From: Dermatophagoides farinae
Taxonomy: Eukaryota > Arthropoda > Arachnida > Sarcoptiformes > Pyroglyphidae
Assembly (NCBI RefSeq): GCF_024713945.1
Contig: NC_134682.1
Span: 4,317,001 to 4,381,000, forward strand
Direction of reading: 5' to 3'
DNA length: 64,000 nucleotides
Shown here: positions 1 to 64,000 of the stretch, in pieces
Position numbering within the stretch: position 1 is the first letter of the stretch
How the letters are laid out: each line of letters begins with the position of its first letter
Position numbers and translations under genes: made by a program
The notes under the pieces: generated by a model
Told to the model about the DNA's origin: nothing
What the model saw: only the letters and a program-made list of their open reading frames with translations
Databases searched by the model: none

Positions 1-75
1 TCATCATCATCAAATTCATCTCATAATTCTGATTTTGTTTTCAACATTGAAGAATTACAACAAGGTCTTATTTGA
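1..75 (+). CDS. C-terminal end of an unidentified gene (partial)
   Basis: A reading frame open from the first base ends in TGA at 73-75. It encodes a Ser/Asn-rich stretch followed by DFVFNIEELQQGLI. An AATAAA lies just after the stop, near 80-85. The gene would converge with the receptor gene on the other strand. With only 24 codons visible no family can be named, and chance openness is possible. Confidence 0.3.
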   Translation, partial: SSSSNSSHNSDFVFNIEELQQGLI

Positions 76-182
76 AGAGAATAAACAAACAAACAGTTTT
101 TTTCGTTTCTTTTTTGTTGTTGTTGTTTTTGTTTCAAATTATTAAAAAATTGAATAAAATGAAATGAAAATGAATATAACAA

Positions 183-192
183 TTTATTTATT
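183..192 (-). terminator. Poly(A) signal of the receptor gene
   Basis: Overlapping AATAAA hexamers on the minus strand lie about 40 bases beyond the receptor stop codon. They fit a polyadenylation signal, though the DNA is AT-rich and such hexamers are common. Confidence 0.4.
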
Positions 193-228
193 TATAGTAA
201 TATATAATAATAATTAATAATTAATAAA

Positions 229-3200
229 TTAAAAACCACGTCGTTTTACAGGTATAATTAACAAGAATATAATCGATGTAACAACGGTTGTAATAGTGAA
301 TATCCAGAATAATATCTTATCAATATACATTGATAATAGACGCCATTCATGTATACGACGACCAATATTATCATCCACTTCCTGTCTATACATAAGATAT
401 CGTACCATTTGTATCATTTCATGTTCAATTTGTTGTTGATTTTGTTGTGAACAATGTGATTGTGATGATGAAGACGGCGGTGGTGGTGGTGGTGGTGGTG
501 GTGGTCGTTGTTGTTGTTGCTGTTGTTGTTGTTGTTGTTGTTGATACTGGCTATGATTACCATGAACATTTCGTTCATCATTTGATCGTGAATTTGAATC
601 TTGTCTTGTAAATATCGATGTTTTATCCATACCGAAAACAGATGAATCCAAATTTTGATGATGATGATGATGATTTAAACGTCGATGACGACAATTATTC
701 GATTGTTGTTGTTGTGATGTATTCGCGTAATGATTATTATCTTGATGATGATTGATGTGGAAATTGTTGATATTTGAGGCTGCTGCTGCTGCTGCTGCCA
801 TCTTTTGACGGTCATTCACAAGACGATTAATAGTTGTGGCACATAAAATCGGTGTAATCGTATTGAGCAATTGTCTATTCTTGGCCATTATTGTTGATGT
901 TGCGGTTGATTTATTATTCATATCATCATCAACATTAATATTTCCAATATTTGATGTTGTTGTATAGAATTCATCACCAGATAAAGATGGCGTTCGTAAA
1001 CGTTCATTATTATATGCAGAGAATATTTTTTCATTGATATTTGGATTCTAGATAAAACAAAAGAAAAAAAAAGAATTCCACACATATTAATTGATTCATG
1101 TAAATTATTCACGATTATTGTCAGTTTATTAAGAGGTTTAACTGTGTCGCCAGGCGACACGGCTGAATTTGAGTGTCACAGCGTGACGTACCCCCCCAAA
1201 ATTCGGGGGTTTGGCAGCTTCAAACTCTGGAAATGAGCAAATAACTGGGCCAGTTGCATCCACGTATTAATGTAATATTGAAATATATTGTATATTGTTG
1301 ATCTATCTCTAGATATGGAAACACACACTGAAAATATTTCGGTCGGTAGTTGCTATTCATGATTGCAATAATAATGTGATTAATATATCGGAAACCAAAT
1401 GACAGTTTTGATTGAATCCACTTGAAAATAACTGTGTTAAGAATCTAAACCAAACATTTCATATTACACAAAGTCACTGTCTGAGCGCGGTCGGAATTTT
1501 CGGGTTCCGATTCGTTGCGAGGGCGGTTTACGGGCCAGTTGTCTAATTGGATATGACGTCTGACTACGAATTAAAATATGTTAAATATTTTGTTATTAAA
1601 ATAATGTAGGAAATCAGGAGGTTGCAGGTTCGAGTCCTGTCTGGCTCGTTTTTCTTTTTTTTTGTTGATTTTTGTCGATTCTGGATTTCCTGTCTGGTTC
1701 GTGGGGATTTTTTTTCATCAATTTTTTACAATTTGATGCGCGCACCATCTGGTGGCGGAAAACAAAGTGTGATGTAAATGGATATGCGCTTGACTACGAA
1801 TCAGGAGATGGTTGCAGCTTCGAATCCTGTCTTGGCTCGCGTTATCTTTTTGATTCGACTAATTTAGAATTTCCTTTATTTTTCTCACTCAACCTTTAAA
1901 TGGTTTTGAAATGTTGAAAACATATTCTTACCAAATATTGTTGTTGTTTTTTATATCGATAATGATGTGGCGGTTGTAATTTATTTTGCAACAATAATGA
2001 TGATGATGATTGATCCATTGGATAAATTTTCGATGGATTTTTTTTATGATTCAAAAGACCATCATCAATATCTGGTTCATTGATTGTTGTTGATTTCGTC
2101 GTCATCATCATCATTGGACAATAATTATTATTATCATCATCATTACCATCATCATCATTATGGTCATTCTTATCGTTATCGCAATTTTGTAAATCATTTG
2201 AGTTTGTTGTCATTGACATTGACATTGATGAACGTGCCGCATAATAATCATTGTAGATATTTTTTTCATCATTTATAATCAATGATTTAATCCATGCAGG
2301 TAATTCATGTTTATTAATTGGTGAACAATAATGAAAATTCAGCACAACAACAGTCATGACTATCGATATGGATGCGATACCCATCACAACGGTTAGATAA
2401 ACGCCTAAAGTAAAAGTGAATTTTTTATTCAAAAATGAGAAAAAAAAATTTAAAATTACAAAAAAAAAACCAATCGATTTGTTTGTATTCGGGTTATAGT
2501 AAAAATGTTTTCAAAACATGAATCAATCATTTTATCATCAATCGATTCAATGATCGATTATTGTTTTGTGTGCGCGTGTGTGTGTGTGTTCACCTTGTTC
2601 AATCAGATTGATTTTTGATTGTTTCATCAATATTGCCAGCGAGCGAGCAAGAGAGAGAGATGGAGAATCGAGAAAAAAAAACGAAATCATTTCCATTGAA
2701 ATACCATTAAAATGATTGATAAATTTTTTTTTCTCTGTTTTGGTTTCTAGCGAAGGAAAAATGATATTGATCTTGAATCAAATTAACATTTATGAATGGC
2801 AATGTTTTCTTTTTGTTGTTTGACAATTCCGGATTCTTAACCAGTAAGATTCAGTGATTGTTTTTGACTATATTTATCGGTAAACATGGATTTTAAGGCA
2901 AAAAAAAACACGCTGATAGAATCCAATGATAACTGAATCGTTTTCCGGGCATGGATAAATATAAATGATCATCATTTCCATTACAATTCGATTCATGTGA
3001 ACCATTTAGACACAGACACACGCATAGAAGAAAAATCATGTCCAAAACAGAACAGAACATCAGAAAAAAAATTACCAGCAAAAATTATTGATGATGATGA
3101 TAATGATAAAATCACACACACACACACACACGAATCGAAACTGAAACATTGAAAAAATATTTCCACTGAGAAAAAAACAAACAACCAAACGATCGAGCTA

Positions 3201-4950
3201 TAAATTTATTTTTAGAATGTACGGAATTGATTCTACACTATAACTGAACACATGAACAAATTGATGAAAAATGACATTTGAAACAATGAAAATCATGCAA
3301 AGAAAACAAAAATTTTGTTGTTTTTGTCAGCAGAAATAAATAAATATATAAATAAAGAATAAAATCATAATTAATTAATAGAATAGAATTCAGAAAGAAA
3401 AAAATTTTTACAATCATCATCATAATCGTTCCAATTGGAACATTAGGCGAAATCATCAAAGAATCGGAAATTTTTATAGTCAAGATGATAAAAAAAATGG
3501 CAAAATTCTAAACCTAACCTATCCAATTTATTTATTTTTTAATTTTATCGCCAAGTTTGTAGACTGTAAATGATAAATTGTGTAACAAAATACAAAAAAA
3601 AATGAAAAATGAAAAATGAAAACTCACCCAATAATGGTATCGATTCCGATGTTTCAGGTAATTTTTCCGAAATGGCCAACATGAATACTGAAAATGCCAA
3701 CAGAACGGTGACACCAAGGGCAATTTTTTCACCAGATTCCGGTGGCAAACAGAATACTAATAACGTTAACAATGACATCATTATACATGGTATAATGACA
3801 TTATACATGTAATAAAGAATTTTTCTACGTATAACCAATGTGATTGTTACATCAGGAAATGGTTCAAAACAACATGGATAATAGACAACATTTCTGATGA
3901 GACTAGTACTAATTAGATCCCATTCACCATTTGATACATAATTTGAAAGATCAACATTCTGCGTTCGATTTTCAATATTCACCGTAAGACCATCATAAAT
4001 CCATGAACCTAATTTCATTGAACATGTTTGATCATCGAATGGAAAATATGTAACATCCACTTGACATGTGCTACGAAATTTTGTCGGTGGTGGCCAGAAT
4101 ACATTTCCATTTGGTTCAATTATAGCACGACTATTCATATAGCCACGTGTATAATCATCGGCACTGGAATTTGAAAAGGAATAAGAATTTTTTCAATCAA
4201 AAAAAAATCTAGAAAAAAAAATTCACATACTTATTATACAGGACAATATCTGGTAGCCAAATACTTTGACAAGGGATACGTATTTTACTTATGTTACCAA
4301 ATTCACTTGAATTCCATTGTAGAAATTCATCGATCCATTCCTAAATGGAACGATGACCAAAAGAGAATCATAACGAAAATTGTAATTCAAGAAACAATAT
4401 ATACCTGATCAAGCCAAACATTGGTGGTGAGAACTTGATTTTTTTCATCCTAAAGATTGAAAAGAAAGAAAAAATTGAATGAATGACAGAATTTTTAAAG
4501 AACTAACAAACATACTAGGTCAAAAATTTGTGTCAATGTTATACCCAAACGAATATTGATTGGTTTTGATGCATTTTTCAATGGACGTATTGTATTATCA
4601 TAATTTCTCATTAGGTAATTGAATAAACGTCTTTCATCATTGGTTTGATCATTTGAATAATCGATTTCTGGATCCAACGACGACGACGACGACGATGATG
4701 ATGATGATTGACCATCGGTTTGAAAACGATTCGAATGATAATAATGTGAATTACGATTATTATTTAAACGTGGATATTGTCCCAATGTTGATGGTGGTTT
4801 TGATGGTTTATTACCAGTGGTTGTACGGCTTGGTAGATTTGTATTTACAATAACAGCTTCAGCTGTTATGATTCCAGTACAGAATAGTAATGGAAATTTT
4901 TGTACAATCAATAGCCATGAACATAGTTCAGAAATTGATGCTTTTTTCAA
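229..4950 (-). CDS. Nicotinic acetylcholine receptor alpha-like subunit (Cys-loop ligand-gated ion channel)
   Basis: Pentameric acetylcholine-gated cation channel subunit of the plasma membrane. Six exons on the minus strand join in frame with GT-AG borders: 4516-4950, 4405-4449, 4231-4340, 3628-4163, 1932-2404 and 229-1047, giving about 805 codons. The start at 4950 is followed by a hydrophobic signal peptide. The Cys-loop CQVDVTYFPFDDQTC has 13 residues between cysteines (about 230 and 244). Vicinal cysteines in YYPCC (about 294-295) mark an alpha-type subunit. TM1 follows; TM2 is preceded by GEK, as in cation channels; TM3 opens exon 5 and TM4 lies at the C-terminus (HEWRLLSMYIDKILFW onward). 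The TM3-TM4 loop is very long and carries poly-Pro, poly-Gln, poly-Ala and poly-His runs (encoded around 480-800). The family is certain, the subunit class is not. Intron 5 (1048-1931) is the large one and houses tRNA-bearing repeat DNA. Confidence 0.9.
1144..1160. other. Perfect GC-rich hairpin in receptor intron 5
   Basis: GTGTCGCC-A-GGCGACAC is a perfect 8-bp stem with a one-base loop. A CCCCC...GGGGG hairpin follows near 1190-1209. Such GC-rich palindromes stand out in this AT-rich intron and begin the repeat DNA that runs to about 1850. Confidence 0.5.
1392..1777. repeat. Duplicated tRNA-bearing segment, copy 1 (inverted copy at about 24615-24990)
   Basis: About 385 bp including the tRNA-Arg gene, its upstream flank (CGCGGTCGGAATTTTCGG, GCGAGGGCGGTTTACGG) and its downstream flank recur with high identity in inverted orientation near 24615-24990. 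The flanks differ by scattered substitutions, while the tRNA and its intron appear identical. This shows a segmental duplication of a Pol III gene rather than retroposition, because the tRNA intron and 5' flank are included. Confidence 0.85.
1532..1648 (+). tRNA. tRNA-Arg (anticodon ACG) with a 43-nt intron
   Basis: The acceptor stem GGGCCAG pairs with CTGGCTC (one G-U), with discriminator G. The anticodon stem TCTGA/TCAGG encloses the loop CTACGAA, anticodon ACG at 1566-1568. The T arm GCAGG-TTCGAGT-CCTGT contains a consensus B box, and TTGTCTAATTGG fits an A box. The intron (1570-1612) is at the canonical site after position 37. A T run at 1649-1653 can end Pol III transcription. It lies antisense inside intron 5 of the receptor gene. 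All parts look functional. Confidence 0.9.
1771..1839 (+). pseudogene. tRNA-Arg(ACG) pseudogene, intronless and degenerate
   Basis: The stretch holds recognisable D-arm, anticodon (GACTACGAATCAG) and T-arm (GCTTCGAATCC) parts followed by CTTGGCTCG, but lacks the 5' acceptor strand and has a changed B box. It follows the intact tRNA-Arg by about 120 bases and lacks the intron. Confidence 0.6.
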
Positions 4951-7900
4951 TTGTAATAATAAAAGAGAAAGACAAAAATGTATTTTGGTCAGACAATTTT
5001 CATTTGAAATAAATGATGATGATCAAAAAAAAAAAAAATTTGAATCTATAGAAAAACAAAACTACAACAACAATTTTACAGATTCAAGCCATGTTTTCAT
5101 TTTATTATTATTATTCGTTGAACAAATTGCTTTGAAAATTTATTTTTGAACTTTGTTTTTCAAAAATTCTGTTTCAATGTTTATAATCGATGAGTAAGCA
5201 CACACACACAGACACAATTATTAATATATATGAATTTGATGGTGGCAGTGGAAAAACTTTTTTTAGCGTGTTTTTTTTCCATTTTTTTTAACAAAAAAAT
5301 CCATTTGTGTTATGTGCGTGTGAAACGAATGAAAACCATTCAGCCAGCCACCATGATCGATCATCATCAATTTTTTGATTGATTAATTTAAATTTCAATC
5401 GATCGATTGATGTAATAATCATTGGCATTCATTAATAGCAATGTTTCATGAACAAAATTCAAGTTCGTTCATCATTATTTTCATCGTGTGATTGAATATA
5501 ATTTCGTTTTTTTTTTCATCATCATCATCATTATTATTATTCACATTCGTATAAAAATTTTCTTGTTGATAATAGAAAAATCTGGTATGAAAAAAAAAGA
5601 AAAACCTTATCGGTTTATACCCGGATGGAAATTCTGAATACGAACCAACCAACGAACGAACGGAAATGAGATCTAATGATCCATGATGCTTGCACGCACA
5701 CACACACACACACACGTTCTATATATTCAAATGATGTTTTTTTTTCTTGCTTAACCGATACATGATGTATTTTCATTGCAAATGATCATTATTGATTGAT
5801 TGATTAATCAATCAATCAATAAAATTGAAAAATTATTACATCATTCTGTTATCAAAACAGGAAATGTGTTGAATCAAAAAAAAAAAACAAAATGCGTTCT
5901 AAATTCTGTTTCGGTTGTTCTGATTCAAGAGAGAGAGAGAGAAAAAAAAGAAATAGAAAAGTTTTTTTTTCTCTCTCTCTCTCTCTTTCTCATGCCATTC
6001 ATTTCATTTCACAATTGTTGAAGTTGAAAAGAATCACACACACACAAAGAATATTCTTAACGAGAGAGAGAGAGAAAAGCAGTCATCATTTTGTAATTCA
6101 CGTTATCTAATATGTTCCACAAACACACACGCACACACACACACACACACAAAAAACAGCGTTTTTTCTATTTTGCATAAATAAATCATATGATGATGAT
6201 GATGTGAATACGATAACGTCATTGGTGATGATGATGATGATGATGATGATGAGTAATAATGACGAAAAACTTGACAATTTTCCACACAAAATGCAAATGC
6301 AAAGTATTACATTTCATGTTTTTTGTTTTTTTTTTGCTCTGTTTTGTTTTATTTTTAGTGACCAAAAAAAATTGTAACAAAAAAAGGAAAAAAAATTCAA
6401 TTAAATGATGATGGTCTCTTTTTTTTGGCCATAAATAACGATTTACGATCGATGATTATACTTCTGTTTGTTTTTTTTTTTTGCCATTTCATCAGCATCA
6501 TTATCGATTTGGTTGATAATCAGGAGAAAAAATAAGCCATTCGGAATAAATATATATCGCCCATAGGCATGTTTGTTATTGTCAACATTGGTGTATCGGT
6601 ATACTCAAATGAATGATTGAATAAATGAATGAACAACAAAGAAATGTTTTCGTAAACAAAATCAAATTGAAAATGAAAACAAAAAAAAAACTTTTTTTCC
6701 CATCTCACGATATATATATTCAATTAATGATTTCTGTTGTTGTTGTTGTTGTTTTTCTGTTTTTTCTGTTTTTGTTTTTCGTTAGTTTTTCATTCATTAT
6801 CATCATCATTTCATTTCACATTTGTTTGATTGAAATTTTTGGTTACATTGTAATAAACAATTTGGAATGAGAAAGAAAAAAAAATAATTCCCGCAAACAC
6901 ATTATACACAGGGATTATTTGAGTTTCACTTTAAATTTCAAATTTTTATTTTTTTTTTGTATTTATTGGAAAAAATTCATTCATTGAAAATAGTGAATAT
7001 GCGATGAAAAATGACATGAATTTTGGATAATTTGAAGCAATGAATAAAAAAAAGAATGGAAACAAGCAAAAAAAAAAAAACGAGAATCTTATTTCATTTT
7101 CAAATAATGAAAAAAAAGATGATGAAAAATGATACTTGATTACAAAATGAAAAATATGGCCATGATTTCACAATCAAATGATGATAATAATAATTTTTTT
7201 TATTATTATTGTGGATCGTTGAATTGTGTCGGGTTTTTTTTTCTTCATTCAAAATTTCATTTGAATTTAATGGAATTTTCCTTTTTTTTTTGTTTGATTT
7301 CTTTCTTCTGCAACAAAAAAAAAAATTCTCTCTGATCTCGACATTATCGTTCACACACAAACACACAAGTATCTTTACAGTTGAATTCATTGCACAAATT
7401 TCAACAAATCTGTCTCAAAAATCTATGAAAGAATCCAAAAAAAAAAAAAAGTTTTCACTCATTTATCAATTTTTCCTCTGTAGCCTTTTTTTTCTTTTGA
7501 TTGCCTGCTGCTAAAACATTCAGTTAGTTATTTATTTTTTTCTATTCCATCATCAAGTTCATCGTAATAAGCATTTTCTTTCATTATTATTAATCAATAA
7601 ATCAATCAATTGATTGATTGACTGACTGATTAAAATATTTATATGAATAATAATAAATAGATATAAATTGGAAAAAAACTATTCACATGATTCATTCATG
7701 TATGAATTTTTTTTTATTTCATTTCATTGAAATTTGTTCCACAGTTCATTTGTCGATTCATAATAATAAACAAAACAAAACAAAACAAAAATCAAAGATC
7801 ATTGAACATTCATGGGTCCATTTGATCAAAAAATATATTGATTATTGACGATTGAAATCTAAAACCATCACTAATCTAATCTAATCAACCATACAACCTT

Positions 7901-7998
7901 CGAATAAATATCTGTTTTTTTGTTTGTTTGTTTCTCTTGTGTTTTAAATATAAAAATCATCAATGTTTTGCTCACTTGTCATCAAATAAAATTGAAAT
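4951..7998. other. Intergenic, microsatellite-rich, no gene seen
   Basis: Only low-complexity frames occur. Visible are CA/TG runs (around 5698-5714 and 6123-6151), GA/CT runs (around 5930-5942, 5971-5987 and 6062-6074), GAT repeats (around 6190-6250) and many A or T tracts. It lies between the divergently transcribed receptor and DRAM genes, so both promoters should be here, but no distinct core motif could be fixed. Confidence 0.6.
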
Positions 7999-9022
7999 AT
8001 GAATCAACAACGTATTGATCGGAAATTATTATTGATTCTAGTCAAATATGTATGGCTATTACCAATATTGGCCGGCATATTAATCGCCGCTGCATGTTTA
8101 GTTCCGTAAGTGAATATGAAAAACAAAATGAAATGAATTTCAATGATTTTCGTTTACAAAATTTTGACATTTTGACAAATTTTCAAACAAAACAGTTACA
8201 TTATATGTGTTTATCATGGCCAGGTGAATCCATTTCTACCATATATTAGTGATGCCGGTACACAATTACCAGCGGCCGGTTATTTTTCCCAGATTCTTGA
8301 TACAATTGGTGTGATTATAATGGTCATATTCTATATACGTTATCGACAAATTGATTATTTTCTTATTACGGTCACCATTTCAAATGTTGAACAAACAAAT
8401 AATGATGATAATAATATGGAAAAACAAATGACAGATGGAAAAATGATTGATAAAAAATTATTACAACGATTACATTTACGCAATATAATAGCATTGATTG
8501 CCAGTATTGTTGCTGGTTTTTGTGTAATTTCCATCGGTAATTTTCGTGCTAGTGAATATCTAACATTACACTGTATATCGGTTTTAGTAATGGTCATCGC
8601 ACACAGTATTTTGGTTATCGAAAATGTATGTATTATACAAATGCAAATGTGAATTGAATTCAAAATTGAATTTTTTTTTTTTTTTATTCAAAAAAATTTT
8701 CCAGATAATCATTTCATATCATCTGAATAGACTATATAAAATTGAAAATCGACCAACATCATTGATAATATTGATGAATATTGCCCATTTAGCGGCAATA
8801 ATGTTGGCAATTTCATCGATTATGTCATGGAAACAAAATCGACCATTTATAATGGATAATGAAAGCCGTTTTCATTGGCCACCAAATACAAATGGTTATT
8901 GGTGGCATATCACCAGCACTGTTAGTGAATATATCTATTTTACAGATGCAATGATAATGTTTTTTATATTTGGTCGACGTTTCTATCAATTTCATCAATG
9001 GGATCGTGTATTATTACCATGA
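7999..9022 (+). CDS. DRAM-family (Frag1/DRAM/Sfk1) multi-pass membrane protein
   Basis: Three exons, 7999-8105, 8196-8625 and 8705-9022, join in frame to 284 codons. The start is the first ATG and is followed by a hydrophobic segment (about residues 9-35). Family-typical features are NPFLPYISDAGTQLPAAGYFS after the first membrane segment, YIRYRQID after the second, then further hydrophobic segments and the ending YFTDAMIMFFIFGRRF. DRAM proteins are lysosomal or endomembrane proteins that promote autophagy; the role here is by family. The region after the second membrane segment is Asn/Asp-rich and hydrophilic. Family assignment rests on topology and the YISDxGT motif, so the paralogue (DRAM1 or DRAM2) is left open. 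Confidence 0.8.
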
Positions 9023-9060
9023 TGAAACAAACAAACAAACAAACAACAAAAAAAAATTGT

Positions 9061-9066
9061 AATAAA
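9061..9066 (+). terminator. Poly(A) signal of the DRAM gene
   Basis: AATAAA lies 39 bases after the DRAM stop codon and fits its polyadenylation signal. Confidence 0.5.
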
Positions 9067-11774
9067 AAACAAAACACATCACATACCGATAATTATCCAT
9101 ATGAGAATGATTTTTGTACTCATTGATTTAATACAAGAATTGTGGAAAATAAATTCTTTACATGAATCTAATGCTGGTGATGATTTTAATATGTTTTGAT
9201 TATTTTCATTATACGATATCATTATTCATCGATTCAATATAGAAACATGAATATTCTGAATATTTTTCAATGAATTTCTAATAATGATGGTGATGATTTG
9301 TAATGCAAATTATACAAACACACACACACACACTTGTGAAAATTAAACAAAAAGAAATTCAACACTTTTCACAAGCATTTACATATAAATTTACATGATG
9401 ATCACCACCACCACCATTTAGATTATTTATTCATCACGAATTTTTCATGAATATTTCAAACGATAACGATGGCGATGATGTTGTCATTGTTTTCTTTTCA
9501 CTGAAAACAAAACCGGAAATGGCAATTATTTTTGGCGATATGAAAGAGAAGAAAAATTTTTTTTTCCGATTCACATTTTTATTCAAAGTTTTTGGTGACC
9601 AAAAATTAGAATAAAATTAGAATAAAATCAATTTCCGTTTGTTCACGAATTCTGATCAAAATTTTCATTTCATCTAATATATACGAATATATTTGAACGA
9701 TCAACAACACACACACACATACAATTGAAATACAAACAAACAAACAATTTTGAGATTTTTGGAATTTGAATTTCACTACACTGTAAAAAAAAGAATCATG
9801 ATAACAACATAAAGGTGGATTGCTAATATCGGTGATTGCTGTGTGTGCGTGTGTGTGTATGGTTATGAATCGAATGACAATTTGTTGTTTGAATAAAAAT
9901 CGTTTTTCTCTTTCTCTTTCTTTCTTTAGAATTTAATACTTAATCGATGTGATGCTGCTGCTGTGTGTGTGTGATATTTTTACATTTTGCACAGTCGCAA
10001 TTCAATCATCATCATAATCATTACAAGAAATGTAAAGTTTTATCATTTTTCTTTCGGTCAAAGTTAAAGTTTTTATCATCATCATCATCATCATCAACAA
10101 CAGCAGAAAACAACATCAATTCAAGCGTAAATTAGTGTGAATATTTTCAAAGAAAAAAAAAACCCACGAATTGCCATAATAATGTCCGACGACGACGACG
10201 ACGATGAGAAAAAAAAATCGAAATGATTTCCATTGTGCCAAACAAAAAAAAAACAACAACAACCACCAGAGAAAAATTCATCATTCATTCATGTTTGTCA
10301 GATTCTGTGTACGAATTTTTTTTTTTATTATTCATTTAATCGAAAATGTTCAATTCTTTGTGGCTTTCCAAACAAGTTCATCATCATCATTGTTTCCGGT
10401 TAAAAAAAAAACTATTATGACGGATGATGATGATGATGGAAATTCAATCCGAAACTATAATCATTTCAGCTGTCATTTGTCAATTTTCTATATATAAATA
10501 TAAATGATTGCAGCATTTATTTGTTGTTGTTGTTGTTATCATTTCATTGTTGTTATATTTGCATGGATGTTAAAATTAATCCAGACAACAACAACAACAA
10601 CAACAATAAAAAAAAAGTTTCTTGTTCAATTTACACACACACACACATCAAATTTTCGTGTTTTTTTTTCGTTGTTGTTGTTGTTGTTTTTGTGTGTCAT
10701 TGGCATTTCAATTTGAACACAGAAGAAAAAAAATCCGGTATTCCGGATCGAATTCCATTCAGTCCATAATAAATAATAAAAAAAAATTACACCGCACAAT
10801 TTTTTTTTCTGTATCATTCACAATCTTGATAATTTCTTCTTCTTCCATTTTTTATTTTTCTTTCTTTCGTTAATTTTGGCCATATTTTATCCATGTTTTC
10901 ATGTTTTTTACAATAAGATTAATGTTTTGGGAATTAATTTTCTCATCATCATCATCATCATCATTCGTCGTGGATGAAGAAAACAATTACCGAATGAATT
11001 TTATCATCATCGTAATAATGAATTTACGATGATAATTCTTATATTTTCATTCAATGAATATAATGACAATACAAGAACTATTTATATATATATACATGTG
11101 TTTGTAAATAATAAATGGACACAACAGCAAACAAATTCAATAGAAAAATGTCCAAATAATTATTGCTAATTGATATATAAAAAAAAATTTCTAATCAAAA
11201 AAAAAAAAAAGAAATCTAAAAAAAATCCATATGTTACCACCAATCAAAATACACACACACACGAAATAAATTCATTAAAATTATCATCATCATTTTATTC
11301 ATGCATTAAATTCATCGGAAACAAAGAGAAAGGATGAGATTATTATAATTTCATCATCATCATCATCATCATTTTTTTCCACTTGATACTATGATGATAT
11401 CACATGATGATCAAAAAAAAAGATAATAGAAATTTCTTACTTTTTTTTGGTTGAACGAAGGAAATGAAAAAAAATCTATCAAGTTTCCAAAGTTATTGGA
11501 ACACAATAATAATACGGATCGACACACAATGAATGGCAAAAAAAAATTGACATGGCGTGTACACAATTGTTTCACATTCTTTTTTTCTTTTTGTTTGTTT
11601 GTTTGTTTGTTTGACATTACAAAATTCAATATAACGAATTATTAATTAATTCATTAATGGTCAAGAATTCTAGAATTCTTGATTTTATTGTTTGTTTGTT
11701 TGTTTGAATTTCTATAAACAGTCGAATCGAAATTTTTATTTTTTTTTCTGATTGATTGATTGATTGACGTGTTG
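9067..11774. other. Intergenic, low-complexity, no gene seen
   Basis: Short frames are all built from poly-Lys/Asn/Phe or CAT/CAA repeats. Microsatellites include CA runs near 9317 and 9709, TG near 9840-9860, CAT near 10080-10095 and 10945-10965, and GTT near 10521-10537 and 10671-10688. No conserved protein could be recognised on either strand. Confidence 0.6.
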
Positions 11775-14628
11775 ATGGTTAAGATACGAGCAGATAAAAT
11801 AATAATCAAGAATTTAATGGAACCAAAAAAAATACCATTGACACCGGTAAAAGGAACATCTTCAAATTATAAACAACAACAACAAATAAATCGAATTGTA
11901 GCAGCAGCAATGGGTATTGTTGGTAAACAACAACCACAACAACAACAACAACGTCCACAAACACCATCATCATCATCATCATCAGCCGTAGCATCATCAT
12001 CAGCCGTAACATCATCATCGGCAGCATCAACAAAATCAACAAATATTGATGATTATAATGAAAAATTTTCAATGGATATAAAAAATTTAATGAAATTACA
12101 AACAAATAATGTTTGTGATAATCATTGTTTCATTATAATTTGTCAACAACATGGTGGTGGCGCTGCCGGTAACATTGGTGGACATATTATGTTACGTCGA
12201 ACGAATGTATTTTTTCCTTGTTTACCATTGAATCCATTAAAAACATGGTCTGAATCATCCATTGAAGCGGCATTAAGTTTATTATTACCATCAAATATTT
12301 ATAATGATCATGAACGTTTAATGGAATTTGTCAATGATATACCGTTTCGTCGTTTTGTTTGTATGGATATATTTCGTATACAATTACCGCATACACAGAA
12401 TTTTATAACACGTTTAATTTATTTGGTTGAATTGGATCCAACTAATAAAAATATTGTTTGTGGTTGTTTATCACAGCCACAATCAATTATTAGTAGTAAT
12501 AATTATCGTTGGTATCCAATTAATGATGCAATATCAAGAAAAATAAAAAAAATCTGGGGACCAGAAGTTAGTTTCTATACAAATATTGCCATAGAAGCAT
12601 TGAATTCAAATCAACCATTTGTCGATTCAACAGCAACCGAATATAGTTTAAGTGATGCATTCAAATATGTACCACGTGAATCACCGATCACCATGGAAGA
12701 ACAAATGCTTGGACAGACAAATATTACTGTCAATGATATTGAACGTTTATATGCTGATTTTATTGAACATTGTTTTCCTAGTTTTTTCTTTACAAAATTT
12801 TCATTCGATATGTATATGAAAAAACATCAAATCGAATCAAATCCATCGATCATTTCAAGATATTATCTTGCATTTCGTTTTCGTGAAAAACAATATATGC
12901 AATTTCATGAATTATTACTTGGCCTGGCAGCTATTGATCATCGTTCACCGCATGAAGAATTTCGTATTCGTTTTATATTTCGGTAAGTTGTTTTTTTTTT
13001 TGCTGGCTTTTAAAACATTAAGTATTTTTTTTTTCACAACTTGGTTTTGTCAAAAAAAAAAAAAAAACAGATTCTATGATCATAACCAGGATCGTTATCT
13101 AAATTATCAAGAATTTGAACGTCTTATACATGATTTAGAAATGATAACAGCAACAGAAATTAAATCACCATCATCATCATTATCAATGAATCAAACACAG
13201 ATACGTTTATTGATGAAAAAAATTGGCACCGTTATTGTAAATCAAGAAGAAATGATTAATTTTGATTCATTTCGTCATGCAATACAAAAATGTTTATTAC
13301 TTGGTACAAATCAATTATGTCGATCATCAGTATCACCATTTGGACAGATAACAAGATCATTGGCAACAAGAAAATTGTGTACAACTGTATCGAATAAAAA
13401 TCTTTATAATATTTGTTTGAATCGTCGTTATAAAAATCCATGTGAAAATTGTAAACGTAAACAATATGATTTATCATCCGATGTAATTGTATTGGATTAT
13501 CGTGGCCATTTAAAATCCATTCATCGTATAGTGGATTATTCGAAAAAAACATCAATGAAAAAAACATCACCCACTGAGAAAGCATTCGATCAAAATTCAT
13601 TGATGTATTTTATATTGCAAAAAATACGTGAATTTAATAAGGAAAAAAACCAACCACATAATCTACGTAAAGGTGAAATTGGTTTATTCAATAATTTAAA
13701 TCGTAAAGAAACACAAACATTTTGTGATGATTTTCGTATCATTTGTTCAGAGGTGGCCAAAATATTCGAACGTGAAGATCGTGTATTGAAAATTTGTGAT
13801 CCATGCTATGTTATTGGCGATATTCATGGCAATCTTGAAGATTTGTTGACATTGGAACAATGTTTATGGAAAAGTTTTCCATTATTAACATCAAATTATC
13901 TATTTCTTGGTGATTATGTTGATCGTGGACGTTGGGGTTTTGAATGTTTTTATTATTTATTGATTGCCAAATACTTGTGTCCGAAGAAAATATTTCTTAT
14001 TCGTGGTAATCATGAAATTGAATGTATACAAATGAAATATTCATTTCATAAAGAATTATTAAGAAAATATGGTCAACATATGGGACAACAATTTTTTGAA
14101 TTAATCAATGAAGTTTTTAATCGTTTACCATTTGCAGCTATTATAAATGATTCAATTTATTGTGCACATGGTGGCCTACCATATACTGAACAGAATTTAG
14201 CCGTTTTAAATCGTGAAATGCCTAAAGTTATTCGTGATCCAGAAAATGAAGCCATACCTGTTTGGGAATTAGTATGGAGTGATCCATTAGAATTTGCAAA
14301 ATTTGGTGAACAAGCTGAATTACTTGGTCTACCACCGGCTTATATGAATGGGTTTTTTCTGCCCAATATTAAACGTGGTACATCATTCTTTTTCAATGAA
14401 TATGCTGTTATTGCATTTTTCAAGGAAAACAATCTTAATTATATGATTCGTGCACATGAAGTACCGGCACCTGGTTATAAATTTAATTTCGGTACACTTT
14501 GTACAACAATATTTTCATGTTCACATTATTGTGGTAATAATAATGAATGTGCCGTTGTTTTTATTGATCGTGATTCACGTATACGTATTGTTCGTATTGA
14601 TACATCAATGAATCAATCAGCTACTTAG
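11775..14628 (+). CDS. PPP-family serine/threonine phosphatase with an EF-hand and a long N-terminal extension
   Basis: Two exons (11775-12982, 13071-14628) join in frame to 921 codons. An alternative start is the in-frame ATG at 11817. The N-terminus is low complexity (Gln, Ser, Ala runs to about residue 95), followed by a region I cannot assign. A canonical EF-hand loop DHNQDRYLNYQE lies at about 405-416, just after the splice. The C-terminal third is a complete PPP catalytic domain: GDIHGNLED (about 651), GDYVDRG (about 683), RGNHE (about 713), HGG (about 767) and RAHE (about 863), supplying the metal ligands and catalytic His. The protein dephosphorylates Ser/Thr, possibly under Ca2+ control. 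It resembles PPEF/RdgC only in combining PPP with EF-hand, but the order is reversed (EF-hand before the catalytic domain), so I give no symbol. Confidence 0.8.
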
Positions 14629-14653
14629 TGTGTGATGAATTGATAATTGTGAT

Positions 14654-14659
14654 AATAAA
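14654..14659 (+). terminator. Poly(A) signal of the phosphatase gene
   Basis: AATAAA lies 25 bases after the phosphatase stop codon. Confidence 0.45.
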
Positions 14660-14700
14660 TTTTTTGAAATTTAATTTTAAAAAAAAATAATTGAATCGAC

Positions 14701-14716
14701 TATCGATATATCGATA
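14701..14716. promoter_or_regulatory. Tandem TATCGATA (DRE-like) palindromes upstream of TFIP11
   Basis: Two back-to-back copies of TATCGATA occupy exactly 14701-14716, about 175 bases before the TFIP11 start codon. TATCGATA is the DNA-replication-related element bound by DREF in Drosophila housekeeping promoters. Its use in this organism is inferred from position and sequence only. Confidence 0.5.
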
Positions 14717-14891
14717 ATAAAAACAATCGATTTTTGGTGAGTCACGATTCACGTGTATACGCAGAATAAAATTTTCAAAATACTAAAAAGACGTGTACAC
14801 AATAGTTTGTGTGTGTGTGTGTATAATATTGTTTGTTTTGGTTATTGAAAATTTATTTTAACAACGAAATTTTATTTCATAATATTTCATC

Positions 14892-17507
14892 ATGGTTGAT
14901 AATGATGATGATGGATTCATTAAATTTGAAGTATCCGATTGGGATCTTGAATTTGGTCAAGGAAATCATCGTCCAAAACGAATGAGTAAAAATCAGGCTA
15001 TTTATGGTAAGAATTTTGAGTGAAAATAAAATTCATTTTTTTAAAATTGAAACTTTCGTTTCTCTTTCTCTCTCTCTTTTAGGAATATGGGCTGAAAGTG
15101 AAAGTGATGATGAAGATGGTAATAGACGTGGGAAAAAACAATCCAATATGATGGATATTAATAAAACTGGTGTTAGTTTTGTTAAAAGTGATCAAAAACT
15201 TCAAGATGAACTCAAAGAACGAAAACCATCATCTTCGAATCATGAATTTTCAAAGCAAACACAATCGAAAAAGAAACCATCTAGATTCAGTGGATTAGGT
15301 AGGTGGATGTTTTTTGATGATGATCATTATTTGATGTTTTTTTCTTTTTTGTTTTGTTTTCAGGCTCTTCATCAAATAATGCCGATGCAGAATTTGGACA
15401 ATGGGAAATGTATACCAAAGGTGTTGGCAGTAAATTACTGCAGAAAATGGGTTACCAACCTGGTAAAGGTTTAGGTAAAAATCTTCAAGGTATAATCGAA
15501 CCGATTGAAGCGAAAAAAAGACCTGGTACTGGATCGATTGGTCTTTATGGGCCAGAAACGACAGCAAAGATACTGCGAAAAGGTGCTAATGATGATGATG
15601 ATAAGAAACAAAAAAAGGATCAAGATGAAACAGAATTATCAACCAATGAAAAAGAATGGAAACGTAATGATGGAACGAAAAAAAAAATCAAAACAATAAA
15701 AGTTTATGAAAAATCAACTGATGATATTATTCGTGATAGTATAACGAAATCATGGACAAATCCGACTGCAGATTATTTGAATAATATGAAAATTATCGAC
15801 ATGACTGGACCACAGCAGCAAATATTATCCGGTTTGACAAAACTTCATCAATCGAAACCAGCTAAACCAAAAGATGATTATCATGTTACAAAATTCAATA
15901 CTAGATTTGATATACCAGAATTACGAAACAATGTCGAACGTTTAATAATGTTGACGGAGAAAAATCTAGTGAAAAGAAAACGTGAATATGATCGTAATAG
16001 TAATCAGATGGACAATTTGAATGAAGAACGTGATCGTTTAAATCAATTAGCCATTGTCTATCAACGACAATTGAAATCTATTCAGGTGATTGAAACATTT
16101 GTTGAATCATTGGAAGAAATGAAACATGAATTATCATTTGAAAAAGGTTTAGAAAAATTTGAAAATTTTTTCACCACTTTTTCCGCCAAAGATGAATCGA
16201 ATATTGATGAACAAAAACGATTACTTCGATCATTAAAATTCGATACACTTTTACGATCAATATTTGGACCGATTATTCGTCGTGAATTACGTACATGGCA
16301 TCCATTCGATAATTTTGCCATTGATTATTCTGGCCATTTTGACCGATTACGTCGATTGATGTCGAAATCGAAAACATTCGAAATAATTCTTTGGCAACAT
16401 TGGACACCTATTGTTAGCCGTGCAATACAACAAATTTCATTGAAATTACAATTTGAATCAATTATTGCATTTCTAGAGAAATGGCAGAAAATATTACCAA
16501 AATGGTTATACGAATATTTCATTGCTAATAATTTATTACCAAAAATGCGTTCCGAAGTTGATGAATGGAATCCACTGACCGATACGATATCGATTCATTC
16601 ATGGATTCATCCATGGCTTCCTGTATTGTTGACAACAACGAAAACAACCAATACGTCGGAAAATGAGCTAAATTTTCTATTCGAACCAATATATGAAATT
16701 ATACGTTCAAAATTAGCAAATGCATTGAAAAATTGGCATCCAAGTGATTGTTCTGCCCGATTGATATTGGAACCATGGAAAAATGTATTCACAGAATCAT
16801 CGATGCAATCATTTCTTGAGATGAATATCGTACCAAAATTAGAACAATCAATGCAACAGATGCAAATCAATCCTAATCAACAATCATTGAATGAATGGAA
16901 TTGGACCATTCAATGGTCATCATTATTATCGACAAATACAATAGTATCGATTTTGGAACATACATTTTTTCCAAAATGGCTTAATGTCTTGTATGTTTGG
17001 TTGAATTCAGGTGTTGCAAATTTCCAGGAAATCAGTAGCTGGTATCAAGGCTGGAAAACATTAATGGGTAATGATCTGATCAATCATATAATAGTGAAAG
17101 AATTTCTACGTAAAGCATTAATCATGATGGATCATGCTGTTAATTTGGAAACTGGATTAAAAAGTTTCACATCTTATTATGATCCAAATGTTGGCATTAC
17201 CGTTAATCAGCAGCAACCGGCAACAACGACAACAACAACAATGATGCAACCACCTGTACCACCATCAATTGTTGAAGATAAAATAAATTTCCGTCAAATG
17301 ATTGAAATTAAAGCAGCTGAATATGGTATATTATTTATGCCAATGGCAAATCGTTTCGAAAATGGACATCAAATATTCAAATTTGGTTCATCATTTATTT
17401 ATATAGATAATCAGGTTATATTTCAGAATCGTGTTCAAAGTAATGGCCATCGTTTATGGATTCCTGTTTCACTTTCTGATTTATTAATTAATAGTAATAA
17501 TAATTAA
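14892..17507 (+). CDS. TFIP11: TFIP11 (tuftelin-interacting protein 11, Ntr1 homologue), G-patch spliceosome disassembly factor
   Basis: Three exons, 14892-15006, 15083-15298 and 15364-17507, join in frame to 824 codons, close to the animal family's length. The N-terminal TIP_N region has FEVSDWDLEF and YGIWAESESDDED, typical of the family. The G-patch (about 127-172) includes KLLQKMGYQPGKGLGKNLQG. The long C-terminal part is the Trp-rich GCFC-type helical region (repeated W/P motifs such as WHPFDNFAIDY and WHPSDCSARL). In the nucleus TFIP11 recruits and activates the DEAH helicase DHX15 to take apart the intron-lariat spliceosome. The start is the first ATG and follows the family N-terminus. 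It is convergent with CHMP2A. Confidence 0.95.
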
Positions 17508-17530
17508 TAATCTGAGCAGATCAGATTGTA

Positions 17531-17536
17531 AATAAA
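17531..17536 (+). terminator. Poly(A) signal of TFIP11
   Basis: AATAAA lies 24 bases after the TFIP11 stop codon; a TG microsatellite follows at about 17578-17596. Confidence 0.5.
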
Positions 17537-17722
17537 AACAAATTTTATTCAATATCAAATTGTTAGTTAGGAAGAATTGTGTGTGTGTGTGTGTGTTTGA
17601 AATTTTGTATATTTATAATTATGAAGCTGATTTGACGAAAAAAAAACAGTGACAACAACAACGAAAGAAATTAAAGTGAAAATTTGAAAAATTTAATGTT
17701 TTTTTCTCTTGGATTGAATCCA

Positions 17723-18412
17723 TCATCCACGACGTAGATTTTCAAGACGTGCTTGTAGATCGGCATCAGCATCATCTAATGGTGCACCACCGGCACCTTC
17801 AGCAGCTGGTACTGGACCTTGTTTAGCTTTGGATTTTTCTGCATTTAATGTACTATTAGCTGTTGGTAGATCACTTAATTTTTGATTCAATTGTACACCT
17901 AATTCATCTAGAATCTGTGATACAACAGCATCGGATTCTTCTTCATCTTCTTCATCACCGATAACATCATCGATTACATCGCTCATCATTTCTTCTTTCA
18001 TGTCCATCATATCGGATTGTTTTTCAAAATCTTGCATTATACGTTGAATTTGTGGTAGATTCATTTGACGATTCATTGATTGCATTGCTTTCGTAACGCC
18101 ACGCATTGCTTGTGCCATTGCATTCTGTGATCGTAATGTTTGTATTTTCAATGATACGGCCTGTATATTGGCACGCATCATAATGAATTTTTTTACATAA
18201 CGTCTAGTACGAACCAAATCTTTGGCCATAATTTTTACGGCATCCATTTGATTATCTTTGGCCATTTTTTTGATATCAGAAATTAATTTCTTTTCTTGCA
18301 TTTCCATTTTACCACGTTCACGATCAAGATCACGCATCGCTTTATTAAGGGCACGTTGATTTTGACGCATCATTTCTTCGGGAGTTTTTCGTTTACCAAA
18401 TAGCCATTCCAT
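17723..18412 (-). CDS. CHMP2A: CHMP2A (Vps2), ESCRT-III subunit
   Basis: One uninterrupted exon of 229 codons, close to the length of animal CHMP2A. It starts MEWLFGKRKTPEEMMRQNQR, the family's conserved N-terminus. The basic helical hairpin (about 10-110) includes IKKMAKDNQMDAVKIMAKDLVRTR in two parts, followed by the acidic helices (EDEEESD about 157-163). A C-terminal MIM1 motif, DLQARLENLRR, recruits the ATPase VPS4. ESCRT-III filaments act in multivesicular body formation, cytokinetic abscission and nuclear envelope sealing. A Pro/Ala/Gly linker (about 200-212) precedes the MIM. Its 3' end faces TFIP11 with about 215 bases between. Confidence 0.96.
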   Translation of the reverse strand: MEWLFGKRKTPEEMMRQNQRALNKAMRDLDRERGKMEMQEKKLISDIKKMAKDNQMDAVKIMAKDLVRTRRYVKKFIMMRANIQAVSLKIQTLRSQNAMAQAMRGVTKAMQSMNRQMNLPQIQRIMQDFEKQSDMMDMKEEMMSDVIDDVIGDEEDEEESDAVVSQILDELGVQLNQKLSDLPTANSTLNAEKSKAKQGPVPAAEGAGGAPLDDADADLQARLENLRRG

Positions 18413-18634
18413 TTTTATCGTTTAAAATTTTTTTTTCGGGATTGAGCGAATTTCAATATTATAAGACACACACTAAAAGTTAAATATCACCAACGACAAT
18501 AACAAACAACAACAACAAAGAATAGTATAATCATTGATAGAAGACAAGCCCAATTTGTTATTGTTGTCGTTTGTTTTTGTTGATTAAATATATTCGCGAT
18601 GACTGTTGCTATTGAAAAACAATAATTGACCGTT

Positions 18635-19520
18635 CATAAAGGGCGTTACGTATGATTTTTTTGATTTTATTTTAAAAAGTGCAAGGCACTTGCAGAATGT
18701 AAAAGCATATTCAGTTATGGTTTAGCAACATAGACTATGGTAGATAGATAGATTGATTTGGAAAAATCATTGTTTACGTTCTCTCCTGCTTGACATGTTG
18801 AAAAATTGTTTTTTGAATCTGACTTGTGAGAAATACCTTGATTGTCTCTCAATTCGTTTGTGTTTATCAAAACTGTTTATCAAAATTGTATTGTAAACGA
18901 AAATTTTTGCATATATCTGTTTTATGTGCTCAGCTCGTAATCAAAGAAAAAAATGCAAATGGAATAACTTCAATTGCTTAATTCAATGCTTATCCATTTC
19001 GGACATGAAAAAATTTGATGGTACCAAATTTAAATTCTGGCTTGACGAAATTAAACTTTGGTGTGATTCTTGGCTTTATCAGAGATGATATAAGAGAGAA
19101 GCCTTCTTAGAATATGATTTGCCAAGTCAAATGGTTTTTCTGATCTGAATCTAATGGTGCGCTAAATCCACAGGCAGAAGGGTGTAATATTCTTAACGAC
19201 TACGTCCCGTATACGTTTCAACAAAATGGAAAGATTGAGAGGCGTAATCGAACCTTGATGGAATGTGCTCGAACATTATGGAAAGATTCAAAATTACCAG
19301 ACGAATTTTGGCACCTATCTGTTAATTGTGCAAATTATCTTTTAAATCGTTGGCCAACTAAAAATCATGTAGTACCGATGAATGGATTTATGCAATAGAC
19401 TTAAACAACTCTATAAAGAACTCTATAACTTTATATATAACTCTATTACTTTATATATAACTCTATAAAGAACTTAGTGACCTGATCCAGAAGGGTGTGT
19501 TGCATGATACGTCCTTTATG
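18635..19520. mobile_element. Possible DNA-transposon remnant with imperfect terminal inverted repeats
   Basis: CATAAAGGGCGTTACGTATGA at the left and CATGATACGTCCTTTATG at the right are imperfect inverted copies of one another (shared core CATAAAGG.CGTA). They enclose about 885 bp that includes copia-derived coding remnants. No transposase is visible between them, so the unit may be a non-autonomous element or chance. Confidence 0.3.
19010..19400 (+). pseudogene. Ty1/copia gag and integrase fragments
   Basis: Near 19010-19080 the frame reads KFDGTKFKFWLDEI, like the copia Gag N-terminus. From about 19200 to 19398 the frame reads PYTFQQNGKIERRNRTLMEC and then LPDEFWHLSVNCANYLLNRWPT, the end of the copia integrase core (QQNGxxERxNRTL). 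The middle is deleted and a TAG stop follows. It is unlike the long copia element at the window's right end, so it belongs to another lineage. Confidence 0.7.
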
Positions 19521-19699
19521 GGTGAAACACAAACGTCTTAAACTTAAACTTAAATAAAATCATTGTGAATCATAACAATCATCATCATTATATGTATTTT
19601 CTGCTCACATTGAGTAAATTTGTGCTCTATTTATTGTAATTCTTTCATTGAAAAAGCATTCTGACTGATGATAAGTCTATGATGGTTGGCAAAGTTTTG

Positions 19700-20660
19700 T
19701 CCAATTTTGTATCTTCCACTGGTACACAAACGGTTATTGGAAATTAGCACTTGATGAAAAAATCATTCCTAATGTGATCAACTTATTGATCTGTGGAATT
19801 ATAGCAACAATGTGCGATGCAAATATTGTGGATACAAAGATTATTTGTTTGCAGGCCCGAATGGTATGAAAAATGATGTTAATAATAAAATTCAGATGAA
19901 ATTCTAAATTTTCTTTTTTGACTATAGAATTCCACCAATTCGAATGGGTAAACAAATTCCAACCATTTGATTATTGAATGACGCTACAAATTATTCATTT
20001 GTCAATCATTTAGAAGTGTATTTCTCGGTACCAAAGATAACGTTTAGCTCAAACCAAATTGATTCATCGTGGACTGATGTCTATTTAGTGGATATAGTGT
20101 TCCTATAGGAACAATTGGCTGATGACCAGAGGATGGAGCGACTGGAGTCAAATAAAGATTTTGTTTGCTGTTGTATATTTCAATATGGTTTGACTTGTGG
20201 TCCCTTCTACTAATAATGAGGGCGTGATCACGAAAAACAATGCTGCCAACCGAAAATACAAGAAAAAGTAACACACCTATAATATCATCATTTATTATTA
20301 TTATTAGTGAACCTGATGACAAAGAATCTGGATGGAAAAATAAACAACAATTAATAAATAATGTTCCTTTAAAAGATGAAATAATCAACAAAAGATTTAT
20401 CGAAACACCATTTACCACTGGTAATCAACAACAACATCAATCATGGTTTTCTCAATTGCCAAAGTTTAAATTATCATCAAAAAAAATGAAAAAGAAGACT
20501 AGTCGGTCATCGACTATGGATGAAGATCTATTATTAATCTGTGAAATTACAGCAACAATGTGCGATGCAAATACATATGTGGTGGATACAATTAGATTAA
20601 TTATTTGCAGACCCGATCACAACCAACCACGTGGAAGGATTCCACAATAGATTGAATCGT
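19700..20660 (+). repeat. Two diverged copies of an unknown repeat segment
   Basis: A segment reading AACAATGTGCGATGCAAAT and then GTGGATACAA...ATTTGCAG occurs near 19798-19860 and again near 20550-20620. The second copy lies in a 136-codon frame (20240-20650) whose product has no recognised family. I treat the pair as decayed repeat DNA upstream of the hAT remnant. Confidence 0.35.
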
Positions 20661-20689
20661 CTAATTCATTTCAATTGTCCTTGACTGAA

Positions 20690-20870
20690 TTTCAGAACAA
20701 TCGCTGATATGGCGTTAAATGTTCTTCTGCCATTCAACACCACATGTTTATGTGAAGTTACTTTCTCAGCTTTAACACATATTAAATCCCAATATATCGT
20801 TGATCGCTAAAAAAGTGGTCTTACGTCCAGCAGTGTCAAACATTCTCCACCCATCTCATTGAATATTTAC
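20690..20870 (+). pseudogene. hAT-type transposase C-terminal fragment
   Basis: The frame from about 20705 reads ADMALNVLLPFNTTCLCEV and TFSALTHIKSQYIVDR, matching the C-terminal dimerisation region of hAT transposases of the ZBED5/FAM200 kind (LLPFxTTYLCExxFSALTxIKxKxR). A stop follows where the family has its next helix. No DDE core is seen upstream. Confidence 0.7.
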
Positions 20871-21280
20871 CTTTAATTTTAATTTAATACTTTTTGTTCA
20901 ATTTTTAATTTATGTTTTTAATCGAATTCTAAAACTTTATACATATGGAATAAATAAATTACGATGATCTCGACATCATCGTCATAATCGTAACGATAAT
21001 AATTTGTTTGCAGCCATGATTGGGAATCGGACACTATTGAAAATTACAATCAATTAGATACCAATGATTAATTAGGCTATATAACATTCATTAAATCAAA
21101 GTCGAACATTCCATTTGAAATATTCAAATTTTGACCATTAACATTCCAAAACAATCATGTTTTGGATTTCAAATGTTTCGATTTTTTTTGGTGTTTTTTT
21201 TGCGTTTATTAGATATACAAATGAATTTTGATGCTTAATAAAATTTTTCACTCGTAAAATTATTGGAACATATTTTCTTG

Positions 21281-21680
21281 ATCAAGATGAAATTTCTCCC
21301 AATTTTTCAAAGAGGAATTGGCGTCAAGCGTATAAATAATTTAAAAATACTCGATTCACTGGACCCACAAGCATCAAGTACAACTAATGAAATTATAGGT
21401 AAATCATTCGATTATGGATAACAATAATAATGATTTTTATTCATTTATTTTGCGTTTTATTCCAAAAATAGTGTTGAATCAAAATATTTCTGAATCACCA
21501 ATTGTGCAAAAGTCGTGCTCAATCAATAAAGTTCATGGTAAATTTTCTTCATGTGTGATTGTTTAACTTCCTCATCATCGTATAGATGTCACTACCGGTT
21601 TATTTGCGATGTAAAAAAAATGACACACCCCTTATCAGATCAAATGAATCTTTATGTGGATTTTTGGTGTTTTTTCAAAT
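21281..21680 (+). pseudogene. Exon-structured gene fragment of unknown family (copy 1)
   Basis: Three pieces with splice-like borders can be seen. The first starts MKFLPIFQRGIGVKR and ends at GTAAATC near 21400. The second follows AAAAATAG near 21472. The third begins near 21587 after ATAG and reads toward DQMNLYVDFW. A diverged copy of the second and third pieces is at about 38830-38990, also upstream of a U2 copy. The family is unknown to me. Confidence 0.35.
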
Positions 21681-21907
21681 GAAATTTTTACAAATGAAAT
21701 TTTTACTGCTGAAATAATTTATACATAATATGATTCAACGGTTTATGAGTACTAGCGTTAAATTCTTCAAAAATGAGTGTTTTTCCATTGATTTTAGCAA
21801 AAAATAAATCATCCTTCAATTTTCATTTTTATTAGGTGTGTCAAAAAAACACGTTGTTTATACACTAAATGTTGTGCGATCCTTGTCAAACAAGATAAAA
21901 CCCAATA

Positions 21908-21932
21908 CAAAACTGTAAGGAACCGGAAGTCT
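21908..21932 (+). promoter_or_regulatory. Proximal-sequence-element-like block of U2 copy 1
   Basis: CAAAACTGTA, GAAC and GGAA blocks start exactly 62 bases before the U2 start. The same blocks sit at the same distance before the second U2 copy (39152). snRNA genes of animals use a PSE near -60 to -40, so position and conservation fit that role. Confidence 0.55.
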
Positions 21933-21969
21933 TTGTTTCCGTAAATAAAATGAAACTTCTTATCTCCTT

Positions 21970-22156
21970 ATCGCTTCTCGGCCGATTGGCTAAGATCAAC
22001 GTGTAGTATCTGTTCTTATCAGCTTAATATCTGATACGACCATTATTAATGGTCAAGATATTGAACCAATTTTTGCAGGTGGGCGAAGCGTCTGAGCTGT
22101 GCTCAACCTTTGCCACGGGTTGGCCTGGAATTGCACTCACCTCCAGGATCGGCCCA
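21970..22156 (+). ncRNA. U2: U2 spliceosomal snRNA, copy 1
   Basis: It starts ATCGCTTCTCGGCC, has stem-loop I (GGCC-GATT-GGCT), the branch-site recognition segment GTAGTATCTG, stem IIa TATCAG...CTGATA and stem IIb GACCAT...ATGGTC. An Sm-type site AATTTTTGC follows, then the two 3' stem-loops, ending CTCCAGGATCGGCCCA. The length of 187 nt equals the usual U2. U2 pairs with the intron branch point. Nothing in the sequence suggests loss of function. It lies in a segment repeated around 38,820-39,450. Confidence 0.9.
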
Positions 22157-22471
22157 ATTTTTTTCGGAAATAAAAAAAAGGGAGCACAAATCAAAATATG
22201 AAACCATGTTTCAATATTATATAATATCTCCAAATTTTTCACCACAAGAACACCACACCAATACATAGACACAATACAAAACTACATAGCATTTACACAC
22301 ATATGTAAACACATACTAACTAGAATAAAACACAGGACACAACACTAATTCTTTCTTTTTTGTAAATATTCTTCTTTTTCATCGGTACAAGAGTCTTCGG
22401 ACTTCGTGCCATTTATTTCGTTTCAAATAAAATTATTATTATTATTAATATTATAAAATATATATGATTAG

Positions 22472-22582
22472 CTCAAAGTGAGCTTCACCTCATGAATTAA
22501 TTTTCGTTTATTGCAGCATTTGGCGTTAATTTTTGATCAAAAGAATTGACTAATTTTAGTAAATAATTCAGTCAAATTTTGA
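22472..22582 (+). repeat. Dispersed repeat (GCTCAAAG...CATTTGGCGTTAATTT), copy 1
   Basis: The segment with TTTTCGTTTATTGCAGC and ATTTGGCGTTAATTTT recurs near 23738-23790, 39446-39509 continuing at 40886-40960, and 41008-41065. Copies follow both U2 genes. The family is unknown. Confidence 0.7.
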
Positions 22583-22621
22583 TGAACAAAATTGTCAAAC
22601 TTTTTCAACCAGTTGTATTAT

Positions 22622-22817
22622 TGTTGGAATTGTTAAAAGAAATATTGAATTAGTTGTATAATGTAACTGTTGAGTGTATTTAATTAGTACGATCAATGGT
22701 GTAAATATTGTATATATATGAGTTTGTTAATCAGTTATTTATTATGATTAAACACATATTCATCAACTGCTAACTATTGAATCTTATACTTCCAAGCCTC
22801 TTGCTAAATTCTCAACA
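22622..22817 (+). mobile_element. Solo LTR (copia-like ends), TSD ATTAT
   Basis: A 196-bp segment begins TGTTGGAAT and ends TTCTCAACA, with ATTAT directly repeated on both sides (22617-22621 and 22818-22822). A related uninterrupted sequence near 40975-41003 joins the two flanks without it. This is what LTR-LTR recombination leaves after insertion. Strand is set by TG...CA reading only. Confidence 0.75.
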
Positions 22818-22999
22818 ATTATAGATTATTATGGCCAGGGCCGAAAGTCATGAAATAATTTAATTGCCACAGTTTTGAAATAAATTGAATATTCCAACAA
22901 TCATGCTGTATAGCTGGATTTTTTAGTTATCAAATTTTTCGATTAATCAATTCACAATTTCAATTGACGAAAATTGTTGATTTGTCCAACAAGAAAAAA

Positions 23000-24200
23000 A
23001 TCAAAGTTCGATGTATGGTTGATGTAAACATTTTTTAAGAATTTTTTTTTAAACTTTTCTCAACAATTGGAGTTTGATTTTACTTGAAAAATTTATATGA
23101 CAATTTTTGTTTTAAAAAATTAAATTTTGATTCAATTTCAATTGATTTTCAGAAAAAATCAAATGATCTGAAATTTTTTTTTTAAATCAAAAAAAATTCT
23201 GACAACAATTTAAATATCTGACCAAAGAATTTAAAGAATTACCTTCCAAATAAATTAAAATATTCTCAGTTTTTTAAACCTTACAAAAAACTTGAATTGA
23301 TATTGGTTCCACTACAAACAATTCGTACAATGTTTTTGATTCATGATTACCATAATATTCAAATGTATCAAAGCAAAAAACATATCTACTTCATTCATTT
23401 TTTTAAAATCATTTCCAACTCGGAATCACGAGGTTAATTCTTGAAAATATAATAAAAAAAAAATCAAACCTAACGTTCTTTATGATTAGTCCAAATATCC
23501 GTCGTGTGAGCAGGTTTGATGATCGATTTTTACAAATCTGTTATTGTTTTTCCAATTTTGTGAGTTTCTTAAACCATAGAATGGATGGATCCAGAATTAC
23601 TATCGAATCAAAATGAAAACAAATCCTGATCGATGTCAACCCAACAGACAAAGGAGAAATGATATTCTGGACAGAGCGACTGGAGTCAAATGAAAATTAC
23701 AATGATCGATGCATAAAATTGTAAATTATTGTTCATAACTCGTGAATTAATTTTCGTTTATTGCAGCATTTGACGTTAATTTTGATTTCGACCCTATAAC
23801 AACGACGCTATAATATGGATTGAACAATTCAATTCAACTTGCTACCATATTTATTGTCATTGACCATGAATAAAAAAAACAAAGTCATTTTTTAATGTGT
23901 TACAAAATTATTTACGATTTTTTTCCATAAATTCTTTTGGTCTCATTTGATCAAAAGAATTGACTAATTTTAGTAAATAATTATCAAGTTTCCAACAAAT
24001 GTAAATGTTGTTTATTTGATGAAAAACCGATCCGAAACAATCACAATTGATATGATAATAATAAACATAATTTATTGAGGATGAAAATAATAATAATAGG
24101 AAAATGATTATGATTACAATTGACCAACATGTTTTATATCTGCTTTACCATGTGCCATTCATGTCATGGTCAGAGTTTACTGATTCACATGTCGATGACT
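23000..24200. other. Repeat-derived DNA without a recognisable gene
   Basis: AT-rich DNA with a third copy of the dispersed repeat (23738-23790) and a partial one at 23940-23990. No long frame and no recognisable RNA gene are visible. Confidence 0.4.
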
Positions 24201-24332
24201 AAAGTCCAACAGAAAAAAACCAAGGTTAGAACATCCAATTAGAGTCTAAATTCTAGATGGTTCTCGACGTTCGAATGAATCCAAGCACAAGATATTCCTG
24301 TCCGGTCGAATTCAAGATAATTCGACACACCT

Positions 24333-24510
24333 GGCCCTAGTCGAATGGAAAAAGACGATAAAATCAAGAGAGCTACTTTTGAATGAATTTGATCGAATTG
24401 CTAAAGCCAATAACTGGACAAAGTGCAGATATCTTTCAGCCAATGTGCTTCGTGCCCATTCTGAAGCACTACAGTTGTTCGAATATTTGACTGAATCGAG
24501 CCAGACAGGA
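24333..24510 (+). pseudogene. Gag-like retroelement fragment, copy 1
   Basis: The frame reads LALVEWKKTIKSRELLLNEF and then IAKANNWTKCRYLSANVLRA before meeting a tRNA-like end and stops. A second copy lies at 27754-27985 and extends with QRAFEEKFKHN. The layout (Trp-rich, then an ...ALQLF/LTE...F helix series) resembles LTR-retrotransposon Gag, but I cannot name the clade. Confidence 0.4.
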
Positions 24511-24614
24511 TTCGAACAAAATCAAAAAGTTAATCGAGCAATAATGTGAAAAAAAAAATAAAAAACGCAAATGATTGCCCCAAAAGGTTGATCGAATAAA
24601 ATTTCCATTCTTTG

Positions 24615-24990
24615 TTTACATCACACTTTGTTTACGGTCACCAGATGGTGTGCACATCAATTTGTAAAAAATTGATGAAAAAAAATCCCCACGAACCAGA
24701 CAGGAAATCCAGAATCGACAAAAATCAACCAAAAACGAGCCAGACAGGACTCGAACCTGCAACCTCCTGATTTCCTACATTATTTTAATAACAAAATATT
24801 TAACATATTTTAATTCGTAGTCAGACGTCATATCCAATTAGACAACTGGCCCGTAAACCGCCCTCGCAACGACCAGAATCCGAAAATTCCGACCGCGCTC
24901 GGGCAGTGACTTTGTGTAATAGGGAGTGCTTGGTTTAGATTGTTAACACAGTTATTTTCAAATGGATCCAATCAAAACTGTCATTTGGTT
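24615..24990. repeat. Duplicated tRNA-bearing segment, copy 2 (inverted)
   Basis: This is the reverse-orientation copy of 1392-1777 and carries a complete tRNA-Arg(ACG) with intron. Flanks show a few per cent divergence. Confidence 0.85.
24736..24852 (-). tRNA. tRNA-Arg (ACG) with intron, copy 2
   Basis: Read on the minus strand it repeats the 117-base gene at 1532-1648, including acceptor stem, ACG loop, 43-nt intron and B box. The minus-strand bases after it contain a short T run, so transcription could end. Both copies look equally intact. Confidence 0.88.
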
Positions 24991-25094
24991 TACAATCCTT
25001 TTTTCGAATCTTGAATGAGAAATCTGTGCAAATTTTTTTTTAGAAAAAAAGTTATCAATTATAAATTTCGAGAAATTGAACTTTGAACTTTCAT

Positions 25095-25440
25095 CCTATA
25101 TATAGGGTCATGGGCACACAGACAACAAAAATTGCATATATTGGATATTATTGTTATTTCATCAAATATAATTGATATATTCGGTTTTTCTCATGGAAAT
25201 CATTTTAAAAATTAAAAATACATCAATTTGTAGTGTCTTTATTTTATAATTTACTATGATATTATTTAAAATTATTTAAGCAGAAACTTTTGTTGTACAA
25301 GATCCATTGATACGGTGATTTTTTTCTTTACAAACATGGCATGTCCATTGTTTGTGATCTTGTATCTTGATGATGAAATGATTCCTTGTATTCAATAATT
25401 CATCACCGAGGCTCAAATGTCTTGGTTCATGTGTCTAATG
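25095..25440 (-). pseudogene. piggyBac-like 3' end with transposase C-terminus
   Basis: On the minus strand, about 25435-25280 reads GDELLNTRNHFIIKIQDHKQ and then WTCHVCKEKNHRINGSC, a Cys-rich tail like that of piggyBac transposases. It is followed by about 170 bases of UTR and CCTATATATAGG (25095-25106) near GGGTCATGGGCACACAG. The same module occurs at 43471-43790. A true piggyBac end with TTAA is visible at 49369-49399. Confidence 0.6.
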
Positions 25441-25469
25441 AATGTATAAAAAAAATTTATTGGAATTTT

Positions 25470-25790
25470 ACTATTCAGTGGATATCATTCAGTTCGATTG
25501 TATTGGTCAGAAGAGGAAGATTTAGATATTAATTTTATCAGAAAATGCATGACCAAAAATCGATATATGGAAATTAAAAAATTTATATTCATTTCTCGGA
25601 TAATTCTGAATTATTATCGATTCCGTCCGGAGAACGCGATAAGCTATTCAAGATAAGGCCGTTGCTCGAAAAACTTGATCAAAATTTCAAAAATTTGGTG
25701 TTTTTTCCAAATTTTTAGCTATAGATGAACAAATGGTTTGTTATTTTGGCCATCACTATTTGAAGCAATTTATTCGTCTTGTAGTGAGAA
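25470..25790 (+). pseudogene. piggyBac-like transposase core fragment, frameshifted
   Basis: Reading + across frames gives LYWSEEEDLDINFIRKCMTK, then NRYMEIKKFIF, then DKLFKIRPLLEKLDQNF and LAIDEQMVCYFGHHYLKQFI. These match piggyBac DDE-type transposases (MxxNRYxxI, DKxxKIRPLL, SIDEQM...KQYI). At least one frameshift and stop break it. It points away from the C-terminal piece next to it, so the locus was rearranged. Confidence 0.75.
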
Positions 25791-25816
25791 TCAATCGAAT
25801 AAATATTGAACAATAT

Positions 25817-26913
25817 TTAATAATAAAATAATGTTAATCGTAGCTGAATAATGCTACTCTTATAAAGTAACAAGACGGTAGTGTCCGGGCTGGTGATTGT
25901 TCCAAGAATTCCTTCAATAAGATCGTGGAAAAAGTCCGGTGGTGCCAAAGCGAAAATGTTGATATCAAGTTCTGAAAACTTGCTTATTCTTGAAAGTCCA
26001 AAATCGCGTCTCGCCAATGCTTCCGATAATGAACTAAAAAACAGAAAAATCTATAACAAAGAAATCTATAACCAAATGTTCATATACTCACATTGATTTT
26101 TTGATATTCAATTCCTTTTCGGAAATAAGAGACTCTTTTTTGATCTCGTTATCAGTAGCACCACAAAATCTATATGAAAAAAATAATCATGAGGAGAATC
26201 ATTTTCAAAATATTATACTTACCTGCAAATAAAATACTGATTGAAACATTGTTTGAATCCTAAAAGCTCAGCAACGCCCAAATTGTCGCCAACCACGAAA
26301 GCTAAGCGGACTTTTAAGATGATGTCTCGGCTTGGAATTCTTAGGCCGTGTTTCTGAAAATTTGATTCATATATGAAGGGGGTAAAACATACTTCTAGTT
26401 TTTTCAAATCTTCAATCAACGGCATAAGCAATTCATACATGGAAGTTTCTTTGATTGCTTTGCGGTTAGCAATCATCAAAAGCGGTAACTCATGTGATTT
26501 GGTACGATAATGTGTTGAGTTATCGACATCAAAATACATGCCAAACAATTTTTGATTCATCACCATAAATCATCACCATAAGTTGTCAATCTTAAACAAT
26601 TGACCATTCGATTTGTTCGAACATATTGAGAAACCATGTCATCCTGTTCGTTTTGAATGTTATTGATGATTTCGTCATTCACGACAAAATTGACCAGAAC
26701 TTTCTCCACCGGAATGTAGTAATATTTATGAGTTTTACCAGCTGTCAAATGAAAAACAAAATTAAAAATCAAATATGTGAAACAAGGCATGAGATTGTAT
26801 TTACATTTCGATAAGAGTGATATTTCTCTTGGCTTGATGAATCTTGGGTCTCGTCGGACATATTTTCGTTGAAGGAACATAGATTTGGCGAATTGAATCA
26901 TCACACGATTCAA
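25817..26913 (-). pseudogene. Transposon-type protein with GDNLG and PPDxxHDxxEG motifs, exon-structured remnant
   Basis: Minus-strand pieces at 26913-26560, 26566-26219 and 26017-25817 follow one another with splice-like borders (for example GTAAATAC...TTGACAG near 26809-26757). They carry PRFIKPREISLLSK, KYYYIPVEKVLVNF, FVVGDNLGVAELLGFKQCF and FALAPPDFFHDLIEGILG. I know this motif set from multicopy invertebrate proteins thought to come from DNA transposons, but cannot name the superfamily. A short duplication (ATCATCACCATAA) breaks the frame near 26570. Confidence 0.5.
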
Positions 26914-26945
26914 TTTTTGTGAGTCTGGATGACATCCGCAAGTTG

Positions 26946-26949
<4 letters not shown>

Positions 26950-26985
<36 letters not shown>

Positions 26986-27690
26986 AACTTTATTGACCCC
27001 TATGCCTTTAACAAAAAGATGTATTTTTTACACATGTATTTAAGTCTTCATGATCACAATACAAAACGAAATCGTCTGCATACGCTTGTAAATGACAATT
27101 AGGAGGAAGAGATAAATCGAACACATCATTAATCAAAATATTCCAAAGAAGAGGTGAAGATTTACCTCCCTGAGGACAGCCACGACGAAATGGTTTCGAT
27201 ACCACAAAATCTTGAATGGGCAAGATAACATGACAATTATCAAGAAAGCTGACAAACATACGATAAAGATTGGGTGGTATGTTTAAACCCCTCAATTTAG
27301 ACAAAATAATATCAAAACATGCCGAATCAAATGCTTTACTAATATCCAAAGAAATTAGAATACCAAATTTTTTGTCATCAAAAGTTTTTTGCATCTTGTT
27401 GACAATAACAGAAATCGCATCAATAGACGATCTTTGTGGAATAAACCCAAATTGATTAGCTGATAACAAATTACGAGAAAGGACAAAATGTGACAACCGT
27501 TTTGTGATAATTGATTCAAAAATTTTTCCAGGCACCGATAATAAAGATATGGGACGATAAGCTTTATAAGTTTCATCTGATGAATTTTTCTTGATTAATT
27601 TCACAACAGACTTCTTGGATGGAATTGGATGTGTGCCACAGGCTACGTTGTTGTTTTTCTGTTGACCATTATCAATATGACTTTTAATCT
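26950..27690 (-). mobile_element. 5'-truncated LINE with reverse-transcriptase domain and poly(A) tail
   Basis: On the minus strand, RT motifs appear in order: YRPISLLSVPGKIFE, GILISLDISKAFDS (motif A), RRGCPQGGKSSPLLW (motif B) and LQAYADDFVLY (motif C, YADD). The frame (27604-27008) stops soon after, so the element lacks its N-terminal endonuclease and most C-terminal sequence. The 3' end has AATAAA and a 32-base T run on the + strand (26950-26981), the copied poly(A) tail. No target duplication could be identified. The clade is jockey/R1-like by motif style only. Confidence 0.8.
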
Positions 27691-27753
27691 ACGGCTTTCA
27701 ACATATTCGCCGGATAGCCCATTCATTAAACACAATGTCACGAGTTTCGATCA

Positions 27754-27985
27754 CATTTTTCGTTTTTGGCCCTAATCGAATGTAAAAAGACGATAAAATC
27801 AAGAGAGCTACTTGAATGAATTTGGTCAAATTGTTAAAGCCAATAACTGGACAAAGTGCAGATATCTTTCAGCCAATGCTTCGTGTCCATTCTTAAGCAC
27901 TACAGTTGTTCGAAAATCTGACTGAATCAGAACAAAAATCCTTTTCAACAATCCAACGTGCTTTCGAAGAAAAGTTTAAACACAA
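27754..27985 (+). pseudogene. Gag-like retroelement fragment, copy 2
   Basis: This is the second copy of the 24333 fragment with several indels; the shared core reads AATAACTGGACAAAGTGC. It extends further, to a FEEKFKHNIWWQ-like end. The two copies bracket the piggyBac and LINE remnants. Confidence 0.4.
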
Positions 27986-28197
27986 TATATGGTGGCAAAT
28001 ATTAGGAAGCTTATGTTTATCCAAAAGGAGAAAAACGAATCTGTAACTCTACGTCATATATGAACGATAAAACATGAGAAAATTGTATGTTCGATTTGCT
28101 TCAGCACGTGTGTTCGTTTTCGTTTTCGTGTGATTAATTGTGCTTTTTGATTATTTATCAACAATTTTTTGGCCTCAGGCTGACAGCCAAAAAAACA

Positions 28198-28315
28198 TGA
28201 TGAATGAAAATTCGGAAATCATATCAATAGATTCGACACATGATTCCAGCATAAAAGGTCAATCTACCAATTCCAACCAACAACCAGATTGCGAAATAAA
28301 GTGTAACGAATGTAT
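28198..28315 (+). pseudogene. Possible 5' exon of a repeat-borne gene, crossing the arm boundary
   Basis: A frame starting MMNENSEIISIDSTHDSS runs to a GTATGT donor-like site near 28313. The left-arm boundary (28253) falls inside it; the right arm lost the first half, where the copia element begins. The family is unknown. Confidence 0.3.
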
Positions 28316-28789
28316 GTAATTTGTGCCTTTGCCAAGTATCATGCAATTGCCATGATTTTGTAATCAGAAACAATTTCTGTATTCATATTCATTTGGCATA
28401 TAAGAAATATGGTAAGCATATTTTGATTCATGCTTTGAAACTGGTATTTTGAATGATTTTTGTAGTTTCTTATTTTAATGATCATCGTTTCAGACTCAGC
28501 TCATCATATTTATACATCAACCAATTACTATTTTGACAAACAATACTATTTCAACAGTTTCGTTACAGAATTCACAAACGAACGTTGAGCTAGAATTCGA
28601 GCATGAGATAAATACACCGGATATCTTAGACCAAACGGTGTCAATATCATATGAAAATAAATAATTATATCATTTATCTTATTTATCATATTTCTTGTTT
28701 CAATTATATTATTTATTTTGTTTATTCGCGTTTATTTCTTTAACTTGATTCTTAATATTTGGCTATGGATGTGTCAGAGAAATCAATAA

Positions 28790-29060
28790 CCAATTCCACC
28801 TTTGATCTATAATATTCTAAGGAGGAAATTTGCTTCTTCTTGGGGCTCAAATTTTCAAGTTTTACGTTTAATTTATTTACATGCTATTGAACCAATGATT
28901 TCCTACGCGTGTCCTGTTGGGTTTGGTGCTTTGTCAAAATCTAGTGGTAAATCTCGTATCAACTGATTTACGAATTTCTCCTATCTTGCAAATATGTATC
29001 GTATCCAACATCGTTTACCTGTCGATCACCTATCTGATTTAAAGTTCCAAAGTTTAATTT
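28790..29060 (+). pseudogene. LINE fragment in left arm
   Basis: The frame reads RRKFASSWGSNFQVLRLIYL and then AIEPMISYACPVGFGALSK, like the region after the RT domain in R1/jockey-type LINEs (WGLS..VLR.IY..AIEP...Y). It is short and interrupted. Confidence 0.5.
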
Positions 29061-29353
29061 TAAGTTATTAAACCTGTCAGTCAATTTCATCATCCGTCAG
29101 TCTCATTCAATTTTTCAGATAATGTTTGTGATTATGATCATGATTTTCTTATTTTATCTTATTTTATTTCGGATAATGTTTCTGATTATGATCTTTGACC
29201 GGTTTCTCTTGTCAAATATCTTTTTAAAAAAATCATGTTTTACGATTGAAACTATCGTTGGAGATCTAGTCTAGTACAGATGGGAAAACTACTAGTTGCT
29301 TCTTTACCGTCCATTTACGATCGGCTTATATTTCGGCTTAAATTTTGTACATA

Positions 29354-29542
29354 TGTAAAAACAAAGGGAACACTTCAACGTTGTAGATCACCACTTTATT
29401 TCTTATACAGTAATTAACATGTGCAACCAAACTACAATTAATAAATGAACTGTCCCCCAAACGGGGTAAGCGCTGTCCTTATATCTCCTTTTTCATCACG
29501 TCCTCTGTGTACCGCCAAGCACATGCGTATTCACTGTTTACA
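29354..29542 (+). mobile_element. Solo LTR, 189 bp, TSD CATA (left arm)
   Basis: It starts TGTAAAAACAAAG and ends CTGTTTACA, with CATA repeated directly at 29350-29353 and 29543-29546. It has a TATATC-like box and an AATAAATG. The mirrored copy is at 58706-58894, so insertion preceded the arm duplication. Orientation is not certain. Confidence 0.75.
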
Positions 29543-29989
29543 CATATTTTATTTTTTCTTATTTTATAATTATTTTGCATCTATTGTTGAAAAGGTATAA
29601 GGGATTACTCTAATAATTTTTTACTTTTACTTTAATTTTAAATCATAAGTAGTATAGAACGATATTTGGTGACCATGTGGTTTGATTGGGACCAGTAACG
29701 TGGTCGTAAATTTTCAAATTTGTCGAGAATTTCGGAAAACAATGACATTCAAATAGATATTAATATGGAAAGTAATGATCAACAGGTGGTTCGAAATAAT
29801 TGGTTAATCGGTGTAAATTTGAAACGGCCATAAACTTCTTGATAGCGCTTTGACATGTGCAAAAAAATTTCTAAAGTGGTATGTCAAACTCCCAATAATA
29901 TAAAAAAAAAACACCGCACATGGTCAAACATAAATCAAACAAAACAAATAAAAATTGAAAAGAAACGCTTTTTACAAACCTTTTTTTGT

Positions 29990-30140
29990 TTGAATAAAAA
30001 TTGGAAAAATATGCTTTTTACAATTCGATTCCTAATGTTTTTGTTTAACTAAAAATTTGCAAAAGAAATGCTTTTTTGAAATTCGATTCCTTATGTTTGT
30101 GTTTAATTAATAAAATTGAAAAGAAATGCTTTTGTTCAAA
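29990..30140 (+). repeat. Minisatellite units, small array (left arm)
   Basis: Units of about 60 bp with GATTCCTTATGTTTGTGTTTA and then AATTGAAAAGAAATGCTTTT. They belong to the same family as the large array at 35320-35961. Confidence 0.7.
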
Positions 30141-30462
30141 AAGTAAGAGCTTTGAAAAATGTTGAAAATAAAGAGATTAAAATGTGCTCTAGACAACTAT
30201 TTTTGTGGCCATCGATTCAGTATTGATAAATTCTGCAGCACGTGGACAATAAACGTGGAACCAACTCGAGAATGTATTCCCTCCTGGCCAAAGAAAAGAC
30301 ATTCAAAAGAGCTGCAAATAATACAAAAACGATTGGGAAATTGGCATTCGACACGATGATTTTATCATATTGATTCAAGAACAAGATCATGCAACATTGA
30401 CCGATTCTAATAAAATTGCTCTTTTCTGTAAGTTTCGACATTGAATATTGACCAAGACATAA

Positions 30463-31530
30463 ACATGTCAAAAAAATTTGAATCCGAACAAACGAAAAGA
30501 ATTCAAGAACAGTTGGATGAATGTCAATCTAATCTACGGCAAATAGAAACCGAAAAAATGTATTGGAAAAATAAATGTGATGTCCTAGAAAGACAAAATC
30601 GGGTTAAATCAACTAGGCGAAAATCCAGCGTAGAAAAAATGTGGCCATAAGTCAGGGACTTATTTTCTGGGCCCGGGAAAATCTTTCCACCTCGTTCAAC
30701 CAAGAACAATGATAAGGTGATATTACTACCATGCACCCGCTGGGACTGATACATGAGTGAGTGGCAAAACAAACACCTAAACTCATGGTCTACGTGATAA
30801 GTGGAAGGAAGATGAACTGGATACCAACGTGAGGCGTGGTCTCAACCGATTGGCAATTGGACTGTCCAAGAAATCACATAAAAATTCCGAACGCATACAC
30901 AATCATCATCATATATCACCATATATTGATCAAGCTGATCATTTTTTTTTGCTGGCTGGTCTTTATAATTCATCATCTCACACATTTATTTCCAACGTTT
31001 ATTTTCTCATTTTGCTAATAAATTTCTTATATTTTAAGATTTGTGTCTTGTGTTTATGTGAGAGTGTTTCATATCGACCACCAAGAAACCGGTGTGATTA
31101 TTGCAAAGAAAATCAACTTGGAATAACTGCACACTAGTACAAAGTACGGATCCGTTTCCGTAGCCGAAGAAAGCTATACATAACATAAATATCATGAATC
31201 CCATGCTGAGATGGAAAATATGTAAGTTTGTGTTTCTTGGTAAGAAATTCTTTTGAATAATTGAAATTTTCTCTTTGCAATAGCAAAAAATGAAAATGAA
31301 AAACTTGAAGAACATATATCCATATTAAAACAAAACCAAAGATCCAAATTCAAATCTGCAACAATTGAATAAGGAAATTGAAAATCTGGGAAATAGATAT
31401 CAAAAAATGTTTCTAGATTTTCAGAATTCCCATGCTGAGATTGATAAATTGTAAGTATGTGCTACACTTGGTAGGAAATTTTTTTTTGAATAATTAAAAA
31501 TTTTCTATTTGCAATAGAAAACACCACAAT
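30463..31530 (+). pseudogene. Older diverged copy of the coiled-coil/GIY-YIG gene 5' part, LTR-interrupted (left arm)
   Basis: It starts MSKKFESEQTKRIQEQLDEC, like the start of the gene at 36853. Its first exon is broken at 30576 by a 610-bp LTR and resumes at 31190 (ATCATGAATCCCATGCTGAG). Two introns of the same repeated type follow (31219-31282 and about 31452-31517, GTAAGT...GCAATAG). A one-base deletion after the first intron and loss of everything after the second show it is dead. No nuclease exon follows. Confidence 0.75.
30576..31185 (+). mobile_element. Solo LTR, 610 bp, TSD TAAA (left arm)
   Basis: It starts TGTGATGTCC and ends CTATACATAACA, flanked by TAAA at 30572-30575 and 31186-31189, inside the first exon of the coiled-coil copy, whose halves continue on both sides. 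It contains AATAAATTTC as a possible poly(A) signal. About 36 bases of its end recur at 42331-42366. Confidence 0.75.
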
Positions 31531-31765
31531 CACAACCAACTATTATATCGTCAAGAATGACCACTTTATCATGTACCAGTTGCTTTTTCCAATCATCACC
31601 TTCTTAATCAAACATTTTCTACTCAACCTACTATTAAATTTTTCTTTTTCCAAATTCCGCATTCATAATCAGCCACCGCATTCCAAAGACTACCTTCATC
31701 ACCAAGCCTCAATTACTCAGCGAATCGTTACTTACCAAAACAACAAATCAAGCAACAATCTCAAA

Positions 31766-32275
31766 ATGGAAGATACACAGGGCGCACACAATCCACTTGA
31801 AGAATTGACAGAACAACAAACTCGGGACATAAAAGACGAGTTAAAACTGATCCAGCGCATGCTAGATAATAAAATTCTAGAATTCTCAACTCAAACTACC
31901 GAAAAACAACTGATGACATTGAAAGGTGAGGCAAAATTGCTAAAAGATATGATTGACCGGCATACGAAGTACTACCCAGATGTAAAACCGGTAAATCAAT
32001 CTCTCCCTCGAATGGAAGTAACCAAAGCAATAAGGACCGCTTCGCATTATCAGGACGAAATTGAAAATAGACTAAAACAATTTGAGCCGGCCAGAAAAAT
32101 ACCAAATGGAAGATTATACCGATTCTCGAACGAATCCGGACAAAACACCAACAGAAACATCACAATTGAAAACACAAGAAGCATACCATTAGTATTTCAT
32201 CCCTCAGGACATCATCAGCCGATTTCGGCAACCAACAGCATGGAAATAGAGGCCAGAGGATGTAGCAAAACATAA
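31766..32275 (+). CDS. 169-codon hydrophilic helical protein of unknown family (left arm)
   Basis: The ATG has a favourable context (CTCAAAATGG). The product begins MEDTQGAHNPLEELTEQQT, has a charged helical part (about 18-110, possible coiled coil around KGEAKLLKDMIDRH) and a Ser/Asn-rich tail. It lies between the broken coiled-coil copy and Env-like pieces, so it may be a Gag-like protein of a vanished retroelement; that is position-based guesswork. The same frame is intact in the right arm (55973-56482). Confidence 0.4.
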   Translation: MEDTQGAHNPLEELTEQQTRDIKDELKLIQRMLDNKILEFSTQTTEKQLMTLKGEAKLLKDMIDRHTKYYPDVKPVNQSLPRMEVTKAIRTASHYQDEIENRLKQFEPARKIPNGRLYRFSNESGQNTNRNITIENTRSIPLVFHPSGHHQPISATNSMEIEARGCSKT

Positions 32276-32311
32276 CAAACAAACGAACGACACAATGAAG
32301 AAGGTTTTAAT

Positions 32312-32563
32312 ATGATGTTTATTCGACGAAAACGTGAGCTGCTAGGACTAGAACTAAAACCAGGGGAATTGCCAATCATGAATGTTAATCAACAAACCAA
32401 AGCCACAAAGTACTGTCAATGTAAAAAGGAAGATAGGCGTGATCGGAAGAAACCAAACTTTCGTGATAATGCCCAACGCAAATTATTCTGTACTAGGAGT
32501 AGACGCTATCAAGAAATACACTCCCTGAGCACACCAAACAAACTTATTTCAATGCCGTGCTAA
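32312..32563 (+). CDS. Small basic Cys-containing frame of unknown family (left arm)
   Basis: 83 codons starting MMFIRRKRELLGLELKPGEL, with CQCKKEDRRDRKKP and a basic tail. It starts 36 bases after the previous frame. It is identical in the right arm (55685-55936). Real coding status is unclear. Confidence 0.25.
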   Translation: MMFIRRKRELLGLELKPGELPIMNVNQQTKATKYCQCKKEDRRDRKKPNFRDNAQRKLFCTRSRRYQEIHSLSTPNKLISMPC

Positions 32564-32821
32564 CTGATAAACACGCTTTATATGTGGATCACCACCTTCT
32601 CTTTTTCTCGTGCATAAATCAGATTCTAAGGGAAACTGAACCACGAATCCACTACGTGACATCATATAAAAATTTCTGTGTTTGTGCCAAACACCGCCAT
32701 TATGCTCTCGAGCTCTCTTTCGACAAACGTCAATCTCATCATCACAAAACAAGATAAATTGATCAACTTGAACGAATTCACGCTCGTTGTGTATCCAAAC
32801 CAAAAATCTTCCTTGAAAACC

Positions 32822-33010
32822 ATGTCAGCTCATTGCATCCACATTTTTATCATATTAATCATCCTTTTTTCAACCTTTGTAATTGCTTCGCATCTTGACT
32901 CCTCTGGGTATCCTATTATCTGGAGGAAATCAAAATACCATCTGGCCACCCAAGTTGTACAGGCCGAAGTCACAGTAAAACTGCAGAATCCGTGCAACAT
33001 CGTCGACATA
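32822..33010 (+). pseudogene. Env-like N-terminal piece with signal peptide (left arm, truncated)
   Basis: It starts MSAHCIHIFIILIILFSTF, a strong signal peptide, and continues with HLATQVVQAEVTVKL and NPCNIVD before homology to the other copies stops at about 33008, where an inverted piece begins. A longer relative is at 34850-35197 (-). The Env reading comes from linked pieces carrying a cleavage-site and fusion-peptide-like stretch. Confidence 0.45.
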
Positions 33011-33112
33011 AGTGAGACCTTCTTCTTCCACGAATCGGCAAGATTCCATAGTCCGATATTCATCTGGAGTTTCCAGACCCAATGAGATGTTCGGAAATAG
33101 GTTCTTTAGTTG

Positions 33113-33756
33113 TCAAGCTAATTGGTCATTGTCTGGACGGAACATTTGTTTGGTGATGTTTTCGATCTCAGCGAACCTTCTATTTATGGTATTCATGATA
33201 GTAATTTCCTTCATTTGATGTTTCAAGTCAAGCTGGTCTTGATGCATTTTCGAGATTATTTTAAGGAATTTTTTGTTAATTTGGTTTTCTACCATCTTGT
33301 AATCTATTTCGCTTCGTTCAAGAGAGGTTCCGTCGCCGAAGTTACGGAAGAAGTTGACCAATCCTATGGCTGTCGTTATTTTTATGGCCCATTTTAATGT
33401 TTTGTAGACGAAGTTAATGATCCCACGTTTTTGTATAGTGTGTTCAGAATCGGTTATATTCGTAGGACAAAAGTGTCGTAACGGTTTTTTAATATGCTTG
33501 ATATACCCTCTGATGCATGATTCAAAGTTATAAGAGTGTAGGAAATGCGTTGTTTCATTTTTAACGTTTATGGCATTCATGATAGTAATTTCCTTCATTT
33601 GATGTTTCAAGTCAAGCTGGTCTTGATGCATTTTCGAGATGATTTTAAGGAATTTATTGTTAATTTGGTTCTCTATCATCTTGTAATCTATTTCGCTTCG
33701 ATCAACAGAGGTTTCATCGCCAAAGCTATTGAAGAAGTTGACCAGTCCTATTTTAA
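33113..33756 (-). pseudogene. Env-like ectodomain piece with cleavage and fusion-peptide-like segment and duplicated coiled coil (left arm)
   Basis: The open minus-strand frame holds NVKNETTHFLHSYNFESC, two further Cys, then QKRGIINFVYKTLKWA: a basic dipeptide followed by a hydrophobic segment, as at the F1 start of class I fusion proteins such as insect errantivirus Env/baculovirus F. A heptad-type helix (KFLKIISKMHQDQLDLKHQ) follows. The helix is present both before and after, so the unit was duplicated in tandem. No start with signal peptide, no transmembrane anchor and no pol neighbour remain, so it is a fragment. Confidence 0.45.
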
Positions 33757-33989
33757 CAAAGTCGGATCGTGAAGTGCATTTTGAAATATTTAAAAATATT
33801 TTTTGGCGCGTTAGAATTGATCCAAATTACAAGTTTTAATTGTTCAAAATTATGATTTCAAGAGCAAATAAATGTTTGAATTTCAACTCATAATGTTAAT
33901 TCAATTCGAAATTGATTTTATTTAAAAATTAATGGAATATATAATATAATAATATAATTAATAATTATTAGAAAATGAAAAAATGTTTA

Positions 33990-34841
33990 TTAATTTCCAG
34001 CAAATACTGTTAATCCGAATTTAGATCCATATTTCTTGAATATTTCACACATTAAATATGTGCCTAATACTTTTCTCTGTCGAGTATTCATGTTTAATTT
34101 TTTCAAATTATTTCCACATGTTTTATTTGTTAGATTTTTGAGACTAATAGTCTCTATAATAATTGCTTCATACATAAAGGATTCTTGCTTTGAGAGATTT
34201 TCTTGTGCATGATATATTGTTGGCTCGATGAAACGATCCATTAATGAAAATATTCGTTGAATTTTTGGTGATGGATCTAAATTAGTCGGATTCATACGTT
34301 CATTAAGAGCTTGAAGAAAATGAGAATCAGGACGGTCAATAAGTCCACAACCAACATAGAATATAGATGATATGAATTGAAAGAAAAAATGAGGATCAAT
34401 CAATTCAGATTCAAGTGAAGAATCCTTCTTTGGTGGCAAGTTTTTTAACATTGAAGGATCTATTAAAAAATATACAATTAAATTCCTCTTCTCCAACCAA
34501 CTTGATGAACATTGACTAAGCATTTCTCTTTCTAATCGACGAGCTTCATCAAATGAAAAACTATTAGTTTTAAAAATATCAGTCGAAATGTTATGTATAG
34601 TGTGTTCAGAATCGGTTATATTCGTAGGACAAAAGTGTCGTAACGGTTTTATAATATGCTTGATATATTCTCTGATGCATGATTCAAAGTTATAAGAGTG
34701 TAGGAAATGCGTTGTTTCATTTTTAACGTTTATGGTATTCATGATAGTAATTTCCTTCATTTGATGTTTCAAGTCAAGCTGGTCTTGATGCATTTTCGAG
34801 ATGATTTTAAGGAATTTATTGTTAATTTGGTTCTCTATCAT
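33990..34841 (-). CDS. Chimeric frame: Env-like helix fused to a GIY-YIG nuclease domain (left arm)
   Basis: 283 codons. The first about 85 residues repeat the Env-like helix and Cys segment (MIENQINNKFLKII..., FCPTNITDSEHTI). At the shared bases ACTATACA the frame switches without a stop into the nuclease exon of the coiled-coil gene (HNISTDIFKTNSFSF...). GIY-YIG landmarks are intact: YFLIDPSM, IFYVGCGLIDRP, EAIIIET and LTNKTCG. It is diverged from the 37695 exon, so it is an old copy. Identical in both arms. Whether it is expressed is unknown; microhomology suggests accidental joining. Confidence 0.55.
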   Translation of the reverse strand: MIENQINNKFLKIISKMHQDQLDLKHQMKEITIMNTINVKNETTHFLHSYNFESCIREYIKHIIKPLRHFCPTNITDSEHTIHNISTDIFKTNSFSFDEARRLEREMLSQCSSSWLEKRNLIVYFLIDPSMLKNLPPKKDSSLESELIDPHFFFQFISSIFYVGCGLIDRPDSHFLQALNERMNPTNLDPSPKIQRIFSLMDRFIEPTIYHAQENLSKQESFMYEAIIIETISLKNLTNKTCGNNLKKLNMNTRQRKVLGTYLMCEIFKKYGSKFGLTVFAGN

Positions 34842-34849
34842 CTTGTAAT

Positions 34850-35197
34850 CTATTTTGCTTTTTGTATAGTGTGTTCAGAATCGGTTATATTCGTAGGACA
34901 AAAGTGTCGTAACGGTTTTATAATATGCTTGATATATTCTCTGATGCATGATTCAAAGTTGTAGGAGTGTAGGAAATGCGTTGTTTCATTTTTAACGTTA
35001 GTCCTTAGATTGTCAACGATGTTGCAAGGATTCTGGAGTTTTACTGTGACTTCGGCCTGTACCACTTGGGTGGCCAGATGGTGATTTGATTTTCTCCATA
35101 TGATAGGATACCCAGAGGAGACTTGATGCGAAGCAATTACAAAGGTTGAAAAAAGGATCATTGATATGATAAAAATGTGGATGCAATGAGCTGACAT
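34850..35197 (-). pseudogene. Env-like N-terminal half with signal peptide (left arm)
   Basis: 115 codons from a signal peptide (MSAHCIHIFIISMILFSTF) through the conserved AEVTVKLQNPCNIVDNL and the NETTHFLHSYNFESC segment to a stop shortly after SEHTIQK. It loses frame exactly where the cleavage site would follow. It directly precedes the chimeric frame (34841) on the same strand. Confidence 0.45.
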
Positions 35198-35319
35198 GGT
35201 TTTCAAGGAAGATTTTTGGTTTGGATACACAACCAGCGGGAATTCGTTCAAGTTGATCAATTTAGTTTGTCGATAGAGAGCTCGAGAGCAATAATTCCAA
35301 TCCTAGTAATTTACACTGT

Positions 35320-35961
35320 TCTTTATTCATGATACAATGAAATGCTTTTTGAAATTTGATTCCTAATGTCCTTGTTTAATTAATAACAAAATTTGAAAAT
35401 GCAACACTTTTTGAAATTCGATTCCTAATGTTTGTGTTTAACTAATAACAAAATTTTAAAATGAATTGTTTTTTTACAACCCTCATGTTTATGTTTAATT
35501 AATAACAAAATTTGCAAATGAAATGCATTTTTGAAATTCGACTCCTAATGTTTATGTTTAATAAAAAAATTTGCAAATGAAATGCATTTTGGAAATTCGA
35601 TTCCTAATCTTTATGTTTAATTAATAAAAAAATTTTTAAAATGAAACGTTTTTTTACTACCCTAATGTTTATGTTTAATAACAGAATTTCAAAATGAATT
35701 GTTTTTTACTACCCTAATGTTTATGTTTAATAACAGAATTTCAAAATGAATTGTTTTTTACTACCCTAATGTTTATGTTTAATAACAAAATTTGCAAATG
35801 AAATGCATTTTGGAAATTCGATTCCTCATGTTTGTGTTTATCTAATAACAAAATTTTAAAATGAAACGATTTTTTACTACCCTAATGTTTATGTTTATCT
35901 AATAACAAAATTTGCAAATGAAACGCTTTTTGAAATTCGATTCCTTATGTTTATGTTTATC
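35320..35961 (+). repeat. Minisatellite array (left arm), units about 60-62 bp
   Basis: About ten imperfect units with a core GAAATTCGATTCCTAATG-TTTATGTTTAA-TAATAACAAAATTT-AAATGAAATGC. Unit variants with GTCCTTGTTTAATT appear once here but three times in the right arm, giving the right arm about 125 extra bases. A LINE tail splits the array at 35971. Confidence 0.85.
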
Positions 35962-35970
35962 TAAAAACAA

Positions 35971-36480
35971 GGGTTCGTATTAAATCAGATGTGCCTGTAA
36001 TAACCGACAATAGGATTCCCAACAACAAACCAGACTTGATGGTCCATGACATGAAGACGAACGAGATAGTCCTAGTGGAAGTAGGAATAACCAACAAGAG
36101 GATCATCCCGAATACAGAATCGACGAAACGTCGAAAATATGAACTGCTGGCCAACGAATTGAAGTCGATGTATGGCTGTAAAGTGACCACAGTACCGATT
36201 GTACTGACGTGGGATGGTCTGGTCACGAGGCACTTCAGGAAGTATGCTGAGAGCCTGGGGTTGTCAGAGAAGATCCAAGCGTACATCCAGGGTCAGGTGC
36301 TGAAGAGGACCATGGAGAGCGTAAGGATTGATCTGAGTAGCTCTCAGGAATGCACAGGATAGATCCAGTCATATATGTATAATTATTATTATTATTATTA
36401 TATTTATAATTGTAATTTTAGATTCATTGTAATGCTATTCAACTTAATGTAAATATTCCTTGATATAAATAAATAAAGTC
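35971..36480 (+). mobile_element. 5'-truncated R4/R2-type LINE tail with restriction-like endonuclease domain (left arm)
   Basis: The frame to 36362 reads DNRIPNNKPDLMVHDMKTN and IVLVEVGITNKR, then KYELLANELKSMYGCKVTT. The PD...(D/E)xx pattern and layout match the C-terminal restriction-like endonuclease of early-branching LINEs (R2/R4/Dong/NeSL). The 3' UTR ends in ATAAATAAAGTC. The insert is flanked by a 9-base direct repeat, TAAAAACAA (35962-35970 and 36481-36489), inside the minisatellite. A degenerate relative is at 44100-44330 (-). Confidence 0.75.
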
Positions 36481-36489
36481 TAAAAACAA

Positions 36490-36620
36490 AATTTTAAAAT
36501 GAATTGTTTTCTTACAACCCTCATGTTTATGTTTATCTAATAACAAAATTTGAAAAAGAAATGTTTTTTTTTACAATTCGATTCTTCATGTTTATGTTTA
36601 ATCAATAAAATTGAAAAGAA
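36490..36620 (+). repeat. Minisatellite remainder (left arm)
   Basis: Two units of the same family continue after the LINE tail, up to the 5' flank of the GIY-YIG gene. Confidence 0.7.
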
Positions 36621-36852
36621 ATGCAGCACATGGAAAATAAACATGGAACCAACTCGAGAATGTACTCCCTCCAGGTTAAAGAAAAGGCATTCAAAAGAAC
36701 TGCAACTACTATAAAAATGATTGGGAAATTGGCATTCGACACGATGATTTTATCACATTGATTCAAGAACTTGATCGTGCAACATTGACCGATTATTTTG
36801 AAATTGTTTTTTTGTGTAAGTTTTGACAGTAAATTTCGACCAAAACATAAAC

Positions 36853-38484
36853 ATGTCTAAAAAATTTGTATCCGAACTAATGAAAAGAATTCAAGAACAT
36901 TTGAATGAATGTCAATCTAATCTACGGCAAATAGAAACCGAAAAAATGTATTGGAAAATTAAATATCAAGAATCACAAGTCGAGATTGAAAAATTGTAAG
37001 TTTGTGTTCCACTTGTTAATGAATTTTTTTAAATAATTGAAAATTTTCTATTTGAAATAGACAAAATGCGAATGAAAATCTCAAAAAAGAAAATGAAAAA
37101 CTTGGCAAACGTATATCCAGTCTAAAACAAGCCCAACATTTAGAACAAGAACAACAGAAATTAAGCCAACAACATTTGGAAGAGGAAAATACAAGTCTGT
37201 TGGATAAATATCAACAAATGTTTTTAGATTCCCAGGATTCTAATGCCGAGATTGAAAAATTGTAAGTTTTTGTTCCACTCGTTAATAAATTTTTTTTGAA
37301 TAATTGAAAATTTTTTATTTGCAATAGAGAAAAAGATAGTGAAAAACTTGAAGAATCCCGTAACGAGGTCCACAATTTGTAAGTTTGTGTTCCACTCGTT
37401 AATAAATTTTTTTTAAATAATTGAAAATTTTCTATTTGAAATAGAGAAAATGATAGTGAAAAACTTAAAGAATCTCGTCGAAAGGTGAAAAATTTGTAAG
37501 TTTGTGTTCCAATTGTTAATGAATTTTTTTTGAATAATTGAAAATTTTCTATTTGAAATAGACAAAAAACGATAGCAAGACTTAATGAAAAACTTGAAAA
37601 ATCAGAATCTCTTGAGGAGATGGACACTATGTAAGTTGTGTTACACTTAATAAGAAATTCTTTTTGAATAATTAAAATTTTCTCTTTGCAATAGAAAAAA
37701 AGAAAATGCTAGGCTTAAACAACAAATAATCGCTCTAGAAAAAAAATATGATTCTGATTTTCAAAGTTATCATCTTTTTCCAAAACCACATGCGACATTG
37801 AATCCATATCCGGCAGCTAATTTGTCAGAAGATAATATTCTTCACCAATTGGAAACTATACATAACATATCGGCTGATATTTTTAAAATTGATAGTTTTT
37901 CATTTAATGAAGCTCGTCGATTAGAAGGAGAAATGCTTAGTAAATGTTCATCAATTTGTTCATCAAGTTGGATGGACAAGAGGAATTCAATTGTATATTT
38001 TTTAATGGATCCTTCAATGTTAAAAAACTGGCCACCAAAGAAGGATTCTTCACTTCAATCTGAATTGATTGATCCTCATTTTTTCTTTCAATTCATATCA
38101 TCTATATTCTATGTTGGTTGTGGACTTATTGACCGTCCTTATGATCATTTTAAAAAAGCTCTTAATGAACGTTTGGCACCGACTAGTTTAGATCCATCAC
38201 CAAAAATTCAACGAAATTTCAAATTTTCATTATGGGATCGTTTCATCCAGCCAATAATATTTAATGCATATGAAAATCTCCCAAAGGAAGAAGCCTTTAT
38301 GTATGAAGCAATGATTATAGAGACAATTGGTCTCAAAAATCTAACAAATAAAGCATGTGGAACTAAATTGAAAAAATTGAACATGAATACTCGACAGAGA
38401 AAAGTATTAGGCACATTTTTAATGTGTAAAATATTCATGAAATTTGGATCTAAATTCGGAATAACAGTATTTGCTGGAAATTAA
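36853..38484 (+). CDS. Coiled-coil plus ANKLE1/LEM-3-type GIY-YIG endonuclease (left arm copy)
   Basis: Six exons, 36853-36995, 37061-37261, 37328-37378, 37445-37495, 37562-37630 and 37695-38484, join in frame to 434 codons. All five introns are 64-66 bp, phase 2 and near-identical (GTAAGTTTGTGTTCC...TTTGAAATAG). Exons 3 and 4 are both 51 bp and are duplicates. Residues 1-175 form a coiled coil with Glu/Lys/Leu heptads. The last exon is a GIY-YIG domain like the C-terminal nuclease of ANKLE1/LEM-3: YFLMDPSM, IFYVGCGLIDRPYDHFKKAL, EAMIIETIG (catalytic Glu) and LTNKACG (Asn). ANKLE1 cuts branched DNA; here ankyrin and LEM parts are absent. The start is the first ATG, matching the paralogue at 30463. 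Its role, host or selfish, is unknown. Confidence 0.8.
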
Positions 38485-38717
38485 TAAACATTTTTTCATT
38501 TTCTAATAATTATTAATTATTATATTATATATTCCATTAATTTTTAAATAAAATCAATTTCGAATTGAATTAACATTATGAGTTGAAATTCAAACATTTA
38601 TTTGCTCTTGAAATCATAATTTTGAACAATTAAAACTTGTAATTTGGATTAATTCTAACGCGCCAAAAAAATATTTTTAAATATTTCAAAATGCACTTCA
38701 CGATTCAACTTTGTTAA
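38485..38717. repeat. Conserved 3' flank of the GIY-YIG gene ending at TTAA (three locations)
   Basis: About 230 bases after the stop end ...TCACGAT-ACTTTG-TTAA. The same flank is found inverted at 33753-33989 and 49396-49628 (and at 54259-54494 in the right arm), each stopping at TTAA, beyond which the sequence differs. Confidence 0.75.
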
Positions 38718-38824
38718 AATAGTGGTTTTCTAGTCAACTAGTTTGCGATAATGTGACCACTCCGGTTGAACATGTCTTGAAGACTTTCAGTCTTGGTCTG
38801 TTTAGTCAATGCTAGTGTGACCGT

Positions 38825-38990
38825 AGCCATAAAATTCATGGTAAATTTTCTTCATGAGTGATTGTTTTCATTCCTCATCATCAAATAGATGTCGCTACTG
38901 GTTTACTTGCAATGTGTAAAAAATTGACACACCAAATTTTCCAACAATTTGCTACATCAGATCAAATGAATCTTTATGTTGATTTCTGGT
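38825..38990 (+). pseudogene. Exon-structured gene fragment of unknown family (copy 2)
   Basis: A diverged copy of 21530-21680: ATTCATGGTAAATTTTCTTC intron start, then DVATGLLAMCKKLTHQIF and DQMNLYVDFW. It precedes U2 copy 2, as the first copy precedes U2 copy 1, so both were duplicated together. Confidence 0.5.
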
Positions 38991-39151
38991 GAATTTTTGT
39001 AGTGAAATTGTCCCTGTAAAAATTATTGAAAATTCAATAATTTATACAGAATAAGATTCAATCATTTTGGATGGTTTGCAATTAACAGAAATGAATTTTT
39101 CTCATTGATTTCATTGAAACGATGTTATGCAAATTTTATTAAAACCAAATG

Positions 39152-39176
39152 CAAAACTGTATTGAACAGGAAATCT
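39152..39176 (+). promoter_or_regulatory. Proximal-sequence-element-like block of U2 copy 2
   Basis: CAAAACTGTA, GAAC and GGAA blocks lie 62 bases before the U2 copy, the same spacing as in copy 1, while nearby DNA has diverged more. Confidence 0.5.
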
Positions 39177-39213
39177 ACGTTTTTTTAAATATAATAATTC
39201 ACCAAAAATTGGT

Positions 39214-39399
39214 ATCGCTTCTCGGCCTATTGGCTATGATCGAATTTAGTATCTGTTCTTTTCAGCTTTATATCTGAAACGACCCTCATTGAGGGTCAAG
39301 ATATTGAACCAATTTTTGCAGGTGGGCGAAGTGTTTGAGCTGTGCTCAACCTTTGCCACGGGTTGGCCTGAACTTGCACTCACCTCCAGGATCGGCCCA
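39214..39399 (+). ncRNA. U2: U2 snRNA, copy 2 (variant or recent pseudogene)
   Basis: 186 nt with the whole U2 layout. Stem IIa is TTCAG/CTGAA and stem IIb GACCCTC/GAGGGTC, where copy 1 has TATCAG/CTGATA and GACCAT/ATGGTC: paired changes that keep both helices. The Sm-type AATTTTTGC and 3' stem-loops are kept. The branch-recognition segment is TTTAGTATCTG instead of GTGTAGTATCTG, altering the first base of GUAGUA. This could be a variant or a decaying copy. Confidence 0.75.
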
Positions 39400-39509
39400 A
39401 TTTTTTTCGGAAATTAAAAAAATGGGAGCATAAGTCAAAAACGGTTAGCTCAAAGCTAACTTCAACTCGTGAATTAATTTTCGTTTATTGTATCATTTGG
39501 CGTTAATTT

Positions 39510-40885
39510 GCTTCTGCTTTCGACAAGGCATGGTGGCCAGCAACTATTTACGAATTGGATAAGGCAAATATTCAGTCTGATTTGATATAAATTATGATGT
39601 CATACTTATCTGATAGATCTATCTTGTTTGACTATGGTGATTATTCGTCAAGTAAAACATTATCATGTGGCTGCCCGCAAGGTGGTGTCTTATCTCCTCT
39701 GCTATGGACAATTTTATTGAATGATCTCCTAGTTACGTTAAATATCTCTGATTCAAAAGTTGTTGCATTTGCCGATGATATCACAATTGTTTGTTGGGCG
39801 TCGTCTGTAAACCTCCTTAAAGAGAAAATAATTGCTTCCATAGACTTCGTTGACAAATGGTGCCAAAGTCGGAAACTAAGCATCAATAATAATAAAACTA
39901 ATATTCTATACTTATTTAAAAAAAATAAACCAGTCATTTATCACAACAATCATCAAATTTCTCCTTCTGATTCAATTAAAATTTTAGGTTTGACCTTCGG
40001 TAATCATAGACATCTCTCAAAACTGAATTTTTCCCCTCATATCAACAATATTGTCGACAAATCCCAACGAATATGCAGAATTTTATTTGCTCTAATTGGA
40101 AATACCTGGGGTTTACCCTGCAAAAAAAGAATCAATTTGTATAAAGGTATGATCCGCCCAGCCATTTCGTATGGCTATCAAATATGGTTTAATCAGATTA
40201 ATAAATCACAAATAAAAAAAAATCGACTCATTACAATATCGAATTTTAGCCAAATCAATTCAAGCTTATTGTTCTGTTTCTGAAAACATTGTCCATCTCA
40301 TCTGTTCATTACCGAAATTGTCTGATTACTTTCACACTCATCTCATTACCAAACATATCCATGACTACCACTTGAAAGCCATTGAAGTAAAAAACATTGA
40401 AAATCTCCTTCTACTCAAATATTACAATGGTTCTAATGATACTTTTAAAAAATTCTTTGTCTCTCCGTTCATTCCGAATTACTTCCGTCCAAATTTTTAC
40501 AACATTCAATTTATTTCTAATCATGGGAAGTTCAATCAGTACTTATTTAAGATTGGCAAGTCATCCTCCCCATTATGCTCATGCGGTCGTGATATTCAAT
40601 GCTCGATCCACATTCTTTTATCATGCCATAATTTTTCTTATAGAAACCTTTTCTTAAATGCAAAAGATTGTATAGCAACCAAGCAAAATTTCAACATCTT
40701 CAACCAATTTTGTAAAGACTATTGTCTAAATTATTCATAAAAAAAACATTTATTTTATTTATTATCATTATTGTTTCTATTTTATTACTTTGTTCTTTAT
40801 TGTTGTTTTCTTTCTGCTAAATTCCATTTCTGCGCAAGTGCTCCCCGGAGCAGCGCGTGTTAATTAAAGTTAAATTATTATTATT
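39510..40885 (+). mobile_element. 5'-truncated R1-like LINE with 15-bp target duplication
   Basis: The insert starts inside RT motif A (ASAFDKAWWPAIIYELDK) and continues with CGCPQGGVLSPLLWTILLND (motif B) and VVAFADDITIV (motif C). It ends with a Cys/His motif near CSCGRDIQCSIHILLSCH and a TTA-repeat tail. ATTTGGCGTTAATTT is duplicated exactly at 39495-39509 and 40886-40900, within the dispersed repeat. A TAA near 39588 and a frameshift near 40230-40300 show it is dead. The WW after AFD.. is typical of R1-clade elements. Confidence 0.85.
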
Positions 40886-41163
40886 ATTTGGCGTTAATTT
40901 TTGATCAAAAGAATTGACTAATTTTAGTAAAAAAAAAAAATTCAGTCAAATTTTGATACGAAAATCACCAATTGAATTATACCAGTAGTAGATTACTATG
41001 GCTAAGCTCAAAGCGAACATCACCTCATGAATAAATTTTCGTTTTTGACGTTAATTTTTGAAAATATATAAATCAACCAAACGCCGAAAATATCAACTGC
41101 TGATACTATTATTTTATACTTGTAATTTTAGATCTAATTGAATAATAATGGTGTAATATAAAA

Positions 41164-42190
41164 TCAAATATATACAATACTAAAGGTTAAACATTCATCG
41201 GGTAAAACAAATGAACTTTTATAACATGTAAAAATGAGCCAAATTTTTTTAAGTCGTCGATTTAGTTGTAAAAAAATACAAATGATAATAATTAAACTTA
41301 CAGAAACAATGAAAAAACAACGATCAAGATTGTGTGAATAAGTTGCCTCTGTGATCTGAGCGATATCACAAATTCTGGTTCCATTTACCCGGCATTTTAT
41401 GATGTTCTTTGCGAAACCATGAAACAATCGCAGTTCATTTTCGCTGAGAAGATTCGGCAAACCTTCAAAGAATGAACTTGCTTCGGGTGCTGTGGTTTCT
41501 TCGAAATCTTCTTCTTCTTCATCTGATGACAGAATAATTTGTTGAATTTCAGGTTGGTCATCATCTTCGGAGGAATCTTCTTCAATACAGGAAAAATCAG
41601 CTTCCATAACCGATGATGGTATTTCGGTATCTTCGGTATCCATAATTTCAGGAATATCCAAAACTGGGAGACCAATGTCAGAGGGTCCAGGTTCATCGTG
41701 GGCAGCAGATCCAACGTATACTTCTCTAATAATGAATGCAATAAGTGAGAATTGATGTTATAATCGATTCAACAGACTTACGGATGAAAAGATTTCAAAT
41801 GCTCCCGCATTGCCGAATCACTTTTGAATTTTTTCTTGTGGTCGGTACATTCTTCTTCCGTTGATCCAGATTTCAAGCGTTTCATTGCCACAACCAATGG
41901 ATGTTCTTCCCCCAAAACACCAGCAGTTTTTCGCTGCAAAAACAAAGTCAATCACAACCGTTTTCACAAATACTGGAAATTATATTTACAAGTATAATTT
42001 TGTTGGTAAGGATTTTTGATAGACTGTAACTCTCCAAGAGTCTGTCATGAATTTGTCCAGATGTGGGAATTTGATTTTCGATGAATTGGGATAGCGATTG
42101 CCATCTTTCATGCCCAACGGAAAATTGGCTCCATTTTCCTTGATTAACATAGCTGTTAAGATCTTCGATGAATTTGATGTAATCCTCCAA
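41164..42190 (-). pseudogene. Multi-exon transposon-type gene remnant, acidic and zinc-finger-like parts
   Basis: Minus-strand pieces: 42190-41985 (MEDYIKFIEDLNSYVNQGKW...), about 41940-41780 (KRLKSGSTEEECTDHKKKFK... then REHLKSFH, a weak C2H2-like pattern) and 41720-41340 (acidic SSDEEEEDFEET..., then NELRLFHGFAKNIIKC). Splice-like borders separate them. Style and neighbourhood suggest the 5' half of a gene like the one at 25817-26913, but no overlap proves it. Confidence 0.35.
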
Positions 42191-42330
42191 TAGAATATCT
42201 GTTAATAGATGATATGAATTTCAAAAGATTGTTCAGCTTTATAATCAATGCTTACTTGTTGCCTTATTTTTCTTTATTTTGTCAACGATCGAACCGAAAT
42301 GCGAAAAGTTGTACAAATGTGAATACATGT

Positions 42331-42366
42331 TATGTATAGCTTTCTTCGGCCACGGAAACGCATCCG
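42331..42366 (-). mobile_element. End fragment of the 610-bp LTR family
   Basis: Read on the minus strand it gives GTGGCCGAAGAAAGCTATAC and ATAACA, the terminal 36 bases of the LTR at 30576-31185 with two changes. The rest of that LTR is not adjacent. Confidence 0.5.
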
Positions 42367-42439
42367 TTGATTGACACACGAAACATACCATGCTCGATCA
42401 GGCTCACACATCACATTCATAAACAACGTATTATATTGA

Positions 42440-42680
42440 ACATATCTGAGGGAGAAACATTTATTTATATTAACATTATTTGAGTATTCAAAATTCTTTA
42501 CAGATATCGATTTCTGGTCATGCATTTACTAATAAAATTAATATCAAAATCTTCATCTTCTGACCAATATAATCGTTCTTGTGGGACTGAATAATATCCA
42601 CTAAATAATAAAATCCCAATAATTAATTTTTTCAATGTCAATGTGACGCTGCTATTTTTTTTTGCATTCCATATATATAA
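42440..42680 (-). pseudogene. piggyBac-like transposase fragment
   Basis: On the minus strand the frame reads LKKLIIGILLFSGYYSVPQE and then LYWSEDEDFDINFISKCMTR and NRYL before a stop. It matches the + strand piece at 25470-25600 closely, so both derive from one piggyBac-like family. Confidence 0.7.
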
Positions 42681-42808
42681 ATGTTTAAGCTTTGTTCAAT
42701 GCTCTTTTTACATCCCCATCAGACATCTTCCCATGCCTTAGAGCAGTCATTCTCAACCTTTTTTTGTTGCTACTGATTTGTGAACGATTTTTGTGCCTTG
42801 GCAAGGGG

Positions 42809-43128
42809 TTTTCAAGGGCGGATCAAAATCCGGTCGGCCGCTATCAACATTCAATATAGACTGCTAGCAATTTCAATGGGCAATTCCATTGGGAGAGTGG
42901 CTGACGGCACATGAATTGCATGGTCGGTTATGCGATTTTGAAAATTTGAAAAAATTTGGAATTTTTAGTAAACCAAATTTTTTTGTTGACTTTTTGGTTA
43001 GCGGAAAACGTGTCGTGCGATAATTGATTTAAATTTTTTAAAAATTTTATTTTGACGCATATTTTTCCTAAGGCTGAATAACACAGTGGCTGATAGCGGC
43101 CGACCGGATTTTGATCCGCCCTTGAAAA
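42809..43128. mobile_element. Foldback element with perfect 38-bp terminal inverted repeats
   Basis: TTTTCAAGGGCGGATC...CGGTCGGCCGCTATCA (42809-42846) is matched exactly in reverse complement at 43091-43128. The 320-bp unit has no coding capacity and looks like a MITE. No target duplication was found. Confidence 0.8.
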
Positions 43129-43460
43129 CGGATGAGTTGAGGAAGAATTACGCCCATAATTTTTTTCAACTCCCAGGACATGTGGAATTTGCATTTAGTG
43201 GTAAGATGAATTTTAACTCTTTGGTCAAGGTCACCACGAGCAAAAATCAAAATGGCTAAAATTTCGTTTTTTAATGGGTCGAATTCCAGAGGCTGGCTAG
43301 CACTTCCGGTAGCCAAAGTTGGAAAAAATTTATTTTTAAATTAAAGCCTGATCAATAAAGAATAAATCGAGGTCATACATGATGTCAAAACCTTTGCCAA
43401 ATTTTTGGGACAGTCATTCCAAAAAGTCATATAAAAAAAACGACAGTATTTTTCTTACCT

Positions 43461-43800
43461 CCTAATAATAGGATGATGGGCACACAGACAACAAAAATTG
43501 CATATATTGGATATTATTGTTATTTTATCAAATACAATTGATATATTCGGTTTTTCTCTTCGAAATCATTTTACAAATTAAAAATACATCAATTTGTAGT
43601 GTCTTTATTTTATAATTTACTATGATATTATTTAAAATCATTTAAGCAGAAACTTTTGTTGTACAAGATCCATTGATACGGTGATTTTTTTTACAAACAT
43701 AGCATGTCCATGGTTTGTGATCTTGTATCTTGATGATGAAATGATTCCCTGTATTTAATAATTCATCACATAAATGTCTTGGTCAACCAAGATTTTTAAT
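43461..43800 (-). pseudogene. piggyBac-like 3' end, second copy
   Basis: It repeats 25095-25440: ATGGGCACACAGACAACAAA, the long AT-rich UTR and the Cys-rich tail (HKPWTCYVC...NHRINGSC). Identity is high with small indels, and the CCTATATATAGG palindrome is altered here. Confidence 0.65.
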
Positions 43801-44099
43801 TTTGAAAATGAGTCCAATGATAAATAAATTTTTGAAATTGACCTTTTATATTCAAGAAATTTTTTTTCTCTTGGGTCTACAATACAATAAAATGTATGAT
43901 TTGGTGAATGAATGGTTGAATCGATTGAATTAGTGAATAGCAAAAAATACTACTTCCTCGATTATATTGATAAATTGTAATTAGAAATATTTTACTAAAC
44001 AACATATCCCATATTACTCAAATAATCCTCAATCAACTTTGGTTGTTTGATGGTCATGTTTTTTGAGTTTGGTCCAATACACATTCAGTTTATTTTATC

Positions 44100-44330
44100 A
44101 TGTTTATTCCTGGGAGCTATTCATGGTCCTCTTCAACACTTTACCCTGGATATACCAAAAAGGCTTGGATTTTCTCTGTAAACCCCAGGCCTTTTTGAAG
44201 TATCTTGTGACCAAACCATCCCACATCAATACAATTGGCACTGTGGTCACCTTACTTCCATACATAGATTTCAGTTCGTTGGCCAGCAGTTCGTCAATTC
44301 TGTGTTCGGAATAATCCTCTTGTTCGAAAT
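44100..44330 (-). pseudogene. Degenerate R4/R2-type LINE endonuclease tail
   Basis: The minus strand repeats, with frameshifts, the KRIIPN..., LLANELKSMYG-KVTTVPIVL and WDGLVT-YF segments of the LINE tail at 35971-36362. It is clearly older. Confidence 0.65.
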
Positions 44331-44904
44331 AACATATACGGTTTTATTATCTTTTCAACCTACAAGAAACAGTTCATTTTTCTTATCAAAACTATAATCT
44401 AATTTTTCACTTTCTTTGTCGATTTTCAATAGCCAGATTCAGAATAAAATGCGATTCTTATTGCTGGTGTGGAGTTTGAATAATTTGTTTCTCTCACTAA
44501 TAAAAAGAATAGCACTCTAACAATTTGGCATAGAAATTCTTAGGGTTACCATACGTCTGGATTTAGTCCGGAAATATCCTGAATTTCTGTAATAATCTTG
44601 TATTGATTGTCTTGTCTTTTATTGATGGTGACCCTATGGTTGAGAAACACTGATAAATAGATTAACCAGATTTTTGTTTGGAAAAATATGCTAGTCCTGC
44701 ATAGAAAACAAGAGATACTACGATGTAATACATAGGTTTCAATAATAACAGAAGTTGATATTTTAGTACTTTGAATGCCCATGATCCTATATATAGGATC
44801 ACCGGAAAATCATCATTGCGGTAATTAAATCTAATTTTAATTTGATAACTCCTAATTAAAAATGTTATTTGAAGATCATTTTACATTTTTCTAATATAAA
44901 TTGT

Positions 44905-45023
44905 TGTGGAGCACGTTTATTCGCGTGTGTATAATGATTAAACTTTATTTAGAATGTTTTGCCTTTTATATGATTTGGCTCAAGGGGTTCGTCATACAGG
45001 CTGTGACGGCTAACAACGCCACA
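44905..45023 (-). repeat. 3' LTR of the gypsy element
   Basis: 119 bp, identical to the other LTR. On the minus strand it starts TGTGGCGTTGTTAGCCG and ends GTGCTCCACA, and carries a TATAAAAGGC-like stretch as a possible core promoter. Confidence 0.95.
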
Positions 45024-45122
45024 CCTCCCCCCTTTAAAAAAAAAAATTAAAATACAAAAATAATAATAAAAAAAAAATTAAAGAAAAGGAAAATAAAAAT
45101 TAATTAAAGAAAAGTTTTTTTT

Positions 45123-48104
45123 TTATTTTTGTTGACTCTTACGAGGCCGTCCGCGCCTCCTGGGAAGAAAATCGTCAAACGAAACCGATTTTTCCACTAC
45201 CGCCGGTTTGCATCGATGTAAAACAACTTCGTCTCGACCATTGGGCGTATCAACTGTGATCGTGTTTTCATTTCGGGAAATCACCTTGAATGGTCCTTTG
45301 TAAGGCGGCTCGAGGCCAATCCTGCTCTCATTTTTGATCCAAACATGGGAACATGTTTTCAATTTTTTCGGGACAAGATATTTTTCACTAGATATCACCC
45401 GCGTCGGTGTTGGTTGAGCTTTTCTCATCACCTCTTGTAACCGCCGTACAAATTCGTCTGTCGATACATCATCATTATTGTTATTGATCAAATCGGCTGG
45501 TGAGTTCAATTGAGAACCATACAGTAATTCAGCCGGTGTGGAATTTAAATCTTCTTTGAAATTTGTTCTTAACCCAAAAAGAACAAAAGGTAAGATGTTG
45601 AACCATTCATTAGTACGATGACAACGAATTGCAGCTTTAAGCGTTCGGTGAAAACGTTCAACTAACCCGTTCGCCCGAGGATTGTAGGCTGATGTGCGAA
45701 TTCTATCAGTACCGATTTTCTTGCATAATTCTTGGAATAATTTTGATTCAAATTGTCTGCCTCGGTCCGTAGTTAATAAATCAGGTGAACCGAAACGAGC
45801 AAACCATGTATCGATAAATGTTGTTGCTACCGTTTCAGCGTCAATTTTGTCAATAGGAACCACTTCCGGCCACCGCGAGAATCTGTCAATCATTGTTAGT
45901 AAATATTTATAACCATTTGATGGTGGCAACGGTCCAACGATGTCGATATGCACATGTTTAAATCTTTGTCGTGGAACCGGAATTTGTGTTGGCGGAATAT
46001 GTACGTGACGATCAATTTTACATTGTTGACAAGACAAACAATTTTGACACCATGTTGAGATATCTTGTTTCATATTTGGCCAAAAGTAGAGATCAGTAAT
46101 TTGTTTTTTTGTAATTCTAAAAGATGGATGTGAAAGACTATGAACTAAATTAAAAATTGGTCGACGTAAATCGGTTGGCACAAAAGGACGTAACCTGCCC
46201 GACTCTTCGTGGCAAATCACTTGATGATCATTAATCGTTGTTGTTTTGAAACGGTGATGTTGATTCATACGAATAAATTGCTGAATTGATTCTTTTTCTT
46301 GTTCTTGTTTTGAGGATAAATCCAAACTTGTTATCGTTGTTGAAACAGCATCAACACGCGTTAAAGCGTCCGCCACAATATTATTAATACCACTAATATG
46401 ACGTACATCAATAGTAAATTCAGCAATGTATGACAACATACGTGATTGACGAGGACTTTGATTCGTCATTTTGGTCAATGCTTGACATATTGGTTTATGG
46501 TCGGTGAAAATTGTAAAATTTCTACCTTCCAGCAGATGTTCAAAATTTTTGATTGCACGAAAAATTGCACATAATTCTTTATCAAACGGAGCATAGTTAG
46601 ATTCAGATGGTTTGAATTTAGCTGAGAAGAAGCCAAGTGGTTGTCGATTACCATTAACTATTTGTTCGAGGACCGCACCCATTGCTCTATCTGATGCGTC
46701 TGTTGTAAGGACCAATTTAGCATTGATTATTGGATAAGCTAACATTGTTGAATTAGCCAATGCGGTTTTGATTGATTCAAAATCGTTAATACGTCGTTCG
46801 GTCCAATCGATTTCGGAACACTCCATTTCATGTAATGAACTCATCAGATGTCCAGCTTTTGGTATAAATCGACGATAAAAATTAACGAAACCAAGAAATC
46901 GTTTAAGAGACTTTTTGTTCTCTGGACGCGGAAAATCACATATTGCTTTTACTTTTTCTGGTAATGTTTTTAAGCCATCCTTGGAAACAATGTGACCTAA
47001 AAACGGAACTTCTGGTTGGAAAAATTTGCATTTGTTAACATTGATTGTAATACCATTTTGCTGTAATCGGTCGAAAACCATTTTAAGATGTTCTTTATGT
47101 TCATTTTCATTGGTGCTGGCTACCAAAATATCATCGATGTAAGCATAAACAAAATCAAGATCGCGTGTAATGGCATCAATAAAACGTTGGAAAGTTTGAG
47201 CTGCGTTTCTTAGACCAAAAGGCATTCGTAAAAATTCAAATAAGCCGAATGGTGTGGTAATTGCTGTTTTGGCAATGGAATCTTCATCCATCGGCACTTG
47301 CCAATAGGCTGAATTTAGATCTAATGTTGAAAATAACACGCGGCCGCTTAGATTCGACGTAAAATCTTGTAAATATCGTACTGGATATTGATCGGCCACT
47401 GTAACGTTGTTTAATAATCGGAAATCACCACAAGGACGCCAAGTACCGTTTGATTTTAATACCATGTGAAGTGGTGATGCCCATGGGCTGTTTGATGTAC
47501 GAATTATTCCATCACTCATCATCTTTTCGAATGTTTCTTTCGCCACTTTCAATTTATCAGGCGCTAGGCGGCGTGCGCGGCACGTAATCGGACGCTCGCA
47601 GTTTGTTATGATGTGATGACGTACAGAATGTTTGATGTTTTTAGCAGAAAAATTTGGTTTGACAATGGCAGGGAAAGTGGAAACTAATTCCCTAACCATA
47701 GGATGAATTTGATCGGTGATTGTATGAACACTAGATTGTTGGCAAATTGCTGATATTGCTTTTGTTGACAGATGCGTGTTGAGATCGATGAGACATTTTT
47801 TACGAAGATCTAGTGTTAAATTGAAATGTGAAAGAAAATCAGCGCCGATGATTGGTACGTTGGTTTCGGCGATGATAAATGTAAAACAAAAATTTCGACG
47901 TAACGAAAAATCAACTTGAATATCAATTTCACCAAATGTTTTGATTTCGGTTCCATTCGCTGCAAATAAGCTTCTCTTTGATTGTTTCGAATTTTTGGAT
48001 TTTGATGGAGGAATGGTGGACACTTCAGAACCGGTATCCACCAAAAATCGGTAGTAGGTTTTATTGCAACGAATGAATAATCTGGTTGATTGCCCGCCAC
48101 CCAA
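45123..48104 (-). CDS. pol: Ty3/gypsy Pol: protease, reverse transcriptase, RNase H, integrase
   Basis: 993 codons from the first frame position reported. Protease: FLVDTGSEVSTIP (Asp about 23). Reverse transcriptase: FSTLDLNSAYWQVPM and YIDDILVAS (about 320). RNase H: LTTDASDRAMGAVLEQ and IFTDHKPI. Integrase: HHCC zinc finger (HPSFRITKKQITDLYFWP... CLSCQQC), then the DDE core with HIDIVGPLP, LLTTDRGRQFE and NPRANGLVERFHR. The C-terminus is basic (PRRRGRPRKSQQK). There is no ATG at the frame's beginning, and the frame lies -1 to gag with overlap, so Pol is probably made by -1 frameshifting. No env follows. Confidence 0.95.
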   Translation of the reverse strand: MGGGQSTRLFIRCNKTYYRFLVDTGSEVSTIPPSKSKNSKQSKRSLFAANGTEIKTFGEIDIQVDFSLRRNFCFTFIIAETNVPIIGADFLSHFNLTLDLRKKCLIDLNTHLSTKAISAICQQSSVHTITDQIHPMVRELVSTFPAIVKPNFSAKNIKHSVRHHIITNCERPITCRARRLAPDKLKVAKETFEKMMSDGIIRTSNSPWASPLHMVLKSNGTWRPCGDFRLLNNVTVADQYPVRYLQDFTSNLSGRVLFSTLDLNSAYWQVPMDEDSIAKTAITTPFGLFEFLRMPFGLRNAAQTFQRFIDAITRDLDFVYAYIDDILVASTNENEHKEHLKMVFDRLQQNGITINVNKCKFFQPEVPFLGHIVSKDGLKTLPEKVKAICDFPRPENKKSLKRFLGFVNFYRRFIPKAGHLMSSLHEMECSEIDWTERRINDFESIKTALANSTMLAYPIINAKLVLTTDASDRAMGAVLEQIVNGNRQPLGFFSAKFKPSESNYAPFDKELCAIFRAIKNFEHLLEGRNFTIFTDHKPICQALTKMTNQSPRQSRMLSYIAEFTIDVRHISGINNIVADALTRVDAVSTTITSLDLSSKQEQEKESIQQFIRMNQHHRFKTTTINDHQVICHEESGRLRPFVPTDLRRPIFNLVHSLSHPSFRITKKQITDLYFWPNMKQDISTWCQNCLSCQQCKIDRHVHIPPTQIPVPRQRFKHVHIDIVGPLPPSNGYKYLLTMIDRFSRWPEVVPIDKIDAETVATTFIDTWFARFGSPDLLTTDRGRQFESKLFQELCKKIGTDRIRTSAYNPRANGLVERFHRTLKAAIRCHRTNEWFNILPFVLFGLRTNFKEDLNSTPAELLYGSQLNSPADLINNNNDDVSTDEFVRRLQEVMRKAQPTPTRVISSEKYLVPKKLKTCSHVWIKNESRIGLEPPYKGPFKVISRNENTITVDTPNGRDEVVLHRCKPAVVEKSVSFDDFLPRRRGRPRKSQQK

Positions 48105-48109
48105 AGTGT

Positions 48110-48967
48110 TTACACCCTGGGGGGGGCGCTCTCGTTTTTTGAATCGGTGGATGTTGATGGTTTGTTACGAGAGCGATATTTGCATGAATCTGGTTTCAAA
48201 CATGTATGACATTGATCACGAAATTTAAAATGATTTTTGCACCATGAGCCATTTGGATTAAATTGCCTTGACCTCGATGATGATCGCCTAGTATTCGAAC
48301 GGTTGCGAAAACGATTATTATTATTGTTGTTGTTGCGATTTGCATGACCACTTTTGACAGACAAAACTTGCCGGTCTCTTTCTATTAATTCGTAGATGTT
48401 GTCCGCTTGTTTCAATATTTTTTCCATCTTAACCAAATCGTACTTTGACTCTTTGCGAAATTGTTCAATTAATGCGTTGGCTGATTCTTCAGTTGCCGCA
48501 GCTACGATTGGTGGGACATTTTGCAACCACCTATGGATGATTACGTCTATCGGAAAATTGTCTTGGCTCAAATTGATTAGATCACGCATAAATTTCGACG
48601 GCTTTCGATCGCCCCTTTTCTCGTCCAACAATGCATGCAACCTTGCCGTACTTGATGGCGTATAACGTTCGATTAAGGCGTCTCGTAATGCGTCATACAT
48701 TCCTTTTTTGTAATCGAATTTCAAAATGTCAGAAATGCTTTCTGCCACTTTACTTGGTAATCTTGATGCGATATGGTAATACTTCGTTTCTTCATTGCTA
48801 ATGCCAGCCAAACGAAATTGATATTCGGCGGTTTTCAACCACGTTTCAGGGTTTGATTCCCAAAATTCTTGAAGCTTTACTGACACAGATTCAATTTTAC
48901 TTGTAACAGTTTTTTCATCAGGATTCTTTTCAAACACCGTTTTCAGTAAATCTTCGTTCTTGCTCAT
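48110..48967 (-). CDS. gag: Ty3/gypsy Gag
   Basis: 285 codons, starting at the ATG 55 bases after the 5' LTR. The N-terminal half is a retrotransposon capsid-type helical domain (WLKTAEYQFRLAGI, YHIASRLPSKVAESI, RYTPSSTARLHALLDEKRGD). The tail is Asn/Arg-rich and ends with a Cys/His cluster (WCKNHFKFRDQCHTCLKPDSC), a non-classical zinc motif as in other gypsy Gags with CxxH...C spacing. Gag forms the virus-like particle. The frame ends just past a run of eight C, where Pol takes over in the -1 frame. Confidence 0.9.
   Translation of the reverse strand: MSKNEDLLKTVFEKNPDEKTVTSKIESVSVKLQEFWESNPETWLKTAEYQFRLAGISNEETKYYHIASRLPSKVAESISDILKFDYKKGMYDALRDALIERYTPSSTARLHALLDEKRGDRKPSKFMRDLINLSQDNFPIDVIIHRWLQNVPPIVAAATEESANALIEQFRKESKYDLVKMEKILKQADNIYELIERDRQVLSVKSGHANRNNNNNNNRFRNRSNTRRSSSRSRQFNPNGSWCKNHFKFRDQCHTCLKPDSCKYRSRNKPSTSTDSKNESAPPRV
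48121..48130 (-). promoter_or_regulatory. C8 run at the gag-pol overlap, likely -1 frameshift site
   Basis: In the gag frame the minus strand reads GCC CCC CCC AGG GTG TAA. The C CCC CCC heptamer fits the X XXY YYZ form of slippery sites. The pol frame is open across it and lies at -1. The run itself occupies about 48119-48126. Confidence 0.55.
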
Positions 48968-49021
48968 TTTTAAATTTCGATTGATTATTATTAAAAAAAA
49001 TTTATCACTGGGTCACCAAAA

Positions 49022-49140
49022 TGTGGAGCACGTTTATTCGCGTGTGTATAATGATTAAACTTTATTTAGAATGTTTTGCCTTTTATATGATTTGGCTCAA
49101 GGGGTTCGTCATACAGGCTGTGACGGCTAACAACGCCACA
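49022..49140 (-). repeat. 5' LTR of the gypsy element
   Basis: 119 bp, identical to 44905-45023; on the minus strand the PBS-like TGGTGACCCAGTG follows three bases after it. Confidence 0.95.
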
Positions 49141-49365
49141 TTGTTATCATTTTCGGATTATAAAATGGTCTTACAACACTTTGAATTCTAGTCATTCAGA
49201 AAATCCGACTTTTCGACAATCAAGATCAAATTAACTGTACTTAGATAAAGATAATACAGATGAGTTATATATCATTTTGAGGCTAAATAAACGTGAAATA
49301 AAACGCTTTTAATTTTATAAAAATTGAATGAATAGTTTTGAAATTATTCATCTTCAAGTAAATAT

Positions 49366-49399
49366 CCTATATATAGGATGATGGGCATTAATGGGTTAA
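49366..49399. mobile_element. piggyBac-type terminus at TTAA
   Basis: CCTATATATAGG, then ATGATGGGCATTAATGGG, then TTAA (49396-49399). Read inward this is TTAA-CCCATTAATGCCC, the CCC/TTAA arrangement of piggyBac ends. The right arm of the inverted repeat starts exactly at this TTAA. The same subterminal palindrome is at 25095 and 44786. Confidence 0.65.
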
Positions 49400-49628
49400 C
49401 AAAGTTGAATCGTGAAGTGCATTTTGAAATATTTAAAAATATTTTTTTGGCGCGTTAGAATTAATCCAAATTACAAGTTTTAATTGTTCAAAATTATGAT
49501 TTCAAGAGCAAATAAATGTTTGAATTTCAACTCATAATGTTAATTCAATTCGAAATTGATTTTATTTAAAAATTAATGGAATATATAATATAATAATTAA
49601 TAATTATTAGAAAATGAAAAAATGTTTA

Positions 49629-51254
49629 TTAATTTCCAGCAAATACTGTTATTCCGAATTTAGATCCAAATTTCATGAATATTTTACACATTAAAAATGT
49701 GCCTAATACTTTTCTCTGTCGAGTATTCATGTTCAATTTTTTCAATTTAGTTCCACATGCTTTATTTGTTAGATTTTTGAGACCAATTGTCTCTATAATC
49801 ATTGCTTCATACATAAAGGCTTCTTCCTTTGGGAGATTTTCATATGCATTAAATATTATTGGCTGGATGAAACGATCCCATAATGAAAATTTGAAATTTC
49901 GTTGAATTTTTGGTGATGGATCTAAACTAGTCGGTGCCAAACGTTCATTAAGAGCTTTTTTAAAATGATCATAAGGACGGTCCTTAAGCCCCTGACAAAC
50001 ATAGAATATAGATGATATGAATTGAAAGAAAAAACGAGGATCAATCAATCCAGAATCAAGTGAAGAATCATTCTTTGGTTGTAAATTAATTACCATTAAA
50101 GGATCGATTAAAAAATACACAATTACATTCCTCTTCTCCCACCAACTTGATGAACATTGACTAAGCATTTCTCTTTCTAATCGACGAGCTTCATTAAATG
50201 AAAAACTATCAATTTTAAAAATATCAGTCGATATGTTATGTATAGTTTCCAATTGGTGAAGAATATTATCTTCTGACAAATTAGCTGCCGGATATGGATT
50301 CAATGTCGCATGTGGTTTTGGAAAAAGATGATAACTTTGAAAATCAGAATCATATTTTTTTTCTAGAGCGATTATTTGTTGTTTAAGCCTAGCATTTTCT
50401 TTTTTTCTATTGCAAAGAGAAAATTTTAATTATTCAAAAAGAATTTCTTATTAAGTGTAACACAACTTACATAGTGTCCATCTCCTCAAGAGATTCTGAT
50501 TTTTCAAGTTTTTCATTAAGTCTTGATATCGTGGATTGTCTATTTCAAATGGAAAATTTTCAATTATTCAAAAAAAATTCATTAACAATTGGAACAAAAA
50601 CTTACAAATTTTTCACCTTTCGACGAGATTCTTTAAGTTTTTCACTATCATTTTCTCTATTTCAAATGGAAAATTTTCAATTATTTAAAAAAAATTTATT
50701 AACGAGTGGAACACAAACTTACAAATTGTGGACCTCGTTACGGGATTCTTCAAGTTTTTCACTATCTTTTTCTCTATTGCAAATAAAAAATTTTCAATTA
50801 TTCAAAAAAAATTTATTAACGAGTGGAACAAAAACTTACAATTTTTCAATCTCGGCATTAGAATCCTGGGAATCTAAAAACATTTGATGATATTTATCCA
50901 ACAGACTTGTTTTTTCCTCTTCCAAATGTTGTTGGCTTAATTTCTGTTCTTGTTCGAAATGTTGGGCTTGTTTTAGACTGGATATACGTTTGCCAAGTTT
51001 TTCATTTTCTTTTTTGAGATTTTCATTCGCATTTTGTCTATTTCAAATGGAAAATTTTTTTCAATTATTTAAAAAAATTCATTAACAAGTGGAACACAAA
51101 CTTACAATTTTTCAATCTCGACTTGTGATTCTTGATTATTTAATTTTCCAATACATTTTTTCGGTTTCTATTTGCCGTAGATTAGATTGACATTCATTCA
51201 AATGTTCTTGAATTCTTTTCAATTAGATTCGGATACAAAAATTCTTTTAGACAT
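49629..51254 (-). pseudogene. Coiled-coil/GIY-YIG gene, right arm copy, probably inactive
   Basis: It has the same six-exon plan as the left copy; the nuclease exon is open (225 codons at 49629-50303). Near the start the frame reads MSKRIFVSESN and then TGA, because of a +3 and a +2 insertion. A later +1 would restore the frame, but only past the stop. In the nuclease exon the segment from about codon 50 to 105 differs strongly from the left copy, with FYVCQGLKDRPYDH in place of FYVGCGLIDRPYDH, so the conserved Gly of the second GIY-YIG motif is Cys. The rest of the domain is almost the same. Confidence 0.75.
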
Positions 51255-51509
51255 GTTTATGTTTTGGTCGAAATTTACTGTCAAAACTTACACGAATAAA
51301 AAAACAATTTCAAAATTAATCGGTCAATGTTGCACGATCATCAGTTCTTGAATCAATGTGATAAAATCATTTCGTGTCGAATGCCAATTTCCCAATCATT
51401 TTTATAGTAGTTGCAGTTCTTTTGAATGCCGTTTCAAATTTAACCTGGATTAACCATTATTCTCGAGTTGGTTCCATGTTTATTTTCCATGTGCTGCATT
51501 TCTATTTCA

Positions 51510-51633
51510 ATTTTTTATTGATTAAACATAAACATGAAGAATCGAATTGTAAAAAAAAACATTTCTTTTGCAAATTTTGTTATTAGATAAACATAAACAT
51601 GAGGGTTGTAAGAAAACAATTCATTTTAAAATT
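51510..51633 (-). repeat. Minisatellite remainder (right arm)
   Basis: Mirror of 36490-36620. Confidence 0.65.
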
Positions 51634-52143
51634 TTGTTTTTAGACTTTATTTATTTATATCAAGGAATATTTACATTAAGTTGAATAGCATTACAATGAA
51701 TCTAAAATTACAATTATAAATATAATAATAATAATAATAATTATACATATATGACTGGATCTATCCTGTGCATTCCTGAGAGCTACTCAGATCAATCCTT
51801 ACGCTCTCCATGGTCCTCTTCAGCACCTGACCCTGGATGTACGCTTGGATCTTCTCTGACAACCCCAGGCTCTCAGCATACTTCCTGAAGTGCCTCGTGA
51901 CCAGACCATCCCACGTCAGTACAATCGGTACTGTGGTCACTTTACAGCCATACATCGACTTCAATTCGTTGGCCAGCAGTTCATATTTTCGACGTTTCGT
52001 CGATTCTGTATTCGGGATGATCCTCTTGTTGGTTATTCCTACTTCCACTAGGACTATCTCGTTCGTCTTCATGTCATGGACCATCAAGTCTGGTTTGTTG
52101 TTGGGAATCCTATTGTCGGTTATTACAGGCACATCTGATTTAA
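51634..52143 (-). mobile_element. R4/R2-type LINE tail (right arm copy)
   Basis: Mirror of 35971-36480; the 123-codon endonuclease frame (51761-52132) is identical and the 9-base flanking repeat is kept. The insertion therefore predates the arm duplication or was copied with it. Confidence 0.75.
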
Positions 52144-52930
52144 TACGAACCCTTGTTTTTAGATAAACATAAACATAAGGAATCGAATTTCAAAAAGCGT
52201 TTCATTTGCAAATTTTGTTATTAGATAAACATAAACATTAGGGTAGTAAAAAATCGTTTCATTTTAAAATTTTGTTATTAGATAAACACAAACATGAGGA
52301 ATCGAATTTCCAAAATGCATTTCATTTGCAAATTTTGTTATTAAACATAAACATTAGGGTAGTAAAAAACAATTCATTTTGAAATTCTGTTATTAAACAT
52401 AAACATTAGGGTAGTAAAAAAACGTTTCATTTTGAAATTCTGTTATTAAACATAAACATTAGGGTAGTAAAAAAACGTTTCATTTTAAAAATTTTTTTAT
52501 TAATTAAACATAAAGATTAGGAATCGAATTTCCAAAATGCATTTCATTTGCAAATTTTTTTATTAAACATAAACATTAGGAGTCGAATTTCAAAAATGCA
52601 TTTCATTTGCAAATTTTGTTATTAATTAAACATAAACATGAGGGTTGTAAAAAAACAATTCATTTTAAAATTTTGTTATTAGTTAAACACAAACATTAGG
52701 AATCGAATTTCAAAAAGTGTTGCATTTTCAAATTTTGTTATTAATTAAACAAGGACATTAGGAATCGAATTTCAAAAAGTGTTGCATTTTCAAATTTTGT
52801 TATTAATTAAACAAGGACATTAGGAATCGAATTTCAAAAAGTGTTGCATTTTCAAATTTTGTTATTAATTAAACAAGGACATTAGGAATCAAATTTCAAA
52901 AAGCATTTCATTGTATCATGAATAAAGAAC
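52144..52930 (-). repeat. Minisatellite array (right arm), two extra units
   Basis: It contains the AAACAAGGACATTAGGAATC unit three times (about 52740-52890), against once in the left arm. The units are about 62 bp. Confidence 0.85.
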
Positions 52931-53050
52931 AGTGTAAATTACTAGGATTGGAATTATTGCTCTCGAGCTCTCTATCGACAAACTAAATTGATCAACTTGA
53001 ACGAATTCCCGCTGGTTGTGTATCCAAACCAAAAATCTTCCTTGAAAACC

Positions 53051-53398
53051 ATGTCAGCTCATTGCATCCACATTTTTATCATATCAATGATCCTTTTTTC
53101 AACCTTTGTAATTGCTTCGCATCAAGTCTCCTCTGGGTATCCTATCATATGGAGAAAATCAAATCACCATCTGGCCACCCAAGTGGTACAGGCCGAAGTC
53201 ACAGTAAAACTCCAGAATCCTTGCAACATCGTTGACAATCTAAGGACTAACGTTAAAAATGAAACAACGCATTTCCTACACTCCTACAACTTTGAATCAT
53301 GCATCAGAGAATATATCAAGCATATTATAAAACCGTTACGACACTTTTGTCCTACGAATATAACCGATTCTGAACACACTATACAAAAAGCAAAATAG
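53051..53398 (+). pseudogene. Env-like N-terminal half (right arm)
   Basis: Mirror of 34850-35197: signal peptide and NPCNIVDNL segment, ending at the same stop. Confidence 0.45.
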
Positions 53399-53406
53399 AT
53401 TACAAG

Positions 53407-54258
53407 ATGATAGAGAACCAAATTAACAATAAATTCCTTAAAATCATCTCGAAAATGCATCAAGACCAGCTTGACTTGAAACATCAAATGAAGGAAATTA
53501 CTATCATGAATACCATAAACGTTAAAAATGAAACAACGCATTTCCTACACTCTTATAACTTTGAATCATGCATCAGAGAATATATCAAGCATATTATAAA
53601 ACCGTTACGACACTTTTGTCCTACGAATATAACCGATTCTGAACACACTATACATAACATTTCGACTGATATTTTTAAAACTAATAGTTTTTCATTTGAT
53701 GAAGCTCGTCGATTAGAAAGAGAAATGCTTAGTCAATGTTCATCAAGTTGGTTGGAGAAGAGGAATTTAATTGTATATTTTTTAATAGATCCTTCAATGT
53801 TAAAAAACTTGCCACCAAAGAAGGATTCTTCACTTGAATCTGAATTGATTGATCCTCATTTTTTCTTTCAATTCATATCATCTATATTCTATGTTGGTTG
53901 TGGACTTATTGACCGTCCTGATTCTCATTTTCTTCAAGCTCTTAATGAACGTATGAATCCGACTAATTTAGATCCATCACCAAAAATTCAACGAATATTT
54001 TCATTAATGGATCGTTTCATCGAGCCAACAATATATCATGCACAAGAAAATCTCTCAAAGCAAGAATCCTTTATGTATGAAGCAATTATTATAGAGACTA
54101 TTAGTCTCAAAAATCTAACAAATAAAACATGTGGAAATAATTTGAAAAAATTAAACATGAATACTCGACAGAGAAAAGTATTAGGCACATATTTAATGTG
54201 TGAAATATTCAAGAAATATGGATCTAAATTCGGATTAACAGTATTTGCTGGAAATTAA
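53407..54258 (+). CDS. Chimeric Env-like helix plus GIY-YIG frame (right arm)
   Basis: Mirror of 33990-34841, identical in all 283 codons, with the nuclease landmarks intact (YVGCG, EAIIIET, LTNKTCG). Confidence 0.55.
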   Translation: MIENQINNKFLKIISKMHQDQLDLKHQMKEITIMNTINVKNETTHFLHSYNFESCIREYIKHIIKPLRHFCPTNITDSEHTIHNISTDIFKTNSFSFDEARRLEREMLSQCSSSWLEKRNLIVYFLIDPSMLKNLPPKKDSSLESELIDPHFFFQFISSIFYVGCGLIDRPDSHFLQALNERMNPTNLDPSPKIQRIFSLMDRFIEPTIYHAQENLSKQESFMYEAIIIETISLKNLTNKTCGNNLKKLNMNTRQRKVLGTYLMCEIFKKYGSKFGLTVFAGN

Positions 54259-54491
54259 TAAACATTTTTTCATTTTCTAATAATTATTAATTATATTATT
54301 ATATTATATATTCCATTAATTTTTAAATAAAATCAATTTCGAATTGAATTAACATTATGAGTTGAAATTCAAACATTTATTTGCTCTTGAAATCATAATT
54401 TTGAACAATTAAAACTTGTAATTTGGATCAATTCTAACGCGCCAAAAAATATTTTTAAATATTTCAAAATGCACTTCACGATCCGACTTTG

Positions 54492-55135
54492 TTAAAATAG
54501 GACTGGTCAACTTCTTCAATAGCTTTGGCGATGAAACCTCTGTTGATCGAAGCGAAATAGATTACAAGATGATAGAGAACCAAATTAACAATAAATTCCT
54601 TAAAATCATCTCGAAAATGCATCAAGACCAGCTTGACTTGAAACATCAAATGAAGGAAATTACTATCATGAATGCCATAAACGTTAAAAATGAAACAACG
54701 CATTTCCTACACTCTTATAACTTTGAATCATGCATCAGAGGGTATATCAAGCATATTAAAAAACCGTTACGACACTTTTGTCCTACGAATATAACCGATT
54801 CTGAACACACTATACAAAAACGTGGGATCATTAACTTCGTCTACAAAACATTAAAATGGGCCATAAAAATAACGACAGCCATAGGATTGGTCAACTTCTT
54901 CCGTAACTTCGGCGACGGAACCTCTCTTGAACGAAGCGAAATAGATTACAAGATGGTAGAAAACCAAATTAACAAAAAATTCCTTAAAATAATCTCGAAA
55001 ATGCATCAAGACCAGCTTGACTTGAAACATCAAATGAAGGAAATTACTATCATGAATACCATAAATAGAAGGTTCGCTGAGATCGAAAACATCACCAAAC
55101 AAATGTTCCGTCCAGACAATGACCAATTAGCTTGA
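54492..55135 (+). pseudogene. Env-like ectodomain piece (right arm)
   Basis: Mirror of 33113-33756, identical, including the basic dipeptide, the hydrophobic stretch and the duplicated helix. Confidence 0.45.
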
Positions 55136-55237
55136 CAACTAAAGAACCTATTTCCGAACATCTCATTGGGTCTGGAAACTCCAGATGAATATCGGACTAT
55201 GGAATCTTGCCGATTCGTGGAAGAAGAAGGTCTCACT

Positions 55238-55426
55238 TATGTCGACGATGTTGCACGGATTCTGCAGTTTTACTGTGACTTCGGCCTGTACAACTTGGGT
55301 GGCCAGATGGTATTTTGATTTCCTCCAGATAATAGGATACCCAGAGGAGTCAAGATGCGAAGCAATTACAAAGGTTGAAAAAAGGATGATTAATATGATA
55401 AAAATGTGGATGCAATGAGCTGACAT
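55238..55426 (-). pseudogene. Env-like N-terminal piece (right arm)
   Basis: Mirror of 32822-33010, truncated at the same place. Confidence 0.45.
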
Positions 55427-55684
55427 GGTTTTCAAGGAAGATTTTTGGTTTGGATACACAACGAGCGTGAATTCGTTCAAGTTGATCAATTTATCTTGTT
55501 TTGTGATGATGAGATTGACGTTTGTCGAAAGAGAGCTCGAGAGCATAATGGCGGTGTTTGGCACAAACACAGAAATTTTTATATGATGTCACGTAGTGGA
55601 TTCGTGGTTCAGTTTCCCTTAGAATCTGATTTATGCACGAGAAAAAGAGAAGGTGGTGATCCACATATAAAGCGTGTTTATCAG

Positions 55685-55936
55685 TTAGCACGGCATTGAA
55701 ATAAGTTTGTTTGGTGTGCTCAGGGAGTGTATTTCTTGATAGCGTCTACTCCTAGTACAGAATAATTTGCGTTGGGCATTATCACGAAAGTTTGGTTTCT
55801 TCCGATCACGCCTATCTTCCTTTTTACATTGACAGTACTTTGTGGCTTTGGTTTGTTGATTAACATTCATGATTGGCAATTCCCCTGGTTTTAGTTCTAG
55901 TCCTAGCAGCTCACGTTTTCGTCGAATAAACATCAT
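55685..55936 (-). CDS. Small basic Cys-containing frame (right arm)
   Basis: Identical mirror of 32312-32563; function unknown. Confidence 0.25.
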   Translation of the reverse strand: MMFIRRKRELLGLELKPGELPIMNVNQQTKATKYCQCKKEDRRDRKKPNFRDNAQRKLFCTRSRRYQEIHSLSTPNKLISMPC

Positions 55937-55972
55937 ATTAAAACCTTCTTCATTGTGTCGTTCGTTTGTTTG

Positions 55973-56482
55973 TTATGTTTTGCTACATCCTCTGGCCTCT
56001 ATTTCCATGCTGTTGGTTGCCGAAATCGGCTGATGATGTCCTGAGGGATGAAATACTAATGGTATGCTTCTTGTGTTTTCAATTGTGATGTTTCTGTTGG
56101 TGTTTTGTCCGGATTCGTTCGAGAATCGGTATAATCTTCCATTTGGTATTTTTCTGGCCGGCTCAAATTGTTTTAGTCTATTTTCAATTTCGTCCTGATA
56201 ATGCGAAGCGGTCCTTATTGCTTTGGTTACTTCCATTCGAGGGAGAGATTGATTTACCGGTTTTACATCTGGGTAGTACTTCGTATGCCGGTCAATCATA
56301 TCTTTTAGCAATTTTGCCTCACCTTTCAATGTCATCAGTTGTTTTTCGGTAGTTTGAGTTGAGAATTCTAGAATTTTATTATCTAGCATGCGCTGGATCA
56401 GTTTTAACTCGTCTTTTATGTCCCGAGTTTGTTGTTCTGTCAATTCTTCAAGTGGATTGTGTGCGCCCTGTGTATCTTCCAT
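55973..56482 (-). CDS. 169-codon hydrophilic helical protein (right arm)
   Basis: Identical mirror of 31766-32275; function unknown. Confidence 0.4.
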   Translation of the reverse strand: MEDTQGAHNPLEELTEQQTRDIKDELKLIQRMLDNKILEFSTQTTEKQLMTLKGEAKLLKDMIDRHTKYYPDVKPVNQSLPRMEVTKAIRTASHYQDEIENRLKQFEPARKIPNGRLYRFSNESGQNTNRNITIENTRSIPLVFHPSGHHQPISATNSMEIEARGCSKT

Positions 56483-56717
56483 TTTGAGATTGTTGCTTGA
56501 TTTGTTGTTTTGGTAAGTAACGATTCGCTGAGTAATTGAGGCTTGGTGATGAAGGTAGTCTTTGGAATGCGGTGGCTGATTATGAATGCGGAATTTGGAA
56601 AAAGAAAAATTTAATAGTAGGTTGAGTAGAAAATGTTTGATTAAGAAGGTGATGATTGGAAAAAGCAACTGGTACATGATAAAGTGGTCATTCTTGACGA
56701 TATAATAGTTGGTTGTG

Positions 56718-57785
56718 ATTGTGGTGTTTTCTATTGCAAATAGAAAATTTTTAATTATTCAAAAAAAAATTTCCTACCAAGTGTAGCACATACTTACAAT
56801 TTATCAATCTCAGCATGGGAATTCTGAAAATCTAGAAACATTTTTTGATATCTATTTCCCAGATTTTCAATTTCCTTATTCAATTGTTGCAGATTTGAAT
56901 TTGGATCTTTGGTTTTGTTTTAATATGGATATATGTTCTTCAAGTTTTTCATTTTCATTTTTTGCTATTGCAAAGAGAAAATTTCAATTATTCAAAAGAA
57001 TTTCTTACCAAGAAACACAAACTTACATATTTTCCATCTCAGCATGGGATTCATGATATTTATGTTATGTATAGCTTTCTTCGGCTACGGAAACGGATCC
57101 GTACTTTGTACTAGTGTGCAGTTATTCCAAGTTGATTTTCTTTGCAATAATCACACCGGTTTCTTGGTGGTCGATATGAAACACTCTCACATAAACACAA
57201 GACACAAATCTTAAAATATAAGAAATTTATTAGCAAAATGAGAAAATAAACGTTGGAAATAAATGTGTGAGATGATGAATTATAAAGACCAGCCAGCAAA
57301 AAAAAATGATCAGCTTGATCAATATATGGTGATATATGATGATGATTGTGTATGCGTTCGGAATTTTTATGTGATTTCTTGGACAGTCCAATTGCCAATC
57401 GGTTGAGACCACGCCTCACGTTGGTATCCAGTTCATCTTCCTTCCACTTATCACGTAGACCATGAGTTTAGGTGTTTGTTTTGCCACTCACTCATGTATC
57501 AGTCCCAGCGGGTGCATGGTAGTAATATCACCTTATCATTGTTCTTGGTTGAACGAGGTGGAAAGATTTTCCCGGGCCCAGAAAATAAGTCCCTGACTTA
57601 TGGCCACATTTTTTCTACGCTGGATTTTCGCCTAGTTGATTTAACCCGATTTTGTCTTTCTAGGACATCACATTTATTTTTCCAATACATTTTTTCGGTT
57701 TCTATTTGCCGTAGATTAGATTGACATTCATCCAACTGTTCTTGAATTCTTTTCGTTTGTTCGGATTCAAATTTTTTTGACATGT
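56718..57785 (-). pseudogene. Older coiled-coil gene 5' part, LTR-interrupted (right arm)
   Basis: Mirror of 30463-31530, with the same LTR insertion and the same one-base deletion. Confidence 0.7.
57063..57672 (-). mobile_element. Solo LTR, 610 bp (right arm)
   Basis: Mirror of 30576-31185 with the same TAAA flanks (read as TTTA on +). Confidence 0.75.
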
Positions 57786-58705
57786 TTATGTCTTGGTCAA
57801 TATTCAATGTCGAAACTTACAGAAAAGAGCAATTTTATTAGAATCGGTCAATGTTGCATGATCTTGTTCTTGAATCAATATGATAAAATCATCGTGTCGA
57901 ATGCCAATTTCCCAATCGTTTTTGTATTATTTGCAGCTCTTTTGAATGTCTTTTCTTTGGCCAGGAGGGAATACATTCTCGAGTTGGTTCCACGTTTATT
58001 GTCCACGTGCTGCAGAATTTATCAATACTGAATCGATGGCCACAAAAATAGTTGTCTAGAGCACATTTTAATCTCTTTATTTTCAACATTTTTCAAAGCT
58101 CTTACTTTTTGAACAAAAGCATTTCTTTTCAATTTTATTAATTAAACACAAACATAAGGAATCGAATTTCAAAAAAGCATTTCTTTTGCAAATTTTTAGT
58201 TAAACAAAAACATTAGGAATCGAATTGTAAAAAGCATATTTTTCCAATTTTTATTCAAACAAAAAAAGGTTTGTAAAAAGCGTTTCTTTTCAATTTTTAT
58301 TTGTTTTGTTTGATTTATGTTTGACCATGTGCGGTGTTTTTTTTTTATATTATTGGGAGTTTGACATACCACTTTAGAAATTTTTTTGCACATGTCAAAG
58401 CGCTATCAAGAAGTTTATGGCCGTTTCAAATTTACACCGATTAACCAATTATTTCGAACCACCTGTTGATCATTACTTTCCATATTAATATCTATTTGAA
58501 TGTCATTGTTTTCCGAAATTCTCGACAAATTTGAAAATTTACGACCACGTTACTGGTCCCAATCAAACCACATGGTCACCAAATATCGTTCTATACTACT
58601 TATGATTTAAAATTAAAGTAAAAGTAAAAAATTATTAGAGTAATCCCTTATACCTTTTCAACAATAGATGCAAAATAATTATAAAATAAGAAAAAATAAA
58701 ATATG

Positions 58706-58894
58706 TGTAAACAGTGAATACGCATGTGCTTGGCGGTACACAGAGGACGTGATGAAAAAGGAGATATAAGGACAGCGCTTACCCCGTTTGGGGGACAGTT
58801 CATTTATTAATTGTAGTTTGGTTGCACATGTTAATTACTGTATAAGAAATAAAGTGGTGATCTACAACGTTGAAGTGTTCCCTTTGTTTTTACA
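58706..58894 (-). mobile_element. Solo LTR, 189 bp (right arm)
   Basis: Mirror of 29354-29542; flanked by TATG on the + strand at 58702-58705 and 58895-58898. Confidence 0.75.
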
Positions 58895-59189
58895 TATGTA
58901 CAAAATTTAAGCCGAAATATAAGCCGATCGTAAATGGACGGTAAAGAAGCAACTAGTAGTTTTCCCATCTGTACTAGACTAGATCTCCAACGATAGTTTC
59001 AATCGTAAAACATGATTTTTTTAAAAAGATATTTGACAAGAGAAACCGGTCAAAGATCATAATCAGAAACATTATCCGAAATAAAATAAGATAAAATAAG
59101 AAAATCATGATCATAATCACAAACATTATCTGAAAAATTGAATGAGACTGACGGATGATGAAATTGACTGACAGGTTTAATAACTTAAA

Positions 59190-59460
59190 ATTAAACTTTG
59201 GAACTTTAAATCAGATAGGTGATCGACAGGTAAACGATGTTGGATACGATACATATTTGCAAGATAGGAGAAATTCGTAAATCAGTTGATACGAGATTTA
59301 CCACTAGATTTTGACAAAGCACCAAACCCAACAGGACACGCGTAGGAAATCATTGGTTCAATAGCATGTAAATAAATTAAACGTAAAACTTGAAAACTTG
59401 AGCCCCAAGAAGAAGCAAATTTCCTCCTTAGAATATTATAGATCAAAGGTGGAATTGGTT
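59190..59460 (-). pseudogene. LINE fragment (right arm)
   Basis: Mirror of 28790-29060. Confidence 0.5.
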
Positions 59461-60000
59461 ATTGATTTCTCTGACACATCCATAGCCAAATATTAAGAAT
59501 CAAGTTAAAGAAATAAACACGAATAAACAAAATAAATAATATAATGATAATTGAAACAAGAAATATGATAAATAAGATAAATGATATAATTATTTATTTT
59601 CATATGATATTGACACCGTTTGGTCTAAGATATCCGGTGTATTTATCTCATGCTCGAATTCTAGCTCAACGTTCGTTTGTGAATTCTGTAACGAAACTGT
59701 TGAAATAGTATTGTTTGTCAAAATAGTAATTGGTTGATGTATAAATATGAAGAGCTGAGTGTGAAACGATGATCATTAAAATAAGAAACTACAAAAATCA
59801 TTCAAAATACCAGTTTCAAAGCATGAATCAAAATATGCTTACCATATTTCTTATATGCCAAATGAATATGAATACAGAAATTGTTTCTGATTACAAAATC
59901 ATGGCAATTGCATGATACTTGGCAAAGACACAAATTACATACATTCGTTACACTTTATTTCGCAATCTGGTTGTTGGTTGGAATTGGTAGATTGACCTTT

Positions 60001-60136
60001 TGTTGTAAAGTTTATTTTTCTTACCCGATGAGTGTTTTAACCTTTTAGTATTACATGTGTTTGATTTATATATAAATGAAAAACTCAATAAAAATAATAA
60101 TGCTTATTGTTTGATTTTTGAAAAACAATCGCTTCA
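60001..60136 (+). repeat. 5' LTR of the copia element
   Basis: Starts TGTTG; the end is either at ...AAAACA (60127) or at ...GCTTCA (60136), two bases before the PBS. It holds TATATATAAATG as a TATA-like stretch and AATAAAAATAATAA as a poly(A) signal. Confidence 0.7.
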
Positions 60137-60244
60137 TGTGGTAGCAGAGCGTGGTTGATCGTTTTCTTTCACCCCTCTGGCTAATTGTTTTATTTTTTCA
60201 TTTGTTTATTATTGAAAAAATATTGTCATATATTTGTGTTTGTC

Positions 60245-63200
60245 ATGGCAAAGCCATCGTCAACCAGCGGTAATGACATGGACGCAACCATGAAGAAATT
60301 TATGGAAATGTTCGTATCTATGAATTCTTCACGATCATCATCCGAGTCCAACATGGGACTGGAAACGTATGCATTCAGTCAAGTGACCAAATATGATGGT
60401 GTCAATATTAAAGAGTGGTCATCCTCGGTACGATCAGCATTTCTTACGTGTGGAAAGGAACATTTCTTGCGTAGTGAACTTCCGACTGGCCATCCCGAAT
60501 ACTCTCTTTATCAGAGGTACTTTGGATTAATGAAATTTACATTTCAACCAAAGGTTCGGGATCATGTTGAACATCTGAAAACGGTGTTTCAACTATGGGA
60601 TTATATGACTCGTTTCGAGAAAGATAATCGGGCTACAGCGGTAAGAAAATATATCAAGCTGGTTGGTACAAAGTATGAAGGTGGCGAACTTCGTCTTTGG
60701 CTTGAACAATTGACAGCTCGTTTTGAAGATGTCGAATCGGAGTGGCTACAAAACACTGAAAATTCTCGGTGCACCATCATCATCAGTATGTTACCACGAC
60801 CAAAGTTCGAACGTCTGGCAGACAGACTGACGTCCAGAGATTCGTTGACAATGAAGGACATAATGAACGCATTCATCGAGGAGGACGAAAAAATGAAAAC
60901 TGTTTCATCGAAACATGTGAGTAATCAGTCTGTCAATGCCATGAAGAAAAAATTCAACAAGAAATCATCTTCGTCATCAAAACGTAACGATGTGAAGTGT
61001 GATTACTGCAAAAGAAATGGTCATACTACTGATGATTGTCATAAACGTTTCTGGGATGAACATCATAAATCATCCACATCATCGTCATCCAGCCAATCAA
61101 ATTCGAAACCATCGACATCATCATCTTCTGCATCATCAAAGTCATCAAATGCCGCATCTACCAGCAAACATTCGGCTAAGTCCGTTATTCTTAAAAATGT
61201 TTGTAACACAATAAGTGATTCATGGATCCTGGATTCAGGATCGACAACACATGTGACATTCAACGAATCAGTGCTGGTTAACGCCAAGTCCAAACGGTGT
61301 GAGTTTGAGGCCGCTGGCGGAGAACCAATTATCTCAACAAAAACTGGTGATACTGTGATTCATCCAAATGACAATGAACTTATGCTAAAAAATGTTGCAT
61401 GTGGTGATTTTAATGCAAACTTGATATCTGTGTCTCAACTTATGAGTGACGGTTATTCTGTGTTTTTTGATGGCCAATCGCCAGATAAAACAGCTTTCAT
61501 CATCAAAAACCATGACATTAACATTGTGAATCCTATTGTGTCTGCTAATCAATCATCAGGTGTGTGGCTTCTTAAAAATCAACGCAAACAAACATGTTAC
61601 AATCTGTGGCATTATCGTCTAGGCCATTGCGGCAAAAATATTCTAAATCAAATCGCCAAACAATCATCGTGTGTTAAAGTTGATAATGACAACTGTGATG
61701 CGTGTCTGAAAAATAAATCTGTGTCTGTGCCACATAAACAACCGATGATCTATGATGATGTGAACATTTTTGAATTTCTTCATGTTGACTTGTGGGAAAG
61801 CCCAGTGTTATCAGCGGGTGGAAGTAAATATGGTTTACTTGTGGTTGATCATCGTACACGTTTCTGTTTCGGTATTTCAATTCCGTCTAAATCTGATGCA
61901 ACTGAAGCGTTAATTAATTTTATCACTGATCATCAACGTCGATACAAGAAAAATGGACGAAAAGTATGTTATATCAGATCTGATTGTGGTAAAGAGTTCG
62001 TCAATCATCAAATGGAAGAATTTTGCTCAGAAAATGGCATCAATCATCAAACTACTGTTGGCTACGCGCCACAGCAAAATGGAATCGTAGAAAGAATGAA
62101 TAGAACTGTTTTTGGTACTGTTCGTACTCTTCTAAATTCAGCCAACATGGACCACAAATATTGGGCTGAAGCTATGTCTACTGCTATTTATCTGATAAAC
62201 ATTTGGGTTCGTGATTCTGGCTCATCTCCATTTGAATTGTTTTTCGGTCATAAACCATCCTACGGTCATTTGCATACGTTTGGATGTGTTGCTTATCATC
62301 ATCAACCAAAACAAAAACGAACATCGAAACTCGATCCAACTTCAACAAAATTGGTATTCATCGGATATACAAATTCAAAAGTGAATTATCGTCTTCTTGA
62401 TCCATCTGATGATAAAATAGTGATTACAAATGATGTGAAATTTTGTGAGAATGAGATGTATTTTAAATGTGACTCATCATCATCATCTAATGTCGATCAA
62501 TCAACATCATCTTCATCTTCTTTTATCAATCCAAGATTTTTACATGATAACAGTTTAACAAGTGATAGTGATAGTGATAGTGATAGTGTTATTGACAATA
62601 CTCATGATTCATCTATAGTTCCGATACCAGCTTCATTTTCATCATCATCTTCTTCTACACAAATCAATAACGAATCAACAAGTAATTGTTCTGATGTTGA
62701 ATCACCATCTTTCGATGATACTTCGACTACTACAAATTCAGATGCAATTGATCATCATATGTTACCACGTAGATCGAATCGAGAGAACAGGGGAGTTCCC
62801 CCGAACAGATTTGGTTACAAATGCGTGAATTCATACATCATACCATCAACCTACAATGAAGCTCTAAAATTACCAGATTCGAAACAATGGCTGGATGCTA
62901 TAAATTGTGAAATTAATCAGTTGCAAAAATATTCTGTGTTTAAGAAAGTGCCATTTGATAAATCTAAGAAGGTGATACCAACGAAATGGATCTTTACTAG
63001 AAAACGAACTGGTGCATACAAAGCAAGGCTTGTTGCTTGTGGTTATCGACAGATGTATGGTATTGATTACATGGAAACAGCTTCACCAACACCTGATCGA
63101 TCTTTGACAAACATATTGCTGGCATGGGCCAAAACATTTAATCATAAAGTACGACAATTAGATGTACGAACGGCATTTTTAAATGCTGAATTATCTGAAC

Positions 63201-64000
63201 CAGTTTATGTTCGTCCACCATCCGGTTTTGATAACAATGGTTTGCTGAAACTTGAAAAAGCTTTGTATGGTCTAAAGCAGAGTCCGTTGGCATGGTATAA
63301 AACCATATCAAATTATTTGTTGTCAATTGGCTTTGAGAAATGTGTTACCGATAAATGTCTATTCAAAAAAGGTGACGTCATTCTGTTGCTTTATGTTGAT
63401 GATATCATCATGGTTGGTCCTAATGAATCTATGCTAAATTCGATCATCAATGAATTGGAAAATAAATTTGAAATCACTGATATTGGCAACATCGGTGACT
63501 ATCTTGGAATTACTATCAAGGAATTTCCTGATAGGTTTGAATTGAATCAATCTAGTTATATCAACAAGGTGCTAGAAGAATTTAATATGGTGGATTGCAA
63601 ACCATCTAAAGTTCCAATGTCTTTTCTTTATGAAACCATTGAGGATGAAGAAATTGACATGAATCTTCCCGTGCAGAAATTAATTGGGTGTCTTCTTTAT
63701 ATTGCCAATAGAACCAGACCTGACATTTGTTTCTCTGTCAACTGGCTTTCTCGATTTATGACGAAACCAACAGCCTCGTTGTTTAAAGCTTGCAAGAATA
63801 TTTTACGTTATTTATCATCTACGATTAATAAAAATCTTGTTATCGGGTCGTTGGATTCAACACTGACCGTATACACTGATGCCAGCTTTGGTCAAGGTGT
63901 TTCTAAACGTTCAACATCTGGTGTAATCGTCCGTTGTGGGATGTCGACTCTAACTTGGAGATGTTGTCGCCAATCGAAATTATCCACATCGAGTTGTGAG
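60245..64000 (+). CDS. Ty1/copia Gag-Pol polyprotein (3' end outside the window)
   Basis: 1252 codons are open from the ATG at 60245 to the last base. Gag occupies about 1-310, with a zinc knuckle CDYCKRNGHTTDDC (CX2CX4HX4C). The protease has SWILDSGSTTHVTF. Integrase shows the zinc part (LWHYRLGHCGKN...CDACLKNK), then VDLWESP, IRSDCGKEF and YAPQQNGIVERMNRTV. A Ser-rich linker leads to reverse transcriptase: WIFTRKRTGAYKARLVACGY, RQLDVRTAFLNAEL, ALYGLKQSPLAWYK and LLYVDDIIMVG. RNase H begins YTDASFGQGVSKRSTSGVIV; the window ends just before the usual EAEY. The order PR-IN-RT-RH defines copia. Confidence 0.95.
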   Translation, partial: MAKPSSTSGNDMDATMKKFMEMFVSMNSSRSSSESNMGLETYAFSQVTKYDGVNIKEWSSSVRSAFLTCGKEHFLRSELPTGHPEYSLYQRYFGLMKFTFQPKVRDHVEHLKTVFQLWDYMTRFEKDNRATAVRKYIKLVGTKYEGGELRLWLEQLTARFEDVESEWLQNTENSRCTIIISMLPRPKFERLADRLTSRDSLTMKDIMNAFIEEDEKMKTVSSKHVSNQSVNAMKKKFNKKSSSSSKRNDVKCDYCKRNGHTTDDCHKRFWDEHHKSSTSSSSSQSNSKPSTSSSSASSKSSNAASTSKHSAKSVILKNVCNTISDSWILDSGSTTHVTFNESVLVNAKSKRCEFEAAGGEPIISTKTGDTVIHPNDNELMLKNVACGDFNANLISVSQLMSDGYSVFFDGQSPDKTAFIIKNHDINIVNPIVSANQSSGVWLLKNQRKQTCYNLWHYRLGHCGKNILNQIAKQSSCVKVDNDNCDACLKNKSVSVPHKQPMIYDDVNIFEFLHVDLWESPVLSAGGSKYGLLVVDHRTRFCFGISIPSKSDATEALINFITDHQRRYKKNGRKVCYIRSDCGKEFVNHQMEEFCSENGINHQTTVGYAPQQNGIVERMNRTVFGTVRTLLNSANMDHKYWAEAMSTAIYLINIWVRDSGSSPFELFFGHKPSYGHLHTFGCVAYHHQPKQKRTSKLDPTSTKLVFIGYTNSKVNYRLLDPSDDKIVITNDVKFCENEMYFKCDSSSSSNVDQSTSSSSSFINPRFLHDNSLTSDSDSDSDSVIDNTHDSSIVPIPASFSSSSSSTQINNESTSNCSDVESPSFDDTSTTTNSDAIDHHMLPRRSNRENRGVPPNRFGYKCVNSYIIPSTYNEALKLPDSKQWLDAINCEINQLQKYSVFKKVPFDKSKKVIPTKWIFTRKRTGAYKARLVACGYRQMYGIDYMETASPTPDRSLTNILLAWAKTFNHKVRQLDVRTAFLNAELSEPVYVRPPSGFDNNGLLKLEKALYGLKQSPLAWYKTISNYLLSIGFEKCVTDKCLFKKGDVILLLYVDDIIMVGPNESMLNSIINELENKFEITDIGNIGDYLGITIKEFPDRFELNQSSYINKVLEEFNMVDCKPSKVPMSFLYETIEDEEIDMNLPVQKLIGCLLYIANRTRPDICFSVNWLSRFMTKPTASLFKACKNILRYLSSTINKNLVIGSLDSTLTVYTDASFGQGVSKRSTSGVIVRCGMSTLTWRCCRQSKLSTSSCE

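Follow-up and report, generated by a model that had tools for sequence, protein, structure and literature searches.

Within a 64,000-nucleotide stretch of the Dermatophagoides farinae genome (contig NC_134682.1, positions 4,317,001 to 4,381,000; here referred to as the window, in which plain coordinates are counted from its first letter), a nuclease gene carries five short introns of nearly the same sequence and small exons that duplicate one another. The question that this locus raises is where the parts of such a gene came from and how its repeated modules could have grown. The features of the gene (here referred to as copy A) are listed below; u and d denote the upstream exon and the exon that follows it in the host gene PPP1R21, and fractions of 24 are matching bases at exon ends, a comparison taken up further on.

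36853-38484, + strand: copy A, six-exon gene with an open spliced frame of 434 codons and five phase-2 introns
36710-36716, + strand: TATAAAA box in a core-promoter-like block, with GGCATTC at 36731-36737; by alignment, the block is common to the C3 and C7 copies
36853-36995, + strand: exon 1, start of the coil, resembling u (last 24 bases against the end of u, 19/24)
36996-37060, + strand: intron 1, 65 bp, phase 2
37061-37261, + strand: exon 2, 201 bp, start d-like (19/24) and end u-like (18/24)
37262-37327, + strand: intron 2, 66 bp, phase 2
37328-37378, + strand: exon 3, 51-bp mini-exon of 17 residues (d start 15/24, u end 16/24)
37379-37444, + strand: intron 3, 66 bp, phase 2
37445-37495, + strand: exon 4, 51-bp mini-exon, duplicate of exon 3 (d start 17/24, u end 16/24)
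37496-37561, + strand: intron 4, 66 bp, phase 2
37562-37630, + strand: exon 5, 69-bp mini-exon (u end 16/24; d start 12/24, below significance)
37631-37694, + strand: intron 5, 64 bp, phase 2, the most diverged intron of copy A (83%)
37695-38484, + strand: exon 6, short coil start followed by the ANKLE1-like nuclease
37990-38445, + strand: LEM-3_GIY-YIG domain (PF22945, E=7.6e-27), six catalytic residues kept

A preliminary description of this DNA had claimed near-identical phase-2 introns of 64 to 66 bp and duplicate 51-bp exons that extend the product by 17 residues at a time without loss of frame, and both claims hold. The five introns (65, 66, 66, 66, and 64 bp) are pairwise 83.3 to 95.5% identical, exons 3 and 4 differ at 10 of 51 sites, and the spliced frame is open. 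Introns 2 and 3 differ at 4 of 66 positions, as do introns 3 and 4, while introns 2 and 4 differ at 6. Tandem Repeats Finder reports a 117-bp period in copy A (2.7 copies, 88% match). Over the whole window, 12 candidates of the form GTAAG-N50-75-TAG occur on the + strand and 9 on the - strand; five of the former are the copy A introns, and five of the latter are the introns of its mirror copy (copy B, described below). Among deposited D. farinae proteins, P0001 (430 aa, apparently from another assembly) is identical to copy A over its first 231 residues and 94.7% identical overall. Its exons are therefore taken to be the same, and because the two share the same modules, present-day module variation was not observed. 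A test for the hydrophobic periodicity of a coil gave a weak signal (P=0.014), and the matches of P0001 to NCBIfam SMC/Rad50 models lie far below cut-off and indicate coil-like composition only.

The last exon had been described as an ANKLE1/LEM-3-type nuclease without ankyrin or LEM parts, with a profile search named as the test of its GIY-YIG placement. That search placed the exon in PF22945 at 94.6 bits, against a cut-off of 27. At E<=0.01, PF22945 was the sole domain match of P0001, with KLRAQ and PPP1R21_C absent, and neither a LEM domain nor ankyrin repeats were matched in P0001, P0003, or P0004. Six residues of the last exon (Y101, Y139, H151, K170, E204, and N218) are invariant among 21 aligned proteins, and the same Y, Y, H, K, E, and N are invariant in a nine-row alignment that includes the copy Bp (described below) and a copy on C3. 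The residues mutated in human ANKLE1 are Y453, Y486, H498, K519, E551, and N565 (PMC10287932); by our own residue mapping, the six invariant residues would correspond to this catalytic set. According to PMC11975286, a LEM-3 cut down to its GIY-YIG part, and so without LEM, shows almost no activity in vitro, is toxic in worms, and loses its nuclear exclusion; because of the near inactivity in vitro, the activity of the present nuclease without a LEM part is uncertain. When relatives of solved structure were sought by sequence, nothing but a hemoglobin match (E=0.48) was returned. A viral origin of the nuclease was considered and rejected, as 146 peptide-pattern stretches in viral contigs included no confirmed relative.

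The remainder of copy A points to a different gene. A DNA search of the genome with copy A led to C9:3486312 (68%, E=5e-17), in a gene that carries KLRAQ (3.5e-18) and PPP1R21_C (4.4e-21) domains, namely PPP1R21; it is also the single KLRAQ match in the genome. The PPP1R21 gene has a 62-bp, phase-2 intron similar to those of the nuclease gene and 89% like an intron of a C3 copy. With the exon-intron-exon segment of PPP1R21 as the query, 20 places were found in the genome: the gene itself, 12 on C6 (in the window), 5 on C3, 1 on C7, and a fragment at C9:410436. The match to the C7 copy (E=4e-39 in the genome DNA search) extends over about 275 bp at 73%, with the similarity starting two bases before the C7 ATG. 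As proteins, copy A and PPP1R21 match only modestly (28%; E=2e-10, uncorrected for composition), and coiled coils tend to look alike in any case; the argument for a chimera is therefore based on the DNA and the intron. By these comparisons, the 5' part of copy A (exon, intron, exon) resembles host PPP1R21 and the last exon resembles ANKLE1. Considering that PPP1R21 has conserved domains of its own and is the only KLRAQ match, we infer that it was the donor rather than the recipient. The two halves of the chimera seem to differ in age or rate, since dS between the copies and ANKLE1 is 0.89 to 1.06 whereas the intron is 89% alike.

The ends of the internal exons bear on how the modules grew. For seven internal exons (four from copy A, two from C3, and one decayed), we compared the 24 bases at either end, without gaps, to the start of d and the end of u in PPP1R21, with a null of 20,000 random 24-mers drawn from the fetched loci and from window positions 1-28000. 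For one of the tested C3 exons (70 bp), the boundary was set manually, at an acceptor that is degenerate. All seven exon ends matched u (P of 3e-4 or less), and five of the seven starts matched d (P of 0.0023 or less); the starts without an ungapped d match were those of copy A exon 5 (P=0.056) and the decayed exon (P=0.34). Controls in which the exon ends were swapped gave 3 to 9 matches of 24. A mini-exon is thus the start of d joined to the end of u, which would place the duplication endpoints inside exons. Because the mini-exon starts d-like and ends u-like, the duplicated segment is likely to have run from u through the intron into d, with the mini-exon as the head-to-tail junction. The module of one exon plus one intron put forward in the preliminary description stands as far as tandem copying goes, but the match to PPP1R21 refines it, as the copied units appear to end inside exons and were not whole exons. 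The captured part contains one intron in PPP1R21, one in the C7 copy, two in the copy at C3:4317k (one of them alike in its 3' half only), and five in copy A.

Near-identical introns of one length and phase, as in copy A, might instead be introners that were inserted independently of one another. Such elements would be expected beyond one family, but a 35-base intron pattern (up to 3 mismatches) had nine matches in the genome, all in window copies, and its reversed control had none. A 63-bp intron query found 12 places, of which 11 lie in the nuclease gene or its fragments and the remaining one in PPP1R21; two C3 fragments among these places give no PF22945 match. The exon sequence flanking the introns was duplicated as well. 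Since the intron sequence is confined to PPP1R21 and to copies and fragments of the nuclease gene, we do not regard it as an introner, and independent insertion is extremely improbable.

Our main reading, to which we assign a probability of roughly 0.78 with its predicted function included, is that this is a chimeric gene of the pyroglyphid lineage that combines a PPP1R21 coil and intron with an ANKLE1 nuclease and that grew by intron-spanning duplication. Sequence comparison supplies the two similarities and the exon-end pattern, from which we infer the donor direction and the order of events. In this order, PPP1R21 genomic DNA comprising exon u, the 62-bp intron, and the start of exon d would have been joined to the nuclease end of ANKLE1; the join would have kept the intron and the reading frame, and the PPP1R21 similarity sets in only a few bases from the new ATG. 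Each later tandem duplication would have taken in the end of u, the intron, and the start of d, and would thereby have produced an in-frame mini-exon (d start plus u end), added a further intron copy, and lengthened the rod. The product is predicted to be a GIY-YIG endonuclease with a rod, able to nick branched DNA like ANKLE1; its coil may stand in for the LEM and ankyrin parts by providing oligomerization or targeting.

Copy A is one of several related sequences. The claim that intact, rearranged, and decayed copies occur in the window is borne out in kind, but part of the count consists of mirror images, as copy A lies in one arm of a 10.5-kb inverted repeat. The arms and the further copies are as follows.

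28253-38717, strand not assigned: inverted repeat, left arm (window self-comparison)
49396-60001, strand not assigned: inverted repeat, right arm (window self-comparison)
49629-51254, - strand: copy B, the mirror copy in the right arm, with the exon 1 frame broken by stops and the nuclease exon open
33990-34841, - strand: copy Bp, a partial last exon joined to env-like sequence and open over 283 aa
53407-54258, + strand: mirror of Bp in the right arm, identical to Bp
30234-31521, + strand: decayed 5' copy with the promoter block, an interrupted exon 1, and two introns, without a nuclease match

In either arm, the full-length gene (A on the left, B on the right) is accompanied by Bp and by the decayed 5' copy; no introns are expected in Bp, which is part of the last exon only. 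A genome search with PF22945 gave eight matches, four of them in the window and the others at C3:4316325, C7:2881063, C3:1397542 (a fragment), and C6:4660745 (D. farinae ANKLE1, ~300 kb from copy A, with a LEM match over cut-off and ankyrin matches below theirs). The frame at C3:4316325 includes the last 270 residues of P0004 (LOC124494491), and the copy at C7:2881063 has an internal TAG. The presence of only decayed copies genome-wide had been named as part of a refuting outcome; this is not what was observed, since copy A is open, as are the models P0001 and P0004. On C7, one segmental duplication (pieces 91 to 99% identical) comprises the loci C7:2881k and C7:2788k, the second without most of the nuclease gene. 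A DNA search with 36640-36852 found five places, four on C6 plus C3:4320452, and did not recover C7. The TATA/GGCATTC block is common to A, B, the decayed copy, C3, and C7, with the TATA altered in the decayed copy.

Homing endonucleases occur among GIY-YIG enzymes, and a selfish or otherwise mobile nuclease element, able to move itself, could account for loci or fragments spread over C3, C6, C7, and C9 and for env-like sequence, which lies close to copies of C6 and C7 and, on C9, ~12 kb away from the fragment at C9:410436. The limits of similarity also nearly coincide (A-Bp similarity ends at 38722 and the arm at 38717, and A-decayed similarity begins at 36622), which would suit an element with defined ends. 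However, no terminal repeats or target duplications were seen in a base-by-base reading that covered the inner arm boundary only, the C7 pair reflects a single segmental duplication, the C6 copies are arms of an inverted repeat, and the viral contigs yielded no confirmed relative. We therefore consider self-driven movement very unlikely. The coil-bearing copies did not come from spliced RNA, because their introns are kept. A TTAA-CCC sequence at the right inner arm boundary, which we take to resemble a transposon-end motif, was rejected as a transposon end when no second end was found.

Other sequences were observed in and around these loci. Alike minisatellite arrays lie upstream of copy A (35336-35970) and of the decayed copy (29983-30133). 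The env-like fragments are duplicated at 32678-35264 and in the mirror position 52978-55570. Env-like frames on C7 and C9 are related to them and so, more distantly, is a gag-protease-env-like frame at C3:2715998 with DUF1759, a domain known from BEL/Pao gag. An open frame at 35991-36362 (mirror, 51761-52132) has no Pfam match over cut-off and a 95% copy at C9:587584; it looks like the end of an R2-type retroelement that carries the restriction-like endonuclease. An LTR-retrotransposon pol (protease, RT, RNase H, and integrase), with a gag-like frame upstream, occupies 45123-48967 in the spacer between the arms. At C3:4338521 (L018:8521-8583), a nuclease-gene intron fragment is found with its acceptor exon; the stretch before it reads by eye as a zinc knuckle running into the splice donor. 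On C9 (L049:5789-7018), a 409-aa open frame joins a nuclease-like tail to a different protein; over 26 residues, its C-terminal part is 88% like the end of the nuclease copy on C3.

We also asked where else the arrangement occurs. Among the 20 proteins retrieved, those matching the PPP1R21 piece at E<0.01 were P0001, P0002, and P0004, all from D. farinae, followed by D. farinae ANKLE1 at 0.03. A PPP1R21-like coil on the nuclease was seen only in D. farinae among these 20, in a protein search that requires shared 5-residue words and covers predicted proteins only, so that a chimera elsewhere could escape it. P0003, which its source labels "LEM domain," is Bp-like and lacks the coil. D. farinae ANKLE1 (P0005) matches the LEM domain, and D. 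pteronyssinus and Euroglyphus have ANKLE1 with LEM, the LEM score of P0007 falling just under cut-off; the ANKLE1-like P0008 and P0011 have no LEM match at E<=1 and weak ankyrin matches. In a 17-row tree, A, Bp, C3, C7, and the C3 fragment form one cluster (support 99/100), which falls together with pyroglyphid ANKLE1 (100/99) in an order that the tree does not settle. The stem branch of the copies measures 0.8 changes per column, compared to 0.08 to 0.12 for the three pyroglyphid ANKLE1 rows. The open-licence PMC literature yielded nothing on GIY-YIG with a coiled coil in mites and, for a fusion of ANKLE1, LEM-3, and PPP1R21, a general DNA repair review alone; the main text of PMC11074847 (D. 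farinae genome) makes no mention of ANKLE, LEM domain, or GIY-YIG.

Divergence among the copies bears on whether the gene has a present function. In the nuclease part, A and Bp differ by 45 nonsynonymous and 4 synonymous changes, a dN/dS of 2.92 (bootstrap, 1.39 to 13.1; 200 draws) that is suggestive of diversifying selection on the nuclease. This is what would be expected of a nuclease gene in genetic conflict, with the coding sequence diversifying while neighboring DNA stays nearly unchanged: with gap columns aside, A and Bp differ at 49 of 612 coding positions and at 3 of 237 positions in the 3' flank. Simulated neutral mutation gave 4 or fewer synonymous changes with a P of 0.003 to 0.02, depending on kappa, and by Fisher tests the nonsynonymous changes (~45 of 484 sites, rounded) exceed the synonymous ones (P=0.04) and those in the flank (P=1e-5). 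Between the arms, there are 5 substitutions over 28253-29002 and 2 over 29003-36502, compared to 60 over 36503-38722, which is the nuclease gene and its upstream sequence. However, only one of the three recent pairs is significant, and the pairs are not independent: dN/dS is 1.32 (0.58 to 4.82) for A-B and 1.37 (0.63 to 3.48) for B-Bp, and both intervals include 1. Moreover, 21 A-B differences are concentrated in one 250-bp bin, as suits gene conversion, which may be the source of part of the arm-difference pattern, and Bp may be unexpressed. Genetic conflict is accordingly a reading that we hold to be doubtful.

The two intervals that include 1 are also compatible with a decaying duplicate family without present function, in which copy A is merely not yet broken; B and C7 are indeed broken, and several fragments exist. 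What speaks against decay is that A, Bp, and C3 retain open frames, that the six catalytic residues are kept in the aligned copies and the TATA block in A/B, C3, and C7, and that 12 older comparisons give dN/dS values of 0.40 to 0.64, below 1, although those with ANKLE1 include ANKLE1's own constraint. On balance, we judge simple decay to be somewhat unlikely. A more specific proposal extends the chimeric origin to a conflict gene, in which an ANKLE1 nuclease freed from its LEM and ankyrin parts and given a new oligomerizing rod would have been multiplied in an inverted repeat, reshuffled through conversion, and driven to alter its nuclease surface, and would now either cut genomes as a driver or serve as a weapon against mobile DNA; this is speculative and quite improbable.

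As a chimera of PPP1R21 and ANKLE1 parts, the gene would be an unusually legible case of new-gene birth, since the two likely donors can still be found beside it in one genome, the event is marked by the intron that was captured, and the surviving copies include some with one, two, and five introns. Compared to ANKLE1/LEM-3, it shares the LEM-3_GIY-YIG domain, the six-residue set, and the grouping in the tree with pyroglyphid ANKLE1, but it has no LEM or ankyrin match, carries a PPP1R21-type coil instead, is multicopy, and sits on a long stem branch. Collagens and arthropod myosin heavy chain are encoded by genes that grew by tandem exon duplication. The chimera resembles such genes in its repeated, in-frame short exons and its similar introns; it differs in that its mini-exon is new: since the duplicated segment includes the intron, what had been the ends of two exons now make up one mini-exon. 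Duplication of this kind would build new symmetric mini-exons in one step. With PPP1R21, the KLRAQ protein and a subunit of the FERRY complex according to PMC11928052, the chimera has in common part of the coil exon, the intron, and the start of the next exon, in the same phase and frame; the KLRAQ and C-terminal domains were not found in the chimera, which adds the nuclease. Finally, the laboratory construct LEM-3(485-704), termed GIY-YIG-only, is likewise a nuclease domain without LEM and ankyrin parts, but it is made by deletion in C. elegans, is toxic there, is not excluded from the nucleus, and has no added coil (PMC11975286). The D. farinae gene would thus be a natural ANKLE1 nuclease in the LEM- and ankyrin-free arrangement that is reported to be toxic when engineered in C. 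elegans (PMC11975286).
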